A DNA stretch of 64,000 nt from Nannobrachium achirus (taxonomy: Eukaryota > Chordata > Actinopteri > Myctophiformes > Myctophidae). The position numbers and the translations under genes were made by a program. Positions 1 to 64,000 of this stretch are shown here, piece after piece. Under the pieces are notes generated by a model. The model worked only from the letters and a program-made list of their open reading frames with translations, did no database searches and was not told the DNA's origin. Every line of letters starts with the position of its first letter. Positions within the stretch are counted from its first letter, which is position 1. Location: assembly GCA_963921795.1 (NCBI GenBank), contig OY997653.1, forward strand, positions 7,290,651 through 7,354,650. The letters are read 5' to 3'.

Positions 1-24
1 CCTGACGGTCGCAACAACTATTCC

Positions 25-200
25 ACAATCTTTGAATGCTATATAGAGTCTGGATCTGCACCTCCTGAATGTTATATAGAGTCTGGAACTACACCTCCTG
101 AATGTTATATAGAGTGAGTCTGGAACTACACCTCCTGAATGTTCTATAGCGTCTGGAACTACACCTCCTGAATTTTATATAGAGTCTGGAACTACTCCTT
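25..200. repeat. 33-bp minisatellite, about 5 units
   Basis: Five diverged copies of a 33-bp unit (core ATGTTATATAGAGTCTGG, then AACTACACCTCCTGA) follow each other. One copy carries an extra GTGA. No coding signal is seen. Confidence 0.8.
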
Positions 201-644
201 CAATGTTCAAGAGGGGAGGAGGCTTCACTTCCTCTTTAACTGGATACTCATCGTTCTTCTTACGTTACCCCTAACGAGGAGATCACTGACCAGGTGACCC
301 CTGAGCAGTTGGAGATTAGGAGACGTACCCAGCTCATTATCGAGCTGAACAATCACTACTGAATGGACTGGGCGAACGATGGGCACCTGTGCCATGCTGG
401 CGAACGCCAGGTGGCTGGCGACCATCACATTCTAAGCGGTGTCTGGTGCTGATCCTAAGAAGCACCTCATGGGCCTCCAACTGTCTCCAAACAACCCATT
501 CCCCGGAGCAGTCGAGCACCTCCGGCTCACCACCGATTCCAAGAGAGCCCATCAGGAAGTGGCCTCCACAGTCCTTTGAGCCGCCGTCACAGTATTATTC
601 CCTTTGCGGAAGTACGGCATCTCCTCTGCTTTTCAACCCCCTTG
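201..644. other. Unassigned, probably 5' part of the DIRS remnant
   Basis: No intact frame and no domain could be recognised. The stretch leads directly into recognisable DIRS reverse-transcriptase sequence, so it may be the decayed 5' part of that element. This is inference only. Confidence 0.3.
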
Positions 645-2205
645 CCCCCTTGGCTCAATAGGAGGCTTGCGGTCTGAATCCCTGGGTACTGCGCCAAAAC
701 ACGGGACATCGAAACCACCGATGTCAGAAAAGACACTGAAAGGAGGAGATACGCTCCCTTCTCAGCAAAGGCACTTTCCAGGAAGTATCGTTGGAACAGA
801 AACGCCATAGTTTCTGTTCGAGACATTTCCTGGTAAAAAAAAGAAAAAAAAGGGGGGTTGGGGGTATGCAGCCCATACTGGACCTGTGCAGTCTCAACAA
901 GCACCCCAGAATCTTGCGGTTCAAGGGGCGGGTCTACGAGTACACAGTCCTCCCATTCGTGATGTCGCTGAGTCCCAGGGTCTTTGTACCCAGGCAGCAA
1001 TCGACCCTCTGAGACGTCAGGGGTATCCACCTGCATAGACGATTGGTTGCTCAGCACTGGCTCGAGCCAGGAGGTACGTCGCCACACAGAGATGGCTATT
1101 TCGCACCTAAGCTCACTCGGCTTTACTCTGAACTACGAGAAGTAAGTCTTGATTCTGTCATAGTGGACCACCTTCATAGGGGTCACGCCAGACATTTCTG
1201 GTAGCCCGCCTACCTATCCCAAGACAGGATAGACGGCTTCCTCGTCTGTGTGACGTTGTTCACCTGAGGGCTCCGAGTCACGTACAGGACATGCATGCGA
1301 GCAGCGGGATTTATGGCCTCGGCCATTATCAACTGTGGATGCTTTCTCTCAAGATCCCGTCTTCTCTGGGCTCTCAGTGGGTCCGAGTGACGGAGGAATG
1401 CGTCCGAGCGCTCAAACCCTGGACGAATGTGGCCTCAGGGAGTCAGCATAGGCACAATAATCTTGTACAAAGTAATCACAATCGACGTCAGTCTCACGGG
1501 ATGGGGTGTCAACCATGAGGGCAGGGCTGCCAAAGGGGTTGTGGGACGCCAACCCCAGGACTGCACATATCAACTACCTGGAGTTGATGGGGGCCGCTCT
1601 CCATTCCAACATGCTGCCATTCAGACATTGACTTCTAATTGTCGGAATGGTGACACTTCCATAGAGGTTAGGGTTAGTTATAGGCTTAGTGTCTGAATGG
1701 AGGGATGCACATGGAGTTGATGGCAGTCTTTCTGGCATTCAAGCACTTCAAACCTCATATTCGAGGCTGTCGTGTCCTGTGTTCCAGCACCCATTGGTGT
1801 GCCGGTTCCTCAAGGGTGTGAGACGACTTTGGTCGGTCTCTAGACCCCTGTTCCCAGCCTGGGATCTGACGTCCTTTGTAACCAGCCCTTTCAACCGTTG
1901 GAATCAGTGAATTTAAAATACGGTTCTGCAGGTGCTGGAAATTTGCTAGTGATTACAGTAAGGTCTTGCTCAAGCTCAGCGTGGCGGTTTTGGTGGTTAA
2001 TTCTCTGATTGAACTGGACGCTTTTCACCCACCACCTTTTGCATCAGTGGGAGACAGACGTTTGAGCTGTGTGGTGAGGGCGCTGTGCCAGTTTTATAGC
2101 CTGGATGTGGCTGCGTCCTTGAGGGTGCATGCTGTGCTAGAAGTGGCTGACACCTGAAGAGCTTACAGAACCAGAGTTATATACATAACCTCTAGTTATC
2201 CATAG
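645..2205 (+). pseudogene. Decayed DIRS-type retrotransposon (RT-RNase H-tyrosine recombinase)
   Basis: Shifting frames give recognisable DIRS polymerase blocks in order. First is the RT entry, with a SRHFLV motif near 820-835 and PILDLCSLNKH near 870-905. Next comes YEYTVLPF near 940-960 with LSPRVF near 970. A DDWLL box lies near 1037-1052 and is followed by a helix reading EMAISHLSSLGFTLNYEK. RNase H follows with VSLTGWGVN near 1490-1510. A tyrosine-recombinase-like stretch (LDAFHPPPFASVGDRRLS) lies at about 2017-2070. The first catalytic RT block between LNKH and the LRFK segment is deleted. There are several frameshifts and stops, and a MITE is inserted in the RNase H part. The element is dead. 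It lies just upstream of the NLR gene. Confidence 0.8.
1591..1711. mobile_element. Short MITE (copy 1 of 3) inside the DIRS RNase H
   Basis: About 121 bp with imperfect inverted ends (CCATTCCAACATGCTGCC at the left, CTGAATGGAGGGATGCAC at the right). It is flanked by the 12-nt direct repeat TGGAGTTGATGG at 1579-1590 and 1712-1723. Removing it restores a continuous DIRS reading (ELMAVFLAFKHFK-like). Related copies lie at 36824-36930 and 60719-60873. Confidence 0.75.
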
Positions 2206-2357
2206 TAATATGCTATCACTGCTCCCCTCTCCCCCGCGCTCCTTGTGAGCAGCACTGGGTTCAGCTGGGTTAAGCTGGAGAAAAAAAGCAGCTGGGTTGG
2301 GCTGCGATATCTGAATTTCCCTCGCGGGATGAGTAGGTATTCATTTCATTACAAGTA

Positions 2358-2360
<3 letters not shown>

Positions 2361-2441
<81 letters not shown>
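2361..2441. repeat. (GT)n microsatellite
   Basis: About 40 GT units with one GTATGTGG interruption. It lies directly before the candidate upstream NLR exon, so it would form the end of that exon's acceptor region. Confidence 0.95.
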
Positions 2442-2442
<1 letters not shown>

Positions 2443-2446
2443 ACAG

Positions 2447-2508
2447 AGAGAAGACTGAGGATCCGTCCAGGGGTTCAGTGTGTGACCATCCCACCATCAT
2501 TGTACAAA
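2447..2508 (+). CDS. Candidate upstream NLR exon (N-terminal linker)
   Basis: After a CCACAG acceptor the frame reads [20 protein letters not shown]. This loosely resembles the Ser/Pro-rich linker that precedes FISNA in fish NLR-C proteins. A GTAAAG donor follows at 2509. The exon would end in phase 1 and the FISNA exon begins needing two bases, so the join is in frame and creates an ATG codon. The acceptor lacks a pyrimidine tract because a (GT)n repeat sits there. This could be a decayed or chance exon. Confidence 0.35.
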
Positions 2509-2516
2509 GTAAAGTA

Positions 2517-2574
<58 letters not shown>

Positions 2575-4967
2575 TAAATAAGTAAATAAATACATAGATA
2601 AATAAGTAAATAAAGGCATAGATAAATACATCAATAGTCAAAGATTGTTGTGGTTGTTGACTTTTAGATAAAATAAAATATATTTCCATAGGATGTGAAG
2701 TGTGTTTAACACTGATAAACTGTTGTGTTCCAGTGGATGCCAGTCTGCTGAAGGTTCTAAAGCCACATATGACCAGTATGAAGAGCTTAGCAGGTCTGAC
2801 AGGAGACATTACTGGACCTGGAACCTCCATCAACAGCACCTACTCAACGCTCTACCTCTCAGACTTAGACAGTGAAGGAGTTAGTCAGCAACATGAGGTG
2901 TGGCAGCTTGAGAAAGCATCCAAGATTGACAAGACCCTCGTTCGAAACACAATCTTGTGCTGTGACATCTTCAAGCCCTTACCAGGCAGAATAAAACCCA
3001 TCCGAGTTGTTCTGACAAAGGGCATCGCCGGCATTGGAAAAACCTTCTCTGCGTGCAAGTTCGCTGTGGACTGGGGGGGGCGTGTGGCCAATCAACACAT
3101 CGATCTCCTGATCCTGATGTCGTTCCGGGAGCTGAACCTGGTCAGAAATAAGCAGTACAGTCTTCTCACACTGATCCATGATTTCCATCCAACATTGAAG
3201 ATGCTCACAGCAGAGCAGCTCGCTGCCTGTAAGACTGTGATCATCTTGGATGGATTGGATGAGAGCAGGATTCCATTGCAATTCCCCAGCAATGCCATTG
3301 TTTCCGGTGTCACAGTGACATCATCAGTGGGCACTCTGTTGACAAACCTCATCGACGGGAATCTGCTCCCCTCAGCCCTCCTCTGGATAACTACCAGACC
3401 TGCAGCAGCCAATCTGATCCCTCCTCAATATTTTGACAGGGTGACAGAAGTACAAGGGTTCACAGACCTCCAGAGGAATGAGTACTTCAGGAAGAGATTC
3501 AGTGATGAGAAGCTGGCCAGCACAATCATCTCACACATCAGTGCAACAAGGATCTTCTACGTCATGTGTCACATCCCCCTCTTCTGTTGGATTGCTGGGA
3601 CCGTTCTGGAGGAAATGTTGAAGACCGATGAGACAAAACCGCTGCCCACGACCCCCACTGAGATGTACGGCCACTTCCTGCTGGTCCTGATAAGGCGGAA
3701 TCAGCAGAAGTATTCACAAGACGTGAATCAACAGGAGCTCATGGCATCTGACTGGGCTGTTCTTCTGAAGCTGGGTAGGCTGGCGTTTGAACATCTGGAG
3801 AAAGGCAGCATCATGTTCTACCATGGAGACCTGGAAGAGTGTGGTCTTGATGTCAAAGAGGCCTCGCTGTACTCGGGACTGTGTACAGAGATCTTCAAAG
3901 CAGAGTGTGTGCTCTTCCAGACAAAGGTCTACAGCTTCATCCATGTGAGCATTCAGGAGTTTCTGGCTGCAGTTTACCTGATGCACTGTTTCAATGAGGG
4001 GAACACGAAGGTGCTGAAGTCCTTCCTGGAAGATTCTGAATCTGAAAGTGATGATGAAGATGATGAAGATGATGATGATGATGACAGACTGGATGTCTTC
4101 CTGAAGAAAGTCCAGCTTAAAGCCCTGCAGAGCAAAACCGGCCACCTGGACCTCTTTAACCGCTTTCTTCATGGCCTCGCACTGGAGTCCAGTCAGAGAC
4201 TGTTGGGAGGCCTGCTATGTCAGAGAAAGAACAGTCCAGAGAGCATCCAGAGAGTCATCGACAACCTCAAGGAGATTGACTACGATGACTCTCCTGACAG
4301 ATGCATCAACATCTTCCACTGTTTGATGGAGATGAAGGATGACTCTGTACTGCAGGAGATCCAACAGCTCCTGAAGCCAGGGAACAGATCACAGAAGGAA
4401 CTTTCTGACACCGAGTGTTCAGCTCTGGCCTTCATGCTGCTGATGTCAAAGGAGGTTCTGGATGAGTTTGACCCGATGTCATACAACACATCTGATTATG
4501 GGCGACTGAGACTGCTGCCAGCTGTGAGGAACTGCAGAAAGGCTCGGTTAGTATTCATGTTAATTTTAAGATGTTAAAATGGAGTAAATCATTGCGACAG
4601 AAGGTCGCACTATACCATGAGAAATGTTGTAGGTCAGGTAGGTTTATTTGGCCTCCTGGTGGCGCTATAATAGGCCAATGTGAAAAGGGCGCCACGTGTT
4701 CTTGGGCCTTTCCCGGCAATCGTATGCTGCGTGCGTAATTTGAGGCATTTTGTTCCAAAAATATGTTGTGCAAAGGTTGACCCGCTGGTGGCGCTATAAC
4801 AGGCCAATGTGAGAAGGGTGGCATCTGTTCCTTGACCTAGTGGGAATGTACGCACATCACAGGCTGTGTTCATGATTTGAGGTGTTATTGTCCACTTTAT
4901 CGCTGCTTGCAGCTATATACATATACATACATACATACATACATACATACATACATACATACATACA

Positions 4968-5003
<36 letters not shown>

Positions 5004-6771
5004 TATAAACTCAGCACAAAAAGAAAGGAAACTCTACTTCGGTCCATTATATCTCCCCTTTAATTGAGCTACACAGCCAAACGTGTACCTAGCGCCAGCC
5101 AATATTTTGCCAAAATGCCTGCAATATACTGTTCTGCTGGCATTTACTCTCCTTACTCTCTGACATTGAGCCTAAAACTAACAAAGTGTAAAAATGGCCA
5201 ATATGTGTTGTTTTTACTTTTCCTTATTACTGTGGGAGAGTGAAATCATTCAATGAACCAAGCAACAAAGGTGAACACCAAAATAACAGTATTGCAGGCC
5301 TGCCAGGCCATTTTGTGAGTGAGTTTTTTGATTTTTGGAGGGGCACTACCCACACGTTTGGCTGTGTTGCTCATTCCACGAATGCCAGATCCTTACAAGC
5401 TGTACCTCGTTGTAAAGGTGACAAATCAACGATAAAAAAGATATACAATACCATATAGCATAATTAAAGGGGAGATATAAAGGACCGAATGTTGGCACAT
5501 TTTGGGACGGCGCTACCCACACGTTTGGCTGTGTAGCTCATGCCTCGAATGCCTGATGCTTACAAGCTGTTCCTCAATTTAAAGGTCACGAATCAACGAT
5601 AAAAAATATATAAAACACAATACAAATTGGTATTATTAAAGGGGAGATATAATGGACCGAATTCAAGTTTCCTTTCTTTTTGTGCTTATTGCGACCGAAG
5701 GTCGCATATACTCTGAAGAACCGTGTCGCTTGAGTGTCCTTCCTTCCTTCCGTATCCTTGTGACCGTCCGTATCCTCTGTGATGTCAGTGTGATGTCAGC
5801 GAGTTGTGACATCACCTCCTGTACAGGGCGGCTACACGAAATGTGGATAACACTATATATGGAGATGGTCCAGTCCATCATGTCATATGGGACTACCATC
5901 ATAGAAAGTAGCCATTGTTAGGCCGGAGTCATTGGCTGTCTAAACATGGAGATGTGGATAACACTATATATGGAGATAGTCTAGTCCAATATGTCATATG
6001 GGACTACCGTCATAGACAGTAGCCATTGTTAATCCGGAGTCAATGGCTGACTGTCTGTACAGGAAGTGATGTCACATGACATACTTTTTATGCCCATATA
6101 TGAGTCCTAACATGGAGATGTGGATAACACTATATATGGAGATAGTCTAGTCCAATATGTCATATGGAACTACCGTCATAGACAGTAGCTATTGTTAGGT
6201 CGGAGTCAATGGCTGTCTGTCTGACTGTCTGTACAGGAAGTGATGTCACATGACATACTTTTTATGCCCATATATGAGTCCTTCTGTACCAGGGTTAGGG
6301 TTAGGGTTAGGGCAACTCTTCCATATTTTTCAGGAGATGGTAGAGATTGCAGGTTTCTGGACCAAATGCCAGATTGGTAAACTGCTCGATTTGAATGTTG
6401 TAGCAGAGAGAGTTGTTTACTGTTTTTCATATATTTCAAAATGGTGGGAGATTTAAAGGTCAGAGGTCAAAAGTCAGAGTGTCAAAGTTGTTCGGCATGA
6501 AGAGACTCATGTGTGTCCAGGTTTCATCGCTGTATGTCAAACAGAGCATGAGCTGTACCTGTTCAAAGTTTGCACTTTCAAAGGCTTTCTACAGCTTCCT
6601 TTGGCCAATTTTTGCTAGAAGTAATAGCACACATCGCCACAGTAAGCTGAACACGTTGTGTTTGATCGGTGATTTTAGGGTCATTCTTCAGTTTAAGTCC
6701 TCCCAGATGTGACCACGGATAGCTCAAGTTGAGTCTTCTTGCTGGGTCTTTTTTTGTTTTTTAATGTTTTC

Positions 6772-6820
<49 letters not shown>

Positions 6821-9800
6821 TTATTAGTCATGAATGTAAACAGAGGTACAGAGGTACAGTTAGACATTAAGGCTAAAAGTATAGCACAATACTTTATTAG
6901 TCATAAATGTAAACAGCGGTACAGTCAGACATTAAGACAAAAGGGATATAAATGTAAACAGGGGTACAGTCAGACTTTAAGGCTAAAAGGATAACACAAT
7001 ACTCTATTCGTCATAAATGTAAACAGAGGTACAGTCAGACATTAAGGCTAAAAGGATAACACAATACTTTAATCGTCATAAATGTAAACAGAGGTACAGT
7101 CAGACATTAAGGCTAAAAAGATAACACAATACTTTATTAGTCATAAATGTAAACCGAGGTACAGTCATACATTAAGGCTAAAACACATCAAAGTCCTGGG
7201 TCTTGTTTCCATTGTGGTTCTATATATTCAATTGACCAACATATCATACAAAATAATCACAATATTACATGTCATCAACAAATATAAACACTACAAAGGA
7301 GAAAAAAAAGAAAAAAAGTGAATGCTACCTCCTTTCGTTGATCATTTACCTTGACCTCCCCTTGTAGTCTCCTTTCATAACTGGGCTCTGTGTGTTTCCA
7401 CTAAAGAAAGTAGGCTTTCAACTAACCCTAACCGTCTGTTTTGGTGAGTACTACTAGTATTTTTTATTTATTTTTATTTTTACTTTTCATTACAGGCAAG
7501 GCTGAGCACAACTTGCACAAGGTCTTGTCGGTACAATAACGTTAACGAGAACTCTTAACGCTATGGACCAGACAGAGCCAGGTTGGATTAAAGAGGCTAA
7601 TGTGTAAGCTAAGCTATGCTAACTGGCTAACAGCAACATGTTTCGCATAGCGGTGCTTGAGTGTGGTCTCCGCTCCGGTCTGACTGCCTGCCCTGCAGGG
7701 TTTATGTTAGGGTTATTCTTTAGTCTTAGTAAATTTACAGGTTAAACTTGTAGCCCCCACCTCATGTCTAAAAAATACTTTTTCGCCAGAAGAGAAAACA
7801 TTTCTTATTTAATAATAATATAGCAGTCTTCAACAGGGGGTCCGCTACCCCTAGGGTCCTCAGAGTTATTACAGGGTGTCTCAATAGCTGTTACGACCCC
7901 TGTCTAGGGTAGGAGTAGCCTATAACTTAATGAGGAGGATGACAGCTTTTCAAAAAGATGAATTTATTTTATTATTTTTATTATTATCTTTTTAGCAGAA
8001 ACTGCAAATCTTGTGCATGCGCTAACTGGGTTGAAACTGTTTCCGTTTTGGTGTTTCCTGCCAAAGTGTAGTCCGTTTTGAATCAAAATGATGTAGGATG
8101 TCATCCGGTCGAAGACCACGAAGACCAGGCCTGGTGACGCGAGGTTAACATAAACCCTGCAGGCAGCAGGCAGCAGGCTGTCTGCAAAGGTTGGTGCGCC
8201 GTTAGATACGGCACGGCTCAAACACGTCCAGTGAGAAAGGTTCTGCGGTGCAAAAATATGTAAAATGGGTACATTTTTAACGCAATATTCTTTCTGTAAT
8301 TAATTAATCTAAATGAATGAATATATGATATAGTACTTTATTGTCAGTTCACACTGAAATGTGTAAAACACAGCAGCCATGTATTCGAAACCTATATACA
8401 AACATGTGTAACAAGGCATACATGACACACTTAGTTGCGGTGCAGCCCCTGTACCAGCGCACCGACATTTCACTTGCTTGAGGAGAAAAGACTTGTGGGG
8501 GTAAGATGGAGAGGGGATGCCTTGGGGCATAAAAACACTGTTCTCATGTAATGCTTCCAGGTATTTATTTATTTGACAGGGACAGTACTCATTAATCGAC
8601 ATGTCAGTTTTCACCTCAATGTAAATGAGCCAGAGTTAGCCATAGCCTAATTTTCAACTGTAGTCCCTGGGCAGGCTGTACAAAAGTGGTAAAATGCTAT
8701 CCGTACAAAACATACAATACATTCAATACATACAATACAGTACAAAACAGTGATGTAAGAACATTTAGGGGGCACAAATACAGCAAGTTATGAGTAATAA
8801 CAGGGACAGATGGAGCAGATTGTTACCCATGATTCTAAGTTTGACTTGCTTAAAGCCACCTCTTAAGATTGAGCTTGAGAATAGTAAAGTATTAAATAGT
8901 AGATAGTAAGTAAATAGTATATAGTAACTAGAAAATAAATTAGACATTTTAAGTGTGCCTGCAGCTCGCTAAGTGTGAAACCTTGTATAGCGGTTGGTGA
9001 TAGTATTAGCATTAGATTTTTTAACATTAGCATTTTTAGCATTAACATTTTTAGCATTTTCATTACAGTTTACAGTTACAGTTTAGGCATTTAGCAGACG
9101 CTTTTAATCCAAAGCGACTTACAATAAGTAGATAAAACATCACAATAATAAACAAGGTTAAATGTCAGTAACAGCAATATAACAAATGCAAATGAATATC
9201 TATCTAGAAAAACAATATAATCCCTAAAGAAAAAAGGTTTCTAAAAAATCTAAAAACAATTGCTAACTAGCTTCATGCATGGACATTGATTTTTCCAGTA
9301 TTACTAAGGGTTTAGGTGGAGTCTGAAAAGGTGAGTCTTCAGTCCACGGCGAAAGCTAGCGAGTGAGTCCGTTTTAAGTGCGACAGGGAGTTTATTCCAC
9401 AGCTTGGGGGCCAGGAGGGCAAACTGTCTCGGACGAGTGGATTTTTGCCCTCGGGTTTTTAGCGAGGGTTCTGTCAGCATCCCTGTGTTGCCTGATCTAA
9501 GTGCACGGGTGGGGGTGTAGGGGTTGATCAGGTTTTGGAGGTATGGAGGAGCCACACCTTTGGCTGCTTTGAAGGTCATCATCAGTGTTTTGTATTCCGT
9601 GCGGGCCGCAACCGGGAGCCAGTGGAAGCTGCGGAGAAGGGGAGAGACATGTGAGAACTTAGGCTGGTTGAAGAACAGTCGTGCCACGGCATTTTGGATC
9701 AATTGGAGAGGTTTAAGTGCACATGCCGGGAGACCAGTGAGGAGAGAGTTACAATAGTCAAGTTTTGATATGACAGATGTCTGGATGAGGAGCTGGGCTG

Positions 9801-12800
9801 CCTCCTGAGTCCTGGGTGAGGAAAGGTCTGATTTTACGGATGTTATAGATTGTGAACCTACAGGACCGGGTGACTGATGCAATGTGTGCCTTGAATGATA
9901 GCTGGCTGTCCAGGAGCACACCAAGGTTTCTAGCAGTAGGAACCGAAGTCACCAATGCATTATTATTAACAATAGCTTTAGCATTTTTAGCATTAGCATT
10001 TTTAGCATTAGCATTTTAGCATTTTTAGCATTCATTAGAATTTGTAACATTAACAAATTAGCTTTAGCATTTGTTAGCATTAACATTTGTTCGCATTAGC
10101 ATTACCATTTTTAACATTAGCTTTTTTAGCTGGGAAGTGGAGTTATGGCCAAATAAAGCTTCGGCCAATCAGAAGAGGGGGCAGGGCTAAGTTAAACCAA
10201 TTAAGGTGAAGGACTCTGAAACAAGTCAAATGATGCCACCCACAAGTGTGTACGACAAACGGTTGATGAGATAAAGCCAGATAAAGTTTCGGCCAATCAG
10301 AATAGGGGGCGGGCTAGATTAAACCAAATAAGCTGAAGGACTCTGAAAGCCAAATACAGTTTCAGTAAATCAGAAGGGGGGGGGGGCTAAGTTAGACCAA
10401 TTAAGCTGAAGGACTCAGAAGCAAGTCAAATGACGCCACCCACAAGTTTGTAAGACAAACGGTTGACGAGATAAAGCCAAATACATTTTCGGCCAATCGG
10501 AAGAGTGGGTGGGGCTAAGTTAAACCAATTAAGCTGAAGAACTCTGAAACATTTCAAATGACACCACCCACAAGTTTGTACGACAAACGGTTGATGAGAT
10601 AAAGCCAAATACATTTTCGGCCAATCAGAAGAGGGGGCGGGGCTAAGTTAAACCAATTAACCTGAAGAACTCTGAAACAAGTCAAATGACACCACCCGCA
10701 AGTTTGTACGACAAACGGTTGATGAGATAAAGCCAAATACATTTTCGGCCAATCAGAAGAGGGGGCGGGGCTAAGTTAAACCAATTAAGCTGAAGAACTC
10801 TGAAATAAGTCAAATGAAGCAACCCACAAGTCTGTACGACAAACGGTTGACGAGATAAAGCCAAATACATTTTTGACCAATCAGAAGAGGGGCGGGGCTA
10901 AGTTAAACCAATTAAGCTGAAGAACTCTGAAACATGTCAAATGACGCCACCCACAAGTTTGTACGACAAACGGTTGACGAGATAAAGCCAGATAAAGTTT
11001 CGGCCAATCAGAATAGGGGGTGGGGCTAAATTAAACCAATTAAGCTGAAGGACTCTGAAACAAGTCAAATGAAGCAACCCACAAGTCTGTAAGACAAACG
11101 GTTGACGAGATAAAGCCAAATACAGTTTCAGCAAATCAGAAGAGGGGGCGGGGCAAAGTTAAACCAATTAAGCTGAAGGACTCTGAAGCAAGTCAAATGA
11201 CGCCACCCACAAGTCTGTACGACAAACAGTTGACGAGATAAAGCTAAATAAATTTTCGGCCAATCAGAAGAGGGGTGGGGCTAAGTTAAACCAATTAAGC
11301 TGAAGAACTCTGAAACAAGTCAAATGACACCACCCACAAGTTTGTACGACAAACGGTTGACGAGTTATAACTAGGCCTGTCACGATTCATGAAAAAATCG
11401 ATTTAAATCGATTTAATTAGGGGACGATTCGAATCGAATCGTTTTAAAAAACGAATCGCGATTCGACCAACGTCTAACGTCAACGTCTAACCCCCCCGGC
11501 TCCACCGAGCGAGTCGAGCGTCGGCAACGCTGGAAACGCTCCGGTTTTAATCAATGAAGGGTGCTCCACTGCCTAATGTCAACGTTGGACGCTCAAGCAG
11601 GAAGGCTCACTCACTCACAGCTGCCAGTGTGCCTCGTTGCAGGAGCAGAGGAGAGCTCCGCGATTTTTATTGGCAAAGAGAGCATTTGAGTGCTGTGTCT
11701 ACTTTGCTGCTACAGAGCATCGCACTAATCAGTGCTAAGGGCTAACAACAACAATGCTACGTACAGATGCATGTCTCTGCCACTGGTTTCAATGTGGAAA
11801 CAACGTTTTTAGTGAAAACAAGAATTGACACAGTCAATATATAACCAGGTGAAATGGTGGGTTAGAAAGTCAGCACACTAGGCGGACCAGTTCGTGTAGG
11901 CAGATGGGCAGGCGCGGCGAGTCTCACTGCAAGTCTCCTACCAATAGCATGTGTTCTACTCCCCCCTCCCCCCTCTGCTGCTCTGCTCAGCGCAGAGAAC
12001 GCTGCTGCGTCATGACGTCAACACATTCGGTGTGACGTTCTCTGCACTCTGATTGGTTAGGGGAATTCTACACTTCCTCCAACAGTGATCATAACACGAT
12101 CGCCCAGGCTTCATTTTCTTCCGATCGCCAAATGAAGCCTGGGTTTCCGAGGCTAGAAAGTCAGGGACTTTGAACAGTCTATCCACAATGAGACACTAGG
12201 TCTTGACGTTGATGCAGTATTGATTTTGAAAAGAGGGTAAGAGTTGTCGTTATGCCTTAGTTTGTGCCTGGCTTACAGTACAGTTGGCTTGCTATGTACC
12301 ACAGGAAAAAGGCATTCATTTAAGAATTGATAAGTTTACACTTTTCTGTAATTTGCTATTTGCTACTGTATACTATAGAGGATAAGAGAACGTCTAAAAA
12401 ATACATTCATTCATTTAAGAATTGATAAGTGTACACTTTTCTGTAATTTGCTATTTGCTACTGTATACTATAGTATAGAGGATAAGAGAACGTCTAAAAA
12501 ATACAGGATTCCTTGTAAGAGAACTGAAATTGAATTTTTTGTTTTTTGTCATTTGATAGTTCTTCTGTATTGAAAAGAGCATAAGAGAAAACAGTATTGT
12601 TAAAAGAAAAGAAAATACTGGAATTGTGGATTTTTGGGGGGTAATTTTTCAGTGATCATAAAACAGTATTGTTAAAAGAAAAGAAAATACTGGAATTGTG
12701 GATTTTTGGGGGGTAATTTTTCAGTGATCATAACACGATCGCCCAGGCTTCATTTTCTTCCGATCGCCAAATGAATCCTGGGTTTCCGAGGCTAGAAAGT

Positions 12801-13581
12801 CAGGGACTTTGAACAGTCTATCCACAATGAGACACTAGGTCTTGACGTTGATGCAGTATTGATTTTGAAAAGAGGGTAAGAGTTGTCGTTATGCCTTAGT
12901 TTGTGCCTGGCTTACAGTACAGTTGGCTTGCTATGTACCACAGGAAAAAGGCATTTTCCTGTGAAATTTAATTGTTGTTTTTTGTCATTTGATAGTTCTT
13001 CTGTATTGAAAAGAGCATAAGAGAAAACAGTATTGTTAAAAGAAAAGAAAATACTGGAATTGTGGATTTTTGGGGGGTAATTTTTCAGTGATCATAACGC
13101 GATCGCCCAGGCTTCATTTTCTTCCGATCGCCAAATGAAGCCTGGATTTCCGAGGCTAGAAAGTCAGGGACTTTGAACAGTCTATCCACAATGAGACACT
13201 AGGTCTTGACGTTGATGCAGTATTGATTTTGAAAAGAGGGTAAGAGTTGTCGTTATGCCTTAGTTTGTTCCTGGCTTACAGTACAGTTGGCTTGCTATGT
13301 ACCACAGGAAAAAGGCATTCATTTAAGAATTGATAAGTTTACACTTTTCTGTAATTTGCTATTTGCTACTGTATACTATAGAGGATAAGAGAACGTCTAA
13401 AAAATACAGGATTCCTTGCAATGTTCCCTCTAAGCTGCGCGCATGCGCGCCCGCGCACTACTCAGGACGCTGTCGCGCACAACAAATCTTTGTAGCGCAT
13501 GGCAGATTAACACAGACAGATTTGTGAAACACAGTTGATTATTTTGTGGTACACCGTCTCTGTCTGCCTGCATCAGCGCTA

Positions 13582-13628
<47 letters not shown>

Positions 13629-13672
13629 CTGTTCTCCGTCTCCCGACTCAATTCTCGCTTGCGTCCCCCGCA

Positions 13673-13727
<55 letters not shown>

Positions 13728-16603
13728 ACACACACGCGCGCACGTGTGGTAAACAGAGACTTCTTCTGACTACTTTATTGTTTTATTGCCGTCATAAAAC
13801 TTTCTCAGCTACATCTAACGTTAGCAACAGTGTGGCTGTAGGGCAGGCTACCAAAACAAAACAAACGCATGTGCTTTCTGCTTTGCGTCGCGTATCAGAA
13901 GCTCAAAGGACCATGGTTGCTAATGTGCAGTTTCATAAAGACGTCTCCCGCCTGTGCACAGCGCGGATATTAGACCTACAGTACACACTACTCCTCTATC
14001 CAGCTTCCAGGTATGAACTATATAAACTGCAATGTTTCTCTGGAGCTGACGAGCGTGTGGTGTGGGCGTCTCACCTTCACGACGAGTTAACAAAAATAAC
14101 TCCAGTCCTGTAATGCATTAGTCTCAAAGTGGGTCCAGGGACCCCCGGGGATCTTGAAGTAGTTCCAGGGGTCCCCAGCAAAAGTTAGGAACCAAATGGA
14201 CCCTTATGTAACTCAGAGTGTACAATGGAACCCCACACTCAGTGATTTTATAAATGTATTATATTATGGGGGTCCCTGGGATAGCTTTTCAAGTGGGTCC
14301 TTGACATGAAAGTTTTGAGATCCACTGCTGCTTCACTGTCCTGCAAAGAAGGAGAGAGTCCACCTCTCTTATGGGCTATAGACTATATAGCTTAGGTCAT
14401 ATTATATGATTTACATTTTTGGGAAAGCAATCTACATGGTTACATTGGCACTTGGCACATACAGTAGGCTACACATAATGCTTTTGGACTGTCTTTTATT
14501 CATAATAATAACTTCTTAGCAATGGCTAAGTGTCAATGTCAATATGTCAATGTATTGTTATTTTGTAGACTCATATTTAGGCCCATTGTTTGTATTGTAT
14601 TTACATATGTCAACATGTGTATATACCGTAGTATATAAGATAGATAGATACCTTTTATTATCCCAAGGGGTAAATCAGTCTGTAGGCCTAATACTGAATA
14701 ATAATGGATATAAAACCCTTCTCCCCCCGTCTTTTTAAATGTAACTGTCCTACAATAGCCTACAGTTTATTAACAGTAGTCGAACCGCTATTACTTATTC
14801 TGTAATTAAATTTGAATAAGCCATAACTTGACATGACTTGACGCACTGACGCAGTATACATTCGTGCACTCGACATATATTGCTCATCAGTGCTCAAGTT
14901 GTGCTCAGAAGGTTGGAGTGTTTGCTCAGACCGAAGAAAAATTAGAGGGAACATTGATTCCTTGTAAGAGAACTGAAATTTAATTGTTGTTTTTTTGTCA
15001 TTTGATAGTTCTTCTGTATTGAAAAGAGCATAAGAGAAAACAGTATTGTTAAAAGAAAAGAAAATACTGGAATTGTGGATTTTTGGGGGGTAATTTTTCT
15101 GGAAAATAAATTTGTGTTGAACAAATCGTGACATCATGAATCGTGAACCTTGAATCGTGATTCGAATCGTATCGTGAGTTGAGTGAATCGTGACTGGCCT
15201 AGTAATAACTGCCGTATGATTTACACCACCCCCGCAATATATATACATCAAAACGTGCGGCTCGGCTGGGAATGGGGTGCTATTACTTTTCTTTCCGATC
15301 CACGTTACCATGGCGACGTAATTCGCAAAATAATGACGCCCAAAAACCCCATTGACTTTGATTGGGGGACTCTGAAAAAAAAGAACAGAAACTTTGGCGC
15401 CACATTACACTGGCATACTTTTGCCTAGCAACGTGATTTAAACTTTAAAACTCTCACACGACTTTGGACTTTTTCCGGCCAATAGGGACTTACTTAAGCC
15501 CCACCCCCTCTTAAAACCAGCCCCTATCTTCCTATTGGCTGAGCTTTAAACATCTATAACTCCAGTTTGCAGCAGGGTACCGTTTCGAAACTCGCTGTGT
15601 GCTCTTAAAAAGCCAATAGAGTAGTGAAGTGTGATGTAATTTACACATCCTACCTGGTTCACGGTTTTCTTCCCCCATTCTGAATTCCCATAGACCTTTT
15701 TCATATTCCGTCATATAAGAACTGTGTCCCAATTATAAACAAATTATCTCAGCGGTTTGACTCATATGGATATGAAGAATCAACTGATGGTGAGCAAACG
15801 CTAATGTTACTGTCGCCGAATTAGTTACATTTTCGCTAGAAACAGGTTTGATAAAATATGAGTGAGTGACTGACTATCATAAACCACACAGAGCCACCTC
15901 GCCGACAATATCGCAAAGACCGTTTGTTTATTTTTGGACCGCAATGCTTATATGAGACGATTTTAAGATGACTCGATGTTATTCTCCATAAAGAATGACT
16001 TCATTGGAACCGGGGGATGAGCGAGTCACGTCATGATATTGTTACTCTATAGGAATTACCTATAATTGCTGAAGCTCCGGCCCTCTCTTCCTATTGGCTG
16101 AGCTTTAAACATCCATAAATCCAGTTCACAACATGGTACTGTCTCGAAACTTGGCGTGAGTACTTAAATGGCCAATAGGGACTTATTACTTAAGCCCAAC
16201 CCATGTCTTCCTATTGGCTGAGCAAAAAACAGCTATAACTGCAGTTTGCAGCATAGTATCATCTCGAAACTTGGTGTGGGTACTTTGCTAAGCCACTCCC
16301 CATCTGTCTTCCTATTGGCTGGGCTTTAAACAGGAATATATCCAGTTCCCAACGTGTTACTGGTCTCAAACTTGGTGGGTGGTCCCACAGACCTAACCGC
16401 TAATGCTAACCGCTACTTCCGCATATGCTAATGCTAATGTAAAAAATGCTAATGCTAACGTTAAAATGCTAATGCTAATGTTGCAAAATGTAAATGCTAA
16501 TGTTACAAATGCTAATGCTACAAATGCTTATATCAATATTAATATATATTTAGGAACTAGTAATGTAACTATTTACTTTTTTCAAAGCCGCAGTAACTAA
16601 TAA

Positions 16604-16642
<39 letters not shown>

Positions 16643-19600
16643 CTTTATTTATATAGCACCTTTCGAAACAAGGTTACAAAGTGCTTTACAGTATAAACAA
16701 AATAAACAATAACAAGATACAGGGTAAAAATATGAACAAGATTAAAAATACAAAAATACAATACAAAAAGAAACCCAGGAAATGGGCAAAGACCTGAACA
16801 AGGGGGCAATAAAGTATCAAGAAGTAAAATGAATTTGAAACAGGTGAGTTTTCAACAAACGTTTAAAACTGTCAACTGACACAGCAGTTTTTAAAGGCAG
16901 AGGTAATGCGTTCCACAAAGTAGGAGCCACCACTGCGAAGGCCCGATCTCCCTTCGTCTTAAGATAAGACACAGGGACTTCCAGAAGGCCCTTGTTGGAG
17001 GATCTAAGAGATCGTGCATTGGTTTTAGGGGGCAAAAGGTCAACAATGTAAAGTGGGGCCAGCCCATGCAACGCTTTAAAAGTGATCAAGAGTATTTTGA
17101 AAACAATTCTAGCTTTGATAGGTAGCCAGTGAAGTGAGGCTAACACCGGGGTTATGTGTGCTCTGCGGTTAGTGCTGGTGAGGATTCTGGCTGCAGTATT
17201 TTGTACAAGTTGAAGACGGGAAAGTGATGAACGACTGAGGGTGGTGTAGAGTCCATTACAATAATCAAGACGGGAGGAGACGAAAGCATGCATAATTTTT
17301 TCAAGATCTTGGGGAGAGAGAATTGACTTAATTTTTGCAATGTTTCGTAGATGGTAAAAACAGGCCTGGGTAACCTTCTTAACATGGAACTCAAGATTTA
17401 AGTTGTTGTCGAAAAAGACACCCAGGTTCTTGACTGTCTGTTTGACATTCATTGCCAGCGGTCCAAGGGATAGCCGCATGTCATTTGAGCTACTCTCCGG
17501 GCCAATTATAAGAATTTCGGTTTTGTCTGCGTTTAGTTGTAAGTAGTTGTGAGCCATCCAGTTTTTTATGCTAGTTAAACAATCGTACATGACTGTGAGC
17601 TTACTGAGGTTGTTTTGTTTGAAAGAGAGATACAGCTGTGTATCGTCGGCATAACAGTGATATGAGATGCCTTCGAAACTACTAATAAGGGTGCCAAGGG
17701 GGAGCATGTAAAGGGAGAAAAGGATGGGGCCAAGTATGGAGCCCTGAGGGACCCCACAGGTCAGGGGAACTGAGGAGGAGGCATAGCTGTTGACGGCAAC
17801 AGACACACTTCTCGCTGATAAGTATGAAGAGAACCACTCCAGGGCAGATCCAGTTATACCCACACACCGCTGGAGCCTATCTAGGAGGATGGAATGGTCG
17901 ATAGTATCAAAAGCTGCGCTTAAGTCTAACAGCAGCAGCACTGAACATTCTCCAACATCAGCCCTCATAAGGATATCACTGGAAACGCGGAGAAGTGCAG
18001 TTTCAGTGCTATGCTTCTGGCGGAACCCGGACTGAAATTTGTCGAATATATTATTAGATTTGAGAAAATTTAGGAGCTGATTGCAAACAACTTTTTCTAG
18101 TACTTTTGAAATGAAGGGGAGTTTAGAGATTGGTCTATAATTGCTATGAACTGATGGATCGAGAGTTGGCTTTTTTAATAGGGGTTGGATAATTGCGTGT
18201 TTAAAGTGATCGGGTACACAGCCGGAGGAGAGGGAGCTATTGATGATTTCCAGAATGTAAGGACTCAAACAATGAAAAACATCTTTTAAAAGTGTAGTTG
18301 GGATGATGTCGCCAGGACTAGAGGAAGGGTGCATATGGGACAGAATAGGTGAAAGGTCAAGCAAAGAGATAGTGTTAAACTGACACAGTGTGGAAACTGG
18401 CGGTGGAAAGTCAACTATTGTGTTACTGCTTGGCGGGTTTATGTTGGACCTAATATTGTGAACTTTGTTTATGAAGAAAGATAAGAATTGTTCACAGTCA
18501 TCATTAGAGAAGACAGGAACTGCGGGGGGAGCCGGATTAACCAAGGTGTTAATGACAGCGAAAAGGGCTCTAGGCTTATTTAGGTTAGAATTAATTAAAT
18601 TTGAGAAATATGTGGTTCTTGCCTCATCAGTTTTAGTGTTAAAAACAGATAAAAGTTCCTTCATGTGAGTGAAGTGAACCATCTCCTTGCATTTCTTCCA
18701 TTTCCGCTCTACCTGTCTGCATTCTCTTTTGAGACTGCGGATGTCATCGTTCATCCACGGGGATGAATTAATGCCACCCGCACGTTTGTTTTTTATTTTG
18801 AGGGGGGCAATTACATCTAGGGCAGTCAGGCACAAATTATTAAAGTGACCTACAAGGTCATTGGTGTCTGTCAGAATGGTCACCTCTGGGCGGAGACTCG
18901 GCAATAAAGTCAATGTTAAAACGAATATACTTATGGTCAGAGAGAAAGAAATCGCCCACACATAGATTATTGATATCCAAGCCCAGCGTGAAAACTAGGT
19001 CCAGTGTGTGACCCTGGTCATGTGTCGGCCCAGACACATGCTGAGTCAGATTCAGCGATTTAGTAATACTAATGAACTCATTAGCTAGGATATCAAGAGG
19101 ATTGTCAATGTGAAAGTTAAAATCTCCGGTCAGCACCAGATGGTCAACCTTCATAACAATAGAAGATAAAAAATCTGGGAATTCTTTTAGGAACTCACTT
19201 TTGGAGCCAGGAGGGCGATAACATAATAAAATAAATAAAGGATTAACAGTACCAATCCTAAGTAGGAGTGCTTCAAACGTATTAAAATGCTCTATTTCCA
19301 CGGAGCGGCACACAAACTGCTTAGAGAAAACAGTAGCTAAGCCACCTCCGCGTGATGACCTGGGAGCGTTAATAAAGCTGCAGTCAGTGGGACAGAGCTT
19401 GTTCACTGTGACATTGTCTTTCTCTTTAAGCCAAGTCTCTGTTATAAACAGAAAATCAAGACCATGTGACTTAACAAAGTCCCTTACAACAAAAGGTTTG
19501 TTACAAGCTGACCTAGCATTTATTAAAGCCATTTTAAAAGGAACAGGCTTAATGGGAGGGGCTGTAGGTAGACAGGAAATGCGGGAAACACTCTGCTAAA

Positions 19601-20692
19601 CAGATGTTATGCTTTTATGTGTTTTACCAAGTCCCGGAAAAGATGCCCTGTGATTGGCCAGTACAGTCACTTTGATTGGCAGTTGTGCCGAATGCTCACC
19701 CCAAAACATGATTTATGAGACTGTGGTGGCTTGTGTGGAGCAAACAAGGCATGGATGTGTTTGTAATGACAACTAGTAACACATTCATGAAAAAATAAAT
19801 CACTTTTGACCACACCAAATAGTGTAAAAGCGATAGGCTTATATGCTCCACTCTATGCTATGAGAGCTGCTGGGTTCTGCTGGGGAAACTGGACAACAGG
19901 AGCGTTTCTGCCTAATAGACCCCATGGACAGTCTTTATGGATCAATATAAGTAGGAAAATTAGCCTAGAAGTGATTTAGGGCGGAGTTGTCCTTTAAGGG
20001 GAAATATTGACATATTTGACATAAAAGCGCTATTTGCTCTGAGCCATAAATGTCTGAAAACCACTGCCTTAAGATTCATGTAGTGCAGCAAATACACATG
20101 ACAATGTTTTAATAAATAAACAGCACTGCACAGCAAATTCTCAATAAAATAAACACTTTTCATAACAAGGTCTAAACCTGTTGAAAACCACTGAAATACT
20201 ACTGCAAATTCTCATGCAAGTAAAACATTTGATCCCACAAATAACAATCAAGAATTGACCCTCATAATGATGGGCACACAGAACGCTATGTTGTAATTAA
20301 CCATCTAAATCTAAAATCTAAATGTGGTTCTAAAAACCTTTTATCTTGAGACCCAAAAGATAAATTAGATGTTTGCTTGGGACCCAAACTAGTGAAAACA
20401 GCAGATCTACAAGTTCACAATTCGTCATGTTTGCAAGCATGTAGTGTAATGGACGTTTTTGATGTTACTATAAGTAAGATAAACAGATCAGGAAGATGCA
20501 GGACTGCAATGCCAGGATTCCAACTCATACTATATTGTTGGTCTCATCACAGTAGAGAGAGACTTGCGTCTCCCTCCATAGCTTCCCCCATCAGCCCCCA
20601 ACACCCATGTCCAACACATTTATACATAGACAGGGAGATGTACAGAAAGGTAACAACAGATGGTCACTCCTTACATGGTCTCTATTCTATAG

Positions 20693-20736
<44 letters not shown>

Positions 20737-21972
20737 GTTGTAGTCGAGTCCACCTAAAGCGAGTCCAAGTCAAGTCCAAGTAATTTGGGGTCAGAGTCGA
20801 GTCTGAGTCAAGAGCCCCTGGGAGGGGGTCGAGTCCGAGTCGAGTCCGAGACCAACGGGAGGCGAGTCCCAGTCGAGTCCGAGACCAATGGGAGGCGAGA
20901 CCGAGCCGAGTCCAGTTTTTTTATACACAATACACAAGAACCCCCCGTTCATGTGCGTTCACCTGTCTGGTGTTTCCGACCAATACCTTTCAAATTAATG
21001 GCTTGTCTTCAAATTAAAACAATAGATCTCCCCAAATTACCTTTGGTTGCAGTGGTTTAGGTTTGAGGGAGTTTTATGGAGAGGGAGGTTTTTTTTTTTT
21101 CCCATACCAATTTAAAGGTTTCCACATTCAAACACATAGCAGTACATGCCTGTCTGCATTTCATTGTTTAGGTGAGAAATGTGACTTATGTCATTAGTCT
21201 GATGCCTTTCAAGTATATACAATGCAAAAAAATACCCCATGTCACTGCTTCAAGTTGTTTTGATTCGTTTTAACCTCTCTACAGGGACTTACAATGTTAC
21301 ACTTCTCTCTGTTGATCAGTGCACTTTAAAACTTTCGGACTGATTGATTGAAGAAGACTTTATTTGAAGTCTTGCTTAGACGAGGCTTGCTTAACGAGTA
21401 ATAGACTACACCTGGAAAGACAAAAAGACGTAGATTCTTAATCCAGCGGTGCCGGTGGATTAAACTACTTATGATCACAAAGTCTTGTTTGGAAGCTGTT
21501 TTTCCTACAATAAGGACTTATTTTTGGGGGGACACAAGGATATCCTGCAGGTAAGAGGAAAGCAGAGTGGACTGTTGTGCTGTTGTGTCCGTTTGGCGAA
21601 AAAAAGAACTTCTGGGAACTCAGATTAGTTGCTTGCTGCTGTGCTGAGTGGGGCTCTGCGTGTGTGTGCCTGTGTGTGTTTGCGTGCTACTACTGTGTGC
21701 CTATCAGATGCGCGTCAGATATGCTCCGTTACTTAACAAGGCAGCTCTCTTAATTTTAACGTGAATGCGCTCCTCATATGGATAAAACATTTATTCCATT
21801 GCATTGTAGTGACTCGACTCGAGTGGACTCGGTGGGGGGGCGAGTCCCGAGTCAAATGGTCCGAGACCGAGTCGAGTCCAACTCAAATTAAGGGCGAGAC
21901 CGAGTCAATGAAATTTTGGACTTGTGTCCTGACTCGAGATGAGTCATTGACTCGAGTACTACAACACTAACA

Positions 21973-22006
<34 letters not shown>

Positions 22007-25000
22007 CGGCGTACTTGAAATAGAATGTGTGTGAGTCGGCTGTTTGTAAGGGGTTTGTCAGGGAGGAACATGCAGGACATTTAATAAATCAATACCACAA
22101 TGATTGTTATATGAATTTTGCCACCACAGGTTCCGTTAAGTTGATAAATACACATTTGACAGTCTATAAATATTTCTACCACAATTAAATGATATATTTC
22201 TATCATACTGCATAAAGTATATACTGTGAGAAAGAAAAGGTTTCGAGAAGTGTTCAAACACAATCAAAATTTATTAAAAAAGAGCTCCTGAGTCCTGAGC
22301 AGCAACACTATACCATCACAGCATAGGTTCCAACTCCCACATACAGTTTACACAGCCCTCTGATACATTTCAGAGAGAAATCAAAATTTGTCGAGTCGTG
22401 TTGACAAATATCCTTATAAGGCTCTTTGGTCAGGAAAAATACAAGACAGGACATGACATTCTGGTGACAGGTGAAGGAGTGACTTACTCAACAGTTGTTC
22501 TCAAGCTTAGAATAAAAATCCCTGACATGACACTAACCCAATGACACTCTGGTCACCTTAAGGAGAAAACAAAGATTACATTTTTTGAATTCTATTACAG
22601 TAGATGGCTTATTGCCTATTTTCACTACTTGTTAGACATTTGTTTTCTAAGTTATGGAATTTCTCAGATTTGTCATAATGTCTACCCCTGTACAACATAA
22701 CGTTATGTCCCATTGTGGCGTTATTATTCTTTTTTAACTATCATTTTTATCCTACGATTTTGTAACCCATTTTTTCACCCAGTGCCAATTGCCTAAGCTA
22801 TGTAATCCTGGGCTCTGCTCTCCCTCTGCCACGCCAGGGGAGACAGACTGACCTCATGCTTCCTTCAATGCATGAGTAGTCCAAGTTGTTTCTTTTCACC
22901 TGATGGGGGATTTCCCCGGTTTGGACGTAGCGCATGGAAGGAACACGTTATTCCAACCAGTTCCTTTCCCCTCCATCAGGCGCCCCGGCTGGCCAGAGGG
23001 AGGCGTTATTGAGACCAGTATTACTGCATGTTTTTGTGAGGGTATCTACCCTAGGAGACACAGGGAGAACATGCAAACTCCACACAGAAAGGCCCTTTCG
23101 CCAACTCAACCTAGGATGTGGGCGCTGATTACGCTGAGGAGCGAACACGCCCCCAGCGCCCACAGAGTCCCCTGGCGGGAATCGAACCCAGGACCTTCTA
23201 GCTGTGAGGCGACAGCGCTACCAACTGCGCCAAGGCCATCGCGTGTTTGTCGAGGTTGCGGCAACAGCAAATGAAACGATCCGCCAATCAGAGTAAACCA
23301 CACACACTGGATAACAAGATCGAGTCCAGACAGAGCCTTTGTAGCCTATACCATAACGCATTAACATTAACATGACATGTTACTATCTGAAGTAATGTTA
23401 CTGCCCTGTCCCTGTGATTTTAATATGCAAACTGCTAATAAAGTAATCAATCAAAAGAACGAGAGATTTATCTGGGTGACTTACAGTGCGTGCGCCACGG
23501 TGCATGCATGAATGTTTCTTTCTGACATCCACCTAAATATTGTCCAATTACCGTGATAGCAGACGCAATTTATATCCGACACAAATTGATTAGAAGTTTT
23601 CCCTGCCGGGACCTCAACTAGTGAAAACAGCAGATCTACAAGCTCACAACGCGTCTCTTCACTTGCTGTGAGCTTGTAGATTGGATATTTTCACGAGGCC
23701 TCTTCTTATTCTTTTTATATGTAATTTCTTAAATGTGTTTGCTTGTTTTAAAACAATATGAATACATAATCATGGAGGATAGGCTATGCGGTCGGTCGGT
23801 GAAATGACGCAAAGAGGAGGCATAATATAGGCCTATACACTGGACCCATATAGCCTACTGTAGCTTTTTATAGTCTTGAAATAAAAGATAATTTGACAGA
23901 CAAAACTATAGCCTGCATGTAGGCCTACTGACGGACCACTGTTATTACAATCGGGGTAAGGCTATATTTCTTTATAAAGACAACAGGTAGCCTATATATG
24001 TCCATGGCGCGCCAGAGCGCCACAGGCATGATTTTTGATTGATAGCATAAATAGAAAGGGAGACACTATCACTGGTCATACAAAAAAATAAATAAAGAGT
24101 TCACAGAATAAATACAAATTTGAATAAGAGCAATTGCTTGAGAAATGACCAGGGTCTGGGAACTGAAGCAGCTATGGGGCGATCAACATTATCCTCCACC
24201 CGGCTTTACTCTATACTCTACTAGCTTTTTATTGCCTTATTGGTAGGCTGTCAGACTATATTTTTGTTTGGTTTAAATAGGCCTACTGTTACATTCCATA
24301 ATGACATGTTTGGCTATTTATTATGATATGGTTAAACCATGGCGTGATCATTTGCATTTGGTGCGTTGTATTATAGCCAATAAAAAGACTATTTCTGTTA
24401 GAAGCTGTTGTCATTGATTGTTCTTTAGATTCAGGAAACACCTATGAAGTGTTTTACTAGCTCAGAAATAAATCAATTAGTCTATTAAGTGTTTTGTAGC
24501 CTTATTCTATAGATATTATTAACCGTATTCTACTTGCGTTCTGGAGTCATTCAATGAAATGTCGGGTTGATGCGCTGCCGTCTCCAATCTCTCCATGTGT
24601 CCAAAATAACAGATGTATAAACTGTCGACACGCCATGACGCAATGCGTTGATATCTTGCAACTTAGTTTTTTTGGTGTGGCGCATCGCGCACGATCACGG
24701 AGAAAAAGAAAGACTCCACCGTTTGATTCAACCATGATTTGGTTTAAGCTATAAAAAAGGTCTCCTCATTCTTTGGAAAGCCCAGCATGACAATGACTGT
24801 GTCCCGTTAGTAATCAGGTCTTTATTTGCTGTGCAATTAATGAATGAAACTGATGGAGCAAAATGGCATGCCACACAAATCATTTCTTTGAATAGACTCA
24901 TCTTATATAAACAGAATTGACACAATGAAATGACACTCTATGACTTCTGCTAATTATATAGGTATTCTAGGACTAGGTATTAGTATTAACTGAATGAGTG

Positions 25001-26415
25001 GTTGGTTTGATTTTATTTATAATTAAATTGAAGGCAGAAACAAGCATTAATTCATTATTTAATCGTGCGAAGACAGCCGACCCAAATTGCGCAAGGAAAC
25101 CCCACCTACGGTTTTATTAGAATGCTATAAATAAAGTGCTCGTGCTTTTCAAATAGACTACACAAATACAATAACTGGAGCTTAGGTCTGCAGCAGGGAT
25201 TATTAATTCCAGGGGTGATGTGCGGGGTGTAACCGTTTAAACCAGTGTTTTTCTTTTCTCTTTTTTTTTTTTCTTTTTTTTTTTTTTTGCAAATGAAATG
25301 ATGCATGCAGCAGCAGCAGCAGCGGTCCATAAATAATCAAAGCAAGCATGTAACATAATGATCAGTCAATCAAATTGGATATTAAAATGATGCCCACACA
25401 GTCTGTGTATTTTGGAAGGGTGGCAGTCCGGTGCATCACATACAGCAGGCCATGACAACAAAATGAGAAAGGTAAATAGCCTAACATTTCCTCTTTGCAA
25501 TGAACAGCTAAATTATTTCCAAATAGGGATCACATTAACAACCACAGCAACTAGACCATAGAATGACAAAAGAACAAGCTGACAAAGTGTCAAAATCTAT
25601 CAAAATCAAACGTTATTTTGTATTTATTCCTTGGCTGGCTTCTGCGTCCAGGAACGCGGAAGAATGGCTGTCTGAGTGTGTCTGTTGATTCTGGAGGTGG
25701 GGGGGGGGGGGGGGCTTGATTGCAGGGAATCAAGCGCTGCGCTGCAAGGAATCAAATTGATTGGTCTTTATGGGGAGAACCCAGGATCGCGCTGCCACGA
25801 TTGGCCGTTTTGTCAGATGCGCGAGAGATTTGACTGGTCCGTTTTCCAGCACATTCCAGGGAAACGGGGACCGCGATTGGCGGCCCAACCTCGACAGAGA
25901 AGTCACAGCAGGCACCACCATGCCTCCTGTTGTGGCATTATTTAACTTGCGCACTTGTTGTCATTGGCGCCTTGGCATAGTGCTCAAATTACCACACTCA
26001 TAATAGCAAAATGGCAATTGGTCACACCTCCATCTCTTATTTTAAGAGACAGAGTTATCTCAAGAGCTGGTCGATCAAAATAGGGCTCACAATGTCTTTT
26101 GTTTTGCCTCTGTGATTTGCTGAGGATCAGAGAGGCTTATGGGTAATGTAGTAGAAGTCATGAAAACCATGGAAGGTTTTGACATAAAACTAAAACTAAT
26201 TTCCTCTTTTAATCTGTCATTACAGACTTGATGGATATAACATCGATGAGACATGCTGTGAGATTCTGGTCTCAGCTCTCACCTCTAATCCCTCACATCT
26301 CCTGGAACTGGAAATAACTATCTGCTCCCTGACGCCACCAATGATGAAGTCGCTTTGTGACGCAATGAAGAGTCCTCGCTGTAGACTGCAGAAACTGACG
26401 TACAGTACCCCCCCC

Positions 26416-26474
<59 letters not shown>

Positions 26475-28071
26475 ACACACTCATATCTATTTAAGGCATC
26501 ATTTGTATTGTATTATATTTCTAGAAAAGGAATGTCCTACTAAATTTTAAGTGTGCCTGCAGTGTGCAACCTTGTGTAGTTGGTGTTAGCATTAGAATTT
26601 TAGCATTAACATCAGCATTTGCAATAACATTTTAGCTTTAGATTTAACATTAAAGTTATACCATGTAACTTTTTTTATAAAACAAATCTTAAAATTGTCC
26701 TAACTGTTAAATCGCTAAAGTTTTAGAACACCCACTCTGTTATTTTCAGCTTCTAAAGCCTTCTCTTTTTATGTTTTCTACTTAGCCGTGACAGGGGCGG
26801 GATTTCCCGGCAAAATTACGTCATCTGCATCATCCATATACGTTGTGTATACGTTGGCCAATCACATCGCGGATCATACACACATGATACACTACCGGCC
26901 AATCACAGCGTATCTGCCGTCTCTTCAGGAAGTAGCCTCCCTCAGCTACAGTGTTTACGATGGTGAAGGATTCTTAACCTCTTAATCCCCAAATCCTGTC
27001 CAGAAAATTACGTTCTACACCTCCACGGATTCGTATCGGTCGCGGTGGTTTGCGGCGCCGCTCCGGTGGTCCGCGGCGGTGGTCCGCGACGACTCCGGGC
27101 GAAAAACGGCCGAAAAAAGCAATACAGCTACTGACCACTAGTTTAGCAACTTACACAGTATAGCTTCAACATTTTTACATTAGCATTAGCTAGCATTAGC
27201 ATTTTAACATTAACATTAGCATTTCTAATATTATCATTGACATTTTTAGCATTAGCATTTGTTAGCATTAGCATTTGTTAGCATTAGCATTTGTTAGCAT
27301 TAGCATTTTTAGTATTGGCATTTTTAGCATTAGCATTTTTAACATTAGTATTAGCATTTTTAACATGTAGTGGTTAGCATTAGCGTTTAGCTGCACGTTT
27401 TGATGTATATATTGCGGGGGTGGCGTAAATCGTGCGGCAGTTATTACGTGCCGAAATGTTATTATAGGCCTATACTTAAAGGTGTATTCAGTGATAATGA
27501 AAGTGGCCGGGGGTCATCTTGTCACAGTGTGGAAATGTTTAGTTTTTTATAGATTTTCTACACCATTATAATGTTCTCGTTTTGATCATTAGACCTAATC
27601 ACTGAATATCAGTCAGTAGGCCTACGTCTCCAGCTTCACGATATGTATGATACTGATTTACTACGAGACTGTGGCATTTTATGAGTTCGGCAGTTTACAA
27701 TCTAGGCATTTAGCAGACGTTCTTAATTCAGAGCGACTGTGGTTCTCAAACCTTTTATTTTGACCATTATAACTAAACATACACATCATAACATAACTAC
27801 GGCCATACTCTACCCGGATTGGTCGAGGACTGGCTGGCCACCTCTGAAAACGGAATCTAGAAATGCTCGCAACACGGGCCATGGTGGAAGTCCTTATATG
27901 GTCAGCACACATTCTAGTGAGGAGAATGAATGGAAAATGTACCAATTATATTTTTATTTGAAAGAAATACAATCACTGAATATACCTTTAAGTATGGCGG
28001 ATTACCATAAGTGTTTTGCCATTGCATGGCAGGCACACTTCAAATTATCTATCTATCTATCTATCTATAGG

Positions 28072-28162
<91 letters not shown>

Positions 28163-31100
28163 ATGAGAACTTCCGGAACCGTTATAGGAACCAGTTCTAC
28201 ATGGAACCAATATGGGTGAACCGAAAAAAAAAAAGAAATCGGAATCGGTTAAAACCAAACAGATCCCAACCCTAACATCAAAACGTGCGGCTAGGCCGGG
28301 AATGGGGTGCTATCGGCTGGGCTTTAAACAGCCATAACTCCAGTTCAAAGCATGGTACCATCTTGAAACTTGGTGTCTGGACTCAAACGGCCAATGTGAA
28401 TATAATAAGTCCCTATTAAAAATGCTAATGCTAATGTTAATAAAAATGCTAATGCTAAAAATGCTAACACCAACCAAAAATGGTAACACCAACCGATACA
28501 CAAGGTTGCACACACTTAGCGAGCTGCAGGCACACGTAAAATGTCTTAGAATTTCTCTTTTCTAGTATTGATTGAATATAGCAACGTAGTTAGTTATGCT
28601 GAGCAAATTATGTACTAGAAAATCGATATCCAATGTTTTCTCAGAAAGAAATGGTCTAAATATTAGCCTTTTAGCCTACACTTTCAATGGCTGGGTCAAA
28701 TTGACCGAAGGCCCTGCGTGTTATATGTTAACTCTCCCAACGCTTTGAACGTTCACGTTCGCCCGATTGCGCAAGACCTCTCCGCCAATACGGCGCTCGT
28801 TCGGTTCGTTCGTCTGATGACTGTAAGCTGATGAGGGGTCGCGCGGCCGTCTACTGTAAACACATTTTCCGCGGTGATGGTGTAAAAAATCCATTATGCG
28901 TTAGATCAACGGAGAACAATTCACTTCCTTGTTGATTCCCTCTGGCTCTGAGGCTCTGTGGCCAGTGACTGGTCTTCTTCTTCTTCAACACATAACAGGC
29001 AAATTCACATTCATTCTCGCATGACGCCGCCCTCAGCTGCCTGGCAGACCAAAGTGCACTATTGCACAACCCAAAAAAAAAAAAATAAATAAATAAATGT
29101 CTGTCTGTCTATCTACTATAACGTCGCAAAGATAAGCCGCTTTTTGATGGCACCAGACCCAATAAATAAATAAATAATCTGGCAGTATGAGAGTTAATAC
29201 AGGGGGGTGTTGCAAATGCATGACATGTAACATTTTCATATCACATGATTAGTATAGCAAATAAGCCAAGCAGAAGAAGTTTCATGGAGAAAATTTAAAA
29301 CCGGGTCAAAATGACCCGAAGACACTTTTACTGCATAAAATGTGTGTGTGAGGGGGGGAAAAAAGAAAAGAAAAAAATCTGGGGGCACCAGATTGTAATC
29401 TGTCCTGGGGCGCAAACTGTAGCCAGCCCTGCATGGTAGATTTAGCACATCAACAACAGAAACATTATGCAAAAGGTTATCTTTGATCAGATTTTTCATG
29501 GTTCTTAAATTGGGGTGAAACAATGTTTAAATAATGATATATGCTATAACAATTTGCAGATTTCAATGTACTACATATAAAAAAAAAAAAAAGAAATCAC
29601 ACTTTCATTATACATAGAGTGGTCTTTGTCCACAGGCAAGAGACCAGGCCCTCTTGCAAAAGTTCAACTCTAGCTCAGAGGTTTATTATTCCACAATGCA
29701 AGGAGACATCCAAATATCAAGATGTGATTAAATAAAGCCACACATACAAAGTAATACTGAATAAACTGTTTAAATAATAATAAAGAAATAAACCAGGCGT
29801 TGGCAACAGGTGAAACAATCCTTTTCAACACAGGTGGAAACACTAACAGATCTAACAGGATCTATTATCATTGTTCAGTGAGTCAGAGCTGCTGACAGTA
29901 TGTTTTGAGAATGAGATTTATTTATCAGATTGTCATCAGTGCAGACAGCAAAGACACTTGAATAAGTCATGCTTATATGTTTTTATCTCCATTCAGGCTG
30001 AGTCACTGTGGCCTCGACCAGAGCAGCTGTGAATATCTGGCCTCTGTTCTCCGTTCCGAGTCATCTAGTCTTCAAGAACTTGATTTAAGCTCAAACGACC
30101 TGGGAGACGATGGGGTGAAGGAATTGTTTCCAGGACTGCAGAGTACACAATGCAGATTGGAGATTCTCAGGTTAGATCAGATCATGCTGTTGATTTCCAT
30201 TATATCATAACTATAGAAATGTGATGCTTTTAAATACATGTGTGTTCAACATCAACATAAATTCTGAATAAGTAAGTTATGTGCTTTATGTGGACAATAT
30301 GGGTCACTGTGTGACAAAGCATGTTCATTTATGAAAGTAGCAAATCACTACTGCAAAATTAGATATTTCTTATTTAGATTTACTCGATAGCTTTGGAAAA
30401 CCAGGGGTCCTCAGAGTTAATAGGGGGATGGGGGGGGGGGCAGATCTACAATATCTACAAGCTCACAATCCCTTGTGACTTTGTAGATCGGCTATTTTGG
30501 CTATTTTGGTTTGGTGCAAAGGGAAAACAGAGCAGAGCAAGCACAGAGTAAAAGGTGAACTTTAGGAGGCACGGTGGTGCAGCAGTAGTGCTGTCGCCTC
30601 ACAGCTAGAAGGTCCTGGGTACGATTCCCGCCAGGGGGCGCTGGGTTCGCCGTGTTCTCTCCTCTGCGTCATCAGTGCCCATAGCCTAGGTGGGGTTGGC
30701 AAAAGGGCCTTTCTGTGTGGAGTTTGCATGTTCTCCCCGTGTCCCCGAGGGTAGATACTCTCACAATAAAAACACAGTAATCCTGTTCTCTATAATTGAT
30801 TGATTGATTATTGTAAAATGGAGAACAGCACAAGTATAGTAAATACAATTGAATTGTAGTACAGTACAAGTACAGTTAAACACCCTGCCTAAAAGGAACA
30901 TCCCAAATAAGACTTTTCACTGTCTTTTTTACGTTGGAAGCCCTCTGTATTTAATTCATGGACTTGCCTGATCGAGGGGAACGGAACTGGTTGGACTAGC
31001 GCGTTCTTTCCACGCGTTACGTCAGGTGAAAAGAAGCGGCTTGGACTACTCATGCACTGAAGTAGGCATGAGCTCAGATCGAGGCTCTCCCCAGGTTGGC

Positions 31101-34100
31101 AGAGGGAGAGCAGAGCCCAGGATTTGTGACAAAGTGACAAGCCAGTGGGCCAATTACATGAATTATATTTCGTCGTTGTCGGGTGGAAACCTTGTATGTC
31201 CAAAACCGTTTGTTTTGTATTTATCATTTTAAAAATGATTTAAACTAGTGAAAACAGCCGATCTACAAGCACACAACGCCTCGCACCGCGAGGTGTTGTG
31301 TGCTTGTAGATCTGCTGTTTTCACTACTTTTGCGCGACGGCCTTGTATGATGAAGCAGGGCTTTGCTTTGCGAAAAGATGTATACATTTGAAACTTGGAG
31401 ATGCAAGGTTTCTGCCCGACAGTGATGATTTACTTTGTTGGCCGCCCAGCCCCAAAAATGGAACAATGGCCGACATTTTATTTTTATTTTTTTCATAATG
31501 GCCGGCCTGGACCGGCCGGGAATGAACCGGCCGTTCGGGAGTTGTCCCGCTTTTCCCAATGGCCAGCACGTCCCTGACTGTTATAGAGGTTCAAACGTGA
31601 TTCGCTATTTAATGATGCATTATTTTCATCTTAACAAATCAAACTTTAGTTGGCTATACTGACATAATGTGAATGAACAACACATTCTCACCCCCAAGGT
31701 GTCACACACCTGACGCCCTGTCAAGTACCCTACTGCGTCACAAGAGAGGACACTTTAGGTATGCCTACTGCTTCAAGTAGGGGACGCTTTGGTTATGCCC
31801 AGTGGTCTGAGAAAAAAAGAGTTTCCCAACTAGGATTCGAAACAACTACGTAGGGTTTACCAGCCACCGAACGTTCCCTATCACGCCACTATCCACAACG
31901 GAGCCATGCCGTCTGAGCCGCATGAGTTTTACTGAGGTTAGGGTTTGGGTTAGGTTTAGGCATAGTTTTACTGAGGTAAGGGTTAGTCATTGAGTATTCA
32001 AATATGTGATTAAGCCAGTTTTTGTCTGAATTAACTGCTATTTATTTTATTATTCAGCTTGAGACAAACCAGCATCACAGCCAAATGCTGCAAGGAATTG
32101 TCATCACTTCTCAGTTCCAACTCATCCTGTGTGAGAGAGTTGGATCTCAGCTGGAACGAGCTGCAGAATGAAGGCGTAAAGATCCTCTCTGCTGGACTGA
32201 AGAGTCCTCACTGCACTCTGGAGATTCTGAGGTGAATAATAAAGCAAAGTGGTTACCGGGGTATTATACACCGGCTGAGAGGCGTTGGGAAACACGAGGT
32301 GTCAGCCCAGTGTTTCCGACCCTCTCAGCCTGTATATACAATATATTTTGCGAGTCATCCCGCGATCAGCACTGTGGACACCTTTTAATATGTCGCGAGT
32401 CATCACAGGATCGGTGTTAAATGAGTTAAGAACCATATTTGATCCATACACATGTTTATTTTCACCCAGATTTAGCTGCTATGTGGGTGAACATCACATC
32501 AAAAACGCTAGCATAGCAACCTAAACTAACAGCCGAGTATGTGCCTGGAGAATAGAGGTGCTTGTCGCCTTTACAAGCCCCGCCCGGAGCCATTCAGTCA
32601 CTGTCCTATGCATGTGGGCGGTGCTTAGAAGGACCTGCATGGCAGGATTTGAGAGAAAATCAAATGCTCGCTTCTCTAGTTCAGCCTCACGGAACTGTGG
32701 AAAGAAATAACGCACCTGGCTTTGTTATAAACTGATTCAAGGTGGTGGTTATAGTCTCAGATACCACGGCAACCAGCCAATCAGAATCAAGGAATGGAAC
32801 TAGCCGTTTTAGAATGTGTATTCTGTGTGGATCTCTACTTGAATATCAGCAAGAGATTGATCTCTCTCTCTCACTCTCTCTTTCTCTTTTCAGGCTGGCA
32901 TACTGTCTGGTCTCAGAGGAAGGCTTTTCTTGTCTGGCCAACCTCTCTCATCTGAAAGAGCTGGACCTTGGAATCCAGACTCTCAAGTGAGTTGAGGTGT
33001 GAAGTCAGTCCATGCTGAAACGATCAAATGGTTGCTGAGAGATGCTCTGCAAGACACAAACTGAATGGGTTCCCAGATTGTATCACATCTATCTATCTAA
33101 CTTCTAACTATTCATTCACGTAATGTCTATCAGTACTCTACACATACTCTGACATGACATGACATGACATGAAGAACACCATATATGGGCATAAACAGGA
33201 CGTCACAACGCATCTAGTGTGTTATGTAGGCTGTAATACCTGGGTAATAGAGTGTAATACTTTCTGGCTACTTGGCTTTATCAGAAGACTTTATGAATAC
33301 TTGGAGATTGTCGGGATGACCGTCTTGTACTCCCATTTGTCAAAATGAAAATACGCTTGTCTGTTCTATAGACCTGTCCATACTGTCTCTGACCAAACTT
33401 TTCATCTGAGAGTTCCGACTTTTTACAGTTTTACGAACTCTAATTCGGGATTTCAGAAGTTGTGAGTGACGTCATATTTTTGTTGAACCAGACCTTTCCG
33501 ACAAAAAGTTTGGTGGTTGGAGACAGTATGGACAGGCCTTTAGAGTTTATGAATACTTGGAGCGGTCGAGCATTGGAGCGTCTTGTGCATCCATTTGTCA
33601 AACTGACTGTTCAGTGTGTTAAGGCCTGTTCATACTCTCTCCAAACACCAATCTTTTTGTCGGAAAGGTCCGGTTCAAAATGACTACAAAATGACCTCAC
33701 TCACAGCTTCCGAAAAGCATTATTCCGAATTAGAGTTCGGAAAGCTACACGTCGGAAAGTCGGTACTCTCCAACCAAAGGTTTGGTGGTCGGAGAGAGTA
33801 TGAACAATCCTTTGCGATGCATTAGCACCAATATAACCCTCATCTCTGCTAATCACTATGATGTCATTCACGCAGTATAGAACCATTTTAAGAGGCTAAT
33901 CAATATGATGTCATTCAGGCAGTATAGAATCATTTTAAGAGGTTAATCACTCTGATGGCTCATCTCTGCCCTTCACTGTTACTGAACAAAAAAAAATCTA
34001 TAGCAATGATTACTATCCCAATATAGAGCTATTTAACAATGTTACTATCTAATAGCAAAAAAATCTATAGCAATGATCACAACTAGAGAGAGAGAGAGAA

Positions 34101-35218
34101 ACATGAACTCTTCCACAGCAGAGATGCCAAAACGCTCAGACCTTTTCCTACCTGTGTGCTGCTGTTGACAACAGATCATATTCCATTGGCCATATGGAAC
34201 AAAATAATCCTTTAGGGGTCACGTTCCAAATTGATCTCTATAAAGTATCCCTGCACCACGTGTTGTCCTCTTGTAGATCTGTTTTCAGTAACAGTGACAA
34301 TGTAATGTCAACATTACAATTTCAGTTTCAGTGAACTGAAACTGAACTGTCAACTACACTTTTCCTCTTCACTCTCTCCCCCAGTTGTTCTGCTTGGCAG
34401 AACAACTTTCTTTGTCTTACAACAATATTGTAGCATTTAAAGACAGATGTAGCCTATATTTTATGTATTTATAGATATAAAAAAACTAAATGATAAAACA
34501 ATACATAGCCTATTTATAAATATTAATTAATAAGAGTTATAATCATGATTTACTTTTACTCAATTCATTTGATAGTCTAATACAATATGTATTTCAAAGA
34601 ATAATATTTGTGTTTTTTAATGGCCCCTAGTATAAAAAATATACATATACAAACAAATATACAAAAATATACTCTATATACTTTTGATTTATTTTAACCC
34701 TGTAAGGCCCAAATTAACTTCTACTTGTGAAAAAAAATCAGATGGTGTTGTAGGAGTCCTAATCCTTTTTTAAAGGTTTTATAGCCATAAATCATAAATC
34801 ATGCTCTCTAAGTTACATTTTGGGGATATTTTTTCACAATAATAACATAATGTACATGTTCTAGACATTCTAATGATCACCAAAAAAATTATATATATAT
34901 TACAAGCATTTTACTTATGTTTGTGTGAGGAATAGCTACAGTGAATATCAAATATAAATGTGTCAAAAAGCTACATTGGGCCTTGCAGGGTTAAACGCCG
35001 CTAAAGTCCATAGAAACCGTTCACCACTGTATTTTTTCTTTCATACTGTACCGTACTGCAAAATCTCATATCGTGGCATCCCTAGAGATATTTAACACTG
35101 TTACTGAACATGTCTATGTGTCGTAAAAACAAACAAACATGTGCTTCCTTTTAAAGGTTGGATCAAGAAGAAAACTCACTTCCACCTCAACTCCTTAAAA
35201 CATGTAAGTACATGTTAC

Positions 35219-35310
<92 letters not shown>

Positions 35311-35658
35311 TAGCATTTGTAACATTAGCATATTAGCATTATCATTTGTTAGCATTAGCATCTGTTAACATTAGCATTACCATTTTTAACATTAGCTTTT
35401 TAGCATTAGCATTTGTTAGCATTAGCATTTTTTAGTATTGGCATTTTTGCTATTAGCATTTTTAGCTTTAGCATTAAAATGTTTAGCATTAGCATTTATT
35501 AGCATGTATTAGCATTAGCATTTGTTAGCATTAGCATTATTGGAATTGTGTAATAGTGCTGTAATAGGCCACCTCTTGCCCTTAGGGCGTCTTACTTCAC
35601 ATAAAGAGAAATACGTTTTTTTTATTGGACTGGCCCACGATGGTCTGCAGTACCTCCT

Positions 35659-35696
<38 letters not shown>

Positions 35697-37053
35697 AACA
35701 CGCAATACTGTAGGCTATACACACACACATGTACATAATAGCAGATCTATATATACATATGTATTGCTAAGCAGTAAAAGCAGGGGGGAATGTTACCCCC
35801 TCCAACTGTATATATGTTACCCATTTTCAACTGTTTTTTTTTTATTTGTGACACTTGCTTTGGCGAGAACCCAGCAAACAATCTTTTGTACAAAACACTT
35901 GCATTTTCTCATGCCAATAAAGCTCCACCGAATTGAATCGGTTGGGATCACGTTACTCACCAGATGCAGAAACGTTTCTTGCATGTATGTGAGTGTGTAA
36001 ATAACCGGATATAGTAGGCGGGCTTTAGAACGGATCACAAGCCGCCAGAAAACCGAAAGAAGAAGAAGAAGAAGAACGCATCACAACATCCCACTGCTGC
36101 TGCGCCTGCGATCACACATGCTGATCACATCACACGCTCAGGGGGAGATGCAGGCGCGCGCGCACGGTGGATCGATATTCACTTTCTTTTCAGTCTGCAC
36201 GCATGTGCACCTCACATGCACATGCGTTGCATGCATGCGCAATTGCGCATGCACGCACGCCGACACACTGTGGGGGAAGCACAGAACACTTTTGGATGAA
36301 AACAAAACAACTTACTTTCAATGAATCGTCGCGCACACTCGAGGATGTATTTTTACCGACGCGACCAGTCAGGCCCTGCTCGCAGGTGTCCCGTGGCTGC
36401 TTCGAGACAAGATGCACTGTGGGCCCCCCATGAATGTTCTTCATATGGGGATTTAAAAAATAGCAGATCTACAAGCTCGCAGCGCGGCACTCGGTGCTGC
36501 GCTGTGAGCTTGTAGATCTGCTATTTTTCAATAGCAAAAGTATAAAATACCAAAGGCCCTTCCACCTTGGGCCCTAGTGACTCAGCCCCACGTACTTTTC
36601 CCCCCTGCTAGCTGTTGTTGTCCGGACTGGCTGCAACATAGCCTACTATTTTGTTGTGGAGACTTTGAAAAATTTCGGGGACGTTATGGAGCTGTGTATT
36701 GTATTGGCCCATGGCAGTTTGGGGCTATGCAAGTGAAAATGTCACGGGATTGTGTTTGATTTATTTATAATGGTCTCTTAGATCGAGCCGCACTGTTGTT
36801 GCTACTGCTATAGCCTCCGCTTGGGGGGCCTTCTCCATTCTGACATGCCGCCATTCAGACATTCACTTCTAATTCTGGTGACACTTCGATAGATGTTAGG
36901 TCAAGGATTTGTGTAGGAATGGGGGGGGTGTGTCTGTGGCATGGCTATATACCATTGCATTGTCTGAAAGGAAGCCGAACAAAAATAAGTTTTACTCTTA
37001 TGTACCTGTACAAAAGACGTAACAATAAAGTACAACCTTGAACCTTGAATGGC

Positions 37054-37100
<47 letters not shown>

Positions 37101-37843
37101 GAGGAGGGGCAGAGCTAAAGTATAGTGTTCTTTTGCATTTGAATGTGCTTTTTGGTCATTTGAATACTTAAGTATTTTTAAAGTAATAAATATGCAATCT
37201 GTGGTATTTAGGTCACACTGAAGCATTGTATGAAATGTCACATGGTCACATCTCTACTCAGTACTTTGTGATGTAATCAAACATTGTGTGTTGTTCTGTC
37301 CATCAGGTGTCTGTCCTCTCACACTGGACACAAACACAGCAGGACCATTCCTCTCTCTGTCTGAGAACAACAGAAAGGTGAGACGGACCAGAGAGGACCA
37401 ATCATATCCAGATCATCCAAACAGATTTCATGGCATCCCACAGGTTCTGTGTAGAGAGGCTCTGACTGGAGGCAGTTACTGGGAGGTCACCTGGAGTGGA
37501 GTGGTTCGTATAGCAGTGACTGAGAGTGGAATCGCCAGGGATGGATGGGGTGATGACTCTGTGTTAGGATACAACAGGTCCTGGAGTCTGGAATGTAATG
37601 GTCCAGACAACAGATACTCTGTACGTCACAATAAGAAGTTATCCATCCTCCGTGTCCGTCCCTCTGGCTGCTACAGAGTAGCAGTGTATGTGGACTGTCC
37701 TGCTGGCCATCTGTCCTTCTACAGAGTGTCCTCTGACACACACACACACCTGCACACCTTCCAGACCTCCTTCACTGAACCACTCTATGCTGGGTTCTAC
37801 GTGTTCAAGGGCTCCTCAGTGTCTTTGTGTCAGATAGAGTAAG

Positions 37844-37914
<71 letters not shown>

Positions 37915-38727
37915 CTCTCTCTCTCCATCTTTTTTTGTTACCCTAAAGCCTCACACCGGAAATAGTCAATCTACAAGCTCACAACATGTTGCATGTTGTA
38001 GATGTTTTATAGATATGTTATTTTATATTTATAACATGTATATGTTGTATAGATCTGGTATTTGATGTGTTTATAACATGTAGATGTTCTATAGATCTGG
38101 TATTTGATGTGTTTATAACATGTAGATGTTCTATAGATCTGGTACTTGATGTGTTTATAACATGTTCTATAGATCTGATATTTGATGTGTTTTATAACAT
38201 GTTGGTTTGTTCTGGTCTTTCAGAGCGGTCCTTCCATCCAGAGTTTCTCCCATCGTGATCACAGAAAACTCAACCAATGAATACAGGTATGTAAGTCACA
38301 TGACCAATGAATACAGGTCCGTAAGTCACATGACCAAGGAATACATGCAACATGTGACACATGAAGTCAATAGATATGACTGAATACATGCAACATGTGA
38401 AAACATGACTCCTCATGAAGTCAATAGAGATGATATCAATAACAATGTGTGTTTTGTGTCTCAGGCTCCAGCTCCCCGGGGCGGGGCTGTTCCAGTGCAG
38501 AGCGACAGGGTTGGTGTTTGGAACTACAGGGGAAGGAGACGTGGTCTTCAGGACTGCCTGTTGGGATGAAAGATGGCTCCAGACAACAGCAGGGACTCCT
38601 GCAGGGCCTCTGTTTGACATCCAGTGTCCTCAGAAGTGTGTCCGCCAGCTAGGCCTGCCACACTGTGCCGTCATGCCCGGTGAGGAGCAGCTCTCAGCAT
38701 TGTCCACAATTATACAGTTTAACAAAC

Positions 38728-38819
<92 letters not shown>

Positions 38820-41800
38820 CGTGCGCGCGCATGTGTTTCATCCTTATATTTCTCTTCCCATGTTTTCCTTGTTAGGGCCCCAGCACTGCAGCAGTGCGAA
38901 GCCCTATTGAAATTGCAAATATTATTGTTATTATTATTATTATTATTACCCTTATCAATAATGGATCGCATTTTTGAGGAACTAAACGTTCTCCAAAAGT
39001 TGCACAATATCAGTCGTTTCCGGTTTCTTTTCGAAACCAGAACTTCAAAGATGGCGGATTTTGATTTGCCATTGGAGTTTTTACAGTCTATGATCGTGAT
39101 TAATATTTCCTTGCAAATGTTAGGTCAAGGATGAAACACATTTTTCTAGTTGACATCATGGGGGTGCTATAACAGGCAATTTAATTCATATTTTATTCTA
39201 TTTTTTACAATACAATATTACAACACAACAGTTGTTGCTACTCCTACTCAGTAGCAACAATTTGCATGTAACCTACATAATCTACATAATGCACATAAAG
39301 CTATAAGCACTGCTGGAGCCATCAGTGAGAAACTCTGAACGCACAATCCTAGAACCCCCACGTAAAAGTATTCACATTGTCCTGGTATAGCGCCACCATG
39401 AGGTCAGTTTTAGCTACCTGGCCTGGCTCAGACCTGTGCTCCTAACTGATACATTTCTCTTGTTGTGTTTGCCAGATCCTTGCATCCAGCACCCTGGAGT
39501 GGTTTGTGACTGCTGTGAGGGAGGTATCTGGGGGACCAGGTATAAGTGTACAGTGTGTCCTGACTATGACCTGTGCACTGCCTGTCAGTACACTGGGCTT
39601 CATAAATACCACCGTCTGAGGTCCATCCAGCCCCCATCCCAGGTCAGAATATAATCATTACTAGAAAAGAAAATTCCTATGAAATTTTAAGTGTGCTTGC
39701 AGCTCGCTAAGTGTATGGCATGCATTAGCATTTTTTATATTAGCATTTGTAGCATTAGCATTTTTTTATATTAGCATTAGCATTTTAACGTTAGCATTAG
39801 CATTTTTACCATTAGCATTAGTGGAAGTAGCTGTTAGCATTAGCGGTTAGCCTTTAGATCTGTCAGACCACCCGTCAAGTTTGAGAACAGTAACATGTTA
39901 GGAACTGGAGTTATAGCTGTTTAAAGCTCAGCCAATAGGAAGACAGGTGGGGCTTAAGAGGGGCGGGGCTTGAGTAATAAGTCCCTATTGGCTGTTTAAG
40001 TTCAGACACAGAGTTTTGAGAGGGTACCATGCTGCAAACTGGAGTTATAGCTGTTTAAAGCTCAGCCAATAGGAAGACAGAGGGGGCGGGGCTAATCATT
40101 ACAGCTCGTTCCTATTGGACATCTAAGTACTCACGCCAAGTTTCGAGACGGTACCATGCTGCTACTGCTACTGATGCAGAAGTGATTTTTTTCAATGCCA
40201 CTACAATCTAGCATATTTATTTTTTCATTAAAAAAAAGGTCATGCCCACTTGCCCGAAAAGTAAATCTTCCATTATAAAATGATAGGTTAGATTTTAATT
40301 ACCACTCAATTTAACCCTTTTTTTTACCCCCTGGGGCTGCGATAAATCTCATAACTACATTTTTATCCAAATTCCTACATAGCTGTGATTGAATATGACT
40401 CGGGTTCTTGCCTATTTTATATTTGTAAGTGTTGCAACAGTGAAAACAGCACATTATAGGTAAACGCCAACGGTACTTTTATTTTAAATTCCACAGACCA
40501 GAAGACAGAGCACTGTTTAGACAGATATCTCAGGGCAACCTGAAAGCAAACTCTACGTTTTATTTACCTGCCGGGGGCAGGAGGGCAAGCCTTAGTGTCA
40601 AAAAAAAAAGGGAATAAAATAAATATATATATATATATATACAGGCATGCAAACTTGTAGCTTTTCGGCGAAAATTGCCGTTTTGAATCCAAATTGATCG
40701 TTTGTGTGATTCGTTCAGATTCGATGTAAAAATATTTGGGGGGGTGGGGGGGTGTCATGTCATCTAGGCTGCGTTGAGCGGCAGTGAGAAGAGGAGCGCT
40801 TTTTTCTCCTCTTGGCTCCGTCCAGTTTGTCAGTGCAGTAGTGGTGAAGGTGGCTGGGGGATATGGTCGTTTTATTTTTGGACAAATCAAGCGCTCGCTT
40901 TCTCTTGCCTGTGACGTCAACACCCATGCTTGACTGTGTCCAGTGCCTGCAGCCGGCAGCGCTGGACGGAGCGCTCAGCCAGTCTGCATACAGTCAGTCA
41001 CAGACGGAGCGGAGCTCAAATGGAGCACATAGTAAATAAACTTGGCTAGGTTGTCGTCGTTGATAGATAGTGTGGTGTAGTTGTGGATTGGACTTTTTAA
41101 TTCGCTTGTATCGCGATGCGGTCGCTATTCTGCATCAATGCGGTGACGTGACATCGATTATAGCCCACGTTTGTTGATTTTCCTCAACGGTGTGTTGCGA
41201 TAGTTTTGCTACATGCTAACGCTAAATTAGCTCTGGTCCATAGCGTTAGTGGAGAACTCCACATGCGAGCTAATCAACGCTATCATGCCGTTCCATCTGC
41301 CTCTTATTAGACAGAACAGAGATTTCTCGCATTTATTTTAAGATGGTGCAGAGAGAGGGTGAGAGAAAAATGAGGCAGTCACAGACAGTTCTCAAAGCGG
41401 AGAATACAACAATCGTCTGTGGTTTGACAACACTGTTTCCCAAGCACTGGGTTGGGACCCATTTGTGGGTCGCGAAAACATTTTTATGGGTCCCTTAATG
41501 TTTGTTTTCCTAAATTTAGTTTTGTATCATTTAAAAACATTCAAAAAACATTCTCCCCCAAAAAGAATAACATTTAATGATTTAAAATAAAGAAATGTTT
41601 TTTTCCTTCTAAATTCACGAATAAATAAAATAAAAGATCTAAGAAATTATCTTAGAAAACACTGGCCTATTTAAGAAGTAATATAGAAAATAGCTGATCT
41701 ACAAGCTCACAGCATGCATTGTCTCTGTCTATGCCTGTCTATTAAAGACAAGTCCCTAAATATTATAGGTTATTCCTATAACTATATCTGTAGGCTATAT

Positions 41801-42155
41801 TATATTTATAATTTTCTTCATTATATCTAGATAGATCAGTATGAGTATGAGTAAAGCCTCTATCAGAGTCCAGGGTGAAGAGCTATTCACTTCACCGCAT
41901 TGTAGTTTTCTAGCTATCACCTAGGCTTTGTTATGTATTTTTAGGTGATAGCTACACAACTACACCGTGGTGAAGTGAATAGCTATTCACCCTGGACTCT
42001 GTTAGAGCCTTTAGTCACTGTTTTACCCAGTTAGAATCGTGCAAATTCACCCTACCGACCCAAAAAAGGTCAAAAATTTCACGCCGCGCTACGCGCTGCG
42101 AACAATTTCACACCAAAAAAGTTGTCACCTTTTTCACCTTGGGGCTGTTTGCATG

Positions 42156-42196
<41 letters not shown>

Positions 42197-45100
42197 GTTT
42201 ATTCACCTGCATTATGTTTAACTATTTGTGTAGTTACTTTATAGAAATTATTCATTTTCCTTACACTACATTTACTTTAAGTTTACTCCGGAGGCACTTT
42301 GGAAATTGCTCAGAGTAATAAGTTACATTTAAAGGACAACTTTAGTTTTTTACAACAAGGGTTCATATTTTAGATTGTAATTAAAGAATATAAAAGATAA
42401 GTGAAGAGTTCATTTGCAAAAACAGATAACAGATAAACTGAAGTTGGGTGGATTTGACTAAGTAAAAATGACTTAACAAAATAGATGTATCATAAAAAAT
42501 GTAACTTTATTAGAAAATAGTTTTTCTTTTAATTTAAACTTATTTTTTTCCAACAGTCGATTTTTTATCAAAAACAGATAACTCCACAATTGATGTTTCA
42601 CCATTGAATTTTGCCATATCGAGGACGCAAAAAGGATTTCCAGAATTTTACAGGAGAGCAAAAACAAAGTTTTGACAACATACTTAAAGGAGCTATAGTC
42701 AACTTTTTCTTGAAAAACGGATGCTAAAATAAAAATAATGTTTCGAAAATATTTTATAAAAAAATAAGCTTCATATATGTGTTTCAATTAAAAAATGACC
42801 ACAAAAAGCGTAAAATAATGATAAAATAATCATTTTGGCCCTTTGTTTACATTTACAGGGCCCGTACTTTGTTTACATCCTAGTCTGTAGACTAGGATGT
42901 ACACCTACAATGAAAAAGTTGACTATAGCTCCTTTAAGTAGTCTTTACTTTTATAGGGGCCACATGTAGCCACCAGGGGGCACAATAGGGGACAACCCAG
43001 GGGCCCCTGGGGTGCTAAAGGTGCACCGTTGCTCCAATCTGCACCAAACTTGGCACAACCACTGTTCAGGGGTCTACCATGACAATAGTCACACCAGGGG
43101 CCACCTCACAGGCCACACCAGGGAATGTACCATATCAAGGGCCCCCGGGGGCCCCAGGGTGCCAAAGGCACACCATTGCTCCAATCTGCATCAAACTTAG
43201 CATGAACACTGTTTAAGGGTCTGCCATGACAATAGTCACACAAAGGGCTAAACCAGGGGCCCCAGTGTACCATATCAGAGGCCCCCGGGGGCCCCGGGGT
43301 GTCAAAGGCACACCATTGCTCCAATCTGCATCAAACTTAGCATGACCACTGTTTAAGGGTCTGCCATGACAATAGTCACACAAAGGGCTAAACCAGGGGC
43401 CCCAGTGTGCCATATCAGTGGCCCCTGGGGTCCCCAGGTGCCAAAGGCGCACTGCTGCTCTGATCTGCACCAAATATGGCACAAACACTGTCCATGGGTC
43501 TACCATGACAATAGTCACACCAGGGGCCACCTCACAGGCCTCATCAGGGGCCCCTGTATATCAGGGGCCACTGGGAGCCACACGCCACATGGGGCCACAT
43601 GGTAGACCCCTGAACATTGTTTGAGAAAATGTTGGTGCATAATGGGGCAACAGTGCGTCTATGGCACCCTGTGGCCCCTGGGGGCCACACATGGCCCCTG
43701 AGAGCCACACATGGCCCCTGGTGTGACTTTCCTCATGGCAGACCCCTGAACAGTGTTTGAGACACATTTGGTGCATAATGGGGCAACAGTGCACATAATG
43801 GGGCAACAGTGCGCCTATGGCACCCAGAGGCCCCTGGGGGCCACGCATGGCCCCTGGGAGCCACACATGGCCCCTGGTGTGACTATCTTCATGGCAGACC
43901 CCTGGAACAGTGTTTGAGACAAGTTTGGTGCATAATGGGGCAACAGTGTGCCTATGGCACCCAGAGGCCCCTGGGGGCCACACATGGCCCCTGGGAGCCA
44001 CACATGGCCCCTGGTGTGACTATCCTCATGGCAGACCCCTGAACAGTGTTTGAGACACTTTTGGTGCATAATGGTGGCAACAGTGTGCATAATGGGGCAA
44101 CAGTGCGCCTATGGCACCCAGAGGCCCCTGGGGGCCACACATAGCCCCTCGGAGCCACACATGGCCCCTGGTGTGACTATCTTCATGACAGACCCCTGGA
44201 ACAGTCTTTGAGAGAAGTTTGGTGCAAAACGGGGCAACAGTGCGCCTGTGGCACCCAGAGGCACCTGGGGGCCACACATGGCCCCTGGGGGCCACACATG
44301 GCCCCTGGTTTGACTATCCTCATGGCAGACCCCTGAACAATGTTTGAGACAAGTTTGGTGCATAATGGGGCACCATCTTGGATCACATGGTCTAAACACG
44401 CTGCCCAATGGATTTATCTGTTTCTGCAAACAAAGAGCTATGTCACTTGTCTGTTTTTGCTACAAAACCTGATCTTTGAGGGTGTTTAGAATGGGATATA
44501 TCTGCCTTAACAACAAAATTGATTTTATATTCTAATAAAACTCTTAACTGTTATTTACAATAGTCATCTCATTTTTTTCCAAAATGGCTTTTATCTGTTT
44601 TTGCAAATGAACTCTTCAAGTGTAAAAATGATTTCATTCACTTCTTTCTATTGTTTTAGAGATTCTTATTTCAGTGGCTGGGGGCATGCGTACAAGTGGC
44701 TAAATATGTCATTTTACACAGAATAAGCCCATTCCCAAGATACAACGCAACCTTTCATGGTTGGATGTGACTTATGGGGGCTAGAAGTGTTACTGTAAAT
44801 AGCAATAAAGAAACTGCTGGCTTATTGTGTCTAAAAAATACATATTTAGCAATGTGTACGCATGCCCCCATGCGTACACTCACTTTTTCTTTTCTCTAAT
44901 TACAATCTAAAATATGAACCCTTGTTGTAAAAAAACAAAGTTGTCCTTTAATGTCTCTTGAAAAAATAGATGATACATTCATTATCACCAAGAACACTGC
45001 CCCCTCATAGCTAAAGGCCCTGCCTTTGTACTGTCGGCCTGTAACAGACAGCCCCGATCGCAGTACTTGCACTAACTAGCATTACATTTATAAAATAATA

Positions 45101-47094
45101 ATAATAATGAAACCCTATCTCTCTTTTTTGTCTTTAAGACAGCAGACACGTATCCAAGAAGCCATAAGGGAGGTGAAGGTATGTATCTTGACAGAAGACA
45201 TTAACTATCATCGAGACCGAGCATTGCACAAGTGTGAAGCCCTGTTGAAATTATTTTATGCTCAAATTAATTGCATTTTTGAGGGCCTAAACTACTCAAA
45301 AAGGTTAGCACTTTTACACAAACATCACTCGTGGCGAATATATTACATATTTTAACTCTTTTACTGCTTTGAGCGTTAACGCTTGTCCCAATTCTGAACG
45401 CGGCGCAATACGAACGCTTGTTCTTTTACCTTGTTTGATGACTGTAAGCTGATGAGGGGTCGCGTGGGTGTGTACAGTAAAAACATCTCCCGTAATGCTG
45501 CTCCCAAATTTCCACTACACGTAAACATCAATGGATGTCCAATTCACTTCCTGGCTGTTCTCTGTGGACCTGATCAAGAAAATGCATTTCTACGCTCTGA
45601 ACGATGGAAAGAGGGGAGGGCCATTTCACATTTATTCCTTGCATAAGGCTTCCCCCTGCCGTCGGTTTGGCTACAGTACAGATATACAGTATGTGTCCAT
45701 TGAAAAAGATTTGGTTTTAATATAATCCATAGATACTTTCCTATAACATCGCAAAGGTAAGCTACTTTTTGCTGGCACCAGCACAAATAAATACATAATA
45801 AATATGGCAGTAGAACTGTTAATGGTCCTGAAAAGGTGCATGGCCTAATGGCTCTTTAGGACATTTTAAAGTTGAAGCCCTGCAATACGATTTCATCTAC
45901 ATGTATGAGAATTGAAACACATCTATATGATGTACTTACTTACGGAAAAGTCTCTTGGACCCATGGCCTAAACCCAACAGGAAGTCAGACATGTTGAATG
46001 TATTGTGGCGGTTTAGCGCATTTTATGAGGTGCAGACAGAATCACTTTCAGGTTTCTTTTGAAGTTTTGTTTACCATAAAATTAAATGTATGTTTTAAAA
46101 ACCTTTCCCAGGTGATGACCTTGGTGTGGTCCACATCACAGACGAGGGGAGACACCTCCTAAAACCACTGAGAGTGACCCAGACTCACGTGATTGTGAAT
46201 GTTCCCCACCTGTCTCTGTTTGGACTGTGGCTGAGGCTTTACGACACCTTGTTTCCATCTCGTGCTCAAGTTCTGCTGTTCCTTCAAGCACCCAAACGTG
46301 GCATACGGGAACTGAGTGTCTTGATGCTCCCGGGCAATGTGCCTCTCGACGAGGTAAAATATCTCATCTGTTCAGCAGCTAATATCTTAGAGAGTTTGAA
46401 TCTTGTTTTGTTTGACTTGAAATGGACTCAGAATGTGAAAAGACAACCAGTCTAGTCTGTAGGTGTGGCTCATTGGGTCATATTGTGTTGTCTGTAGGTG
46501 TGGTTCATTGGGTCATATTGTGTTGGTGCCATTGCAGGTGAAAGTGCAACATAAAGAGGATGAATTCATCAAGACCTCCTCTGCCTGTGATCTCACCCAC
46601 AACCAGTTGTACAAACTGCAATGTGCTTCACCTACCTGTAAAGTGAAACCTGAGGTATGTTCAAATTACAGCCCGCTTTTAATGTTAAAATAGTGTGACT
46701 TATGAAGACTATAATTGTCCTGTCAATTCTATTTCTACTGCAAGTCCAACGTTCATAAATATATTGTGAATTAAGCAAGTAATAAGGATACACTATTAAG
46801 TAATACAAGCCAATATATCAATAGTTATCTCTCTGTTTTCAGACCAAGACCAAGTATCATCTGAACTATGGACCAAATTACCATCCAACGTTCATGGTGA
46901 AGGTTGTGAATGCAGCAGAACTCCCATTGACATTACTCGGACCCGAGGACGGCCCAGTGTGGGAGGACGACATCATACTGGAAGGTAGTATTTCATTGAA
47001 TGTCTGGATGGCGGGGCGGCAGTGGCTCAGGGGTAGCTGGTAGAGCAGCCAGCAACCATGAGGTTTCCAGTTCCGTGAATGAATGTGTGTGTGA

Positions 47095-47161
<67 letters not shown>

Positions 47162-49284
47162 TAATGCACTATCATTGTAAAGCTCCTTGGATAAAAAGCT
47201 CTATATAAATGCACCATTTAGCATTATGTAGTTTAACACAGAGGTGGGACCACAACACAGTCTCTTCCCCACTCCTCAAATACAGTAGGTTTCGTCAACA
47301 GATGGAAGTGTCACTTGTAGCACTGTGTGGCGTCCTCTGGCGCAGTGGTTCTCAAATGGGGTCCTTGAGGGGTTCCAGGGGGTCCCTTAGTGGCTAACTA
47401 TGTTTATTTAACATCAAAATCAGTTGAACCTCTTAATATACGTCGGCTATTTGAAGATAGCAGATCTGCAAGCATCACAGTGCAATTGTAAATCTGCTAT
47501 TATAAACTCTTGAAAATATGGAATATCTTTGAAACATAATAACACAAACATTGTAATCAGTGGTGTAAAGTAACTAAGTACATTAACTTAAGTACTGTAC
47601 TTAACTCATTGAGTGCCAGCGCCCTCTAGGGGCCAAAGAATGCCAGCGCATCTCTCATTGGCGAGCGCTTTAGCTTCCAGGACTTCACCTTCCAGGACCT
47701 GACGTGCTCACGTTCATGCACGGCATGGAAATGTCCCGGATGAAGATGCTAACAGAATGGCTATTCCCATTTTGTCATCTAAAAGATCATTTTTGGGCGA
47801 TTTCGCCGTAAATAAACCTCGCGCCGCTTCCCTATGACACAATCCAGAGATATAAGCCTTTAAAGATGTGGTCTTTCATTGGATTAGGCGGAGATTGGCG
47901 ATTGCGTTCGCAAATAACGTCCGGCCGGGACGTTGCTAGCTTTCGGCTAGTAGCTACAAAAATCAGGCCAGGCTTCAGAAGGCCTCTTATCATTTTTATT
48001 CATTTCATTAAATATCCCGGACTAGTTCGGGAGAGGCACCATGGAATACGTTGCGCCGCCTACAATGAACATTGGGTGAACATTGGGGGGGTCTAAACTT
48101 TATTTTAAACCATTTTCAATGGAATATATCGTCGGACAGAGTAGAATGGCTTGCTGGCTAGCGGCTAGCGAGCCGGGACCACCCACGTTGCTCCAAGCAG
48201 CTCGGGGTAAGTAAAATAGCAAATAAAAAATTGTTTTTGATCCCGAATATCCCGAACTAGTTCGGGAGAGGCACTGTATGAGTTAAGTACACTTTTGAGG
48301 TATTTGAACTTTACTTGAGTATATCCAATTTCCAATACTTTTACTTCTACTTCACTACATCTTGGATTCAAATATTGTACTTTTACTCCACTACATTTAT
48401 TTGAACACTTTAGTTATGAGTTACTTTGCAGGTGTAAATTATAATATTATAAAACACACATTAACCCACTTAAGCCTTAATTTATACCTAAGCTATTTGA
48501 GAATAGCTGATCTACAAGCTCACAAGCTTCAAACTTTTAGTACTTTTACTTTTGGTACTTTAAGTACATTTGGAGGTCAATACTTTCATACATTTACTCA
48601 AGTACATTTTGAATTCTGGACATTTACTTGTAACGGAGTACATACAGTGCAGTATTGATACTTTTACTTAAGTACAAAATGTGAGTACTTTTTCCACCTC
48701 TGATTGTAATGGGGGTCCTTTGTACAAAATACTTGTACTTGTATAGATAGGGGGTCCATGGCCGAATTCATATACAGTTCTTGCTTCTCACAGTGCTTAA
48801 TGCAGTCAGTCAGTGTCAATCCGACAGTTTAATAATGTATTTTTATTCTAACTAAAAACACTGCATTATTTTATCTCCAGAATCCCATCCAGCCACCAGA
48901 CCACGTCTGCCAGCCGTGTCCACAGTGACCACACCCCTTCAGGAAGTGACCACGTCCCTTCAGGAAGTGATGCAACCACTTCCTGTGTCCACAGTGACCA
49001 CACCCCTACAGGAAGCAAAGATATTGAAGTCCGTGCGGTCAGAGTTCGTCAACGGAGTGTCGGAGGCCGTGATCAAAGGTCTGCTGGACATCCTGTACGA
49101 TGATAAGGTTCTCAACTATGAAGAGATGGACGAGGTCAGAGATTTGACGGGCAGAGCTGAGAAAGCGAGACGACTAATCGACATGGTGAGAAAGAAAGGG
49201 AACAAAGCTTCTTGGAGGATGATCACTGGACTTCATCAACTAGATCCAACCCTTCATGAGGAACTGTGTTTGGACAAACCCTGA
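2447..49284 (+). CDS. NLR family receptor: [14 protein letters not shown]30.2-FIIND(ZZ)-CARD
   Basis: This is a multi-exon gene. Coding exons are 2734-4546, 26226-26399, 29997-30170, 32058-32231, 32894-32986, 35157-35203, 37307-37838, 38224-38286, 38465-38679, 39476-39642, 45139-45178, 46112-46353, 46538-46654, 46843-46984 and 48881-49284, plus a weaker candidate at 2447-2508. From 2734 the exons sum to 4,397 nt. That is two bases closing a codon, then 1,465 codons including the stop, with matching phases at every junction. The family (fish NLR-C/NLRP-like) is a cytosolic innate sensor. NACHT drives ATP-dependent oligomerisation, LRR and B30.2 probably sense ligand, and FIIND-CARD is the NLRP1/CARD8-type output that recruits caspase-1-like proteases. 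The insertion of a ZZ zinc finger between the two FIIND halves is unusual. The true first exon and promoter were not found. No disabling mutation is visible. The exon chain is predicted from splice sites, phases and domain homology, without transcript evidence. Confidence 0.85.
2519..2625. repeat. (CT)n followed by AAATAAGT-type repeat
   Basis: About 27 CT units run to 2572, followed by degenerate TAAATAAGTAAATAAATA repeats. The tract lies in the short presumed intron before the FISNA-NACHT exon. Confidence 0.95.
2734..4546 (+). CDS. NLR exon: FISNA, NACHT ATPase and winged-helix region
   Basis: The acceptor is TTGTGTTCCAG ending at 2733 and the donor is GTTAGT at 4547. The exon is 1,813 nt, usual for this fish exon, and is open throughout. 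Counting from GAT at 2736, residues 1-85 are the FISNA region that precedes NACHT. Walker A GIAGIGKT is residues 96-103 (3021-3044). Walker B LDGLDE is residues 171-176 (3246-3263). A sensor-like [11 protein letters not shown] follows, then the winged-helix and superhelical region. Residues 439-450 (4050-4085) are an unbroken Asp/Glu run encoded by GAT/GAA repeats, within a stretch that also holds flanking Ser-Glu codons. The exon ends in phase 2 at KAR, the normal boundary before the first LRR exon. The catalytic motifs look intact, so ATP binding is expected. Confidence 0.93.
4593..4917. repeat. Dispersed repeat with 'GGCGCTATAACAGGCC' core
   Basis: It begins with a TTGCGACAGAAGGTCGCA near-palindrome and ends with TTATCGCTGCTTGCAGCTATA. 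It contains two copies of a block built around TGGTGGCGCTATAACAGGCC and AATGTGAGAAGGG. Related sequence lies inverted at 63330-63490 and partly at 39160-39420. No coding capacity is seen. Confidence 0.65.
4918..4997. repeat. (TACA)n microsatellite
   Basis: About 18 ATAC units, adjacent to the end of the preceding dispersed repeat and the start of the next inverted-repeat element. Confidence 0.95.
5011..5687. mobile_element. Non-autonomous DNA transposon with ~55-bp inverted ends
   Basis: The left end begins TCAGCACAAAAAGAAAGGAA and continues through CGGTCCATTATATCTCCCC. The same sequence appears inverted at 5632-5687. The end motif resembles those of fish Tc1-type elements, which is an impression and not a search result. 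The middle contains two diverged direct copies of a block with CCACACGTTTGGCTGTGT (around 5349 and 5516) and an inverted third copy near 5070. No transposase is seen. Confidence 0.75.
5690..6290. repeat. Dispersed repeat block (copy 1) starting with palindrome GCGACCGAAGGTCGC
   Basis: A GCGACCGAAGGTCGC palindrome is followed by AT-rich sequence with GTGATGTCAGTGTGATGTCA. Then come diverged copies of a ~150-bp unit (TGTGGATAACACTATATATG to AGGAAGTGATGTCACATGAC). A near-identical block lies at 50705-51135. No protein is supported. Confidence 0.8.
6293..6313. repeat. Short interstitial TTAGGG run
   Basis: Three to four GGGTTA units at the edge of the preceding repeat. It is too short to mean more than a chance or repaired end. 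Confidence 0.7.
6314..6774. other. Intronic, nothing recognised
   Basis: This lies within the first long NLR intron. No open frame with recognisable homology, no RNA gene and no clear repeat boundary could be found. Confidence 0.5.
6775..6818. repeat. (TC)n microsatellite
   Basis: About 22 TC units. Confidence 0.95.
6820..7185. repeat. 65-bp minisatellite, 5-6 units
   Basis: The unit contains ATAAATGTAAACAGAGGTAC, then AGTCAGACATTAAGGC and ATAACACAATACTTTATTAG. The units are diverged, and one is shortened around 6940. Confidence 0.85.
7186..8934. other. Intronic, mostly unassigned; weak inverted repeat and LINE-like tail
   Basis: A CCTGCAGGGTTTATGTTA motif near 7692 is repeated inverted near 8147, so the two sites may bound an old element. 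Near 8560-8690 there is sequence of the TTATTTGACAGGGACAGTA kind, resembling a fish LINE tail. No gene is seen. Confidence 0.4.
9065..9955 (-). pseudogene. 5'-truncated L2-type LINE, RT C-terminal fragment
   Basis: On the minus strand, a 206-codon frame (9304-9924) carries the C-terminal L2 RT pattern: [33 protein letters not shown], and a final [10 protein letters not shown] before KTHLFRLHL. The preceding block [16 protein letters not shown] is in another frame (9758-9955), so there is a frameshift. The 3' tail carries the common teleost motif TTTAGCAGACGCTTTTAATC (inverted in register) near 9088. It is a dead truncated copy. Confidence 0.88.
10130..11371. repeat. 128-bp tandem array, about 9.6 units
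   Basis: The unit contains TTTCGGCCAATCAGAAGAGG, then GGGGCTAAGTTAAACCAATT, AAGCTGAAGGACTCTGAAAC and GTACGACAAACGGTTGA. Spacing between equivalent points is 128 bp. The short repeated minus-strand frames it creates are by-products of the period. The array ends exactly where the large hAT element is inserted. Confidence 0.92.
12086..13330. repeat. Triplicated ~245-bp segment with stem-loop, inside the hAT element
   Basis: A segment starting GTGATCATAACACGATCGCC occurs at about 12086, 12722 and 13088. It ends near ACCACAGGAAAAAGGCATT. Each copy has an inverted pair, CCCAGGCTTCATTT and AAATGAAGCCTGGG, around a CTTCCGATCGCC loop; the middle copy has one mismatch. A second linked block (TGTCATTTGATAGTTCTTCT to TTTTTGGGGGGTAATTTTTC) is found in full around 12547, 12976 and 14997, and in part near 12661. 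Confidence 0.85.
13419..14956. mobile_element. hAT-like element nested inside 11372-15201
   Basis: The inverted ends are perfect over 15 bp: CAATGTTCCCTCTAA and TTAGAGGGAACATTG. They are flanked by perfect 8-bp duplications ATTCCTTG at 13411-13418 and 14957-14964. The uninterrupted target (ACAGGATTCCTTGTAAGAG) is present near 12505 in the tandem copy of the host segment, which shows the empty site. The element carries (CT)n tracts at 13583-13626 and 13679-13726. It also holds a 'GTGGGTCCAGGGACCCCC' dispersed repeat at 14128-14325. No transposase is recognisable. Confidence 0.93.
15480..16395. repeat. Diverged tandem units 'TTCCTATTGGCTGAGCTTTA'
   Basis: Units of about 110-130 bp begin TTCCTATTGGCTGAGCTTTA and continue with CATAACTCCAGTTTGCAGCA and TCTCGAAACTTGGTGTG. 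They occur at 15530, 16088, 16210 and 16307, and inverted at 39900-40165. The unit matches the tail of the TAGCATT-array family. There is no coding content. Confidence 0.7.
16817..18961 (-). CDS. L2-type LINE reverse transcriptase frame
   Basis: A 714-codon open frame. RT landmarks in order are [17 protein letters not shown], the [12 protein letters not shown] block, [21 protein letters not shown] and the catalytic YADD (plus-strand region 17640-17665). It ends with the L2-type C-terminal block ([32 protein letters not shown]). All catalytic motifs look intact. The endonuclease lies upstream in another frame, with overlap at 18858-18961, so one small indel separates them. The true protein would be a fusion, and the first ~30 codons of this frame are probably out of register. 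Confidence 0.88.
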   Translation of the reverse strand: MWAISFSLTISIFVLTLTLLPSLRPEVTILTDTNDLVGHFNNLCLTALDVIAPLKIKNKRAGGINSSPWMNDDIRSLKRECRQVERKWKKCKEMVHFTHMKELLSVFNTKTDEARTTYFSNLINSNLNKPRALFAVINTLVNPAPPAVPVFSNDDCEQFLSFFINKVHNIRSNINPPSSNTIVDFPPPVSTLCQFNTISLLDLSPILSHMHPSSSPGDIIPTTLLKDVFHCLSPYILEIINSSLSSGCVPDHFKHAIIQPLLKKPTLDPSVHSNYRPISKLPFISKVLEKVVCNQLLNFLKSNNIFDKFQSGFRQKHSTETALLRVSSDILMRADVGECSVLLLLDLSAAFDTIDHSILLDRLQRCVGITGSALEWFSSYLSARSVSVAVNSYASSSVPLTCGVPQGSILGPILFSLYMLPLGTLISSFEGISYHCYADDTQLYLSFKQNNLSKLTVMYDCLTSIKNWMAHNYLQLNADKTEILIIGPESSSNDMRLSLGPLAMNVKQTVKNLGVFFDNNLNLEFHVKKVTQACFYHLRNIAKIKSILSPQDLEKIMHAFVSSRLDYCNGLYTTLSRSSLSRLQLVQNTAARILTSTNRRAHITPVLASLHWLPIKARIVFKILLITFKALHGLAPLYIVDLLPPKTNARSLRSSNKGLLEVPVSYLKTKGDRAFAVVAPTLWNALPLPLKTAVSVDSFKRLLKTHLFQIHFTS
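18858..19532 (-). CDS. L2-type LINE apurinic-like endonuclease frame
   Basis: A 224-codon open frame with the APE-type endonuclease pattern: [13 protein letters not shown], then [10 protein letters not shown] with the catalytic Glu, [27 protein letters not shown] with the metal-site Asp and Asn, HTLDLVFT and a final LSDHKYIRF with the catalytic His. The frame then breaks at about 18900 before the RT region. The first methionine may not be the native start, since the open frame continues upstream. Confidence 0.85.
   Translation of the reverse strand: MALINARSACNKPFVVRDFVKSHGLDFLFITETWLKEKDNVTVNKLCPTDCSFINAPRSSRGGGLATVFSKQFVCRSVEIEHFNTFEALLLRIGTVNPLFILLCYRPPGSKSEFLKEFPDFLSSIVMKVDHLVLTGDFNFHIDNPLDILANEFISITKSLNLTQHVSGPTHDQGHTLDLVFTLGLDINNLCVGDFFLSDHKYIRFNIDFIAESPPRGDHSDRHQ
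19626..20695. other. Intronic, mostly unassigned; half-hairpin at 20391-20430
   Basis: No gene is seen. A repeat-like phrase 'GTGGTTCTAAAAACCTTTTA...GGGACCCAAA' (20325-20390) leads into one arm of the recurrent hairpin (AGCAGATCTACAAGTTCACA, 20399-20418). A (CA)n run starts at 20696. Confidence 0.45.
20733..21969. mobile_element. hAT-like element inserted in a (CA)n tract
   Basis: The ends are inverted: TAGTGTTGTAGTCGAGTCCA at the left and, at the right, ACTCGAGTACTACAACACTA. They are followed inward by many GAGTCC and GAGACC motifs in both orientations. Both flanks are (AC)n (20696-20732 and about 21973-22003), consistent with insertion into a microsatellite whose duplication cannot be separated from the repeat. 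The 1.2-kb interior has no recognisable transposase. Confidence 0.75.
22010..22719. other. Intronic, nothing recognised
   Basis: AT-rich sequence with no coding, RNA or clear repeat signal. Confidence 0.5.
22720..23240 (-). repeat. tRNA-derived SINE-like composite repeat (minus)
   Basis: Read on the minus strand, 23050-23240 gives GGCGCAGTTGGTAGCGCTG with an A-box-like start, then GTGAGGTCGC-type sequence and a B-box-like GGGTTCGATTCC, followed by the widely seen fish SINE phrase GTGTGGAGTTTGCATGTTCT. The left part (22790-22980) matches 30950-31140 in inverted orientation. It is repetitive DNA with no evidence of a functional tRNA. Confidence 0.7.
23617..23693. repeat. Recurrent hairpin, complete copy
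   Basis: Left arm TAGTGAAAACAGCAGATCTA then CAAGCTCACAACGCG. Right arm GCTGTGAGCTTGTAGATTGG then ATATTTTCAC. It belongs to the hairpin family described in the findings. Confidence 0.8.
23700..26225. other. Intronic, no gene recognised
   Basis: AT-rich intron with scattered TAGGCCTA motifs, a T-rich run (25260-25290), a (CAG)5 run near 25310 and a run of about 17 G at 25698-25714. No splice-flanked domain, RNA gene or defined transposon end was found. Its end carries the acceptor for the first LRR exon. Confidence 0.5.
26226..26399 (+). CDS. NLR exon: leucine-rich repeat 1
   Basis: 174 nt, the standard unit length for fish NLR LRR exons. The acceptor is TCTGTCATTACAG and the donor is GTACAG at 26400. 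Phase 2 at both ends joins KAR to [18 protein letters not shown]. Later leucines ([12 protein letters not shown]) keep the LRR spacing, but the consensus is more degenerate than in the next two exons. The donor is followed almost at once by a C-run and (CA)n. Confidence 0.88.
26412..26470. repeat. (CA)n microsatellite just after the LRR1 donor
   Basis: About 26 CA units after a short C-run, starting about 12-20 nt inside the intron. Confidence 0.95.
26515..27440. repeat. TAGCATT-array family, second copy
   Basis: The left end TTCTAGAAAAGGAATGTCCT and TTTTAAGTGTGCCTGCAG match the family start. TTAGCATT arrays lie at 26578-26650 and 27175-27400. The right end carries CACGTTTTGATGTATATATT and GCGGGGGTGGCGTAAATCGT. 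About 520 bp (26650-27170) between the arrays is a separate GC-rich sequence of unknown origin. Confidence 0.65.
27441..28050. other. Intronic, nothing recognised
   Basis: No coding or RNA signal. A weak ATTTAGCAGACG motif near 27706 hints at an old LINE tail. Confidence 0.45.
28052..28156. repeat. (ATCT)n and (CA)n microsatellites
   Basis: Four to five ATCT units followed by about 41 CA units (28075-28156). Confidence 0.95.
28273..28570. repeat. TAGCATT-array family, compact inverted copy
   Basis: It starts ATCAAAACGTGCGGCTAGGC, continues with CATAACTCCAGTTCAAAGCA and an inverted array (AATGCTAATGCTAA), then GTTGCACACACTTAGCGAGC and TGCAGGCACACGTAAAATG. It ends near TTCTCTTTTCTAGTA. This short copy shows the family's end-to-end order in under 300 bp. 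Confidence 0.75.
28732..29193. mobile_element. TTAA-flanked MITE, family A copy 1 (462 bp)
   Basis: Flanked by TTAA at 28728-28731 and 29194-29197. The ends are CTCTCCCAACGCTTTGAACG and CTGGCAGTATGAGAG, short inverted ends around CTCTC/GAGAG. TTAA duplication without further target change is the mark of piggyBac-type transposition. Closely related copies: 45356-45818 and 59225-59692. Confidence 0.85.
29198..29996. other. Intronic, unassigned; GGGTCAAAATGACCC palindrome at ~29301
   Basis: The palindrome matches the ends of the TTAA element at 58439-59870, so a related decayed element may surround the preceding MITE. Otherwise nothing is recognised up to the LRR2 acceptor. Confidence 0.45.
29997..30170 (+). 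CDS. NLR exon: leucine-rich repeat 2
   Basis: 174 nt, phase 2 at both ends, acceptor TCTCCATTCAG and donor GTTAGA. The translation [20 protein letters not shown] continues into [19 protein letters not shown] and ends in a CRLEILR block. This is the canonical ribonuclease-inhibitor-type LRR pair of fish NLR-C proteins. Confidence 0.95.
30171..30564. other. Intronic; degenerate hairpin copy at 30440-30506
   Basis: Around 30440-30506 the arms GCAGATCTACAA, TCTACAAGCTCACAAT and TTGTAGATCGGCTATTTT form an imperfect copy of the recurrent hairpin, next to a run of G. Nothing else is recognised. Confidence 0.6.
30565..30760 (+). repeat. tRNA-derived SINE-like element
   Basis: GGCACGGTGGTGCAGCAGTA resembles the tRNA-derived head with an A-box. 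GGGTACGATTCCCGCC is B-box-like. GTGTGGAGTTTGCATGTTCT follows, as in the copy at 22720-23240 and fragments near 51138 and 53000. It is unlikely to be a working tRNA because the fold around the boxes is not conserved. Confidence 0.75.
30950..31140. repeat. Dispersed repeat shared with 22790-22980 (inverted)
   Basis: Shared phrases include CTTGGACTACTCATGCA and GGCAGAGGGAGAGCAGAGCC with their reverse complements in the earlier copy. No coding content. Confidence 0.7.
31245..31326. repeat. Recurrent hairpin, complete copy with CG-rich loop
   Basis: Arms CTAGTGAAAACAGCCGATCT and ACAAGCACACAACGCCTCGC pair with GCGAGGTGTTGTGTGCTTGT and AGATCTGCTGTTTTCACTA. The arm reads GCACAC where most copies read GCTCAC, and the opposite arm changes to match. 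Confidence 0.9.
31327..32057. other. Intronic; repeat shared with 61796-61910 and a tRNA-like B-box
   Basis: 31327-31430 (GATGAAGCAGGGCTTTGCTT) matches 61800-61910 after the corresponding hairpin, so hairpin and flank travel together there. On the minus strand, 31823-31920 contains GTTTCGAATCCTAGTTGGG, a B-box-like sequence suggesting an old tRNA-derived SINE. No gene. Confidence 0.5.
32058..32231 (+). CDS. NLR exon: leucine-rich repeat 3
   Basis: 174 nt, phase 2 at both ends, acceptor TTTATTATTCAG and donor GTGAAT. It reads [20 protein letters not shown], then [20 protein letters not shown] and CTLEILR. It is a canonical LRR exon and fully open. Confidence 0.95.
32232..32893. other. Intronic, nothing recognised
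   Basis: No domain or repeat end is visible. The region ends in a (CT)n-rich polypyrimidine tract (32862-32893) serving the next acceptor. Confidence 0.5.
32894..32986 (+). CDS. NLR exon: short terminal leucine-rich repeat
   Basis: 93 nt, phase 2 at both ends, acceptor CTCTTTTCAG and donor GTGAGT. It reads [20 protein letters not shown] then [12 protein letters not shown], half the length of the other LRR exons. Short final LRR exons before the linker are usual in the family. Confidence 0.9.
32987..33368. other. Intronic, nothing recognised
   Basis: No coding or RNA signal apart from a short (CATGA)n run near 33150. Confidence 0.5.
33369..33541. mobile_element. Short inverted-repeat MITE, copy 1
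   Basis: The left end ACCTGTCCATACTGTCTC pairs with GAGACAGTATGGACAGGC at the right. Internal CCGACAAAAAGTTTGG pairs imperfectly with CCAAACTTTTCATCTG. A diverged second copy lies at 33620-33813. Confidence 0.75.
33620..33813. mobile_element. Short inverted-repeat MITE, copy 2
   Basis: GGCCTGTTCATACTCTCTCC at the left pairs with GGAGAGAGTATGAACAATCC at the right. Several internal motifs (TTTTTGTCGGAAAGGTC, GAATTAGAGTTCGG) are shared with copy 1 in one or the other orientation. Confidence 0.75.
33814..35156. other. Intronic, AT-rich, nothing recognised
   Basis: A tandem duplication near 33840-33960 repeats ATGATGTCATTCA(C/G)GCAGTATAGAA. The rest is AT-rich without coding signal. Confidence 0.5.
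35157..35203 (+). CDS. NLR exon: linker between LRR and B30.2
   Basis: 47 nt, phase 2 in and phase 1 out, acceptor CTTCCTTTTAAAG and donor GTAAGT. It reads [16 protein letters not shown]. Similar short charged linkers precede B30.2 in fish NLR-C genes. Phases on both sides fit, which supports it despite its size. Confidence 0.82.
35219..35545. repeat. (TG)n tract followed by TTAGCATT array
   Basis: About 44 TG units begin 16 nt after the linker-exon donor (35219-35307). A degenerate TTAGCATT array follows (35308-35545), another member of the TAGCATT family without clear ends. Confidence 0.9.
36454..36530. repeat. Recurrent hairpin, complete copy (GCGCGG loop type)
   Basis: AAAAATAGCAGATCTACAAG and CTCGCAGCGCGGCAC pair with GTGCTGCGCTGTGAGCTTGT and AGATCTGCTATTTTT. 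The stem is interrupted only by a few G-T pairs. The same loop type recurs at 62395-62452, 62797-62873 and 62930-62972. Confidence 0.9.
36824..36930. mobile_element. Short MITE (copy 3 of 3)
   Basis: It shares the core CCATTCTGACATGCCGCCAT, then CATTCACTTCTAATTCTGG, and the GTAGGAATGGGGG end with copies at 1591-1711 and 60719-60873. The target duplication is not clear here. Confidence 0.65.
37307..37838 (+). CDS. NLR exon: PRY/SPRY (B30.2) domain
   Basis: 532 nt, phase 1 in. It reads [20 protein letters not shown] (PRY start), then SYWEVTW, WSLECNG and [15 protein letters not shown], ending [14 protein letters not shown]. All core B30.2 landmarks are present, and the length (about 177 residues) is normal. 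B30.2 is a ligand-recognition fold common at the C-terminus of fish NLRs. The donor is GTAAGG at 37839. If it is not used, the frame stops two bases into the intron (TAA, 37840-37842). So the exon can serve as an internal exon or, unspliced, as the terminal one. Confidence 0.93.
37845..37911. repeat. (CA)n tract six bases after the B30.2 exon donor
   Basis: About 33 CA units, then (CT)n. CA repeats near 5' splice sites are known targets of hnRNP L in vertebrates. An effect here is inference. Confidence 0.95.
37960..38205. repeat. Half hairpin and 42-bp minisatellite
   Basis: AGTCAATCTACAAGCTCACA at 37967-37986 is one arm of the recurrent hairpin. About 4.5 copies of a 42-bp unit follow (CTATAGATCTGGTATTTGAT, then GTGTTTATAACATGTAGATG). 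The unit itself contains ATAGATCTG and TGTAGAT pieces, so it may have grown from hairpin sequence. Confidence 0.75.
38224..38286 (+). CDS. NLR exon: link from B30.2 to FIIND
   Basis: 63 nt, phase 2 at both ends, acceptor CTGGTCTTTCAG and donor GTATGT. It reads [20 protein letters not shown] then YR, which runs straight into the ZU5-like half of the FIIND. Correct phase on both sides supports that the B30.2 exon is spliced onward at least in some transcripts. Confidence 0.85.
38287..38464. repeat. Short direct duplications in the small FIIND intron
   Basis: The end of the previous exon is duplicated (AATGAATACAGGT at 38276-38288 and again near 38306), as is GAATACATGCAACATGTGA (38339 and 38382). 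The duplicated AATACAG|GT(C/A) could act as a cryptic donor. Confidence 0.7.
38465..38679 (+). CDS. NLR exon: FIIND, ZU5-like half
   Basis: 215 nt, phase 2 in and phase 1 out, acceptor TTTTGTGTCTCAG and donor GTGAGG. It reads [20 protein letters not shown], then [29 protein letters not shown] and [13 protein letters not shown]. These are the hallmark blocks of the first half of the FIIND (NLRP1, CARD8, PIDD type). The usual continuation is the UPA half, here reached only after the ZZ cassette or by skipping it. Confidence 0.92.
38729..38816. repeat. (TG)n microsatellite
   Basis: About 44 TG units beginning 50 nt after the ZU5 exon donor. Confidence 0.95.
38875..39420. repeat. Dispersed repeat 'GGGCCCCAGCACTGCAGCAG'
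   Basis: It starts GGGCCCCAGCACTGCAGCAG, continues with TGCGAAGCCCTATTGAAATT and an (ATT)n run, and ends with a TATAGCGCCACCATGAGGTC block related to 4593-4917 and 63330-63490. A fragment recurs at 45215-45350. Confidence 0.7.
39476..39642 (+). CDS. NLR exon: ZZ-type zinc finger (p62-like)
   Basis: 167 nt, acceptor TTGTGTTTGCCAG and donor GTCAGA, phase 1 in and phase 0 out. It reads [20 protein letters not shown], then [21 protein letters not shown] and [10 protein letters not shown]. The eight likely zinc ligands are in place: C-x2-C at 39505/39514, C-x2-C at 39547/39556, C-x2-C at 39574/39583 and the H-x2-H pair at 39601/39610. The sequence resembles the SQSTM1/p62 ZZ far more than an average ZZ. 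It also keeps the Asp after the first Cys and the two Asp of PDYD, which in p62 bind N-terminal residues. In the predicted protein it lies between the ZU5 and UPA halves of the FIIND. ZZ domains bind peptides or histone tails, and the ligand here is unknown. Confidence 0.92.
39657..40170. repeat. TAGCATT-array family copy after the ZZ exon
   Basis: ACTAGAAAAGAAAATTCCTA and TTTTAAGTGTGCTTGCAGCT match the family start. A TTAGCATT array follows (39715-39855), then two inverted units containing TCAGCCAATAGGAAGACAG. Confidence 0.75.
40171..40640. other. Intronic, nothing recognised
   Basis: AT-rich, ending in a (TA)n run at 40624-40640 that is the insertion site of the next element. Confidence 0.5.
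40641..42160. mobile_element. Inverted-repeat element (1.5 kb) inserted in (TA)n
   Basis: ACAGGCATGCAAAC at the left end is matched by GTTTGCATGTCTGT at the right, with (TA)n on both sides hiding the target duplication. Inside are a 'GTTGGGACCCATTTGTGGGT' dispersed repeat (41430-41690), one arm of the recurrent hairpin (41690-41712) and a long foldback (41853-42013). No transposase frame is recognised. Confidence 0.7.
41853..42013. repeat. Foldback: ~65-bp inverted arms, short loop
   Basis: AAAGCCTCTATCAGAGTCCA, then GGGTGAAGAGCTATTCACTT, pair with AAGTGAATAGCTATTCACCC and TGGACTCTGTTAGAGCCTTT. The inner part GCTATCACCTA pairs with TAGGTGATAGC. The loop is about 20 nt. Confidence 0.9.
42688..42933. 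mobile_element. TTAA-flanked MITE nested in the previous element (246 bp)
   Basis: TTAA at 42684-42687 and 42934-42937. AGGAGCTATAGTCAACTTTT at the left matches AAAAGTTGACTATAGCTCCT at the right, giving an almost perfect terminal repeat. It is nested in 42333-44947. Confidence 0.92.
43010..44390. repeat. Satellite array in head-to-head orientation
   Basis: 43010-43560 holds units containing GCTCCAATCTGCACCAAACT, CTGTTCAGGGGTCTACCATG and ACAATAGTCACACCAGGGGC. 43600-44390 holds the same unit inverted (GCCCCTGGTGTGACTATCCT, CATGGCAGACCCCTGAACAG, AAGTTTGGTGCATAATGGGG). Units are about 110-150 bp. The many overlapping frames here are products of the period and not genes. Confidence 0.88.
45139..45178 (+). 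CDS. NLR microexon after ZZ (40 nt)
   Basis: Acceptor TTTTTTGTCTTTAAG, donor GTATGT. It reads [13 protein letters not shown] in phase 0. Its length (39+1) converts the phase 0 end of the ZZ exon to the phase 1 needed by the UPA exon. Without it, joining ZZ directly to the UPA exon would hit a stop within 17 codons. The phase fit and strong splice sites support it, although the protein sequence itself is not recognisable. Confidence 0.72.
45356..45818. mobile_element. TTAA-flanked MITE, family A copy 2 (463 bp)
   Basis: TTAA at 45352-45355 and 45819-45822. It begins CTCTTTTACTGCTTTGAGCG and ends ATGGCAGTAGAACTG. It shares GATGACTGTAAGCTGATGAG and GGGGTCGCG with copies at 28732-29193 and 59225-59692. 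Confidence 0.85.
46112..46353 (+). CDS. NLR exon: FIIND, UPA half start
   Basis: 242 nt, phase 1 in and phase 0 out, acceptor ACCTTTCCCAG and donor GTAAAA. It reads [35 protein letters not shown], then [19 protein letters not shown] and LPGNVPLDE. The H-L-S triplet at 46207-46215 sits where autoprocessing FIINDs have H-F-S with cleavage before Ser. His and Ser are kept, and Phe is replaced by Leu. Whether this FIIND self-cleaves cannot be told from sequence. Confidence 0.92.
46457..46524. repeat. 34-bp tandem duplication in intron 3' end
   Basis: CTGTAGGTGTGGCTCATTGG with GTCATATTGTGTTG occurs twice just before the next acceptor. Confidence 0.85.
46538..46654 (+). CDS. NLR exon: FIIND, UPA middle
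   Basis: 117 nt, phase 0 at both ends, acceptor GTGCCATTGCAG and donor GTATGT. It reads [20 protein letters not shown], then [18 protein letters not shown]. The position and length fit the middle of the UPA. Confidence 0.88.
46843..46984 (+). CDS. NLR exon: FIIND, UPA end
   Basis: 142 nt, phase 0 in and phase 1 out, acceptor CTCTGTTTTCAG and donor GTAGTA. It reads [20 protein letters not shown], then [19 protein letters not shown], the usual C-terminal FIIND block with VWE. Confidence 0.9.
47012..47218 (+). repeat. tRNA-derived SINE-like repeat with (TG)n inside
   Basis: GGCGGCAGTGGCTCAGGGGT then AGCTGGTAGAGCAGCC resembles the head of the copy at 57026-57275 (inverted). (TG)n at 47097-47157 separates it from the tail AAAAAGCTCTATATAAATGC. 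Confidence 0.65.
47558..48702. mobile_element. Tol2-like hAT MITE with perfect 8-bp duplication
   Basis: CAGTGGTGTAAAGTAACTAA at the left, AAAATGTGAGTACTTTTTCC then ACCTCTG at the right. It is flanked by ATTGTAAT at 47550-47557 and 48703-48710. The interior is the familiar AAGTAC/ACTTTTACT-rich sequence. Half a recurrent hairpin lies at 48494-48530. It hosts the TTAA element at 47605-48282. A diverged copy lies at 54150-54770. Confidence 0.93.
47605..48282. mobile_element. TTAA-flanked MITE nested in the Tol2-like element (678 bp)
   Basis: TTAA at 47601-47604 and 48283-48286. CTCATTGAGTGCC at the left matches GGCACTGTATGAG at the right. Removing it restores the Tol2-like phrase GTACTTAAGTAC. 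The motif TATCCCG(G/A)ACTAGTTCGGGAGAG occurs at 48013 and 48247. Confidence 0.92.
48881..49284 (+). CDS. NLR exon: C-terminal CARD and stop
   Basis: 404 nt, phase 1 in, acceptor TTTATCTCCAG, stop TGA at 49282-49284. The first ~45 residues are a repeated linker with [10 protein letters not shown] and close variants. The CARD follows: [15 protein letters not shown], then [39 protein letters not shown] and [10 protein letters not shown]. This is the caspase-1/ASC-type CARD seen at the end of NLRP1-like proteins and would couple the receptor to a CARD caspase or adaptor. Confidence 0.95.
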
Positions 49285-50480
49285 TTTGTCATTCATAGAA
49301 TCCTCTTCCGTTGAGGGTCCTAATGTCTGATGACTAGAAATCAGAGTTACGGAAAATAATGGGTTCTAAGATGCATTGCGATGTGGCCGTGTACAGTTCT
49401 GAATCCATACAGCGATGTGATATAATCGATTATAGTTATGTTAATGTTTATTGGAGATTTGTTTTATTACTTTGGAAAGGCAACGTCACATTCAGCTGTC
49501 TGTGATATGTTGTTAGCTACATGCTAATGCTACCGATGTGCCGCAGTAGGACTGGGGCTTAATGTCATGAAGTCATAAAAAGTTGTCCGGTGATTTATTA
49601 TTTGTGATTTACGATGCGGTTGTGAACGCTCACAGCAGCACGCCACAATGTGCGGTGAGAAGGCCTGCTATGGAAAGGCAAAAGGCTCACTTCTCTTCTC
49701 CTGGCCCTCAGACAGCGGGTCCATCTCTATCTACAATTTGAAACTGACAGAACGGTGCATTCGACCGACGACCCAAAGCAGTCCAATTGGCTAGGACTGA
49801 TCACGTGGCACACAGAGTTCTTAACCGGAAGTGCGTCCGGCGGTCAAATATGTCCGACCGGAAACGTGCGCTGCGGCACAATAGTTCCGCCACAATAGTC
49901 CCCCCCCCCAAAAACAATTTTTTTTAACTTTTTTTTTTTTCAAAAAACTTTTTTTTTTTTTTTAAACGTTTTTTAGTAAAGAAGCGGGCGTGGACTCTAG
50001 ATGTGAGCGGCCCGAAGGGCCGCGAACCTCTAGTTTGGTTATATTTGTGTTCTCAGACCCACGGTTAAATGAACACAGAGGTTTTTACTAAGTTCCCTGG
50101 TCTCCCTTAAGCTGTGAAAACGCTAACTGAGTTACTGTACTATTACTTGCATTCTGACTGTGAAAGTTGTAAAGTTGAAATTCACAGCAGATGGATTTAT
50201 GTTTTGTTTTTGTATTTCTTGGTTGAAGTTGCATGGATTTACTCATACATATCTTACACATACATGTTTGTATGATTGTAAATTTGAAAAGAAAATCAAC
50301 AAACAAATGTGAGCTCGATTGAGATGTTTGTATAAATGTATATTATGAGCAAATAGTTTTGATGGGTTTTGTGCCTTGTGATTTTCATAATGCATTGTTT
50401 TATATTGATGTTAATATTGCCTCCATGATTTTAACGTGTTTTGTATCGAGACATGTGTGTTACTTTACAGTTTTAATAAA
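49285..50480 (+). other. Probable 3' UTR of the NLR gene with polyadenylation signal
   Basis: AATAAA occurs at 50475-50480, about 1.2 kb after the stop, followed by T-rich sequence. Within it are C-, A- and T-runs (49905-49970) and no recognisable frame. An earlier signal may be used. Confidence 0.6.
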
Positions 50481-50704
50481 ATGGAATTGAATAGATTTTT
50501 TACTTATTTTTTCTAAAAAGCTCTGAATGGGAGATGCGGACCTGCCAACCGTGGGAACATGTTATGGTTTTACACACTGGGCCATGGACGAGGTGATCCA
50601 TTTTGATTATTTTAGGATGTCAGCCAGTAGCTTTGACGACCTTCTATTTGGCGGTTACTCTTCGCGTGCTAGCATCTGGAGCGGCACCTCAGATCGTGGC
50701 TAAT

Positions 50705-51135
50705 TGCGACCGAAGGTCGCATATACTCTGAAGAACCGTGTCGCTTGAGTGTCCTTCCGTATCCTCGTGACCGTCCGTATCCTCTGTGATGTCAGTGTGA
50801 TGTCAGCGAGTTGTGACATCACCTCCTGTACAGGGCGGCTACACGAAATGCGGATAACACTATATATGGAGATAGTCCAGTCCATCATGTCATATGGGAC
50901 TACCGTCATAGAAAGTAGCCATTGTTAGGCCGGAGTCATTGGCTGTCTAAACATGGAGATGTGGATAACACTATATATGGAGATAGTCTAGATCCAATAT
51001 GTCATATGGGACTACCGTCATAGACAGTAGCCATTGTTAATCCGGAGTCAATGGCTGACTGTCTGTACAGGAAGTGATGTCACATGACATACTTGTATGC
51101 CCATATATGAGTCCTTCTGTACCACATCTCCATGT
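50705..51135. repeat. Dispersed repeat block, copy 2 of the 5690-6290 block
   Basis: Near-identical to 5690-6060 over several hundred bases, starting at the same GCGACCGAAGGTCGC palindrome. It interrupts the Harbinger remnant. Confidence 0.9.
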
Positions 51136-51600
51136 TTAGGCAAACTCCACACAGAAAGGCCCTATCGCCAACCCTTACTAAGTAGCATACATTTACAGCA
51201 TACCTTCTCCAAAAACATCAATATTGAACTCCATATGTATATGGATACATACATGTATTTTTATTAATAAAGGATAAAATAAAATTAAAATGCCATAGAT
51301 GGGCATTCCCAAAAGCAAAATCCCTTTATGCCCATATATGGGGATTTCTGATGTCATCAATCTCTGGCCCTAACTAGCTCAAAAGCCTGCTTTACTCTGA
51401 TTTACACCCTACCTTTCCAGATGATGACCTATTGGGTATACACTTATGTCCAAATATAGAAATCCCAAGGCATCAAACCCAAGCTTGGCTTTACTAATTA
51501 ACATATGTTTTATGCCCATATATGGAGATCCCTGTCCCAATGTTATCAATATTAAGGACATATCTGGAAATGCCCATATTTGGTAATGTCCACATATGGG
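51136..51600. other. Intergenic repeat-like sequence
   Basis: It starts with a SINE fragment (GCAAACTCCACACAGAAAGG, inverted). The rest is rich in 'TGCCCATATATGG' phrases related to the preceding block. No gene. Confidence 0.5.
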
Positions 51601-52959
51601 TAGGCCTGGGGCGGTATGGACATTTTGTTACCGCGATTACCGTCTTCCCATTTACCGCCGGTACTGCGGTAATTACCGCACCCCCGTATCTATTAATTAA
51701 GGTTCGGCGATAAGCCAAAATATTGCAATCATCTTCCCAAAAGGAGGGGCGACACAGCCTGACTGCCCGAGTTATACTTCTCCGTACAGCACAGCGTGTC
51801 TGGCTTTCAAAGGAGCAGATCTACAAGCTCACAACACGTCGCATCCGCGATGCGTTCTGAGCTTTTAGATCTGCACTGTCGGGTTACCATAGTAACGTAG
51901 GCAAGCTACGTAGGCTAGCTACTTGGGCTATTCAGACACAAACAGCTGAAGGAAGGGTTGTCAGATCGTGTACAGTGATTCTGTAAACTCACGTCACGTC
52001 TCAACTCTCAAATCGCAGTGATTGAGTGCTGCTATATACAGGTTTTAGTTACAAGACTTGACAGAAAAGGTTATAAAATCGCCGACGCGCCGCTGGACGG
52101 AGCACAACGTGCGACGGAGAAAGTAAAATAGTTTCTCCACAGTGGAGAGGCGACACAGCCTGACTGCCCGAGTTATACTTCTCCGTACAGCACAGCGTGT
52201 CTGGCTTTCAAAGGAGCAGATCTACAAGCTCACAACACGTCGCATCCGCGATGCGTTCTGAGCTTTTAGATCTGCACTGTCGGGTTACCATAGTAACGTA
52301 GGCAAGCTACGTAGGCTAGCTACTTGGGCTATTCAGACACAAACAGCTGAAGGAAGGGTTGTCAGATCGTGTACAGTGATTCTGTAAACTCACGTCACGT
52401 CACGTCTCAACTCTCAAATCGCAGTGATTGAGTGCTGCTATATACAGGTTTTAGTTACAAGACTTGACAGAAAAGGTTATAAAATCGCCGACGCGCCGCT
52501 GGACGGAGCACAACGTGCGACGCGGTGGAGAAAGTAAAATAGTTTCATTTTCGGCTTTAGTCCACGCGGCCCGCGCTCCGCCAGTAATCCGTATGAATAA
52601 AAAAAGATATGCCACAACACAAGGTAGCCTATGTATTAACATCCTTGTGTCGAGTGGATTACAGAGAAAGAGTTGTGCTCCGTACTCTATCTATGCCCTG
52701 CGTGCAGCCGTGCACTGTGTACACTGCAGGTCTCTGTGTGTGAGTGACGTATGTGGCTTCCAACGTGTGGTACACGGCCCAGAGCAGAGCGGCATGGAGC
52801 GCATGCGGTCCTCGCTTCTCCCCCGTTTTAAAACTCGCTTGTTTTCCAATAAAAAATAGACCTTTTTTTTGTCTTTTTACCGCGGTAAGCACAATGACAC
52901 CGCGGTAGACCTCGGTATACCGCGGTACGGCGGTACGGCGGTTACCGCCTCCAACCCTA
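51601..52959. mobile_element. hAT-like MITE with perfect 8-bp duplication and internal duplication
   Basis: The ends are TAGGCCTGGGGCGGTATGGA and GGCGGTTACCGCCTCCAACC then CTA. Both sides are rich in CCGCGGTA motifs. CATATGGG flanks it at 51593-51600 and 52960-52967. Inside, about 400 bp is tandemly duplicated (51746-52145 and 52147-52545), each copy carrying a full recurrent hairpin (51814-51874 and 52215-52275). The end of the second copy is slightly expanded. Confidence 0.93.
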
Positions 52960-53815
52960 CATATGGGCATGTTTTGACATAACATAGTCAGGGCCCTATC
53001 GCTCACACCCTAGGTTGGGTTGGCGTGTTCTCCCCGTGTCTCCTAGGGTTGATATCCTCACAAAATTGGTGCAAGTCAATGGCAGCGTTTCCAGAATATC
53101 AACAATACCAAGGGCCACCAGGACCGTAGGGCTGTGGACAAGGACTTGCAGCGCATGAACGCCGCACTGGAGCGTGAAAACCAACAGGCCTGATGGAAAG
53201 TCCGAGAAACGCTGTGGTTGGCCAGATTGTCAAGAATTGGCACGACCTCGCCCTTTAGGGCGAGGTTGCATGTCACCCTGAGGTCGCATTCCAACCCTTG
53301 GGTGTCTTACTAGTAGCTACAGACTGGGCTATTCAAAAGTGTGCACCATTATGTCAGAGGTTTGCAAGGCCATCCGGCAGGCCTTGAAGGACAAATTTGT
53401 TGCTTTTCCGTCAAGGGCGCAGTTCTAAGAGATAGCAAGGGATTTCTGGCGTCTATGGAACTATACCCGAATTGTCTCGGGGCCATCGATGGGAAGCATG
53501 TCACTCTCGAGGCACCACCAAACGGGCAGTGATTACTTTACTCCATCGTGTTAATGGCTGTCTGCGACGCCAGGTACAGGTTCACCATGTAGGACGTGGG
53601 GGCCTACGGAAAAGAGTCGGACGGGTTAGTTTTCTCTCAGTCTGACTTTGGGTCAGGTCTGCTGTACGGGAAACTAGACCTTCCTGGATTGGTAGCGTTG
53701 CCCGGTAAAACAAGACCGGTGCCCCACGTCTTCATAGGAGATGCTGCCTTCCCACTACACCAGAACCGGATGCGTCCCTTCCCAGGTATGTCCGTAGTCC
53801 ATACCTAATGTAGCT

Positions 53816-54149
53816 GGAAAAATGTACAATTAAATCAATGTATTTAAAATCAAAAGTTGCTTCTAACAGTAACACACTATAATGTGCATTGTGCATATTA
53901 CGGTAACTACTTTTTTGAAACATGTCTCCGATATCAATATTATGTCTGAATGGTCAGAACACATAATACAGTTGGGCACATTATGTTTGAATACCCTGGC
54001 CTGCGGATGAGTGCAAACTGTCCTAGAGTATTCTGATATCATGCTGCAGCTGCACTGATCTTGCCATCAATTTGAACAAGTTCCCTATGCTGCTGTAGCT
54101 CACACCCTTTCACAAAATGCCAGCAGGGATGGTGTACTTTTTAGGCCTT
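53816..54149. other. Intergenic, nothing recognised
   Basis: Probably the decayed tail of the Harbinger element, with no clear motif. Confidence 0.4.
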
Positions 54150-54770
54150 GATTAAAGTGTAAAGTGACTGAGTACATTTACTCAAGTACTGTACTTCAAT
54201 CCTTGTTTTTCTTTTTTTTTTTTACTTTTACTTTTCTGGAGTATTTCCAATTTCCAGTACATTCTTCAGAAGCAAATAGTGTACTTTTACTCCACTACAA
54301 TATTTGAAAACATAGTTACTTTGTAGATTTTGATTGTTTGGCCTATTAAAAACATACATTACAACCTCCAGCACATGGGTAACTGGTCCAATATACATCA
54401 CTGGCCAGATAGCCAAACATTCCCCCGACCTCACCCATGTCGCCCTGAGGCGTCTTACTAGTATTAATAGATTTCATTGGTTGAATATTTACACAATACC
54501 ACAGAAGGTGATTTTCTGATCACTGCTAGTGTAAAATAGATATAAATGATTATATTATAAAACATACATGAATCCACTTTAGCCCTATTTTATACCTAGG
54601 CTATTTGAAAATAGCTGATCTACAGTACAAGCTCACAATGTGTCGCGATGCGACGCGTTGTGAGCTTGTAGATCAAATGTATTTTCAAACGTCTACTTTT
54701 ACTTTTGGCACTTTAATACTTTTACTCAAGTACATTTTGAATTGGTCACATATGTACTGGGTCAGATATG
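54150..54770. mobile_element. Diverged Tol2-like hAT MITE with hairpin
   Basis: AAGTGTAAAGTGACTGAGTA then CATTTACTCAAGTACTGTAC matches the element at 47558. TACTTTTACTCCACTACAAT and TTACTTTTGGCACTTTAATA are internal phrases. The right end is degraded. A complete recurrent hairpin lies at 54604-54690. A stretch at 54370-54480 appears to be a separate insertion. Confidence 0.7.
54604..54690. repeat. Recurrent hairpin, complete copy with asymmetric insert
   Basis: TTGAAAATAGCTGATCTACA, then a 5-nt extra GTACA, then AGCTCACAATGTGTCGCG, pair with GCGACGCGTTGTGAGCTTGT and AGATCAAATGTATTTTCAA. Confidence 0.85.
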
Positions 54771-55437
54771 TACTGGTTCAGAAGTTTTCCGGTCATTGCG
54801 TCCTCACCGGATGTAATAAATCTGCTCAAATTCACACACAAACTAGTGAGAAGTAAAATCAGATACATATATTGCAGTAATTGATTGTCCATGTTTATTT
54901 TCATTCATAACATGACTTCTCATGGTCATAGATGTTGTTGGAGCCAAAATACAATTGTTAATTTTGTTTATTATTTTCATTCATCACAGAGGTGTGGTAC
55001 TATCTGTCACCATGGCAACTGCCATAGGGGGGTGGGTACTACCACAAGGGGTGGGTACATTTATACTTGGCAATGGCCGTGGCAACTCAGGTGTGCAAAG
55101 GGGAAAACGCCAAACAGTTTTAGACCGTGTCGTGTGTCGCCACGCAGGGTTTTGGTTGGCTTTCAATGCTTTTTGGATCACTGTATGTCTTAAAGTATAT
55201 GCAAAATAAATGGATTGACATATCCAAACTAAGACAACTTTCTGGACATTGAATTTCATCACGCACGCGTCTTACTGAAGCAACCCGGTGCCCCTCACTG
55301 TAGGTCTACGGCTAAAGGCTCTACAGATGTCATACATCATGTGTCAGTTCAGCTGGAAAACATTTGTATGAACTCACAAGAGTTTAAGATTTTCCTATAA
55401 ACCAAACCCTGTGCCAAAAAAAAAGAAAAAAGTACAA
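54771..55437. other. Intergenic, downstream of the zinc-finger gene
   Basis: On the minus strand, AATAAA-type signals lie near 54893 and 54963, so this may hold the zinc-finger 3' UTR. No other gene is recognised. Confidence 0.4.
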
Positions 55438-56882
55438 TTAAAGGTTTTCTTGCTTGTGTGAATCCTCGTGTATTTTCAAATTTGCAGTTCGACTGAAGCA
55501 TTGGCCACACACTGTGCAACTAAAGGGTTTGTCCCCCGTATGAGTCCTCATGTGATTGGTCAGTGTACCCCGGTGACGAAAGCTTTGCCCACAGAGTGTA
55601 CAACTAAACGGTTTCTCGCCAGTATGAGTCATCATGTGTGTTTTCAGATTTTCAGTTCGATTGAAGGTTTTGCTGCAAACTGTACAACAAAACGGTCTCT
55701 CCCCTGTATGAGTGCTCATGTGTGTTTTAAGCTTAATCTTTTGAGCAAAGCCTTTGTCACAAATAGTGCAACTGAAGGGTCTCTCATTTGTGTGAATCCT
55801 CATATGCGTTTTCAGATTTTGATTGAGGGTAAAGCTTTTGCTACAGACTGCACAGCTAAAGGGTTTGTCGCCCGAGTGAATCCTCATGTGTATTTTCAGA
55901 TTGTCTGTCCGATTGAAGCTTTTGCCACAAACTGTACAACCTAATCTTTGCCCTTCTACGTTCTGTGTCTTCGGTGATTGCAGCGTGTGTGAAGCTGACT
56001 GCTCTTCACCGTCCACGGTGTCAGACTCACAAACGTGTAAATCCAGGAGCTGCTCATCTGTGGTTGGTTGAGGTGTTCCACGGTCCTCTGCATCAGCTGC
56101 TGTTTTCATGCTTAGGGTTGAGGTGCTGGCTGCAAGCTCAGGCTCTGTAAAACCTACAGGGCGTTCACCTGCGTGTTTCTCCCGTTGGTGCTTTTTCAGC
56201 TGTGCGTTTCGAGTGAAGCCTTTGAAACAAATCGCGCAACGGAATTGCTTCTCGTTCCTGTGGATTCCCATGTGCGTTTTGAGGTTTTGTTTGAGCGTGA
56301 AGCTTTTGCTGCAAACCGTACAACCGAAGGGTCTCTCCCCCGTGTGGATCCTCATGTGCGTTTTCAGATTGTCCGTTCGATTGAAGCTTTTGCCGCAGAC
56401 ATTACAAGAGCAGAGCTTCAAACTACGACTCCTCGCGGAGTTGGTCTCTTTTGGCGAGTCCACGTTCCGAGAGAGCTCGTCGCACACCGACGCCGTTTGT
56501 CCTTCCTGGCGTTGTGTCTGCAGTGACGTCACAGTGTTTACCCTGGTCTCCTCCCACTCATCACTGTCTTCCGTGTCAGAGTCAGAACTCTGCTCATCTC
56601 TGGTTGGTTGAGATATCCCACAGTCCTCTGTCTCCATGTGGTGAGTTGAGGTGCTGCCTGCAGGCTCTGTGTCTCTGCTTTCATCATCGTCATCCTCCTT
56701 ACACTTCACCGGTAGTAATGTCATTGTCATTGTTGAGTCGTCAGCCTCCTCCGGTCGGTGAAGAAGCTCCATCTTTGTCTCTTTACTGTGTGGAGGCTCT
56801 GGATTCTCCTGGACCAGACTGGAGCTCCTCTCCTCATGCTCAGGAGAAACGTCCTCTTTGCAGGCAGGCAGGTGCAGGAATT
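55438..56882 (-). CDS. C2H2 zinc-finger protein, terminal exon (nine fingers)
   Basis: The acceptor TCTTTTTGTCCAG is read on the minus strand, so the exon begins at 56882 and the methionine at 56772 is probably internal. The start reads FLHLPACKEDVSPEHEERSS, then QENPEPPHSKETK, typical of the acidic linker exon in fish ZNF genes. Nine C2H2 fingers follow: three (CNVCGKSF, CTVCSKSF, CAICFKGF), a ~75-residue acidic spacer, then six more, with TGERPF- or TGEKPF-like linkers. The third finger has an extra residue between its histidines (HQREKH). The two blocks resemble each other (both begin with an SFNRTDNLK finger followed by an SFTL finger), so they arose by duplication. The protein ends HKQENL. 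It is expected to be a nuclear DNA-binding regulator of unknown target. The 5' exon(s) were not found. Confidence 0.9.
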
Positions 56883-57025
56883 CTGGACAAAAAGATAAAG
56901 AAACAGGGTCAACCGTTAAGTATTTGAGCTGTAACTAAATGTTTTGTAGTTATTGTGGTATTTATTACTAGTACAGACTAATTTTTAACTCTGCGGTACC
57001 GACAGTGTCTCTGGCTAAAAATAAA

Positions 57026-57275
57026 TGGTAAATGGTGCATTTGTATAACGCCTTTATCCAAGGCTAAAGTGCATTACATTCACCCATTCACACACACATT
57101 CATACACCGATGGCAGAGGAAACCATGCAAGGCACCAACCTGCTCATCAGGAGCAGTTAGGGGTTCAGAGTCTTGCTCAAGGACTCTTCGGCATGTGGAC
57201 AGGAGGAGCCGGGATTTTAACCGCCAACCCACGGATCATTAGCCAACCTGCTCTACCTCCTGAGCCACAGCCTGT
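57026..57275 (-). repeat. tRNA-derived SINE-like repeat (minus)
   Basis: On the minus strand: GGCTCAGGAGGTAGAGCAGG, TTGGCTAATGATCCGTGGG and a B-box-like GCGGTTAAAATCCC, with a tail ATAAAGGCGTTATACAAATG. Related to 47012-47218. Confidence 0.7.
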
Positions 57276-57544
57276 TACATCCAGCAACATGAAGATGCAA
57301 CATGTTGTTGGTCTCATACTAGGGCATTCACCAAATATTCTAATATTTTAATATCAAAGTCACTATTCGATTCGAATATTTTAATATCAAAGTCAAAGTT
57401 CACGTTGAATATTTGCTTATTTTTATTTTTATATTGTTTTCTCTTTAAAAAATATATAGTTTATAAAGCTTGGCTAGATAGGAAGTCATAAGAATGAGTT
57501 GTCAATGCCCCTGGTGGATGAATTTGTTTATGCTCTATACCAGG
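57276..57544. other. Intergenic; edge of a TATTCGAA-type repeat
   Basis: Phrases such as AGGGCATTCACCAAATATTC and ATTCGATTCGAATATT at 57323-57400 have a partial inverted match at 57800-57890 (CGAATACTAAAAATCACTA then TTCGTGAATGCCCTG). The two appear to be the ends of an element (about 57323-57885) enclosing the next feature. Confidence 0.6.
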
Positions 57545-57750
57545 GGTTCTCAAACGATTTTTAGGCCTTGACCCCCAAAATAAACATATTTGAACTGGGG
57601 ACCCTCACCCTGACAAGCACTTGGAATTGTAGGTATTACATTTAATGTGACTCGGTTCCGCAGATAAATATTGTGAAAATAGCAGATCTACATGCTCACA
57701 ACGCCTCGCAACGCGAGGCATTGTGAGCATGTAGATCTGCTATTTTCATT
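57545..57750. repeat. 'GGTTCTCAAACG' element with perfect hairpin
   Basis: GGGGTTCTCAAACGATTTTT then AGGCCTTGACCCCCAAAAT starts the family seen at 62628. The hairpin at 57674-57747 has arms GAAAATAGCAGATCTACATG and CTCACAACGCCTCGC, and the opposite arm matches almost perfectly, including the ATG/CAT change. Confidence 0.85.
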
Positions 57751-58438
57751 TCACAATGTTCGCCTCTTGCTGACTTAATATTTGACAGTTTGGCCTGTCC
57801 TGTCGAATATTTGACTATTCAAATACTTTGAGGTCGAATAATTCGAATACTAAAAATCACTATTCGTGAATGCCCTGTCTCATACACCGCAACATTTTAT
57901 CATCCTCCGCAACGGGAGTGTTTCGCTCTTACTACGTGTCATCTTTTTGACACCCAACTCTAACCCTTACCCTAAACCTAACCTCCGTGGGTCGAGTGGC
58001 TAACCCTCCCGACACTCCTTTGTCGAAATGGCGGTCGTTCGAAAGAGCGAGATTTCCCCCTCCGCAACACATGGTCTCATACACCGCAACATTTTAATGC
58101 TTTTTGCGGTAGAGAACCTATATTGCGGGAATTATAATTGACATATTATTTGTTGTGGCTATGATTATTCTTTGTTTCCCAGGTATATAGGCCTAATGCA
58201 AGAGAATACACTCTTGAACCCTATTAATCCAGGTATAAATCCACAAGCCAAGCTCACAACAATGTAGATTGGCTTTTTTGTTTCTATTTACATCGTTCCC
58301 GAGTAGCTGGTCCCCGACGAGACGCTCGGCCGGCCGAGCTCTAGTAGTAAATAAATGTGTAAAGTGCCCTCTGCCGCCAGCTCGGCTAAAGTACACATAT
58401 GAGCGTTGTGTTGTATTGTAAAAAGAATTAGCCCTTAA
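57751..58438. other. Intergenic, no gene recognised
   Basis: A degenerate hairpin piece is possible at 58240-58275 (AAGCCAAGCTCACAACAATG). Otherwise nothing is supported up to the next TTAA element. Confidence 0.4.
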
Positions 58439-59870
58439 GTTCTGTTCAGATTCACTACACCTTCGTTCTGTTCGGGTCATTTTGACCCGGGGGATATTTG
58501 GTTTAAAAAAAACAACACTAATATAAATTTTAACTTAACAAATCATCATGATACATTGACTTTGACTCAATACCAAACCAATTCATATGATATATATAGT
58601 AAATGTTTGCATTTCTGCTTTGCTATATCACATTAAACACTGTAAGAGCTAGGCGTTTTTACTGATTTAGCTGAAATTCATGTAAAAAAAAAAAAGCTAC
58701 TTTATTTAATACTGGGCAATATTGCTCATGCTTATAGAAAAAAATGAAAATCAGACAATAATTTTTATGGACTTTTTTTTTCCAACATGCCCATTAATTG
58801 AATACTTGTGGTTCAAGAACAGGACATCATTCTCACAGAGCTGAACACACATGTGAACAGTGAACACACATGAACGTCACATAATATACACTTGAATGTA
58901 TACACTAGGACAGAGGTTGGGGGGTTTGGAGGGGAGGGGGTAAGGGTGAGGTGAGGGGGGTTGGAGGGGGGAGGGGTGTAAGGGGTGTAAGGGGTTAGGG
59001 GGTGATTGTGTATCTGTGTTTGTACATGATTCCTTGTATTTCTGTGCATCAGGGGAGGGGGGGTTATGTGTGTGGGGGGGGAGGTGGGGGGGGGGGGCTT
59101 TGGAAGGGGGCTTCGGAAGGGGGGTGTTAGAAGTGGGGGTGACTGTGTGTCTGTGTTTTGGCATAATACTGTGTATTTCTGTGCATCTGTGCTTCCGGGT
59201 CAAAATGACCCGAACAGCACTTAACTCTTCCCACGCTTTGAACGTTAACGTTCGCCCCATTTTTTACAGAACCTCGATGCCAATACGGCGCTCGTTCGGT
59301 TCGTTCGTCTGATGACTGTAAGCTGATGAGGGGTCGCGCGGCCGTCTACTGTAAACACATTTTCCGCGGTGATGGTGTAAAAAATCCATTATGCGTTAGA
59401 TCAACGGAGAACAATTCACTTCCTTGTTGATTTCCTCCGGCTGTAAGGCTCTGTGGCCAGTGACTGGTCTTCTTCTTCTTCAACACATAACAGGCAAATT
59501 CACATTCATTCTCGCATGACGCCGCCCTCTGCTGCCTGGCAGACCAAAGTGCACTATTGCACAACCAAAAAAAATAAAAAATAAAAAATAAATGTCTGTC
59601 TGTCTGTCTATCTACTATAACGTCGCAAAGGTAAGCCGCTTTTTGATGGCGCCAGACCCAATAAATAAATAAATAATCTGGCAGTAGGAGAGTTAAGGTT
59701 CAAAAAATATCAGGGGGGTCTAGCATGGGTGTAGTGCAAAAATATTTTTTTTACATGTTCATCTCAGAAGAATCTTTAAGGCCAGTGAGTTTCAGGTGGA
59801 AAAATTTAAAACTTCTACCTTTTCTTTCCAAATGAAAATGTAAAACGGGTCAAAATGACCCGAACAGAAC
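58439..59870. mobile_element. TTAA-flanked element with GGGTCAAAATGACCC ends (1.4 kb)
   Basis: TTAA at 58435-58438 and 59871-59874. GTTCTGTTC at the left and GAACAGAAC at the right are inverted, followed inward by TTCGGGTCATTTTGACCCGG and GGGTCAAAATGACCCGAA. G/GT-rich sequence at 58910-59140 lies inside. It hosts a nested family A MITE. Confidence 0.88.
59225..59692. mobile_element. TTAA-flanked MITE, family A copy 3 (468 bp), nested
   Basis: TTAA at 59221-59224 and 59693-59696. CTCTTCCCACGCTTTGAACG at the left, CTGGCAGTAGGAGAG at the right. Very close to copy 1 at 28732-29193. A 3' fragment of the same family lies at 59900-59993. Confidence 0.9.
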
Positions 59871-60011
59871 TTAAGGGTTAGTTTGAAAATATCAATAGAT
59901 AATTTTCTATAACATCGCAAAGGTAAGCTGCTTTTTGCTGGCACCAGCCCCAATGAATAAATAATAACATCTGGCAGTAGAACTGTTAATTATTGTAAGG
60001 GTTAGGGTTAC

Positions 60012-60080
60012 CTTTCCTCCGGCCGTAGAGTACGCCTGCACCTTGTCCAGGAGCCGGCCGAGAGCACTCCAGTCACCCAT
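60012..60080 (-). CDS. Connexin-43-type N-terminal coding fragment (23 codons)
   Basis: On the minus strand from ATG at 60080: [18 protein letters not shown], then TAGGK ending at 60012. This is the N-terminal helix of alpha connexins (gap-junction channel subunits), nearly identical to connexin 43. GTAACC follows and could be a donor, but most alpha connexins have an uninterrupted coding exon. The four membrane segments were not found in the window. It may be the first coding exon of a split connexin gene, or a truncated gene fragment. Confidence 0.75.
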
Positions 60081-60199
60081 CCTGCTGGAGCAACAATATT
60101 ACATAAATACATAAATAATATAAATATATCAACCTTCTGAAGCAACAATACTACAGTCAACCTTCTGAGGACAGACACAAAAATACTACCGTCAATCTT

Positions 60200-60530
60200 C
60201 TGGAGGCAAAGCCACGGTTTAAAAACAAAACACAAGGTTTTAAAGGCAAACACAGGGTTTAAAAACAAAACACAAGGTTTTAAAGGCAAGGACAAGGTTT
60301 TAAAGACAATCACAAGGTTTAAAAACAAACACAAGGTATTAAAGACAAGGACAAGGTTTTAAAGACAGACACAAGGTTTTAAAGACAAGGACAAGGTTTT
60401 AAACGGGGTTTAAAAACAAACACAAGGTTTTAAAAACAAGGACAAGGTTTTAAAGACAAACACAAGGTTTAAAGAGAAACACAAAGTTTAAAGACAACAC
60501 AAGGTTTTAAAGACAAGGACAAGGTTGTTT
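60200..60530. repeat. 20-25-bp degenerate minisatellite
   Basis: About 14 copies of AAGGTTTTAAAGACAA(G/A)(G/C)AC and variants. Confidence 0.85.
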
Positions 60531-60718
60531 GGTGCAGCGACTGACCAACATATGGCCAACCTGCCGACACATCTTGGTCACTCTTTCTCTACCGCTCCTA
60601 CATCTGGCTTTGTCTGTCTTTATGTACTGTATGTACAGTATGTGCCACACTTGGCCCCTTGGCCCAAGCTTCACGGGGCGCTTAATGAAATGAACTCTGC
60701 TCACTTCGCACTGGGTTT

Positions 60719-60873
60719 AGGGGACCGCTCTCCATTCCGACATGCTGCCATTCCGACATTGACTTCTAATTGTCTCAGTGGCAGCACTTCCATAGAGGTT
60801 AGGGTTAGGAATGAATTAGGTCGGAATGGGGGGATGTCTGAATGGCAGCATGTCGGAATGGGGGGATGCACCC
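60719..60873. mobile_element. Short MITE (copy 2 of 3) with 8-bp duplication
   Basis: AGGGGACCGCTCTCCATTCC and GACATGCTGCCATTCCGACA at the left; CATGTCGGAATGGGGGGATG at the right. Flanked by CTGGGTTT at 60711-60718 and 60874-60881. This is the best-preserved copy and suggests a hAT-like mechanism. Confidence 0.85.
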
Positions 60874-60881
60874 CTGGGTTT

Positions 60882-61701
60882 GATGTTTTCCTCATATTCA
60901 CAATTTTTACTCACAGCACCTTATGGTATATTTTACTATTACCTTTAGCATAACGGTATGATCTAACAATGTTTTAATCAAAAATATAAAACTTTTTTTG
61001 TATTAATTATTATGAGAGGAAGACAAATTCTGAATGAATTGGTGTTTTATTGGGTAAATCACATGACTTGGCTCCAGCACTGCATTTAATACCCTCTCTG
61101 GTTAAAGGAACCATACTGGTTCAGGGCTCCTAGCGAACATTCAGAATATGATCACATTATCTCTCGTCACCCCAGGGTGCCTGGCACCCACGTTGAAAAG
61201 CCCTGAACTATAGGATCGGATAGAAGTGTCTCTGTGAACTGATCACAGTTAAACCAAGAACCTCAGTGGCGAAATTAGACCTTATTCCCCATGGGTTTTC
61301 GGATCAAGGGGGCCCTGATCAAAGGGGCCCGGGTCTGTTGTTTTTGCGCGATTTAAGCGCAAACTACAATGATTACCCCTAATATATTGGAAATTACTAA
61401 ATACATATAATATCCTAGTATGAATTTATGTAGATATGGGCGCATTGGGCGTATATTTTTATTTAGGCCTATTAAAAACAAAATGTATTTTCGCCACTAG
61501 GGGGGGGGGGGGGGGGGGGGGCTTGGGTTTTTAAAACCCAAAAACCTTATCAAATTAAGCTTGTGAAGAACCTATAGCATCAGTCTAAACCAGTGTTTCT
61601 CAACCACTGTGCCTGGGGACCTTTGGCGTGCCCCTGAAATACTGGCTTGAAATACTGGCTTGAAAGCCAGTATTGTATTTATCATTTTAAAAACGATTTA
61701 A
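60882..61701. other. Intergenic; poly-G run of about 22
   Basis: No gene. A G-run lies at 61500-61521. A 'CAGTGTTTCTCAACCACTGT' dispersed-repeat start is at 61590-61610. Confidence 0.6.
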
Positions 61702-61795
61702 ACTAGTGGAAACAGCCGATCTACAAGCACACAACGCCTCGCGGAACGCCTCGCGGTGCGAGGCGTTGTGTGCTTGTAGATCTGCTGTTTTCACT
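61702..61795. repeat. Recurrent hairpin, complete copy with duplicated loop
   Basis: ACTAGTGGAAACAGCCGATC and TACAAGCACACAACGCCTCG pair with CGAGGCGTTGTGTGCTTGTA and GATCTGCTGTTTTCACTA. The loop region AACGCCTCGCGG is duplicated. The flank 61800-61910 matches 31327-31430. Confidence 0.9.
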
Positions 61796-61910
61796 AATGT
61801 TGTGCGACAGCCTGGTATGATGAAGCAGAGCTTTACTTTGCGAAGAAACGTACAAAGTTGAAACTTGGAGATACAAGGATTCTTCCCGACAGTGACCATA
61901 TTTACACCCC

Positions 61911-62394
61911 CGTATTATGTTGGTGTGCACATGGATTCTTGGGACATTAAGTGTGCCCATGCAGAAAAAAGGTTGAAAAACACTGGAATAAAACGATATA
62001 AAATAAAATAAAGAACCTGTTCATTGAAACTATACAAACTATAATAAATAAAATAAAGAACCGGTTCATTGAAAATATACAAACTAGGTTGCCAGCTATA
62101 CAAATGACCATCAGCCTAAATAACATACCTATATGAGTTATTACAAAGTACTGTGTAACTGGCTTTGACTATACGCAGCATCTATGAATAAAACGATGAG
62201 TGCCATTTGGATGAACTTGCTAGCATGCTAGCGAGAATGCTGTGGCGCTTTAAAAGCCCTTTCATCACAAACACCATAAAAGTGTGCAGCCGCGAGCTGG
62301 TTTTCATCATCCCATTGTTTGTTAACAACTCCAATAAATGTAGAAGAATGCTGGAATCAAGGATGTGGGGCAACGGTAGATATCAATGCTGTGT
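61911..62394. other. Intergenic, nothing recognised
   Basis: Two near copies of AATAAAATAAAGAACC(T/G)GTTC at 62002 and 62047. No gene signal. Confidence 0.5.
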
Positions 62395-62975
62395 TTGTGA
62401 ATGCGGCACCGAGTGCCGCGCTGCGAGCTTGTAGATCTGCTATTTTTGAAAAATCGTGAAAATTTGAATTTTGACCCGATTCTATAAGTGTCTTTTGAAT
62501 CCTTCTAAGATTTTTGGAGAAAACCTATGTTTCTATGTCAGCAATCTGGCCAGCCATCGTCAACGAAAAGGTCCTTTTCACTTCAACTGGAGCTCAGTTA
62601 GTCTGTTCTTGAGAGACTACTATGTCAGTGGTTCTCAAACCTTTTCATGTGAAGGACCCCCAAAATGATATGTATTTGGCCACGGACCCCCATTTCAAAA
62701 TATCTAGTTCCAGGGACCACCCAGAAGCAAAATTTTAGTTACAAACGTTCGCTTTGAAAATACATACAGTATATTCAAAGATTTGTACATTTTTTTCAAA
62801 AATAGCAGATCTACAAGCTCGCAGCGCGGCACTCGGTGCCGCGCTGTGAGCTTGTATATCTGCTATTTTTCACTGGTTAAAAAGCATTCAATAATTCTAG
62901 GCCTAAATGGGTTAAAGTCGGGAAAGCACCCACTGCCACGCTGCGAGCTTGTAGATCTGCTATTTTTGAAAAAAT
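62395..62975. repeat. Cluster of three hairpin copies and 'CAGTGGTTCTCAAACC' element
   Basis: A right arm with GC loop is at 62405-62452 (GCCGCGCTGCGAGCTTGTAG). The family start CAGTGGTTCTCAAACCTTTT is at 62628. A complete hairpin lies at 62797-62873 (arms CTACAAGCTCGCAGCGCGGC and GCCGCGCTGTGAGCTTGTAT). Another right arm is at 62933-62972. A related element start lies at 63075-63115. Confidence 0.8.
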
Positions 62976-63329
62976 CTTGCAACATTTGTGCAAGTCTTGG
63001 AATATTTTTTACTCGTTTCTATAAATTTCTACCAAATCCTGTCAGGTTTCTAAAAAAATATATATGTTTCTATGTCAGTGGTGCTCAAAACTTTTTTCAT
63101 GTCAAGGGCCCCCAAAATGATATCTGCCTTTATAGTGGTTAGGAGGCCAACTTATGTACACTTTCTTTGATATTACTCCTTCAGATTTGATCAAAGAATT
63201 ACACAAATCAGTACACAGTCTATAGTGATGTGATCAAGATTCTTCCGATATTTGATATTCTATCCTGATTGGCTATCATTATCAATGGATTCCAAAGTTT
63301 GCAACAAAATGAACAAAATGCCTCAAATG

Positions 63330-63490
63330 TGTGAGGTTTTTTCACGCACATCCCCACTAGGTCAAGGAACACATGCCACCCTTTTCACATCGGCCTGTTA
63401 TAGCGCCACCAGCAGGTCAACTAAAACACATTCAGATTGCCATGAAAGATTGCCTATTATAACGCCACCAGAGGCCACAATAACCTACCT
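63330..63490. repeat. Inverted copy of the 4593-4917 repeat
   Basis: GGCCTGTTATAGCGCCACCA and CTAGGTCAAGGAACACATGC are reverse complements of phrases in the first copy. Confidence 0.8.
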
Positions 63491-63689
63491 GACCTGGTGG
63501 AGATCTGTGCTCGGAAGAACAGATTCTAGTTTGTTTTCTTTTAATTATTATCTTTTTCAAAACGTTTTTTTCCCATAAATTAAAAAGCTAATTCAATCAT
63601 CTTTCATAGCTAATTTCATGAATAAATGAAATAACAATCTAAGAAATTCCATAAATTAGAAAACAAATGTTTAAGAAGACAGTAGAGAA

Positions 63690-63832
63690 AATAGCCAATC
63701 TACAAGCTGACACAACACGGCACAAAGCGACGAGTTTGTAGATCTGCCAATTTCACTTGTTTGGGCAGACGTCTAATCTCTCTTTTGGGTCTGGAGTTTG
63801 GGAAATAGCAGATCTACAAGCTCGTTGCTAGA
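63690..63832. repeat. Two further hairpin copies (one full, one half)
   Basis: GAAAATAGCCAATCTACAAG at 63688 and GTTTGTAGATCTGCCAATTT at 63732 form a diverged full copy. GGAAATAGCAGATCTACAAG at 63800 is a single arm. Confidence 0.75.
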
Positions 63833-64000
63833 ATAAAGGTGGAGGATGGTTGGGTTTTTTTTTTTCAGAATAATGGTGGAGAATGGTTGGGTTTTATTTC
63901 AGAATAAAGGTTGGGGTTTATTTCAGGGCAGCAACATGGCTGTGTGATGAAGTATCAATTCACTGTCAGATTCCCTGACGTAGTCGGAGAGGAGAGGAGA

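Follow-up and report, generated by a model that had tools for sequence, protein, structure and literature searches.

The FIIND normally holds the cell-death switch of a sensor off, and p62 is a protein-disposal receptor. NLRP1 and CARD8 fire upon degradation of the N-terminal half, a step fed by N-degron pathways. The release of UPA-CARD is blocked by ZU5 according to the available text of PMC8081665, and the roles of the catalytic His and cleavage-site Ser of NLRP1 are treated in the available parts of PMC9700037 and PMC8081665. For fish NLRs, the accessible portions of the review literature (PMC12436146, PMC11508797) describe FIIND-CARD or B30.2 ends and mention no ZZ.

The window, that is, the whole stretch of 64 kb analysed here, contains a long NLR gene. 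Compared with the FIIND-CARD sensors NLRP1 and CARD8 (6x6c, 7crw, and 7jkq), it was alike by sequence in ZU5, UPA, and CARD, with the catalytic His and Ser in register. However, the ZU5 of these chains had no insertion as aligned, while the window carried a ZZ zinc finger there; furthermore, it had LS for FS, Leu at the place of human E1195, and a B30.2 exon before the FIIND. The window ZZ resembled that of SQSTM1/p62 in sequence, in the donor string at the exon end, and in four of five p62 pocket residues, but it sat in the ZU5 of an NLR, with PB1, LIR, and UBA unseen nearby, short of a dedicated search. Relative to teleost NLR-C and NLR-B30.2 genes, the window added a FIIND and a CARD behind the B30.2 exon, and the ZZ within the FIIND. 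In addition, ZZ-array genes of the same genome, such as L056 (ZZ-ZZ-linker-coiled coil-CARD), possessed the same ZZ exon and the same 40-nt exon; in L056 the ZZ stood in tandem and no FIIND was found, whereas the window ZZ stood in the FIIND. Among the other ZZ arrays, a CARD was seen only behind L056, and none was seen by eye in L057, 5 kb behind a C14 pair. No report of a ZZ with FIIND or NLRs was found in searches of the open-access literature, in agreement with the first-pass annotation, which was aware of no described NLR with a ZZ inside its FIIND.

Structure of the NLR Gene

Pfam and tblastn gave the order FISNA-NACHT, LRRs, PRY-SPRY, FIIND, and CARD, all on one strand, which includes the NLRP1-like order NACHT, LRR, FIIND, CARD. 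The features were as follows:

2734..4546, + strand: FISNA-NACHT-winged helix-HD2 exon (Pfam FISNA; NACHT, 91.9 bits; NOD2_WH; NLRC4_HD2, 103.1 bits; ends read by eye, Pfam matches in frame 2661-4574)
26224..26400, + strand, approximate: LRR-like exon region (tblastn, E 2e-10, against a hand-made fish LRR consensus)
29974..30168, + strand, approximate: LRR exon region (Pfam LRR_6, 32.1 bits; tblastn)
32074..32232, + strand, approximate: LRR-like exon region (tblastn, E 3e-13, against the hand-made LRR consensus)
37307..37838, + strand: PRY-SPRY (B30.2) exon, phase 1 to 2 (Pfam PRY, 70.1 bits; SPRY, 31.1 bits; junctions)
38224..38286, + strand: ZU5a, first small ZU5 exon (junctions, frame)
38465..38679, + strand: ZU5b, main ZU5 exon, ending in phase 1 (Pfam FIIND, 82.4 bits, positions 8-78 of 131)
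39476..39642, + strand: ZZ exon, p62 type, phase 1 to 0 (Pfam ZZ, 40.8 bits; SQSTM1 ZZ best in PDB)
45139..45178, + strand: 40-nt linker exon, phase 0 to 1 (same exon with splice signals behind ZZ exons at other loci)
46112..46353, + strand: UPA1 exon, covering the last part of ZU5 (catalytic His and the LS equivalent of the cleavage site) and the beginning of UPA (Pfam FIIND positions 86-127, UPA-FIIND 2-32; NLRP1/CARD8 alignment)
46538..46654, + strand: UPA exon 2 (Pfam UPA-FIIND 33-75, 24.6 bits, alone below the cut-off of 27)
46843..46984, + strand: UPA exon 3, ending in phase 1 (Pfam UPA-FIIND 77-116, 22.6 bits, alone below the cut-off of 27)
48881..49284, + strand: CARD exon with stop codon (Pfam CARD, 59.4 bits; junction)

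We infer that all these NLR exons form one transcript. At the end of the PRY-SPRY exon, the donor gtaagg and an in-frame TAA overlap. The FIIND model matched two exons (82.4 and 42.1 bits) and the UPA-FIIND model three (19.4, 24.6, and 22.6 bits, scanned singly, with none reaching the whole-protein cut-off of 27). The ZZ had previously been placed between the two FIIND halves, ZU5 and UPA. Judged from the domain matches, it is ZU5 itself that the cassette interrupts and not the ZU5/UPA border, because the ZU5b match ends at FIIND position 78 and the FIIND match resumes at 86-127 behind the cassette, followed by the start of UPA-FIIND.

The catalytic His and the cleavage-site Ser both lay in exon 46112-46353 and aligned to H1186 and S1213 of NLRP1; the window, C7a, and C7b all retained both residues. 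The first exon behind the cassette started five residues ahead of the His, and thus the claimed position next to the self-cleavage region held by sequence. Self-cleavage itself is uncertain because of the LS motif and the Leu at the E1195 place. The LS was shared with the split relatives L022, L055, and others, and FS was present in eight single-exon FIINDs (L001-L008).

ZZ Cassette and Its Kinship to p62

The Pfam ZZ model (PF00569) matched frame 39391-39651 with 40.8 bits and an E value of 1.9e-10 (cut-off 21.4), and eight of eight zinc ligands (C, C, C, C, C, C, H, H) were present. The best PDB relatives were SQSTM1 ZZ chains (66.2 bits), and the best non-SQSTM1 chain reached 38.1 bits. With its eight ligands and SQSTM1 closer than the other solved ZZ domains, the finger was of the p62 type, as the first-pass annotation had proposed. 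The SQSTM1 of this genome was 66% identical to it. The p62 pocket residues Asp129, Asn132, Arg139, Asp147, and Asp149 corresponded to D, E, R, D, and D in the window ZZ, and the same DERDD was found in the genome's own SQSTM1 (five of five, with Glu at 132 in both). The roles of these residues in the p62 ZZ are described in the available text of PMC6197226 and PMC6098011, where the N132L mutant showed weaker p62 binding. An AlphaFold model of the ZZ exon alone (pLDDT 49.1) favoured neither side.

The exon boundaries and phases reported before (38679 in phase 1, 39476-39642, 45139-45178, and 46112-46353) were reproduced, with AG/GT splice sites. The ZZ exon of 167 nt and the 40-nt exon add up to 207 nt in phase 1-1 and are a multiple of three only jointly. 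From the SPRY exon onward, inclusion gave 640 aa and skipping 571 aa, both open to the stop in the CARD exon; the cassette was thus symmetric, as claimed. Alternative splicing would be a matter of frame arithmetic only. The ZZ exon ended in CAG followed by the donor GTCAGAATAT; the ZZ exon of the SQSTM1 in this genome has the same junction. The donor GTCAGA was judged weak at +3. The 40-nt exon might have been a frame-fitting guess, which was rejected, as it recurs elsewhere with its splice signals.

Recurrence in the Same Genome

The 1.66-Gb genome of the same assembly was surveyed. Of 221 candidate ZU5b matches, 150 were scored; 75 with short open frames were used as split-FIIND exons, and the remaining 75, regarded as single-exon FIINDs, were left out. 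For UPA1, 80 of the 150 matches listed were used. Among the ZU5b matches scored, 74 of the 75 split-FIIND exons paired with a UPA exon. One C3 UPA1 was counted in two pairs (for C3:22884600, a separate UPA1 lies in L053), which accounts for the 19.8-kb maximum. Beside the unpaired exon, C16:18804242, a partial UPA1 was seen in L041.

A ZZ lay between ZU5b and UPA1 in five of the 74 paired genes (two C16 and three C7) and behind UPA in five further ones, all C15; in the remaining 64 it was undetected. Of the 75 split-FIIND exons, 9 were followed on the same strand by a ZZ exon no more than 12 kb away, compared with 0.025 expected; a chance match was rejected by this count, the Pfam score, and the SQSTM1 kinship. 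All five ZU5-ZZ-UPA genes kept the eight ligands and an open frame. The frame was kept by the ZZ and 40-nt exons in the window, C16b (40-nt exon at C16:7463276), and C7a, and by a single 1-1 ZZ exon of 171 or 201 nt in C7b and C7c. The relatives L047-L050, without a ZZ, had a phase-1 intron at the same FIIND place. Moreover, the C7 genes bore 18-nt tandem repeats in their ZU5 loop, and this loop therefore seems to tolerate length. About 90 ZZ matches (91 in the list) were scattered over the genome, many of them in arrays that include the same 40-nt exon. Two points go beyond the first-pass annotation: paralogues carry the cassette as well, and ZZ exons in this genome are known to be accompanied by the 40-nt exon.

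Origin and Selection

We keep the reading that the two-exon unit is an exon-shuffled cassette, as suggested by the recurrence of the 40-nt exon beside ZZ exons elsewhere in the genome. Intron pieces before the ZZ (38872-38926 and 38959-39117) matched, collinearly, introns that follow 40-nt exons in C24 arrays. Parts of this stretch were likewise present in L049 and L052, FIIND loci without a ZZ, and it may therefore be a dispersed repeat. Among the 57 loci examined, only the 76 bases preceding the ZZ were confined to loci that carry a ZZ exon (22 of 57). Little weight is given to the intron matches as a sign that the ZZ was imported together with flanking intron.

The ZZ tree had few supported forks. 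The p-AU values were 0.042 for the five ZU5-ZZ-UPA ZZs together, 0.049 for the five with C15, and 0.135 for the three C7 alone. A single ancestral capture of all ZU5-ZZ-UPA genes was disfavoured, weakly, by the p-AU of 0.042, which gene conversion could also cause. When the ZZ was compared pairwise with other copies, dN/dS ranged from 0.44 to 2.24, and overall purifying selection was therefore not shown. The two C16 copies differed at 2/167 positions in the ZZ, 2/215 in ZU5b, and 26/1427 in the introns, with exons about equal to introns; both ZZ differences changed amino acids. Among 32 ZZ copies other than the window's, all were without a stop (10.3 expected by simulation) and 29 had all ligands (1.7 expected), numbers flattered by the choice of copies, which were the best search matches; one of them, L012, had a TGA just past the stretch counted.

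Proposed Function and Alternative Explanations

An NLRP1-like fish NLR (NACHT-LRR-B30.2-FIIND-CARD) may have taken the two-exon cassette into a phase-1 intron splitting ZU5. The p62-type ZZ would then sit on a surface loop of ZU5, directly ahead of the strand that bears the catalytic His, folding alone as a loop insertion with ZU5 still closing round it. It would be carried on the N-terminal inhibitory fragment, where it is likely a peptide sensor. Its pocket might bind N-degrons, in the form of free basic N-termini, or a different p62 ligand; binding of cargo would either destabilize ZU5 or direct the N-terminal fragment to proteasomal or autophagic removal and free UPA-CARD, as in the functional degradation of NLRP1 but gated by a ligand. 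Splicing of the cassette into the FIIND reading frame is highly probable, and a folded, ligand-binding ZZ is fairly probable; the ligand-gated release is possible but doubtful, and the explanation as a whole is given about an even chance. The exons, signals, phases, recurrence in five paralogues, and SQSTM1 kinship make up its established part. It was supported by the ZU5b-ZZ-UPA1 order in 5/74 genes, the two frame-keeping designs, the eight ligands, the DERDD pocket, and the His and Ser, and weakened by the dN/dS spread, the similar exon and intron divergence of the C16 pair, LS for FS, Leu at the E1195 place, and Glu instead of Asn132.

Alternatively, both exons could be intronic relics of a ZZ-array gene, which the FIIND transcript skips, leaving the ZZ outside the receptor. 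The C16 divergence and the scattered, arrayed ZZ matches would suit this, since such copies could land anywhere. However, relics appear improbable given that five genes use the same FIIND intron, with two exon designs retaining the frame and with ligands and open frame kept, and that no other ZZ exon was found in the window's intron by blastn or in the genome ZZ list. An optional exon pair, whose inclusion spoils ZU5 folding or self-cleavage and yields a silent or dominant-negative receptor while the skipped form is active, is rather unlikely: the symmetric 207 nt, two open forms, position near the catalytic His, and weak +3 of the donor would agree with it, but the genome's own SQSTM1 ZZ exon uses the same donor string, a mere spoiler would not need eight zinc ligands kept, and the C7 repeats suggest that length is tolerated.

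The integrated decoy concept comes from plant NLRs. As a decoy, the ZZ would mimic p62, pathogen factors aimed at p62 would strike the receptor, and damage to ZU5 would free UPA-CARD. The clear kinship to SQSTM1, including the genome's own, and the placement in the inhibitory part, ahead of the cleavage site, fit this idea; nevertheless, it is carried over from plants, a pathogen factor acting on the ZZ is purely hypothetical, and we consider it quite improbable. In a wider reading, also unlikely, an animal NLR family would repeatedly build the p62 piece into its own autoinhibitory domain as an N-degron receptor or decoy, with separate captures ahead of the cleavage site (C16, C7) and behind it (C15), and N-degrons or attack on p62-like surfaces would lead directly to destruction of the inhibitory half and freeing of UPA-CARD. 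If true, the ZZ would remain with the inhibitory fragment in the C16 and C7 receptors and with the effector fragment in C15.

An N-degron-type finger within ZU5 would couple sensing and degradation in one chain, and the ZZ would be an example of a foreign domain integrated into an NLR of an animal. The ZU5-ZZ receptor would offer a natural test of ZU5 control over UPA-CARD, for which this genome itself supplies the controls: 64 paired split-FIIND genes in which no ZZ was detected, five with it inside ZU5, and five with it behind UPA.

Structure of the NLR gene

The window corresponds to C16:7290651-7354650 of a 1.66-Gb assembly, whose source is probably a teleost, judging by FISNA and the combination of NLR with B30.2. 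The exons of the NLR gene were located by Pfam searches, tblastn and junction reading, and from FISNA-NACHT to CARD they probably form a single transcript.

Exons of the NLR gene in the window (evidence in brackets)
about 2734-4546, + strand: FISNA-NACHT-winged helix-HD2 exon (Pfam)
26.2-32.2 kb, + strand: LRR exons (Pfam, tblastn)
37307-37838, + strand: PRY-SPRY exon (Pfam, junctions)
38224-38286 and 38465-38679, + strand: ZU5 exons (Pfam, junctions)
39476-39642, + strand: ZZ exon (Pfam)
45139-45178, + strand: 40-nt exon (junctions)
46112-46353, + strand: ZU5 end and UPA start (Pfam)
46538-46654 and 46843-46984, + strand: two further UPA exons (Pfam)
48881-49284, + strand: CARD exon with stop (Pfam, junction)

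Beginning with the SPRY exon, every junction up to the stop codon read AG/GT. The frame over this span was continuous both with and without the ZZ and 40-nt exons, which bore out the first-pass annotation in describing the two as a frame-neutral cassette. The TAA stop (after CQIE) of the PRY-SPRY frame sits within a good donor, GA/GTAAGG (37830-37845), where read-through would give an NLR-B30.2 end and splicing the FIIND-CARD form. A retrotransposon lies inside the gene (reverse transcriptase frame 16820-18994, − strand, Pfam RVT_1 124 bits), GC-rich minisatellite-like repeats were seen by eye between the ZZ and 40-nt exons (42960-44370), and a 498-aa C2H2 zinc-finger array frame follows the NLR on the opposite strand (55441-56934, −).

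Position of the ZZ within the FIIND

Of the 131 positions of the Pfam FIIND, 8-78 were matched before the cassette and 86-127 after it. When the skipped form was aligned to NLRP1 and CARD8 chains, it passed the insertion place with a few loop residues absent, and the His of VVHI and the Ser of PHLS fell on H1186 and S1213, whose roles in the FIIND are given in excerpts of PMC9700037 and PMC8081665. Because of this split match and the His/Ser alignment, the ZZ is predicted to interrupt ZU5 shortly 5' of the catalytic His and to lie N-terminal to the cleavage site. The earlier placement within the FIIND therefore held, but not that between ZU5 and UPA, since FIIND positions 86-127 lie after the cassette.

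The His was present in 26 of 27 stretches compared of the ZU5-end/UPA-start exon, and the Ser in 22. The residue preceding the Ser was Leu in the window gene and its relatives on contig C7, and Phe in eight single-exon FIINDs; the window gene thus has LS where NLRP1 and CARD8 have FS. Adhesion GPCRs self-cleave at an HL/S site. Since excerpts of PMC8081665 describe the FS motif of NLRP1 and CARD8 as conserved and required for catalysis, self-cleavage of the window FIIND is putative.

Kinship and conservation of the ZZ

The window ZZ exon scored 40.8 bits against Pfam ZZ. Among 31 solved chains matched, ranks 1-13 were all SQSTM1 or SQSTM1 fusions, the best reaching 66.2 bits against 38.1 for the first chain after this group, in agreement with the resemblance to the SQSTM1/p62 ZZ proposed before. 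Identity over the ZZ was 66% with the genome's own SQSTM1 (L028), which we take to be that gene by eye from the sequence after its ZZ, compared with that of p62. DNA similarity between the two covered 39477-39636, nearly exactly the ZZ exon, which in both ended in the donor string CAG/GTCAGAATAT. The p62 pocket for N-terminal Arg is lined by D129, N132, R139, D147 and D149, according to excerpts of PMC6197226 and PMC6098011; the equivalents were D, E, R, D and D in the window ZZ, and identical in the genome's own SQSTM1.

The dN/dS of other ZZ copies against the window copy, based on few synonymous sites, ranged from 0.44 to 2.24, and exon divergence was about equal to intron divergence between the two copies on contig C16; neither comparison showed purifying selection across the whole ZZ exon. 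All eight zinc ligands were present in 30 of 33 ZZ copies, including all five genes with the ZZ inside ZU5, so the complete ligand set reported for the window was confirmed. Judged from sequence, the zinc core is the part of the ZZ that is kept. Open frames and ligands exceeded neutral simulation, but the copies had been picked as best matches.

Recurrence and frame of the insertion

The FIIND family of this genome was large, with at least 151 matches (best 150 of 410 candidates scored), and the ZZ search gave 91 matches from 104 candidates, one with an internal stop. FIINDs spread over exons were counted from 75 second ZU5 exons and 80 matches of the ZU5-end/UPA-start exon, taken from among the matches listed. 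A downstream partner was found for 74 of the 75; a ZZ lay between the partners in five of the 74 pairs and within 15 kb behind them in five others, and the gap lacking a ZZ had a median of 408 bases. A same-strand ZZ within 12 kb downstream followed 9 of the 75, compared with 0.025 expected under even scatter. Fifteen split loci ranked low in the list, each read over its full length of 9.8-10 kb, all possessed both exons and had no ZZ match. C7:69613293-69614432 (+) carried the 40-nt linker exon and then the ZU5-end/UPA-start exon, with no ZZ or second ZU5 match listed nearby on the strand, and is perhaps a partial sixth gene.

Frame would be maintained by two designs. The ZZ with a 40-nt exon was found in paralogue C16b (40-nt exon at 98%, between ZZ and the next FIIND exon) and in C7a (170-nt ZZ exon and 40-nt exon KADTFARTQKGGE, frame open when joined to that exon). 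The other design is a single phase 1-1 ZZ exon: C7b and C7c showed no 40-nt exon within the stretches read, and their ZZ exon, of 171 or 201 nt, ended in a new donor, GTAATAC, fitting the ZU5-end/UPA-start exon directly. The second ZU5 exon's donor was seen in one C7 gene only (L059). The 18-nt tandem repeats coding PHCAIM lay in the ZU5 exon end by the insertion site in L058, L059 and L060, the pieces of L058 and L060 terminating in them; extra length thus seems to be tolerated in the ZU5 loop. Relatives free of ZZ had a phase-1 intron at the same ZU5 site (read for L047-L050).

Copies of the 40-nt exon complete with acceptor and donor occurred near ZZ exons at many other loci, and a genome search listed 19 copies. 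Some stood in ZZ-linker-ZZ-linker arrays; in L056 (C20:6091600-6101500) a single exon encoding two ZZ was followed by the linker exon, a long coiled coil and a CARD. Because of this recurrence, ZZ plus linker is regarded as an independent module, repeatable or movable as a 1-1 unit; the window cassette may have arrived together with its introns. A similar CARD lies on the opposite strand at L056.

Possible role of the ZZ

In NLRP1-type sensors, ZU5, paired with the first UPA strand, blocks activity, and removal of the N-terminal half leads to firing (excerpts of PMC8081665, PMC7857732 and PMC7483925). N-degrons, N-terminal Arg among them, are ligands of the p62 ZZ (excerpts of PMC6197226 and PMC6098011), and a study of human skin tumour cells links the activity of NLRP1 with the level of p62 (PMC9800582). 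With a ZZ on ZU5, the inhibitory fragment would carry a receptor for N-degrons, most likely used either to bind a ligand or to have the fragment turned over in response to one. In the open-access literature, to which the search was confined, no report of ZZ with FIIND, or of ZZ-type fingers with NACHT in fish, was found; results for zinc fingers with FIIND/NLR in teleosts and ZZ-type fingers with NLRP1 were off topic by title. Automatic annotations of ZZ-FIIND proteins may exist.

A second class, ordered ZU5-UPA-ZZ-CARD with the ZZ behind the cleavage site, comprised five genes on contig C15, one of which was read. This gene (L054, C15:49342800-49350800) had ZU5, UPA, ZZ, a 55-nt exon of our own reading and CARD in compatible phases, and its ZZ had lost the Asp149 equivalent. 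In the C15 genes the ZZ would remain on the freed CARD half, and a different action would be expected. Since the ZZ would stay with the inhibitory fragment in one class and with the freed CARD half in the other, the two classes may provide a built-in comparison.
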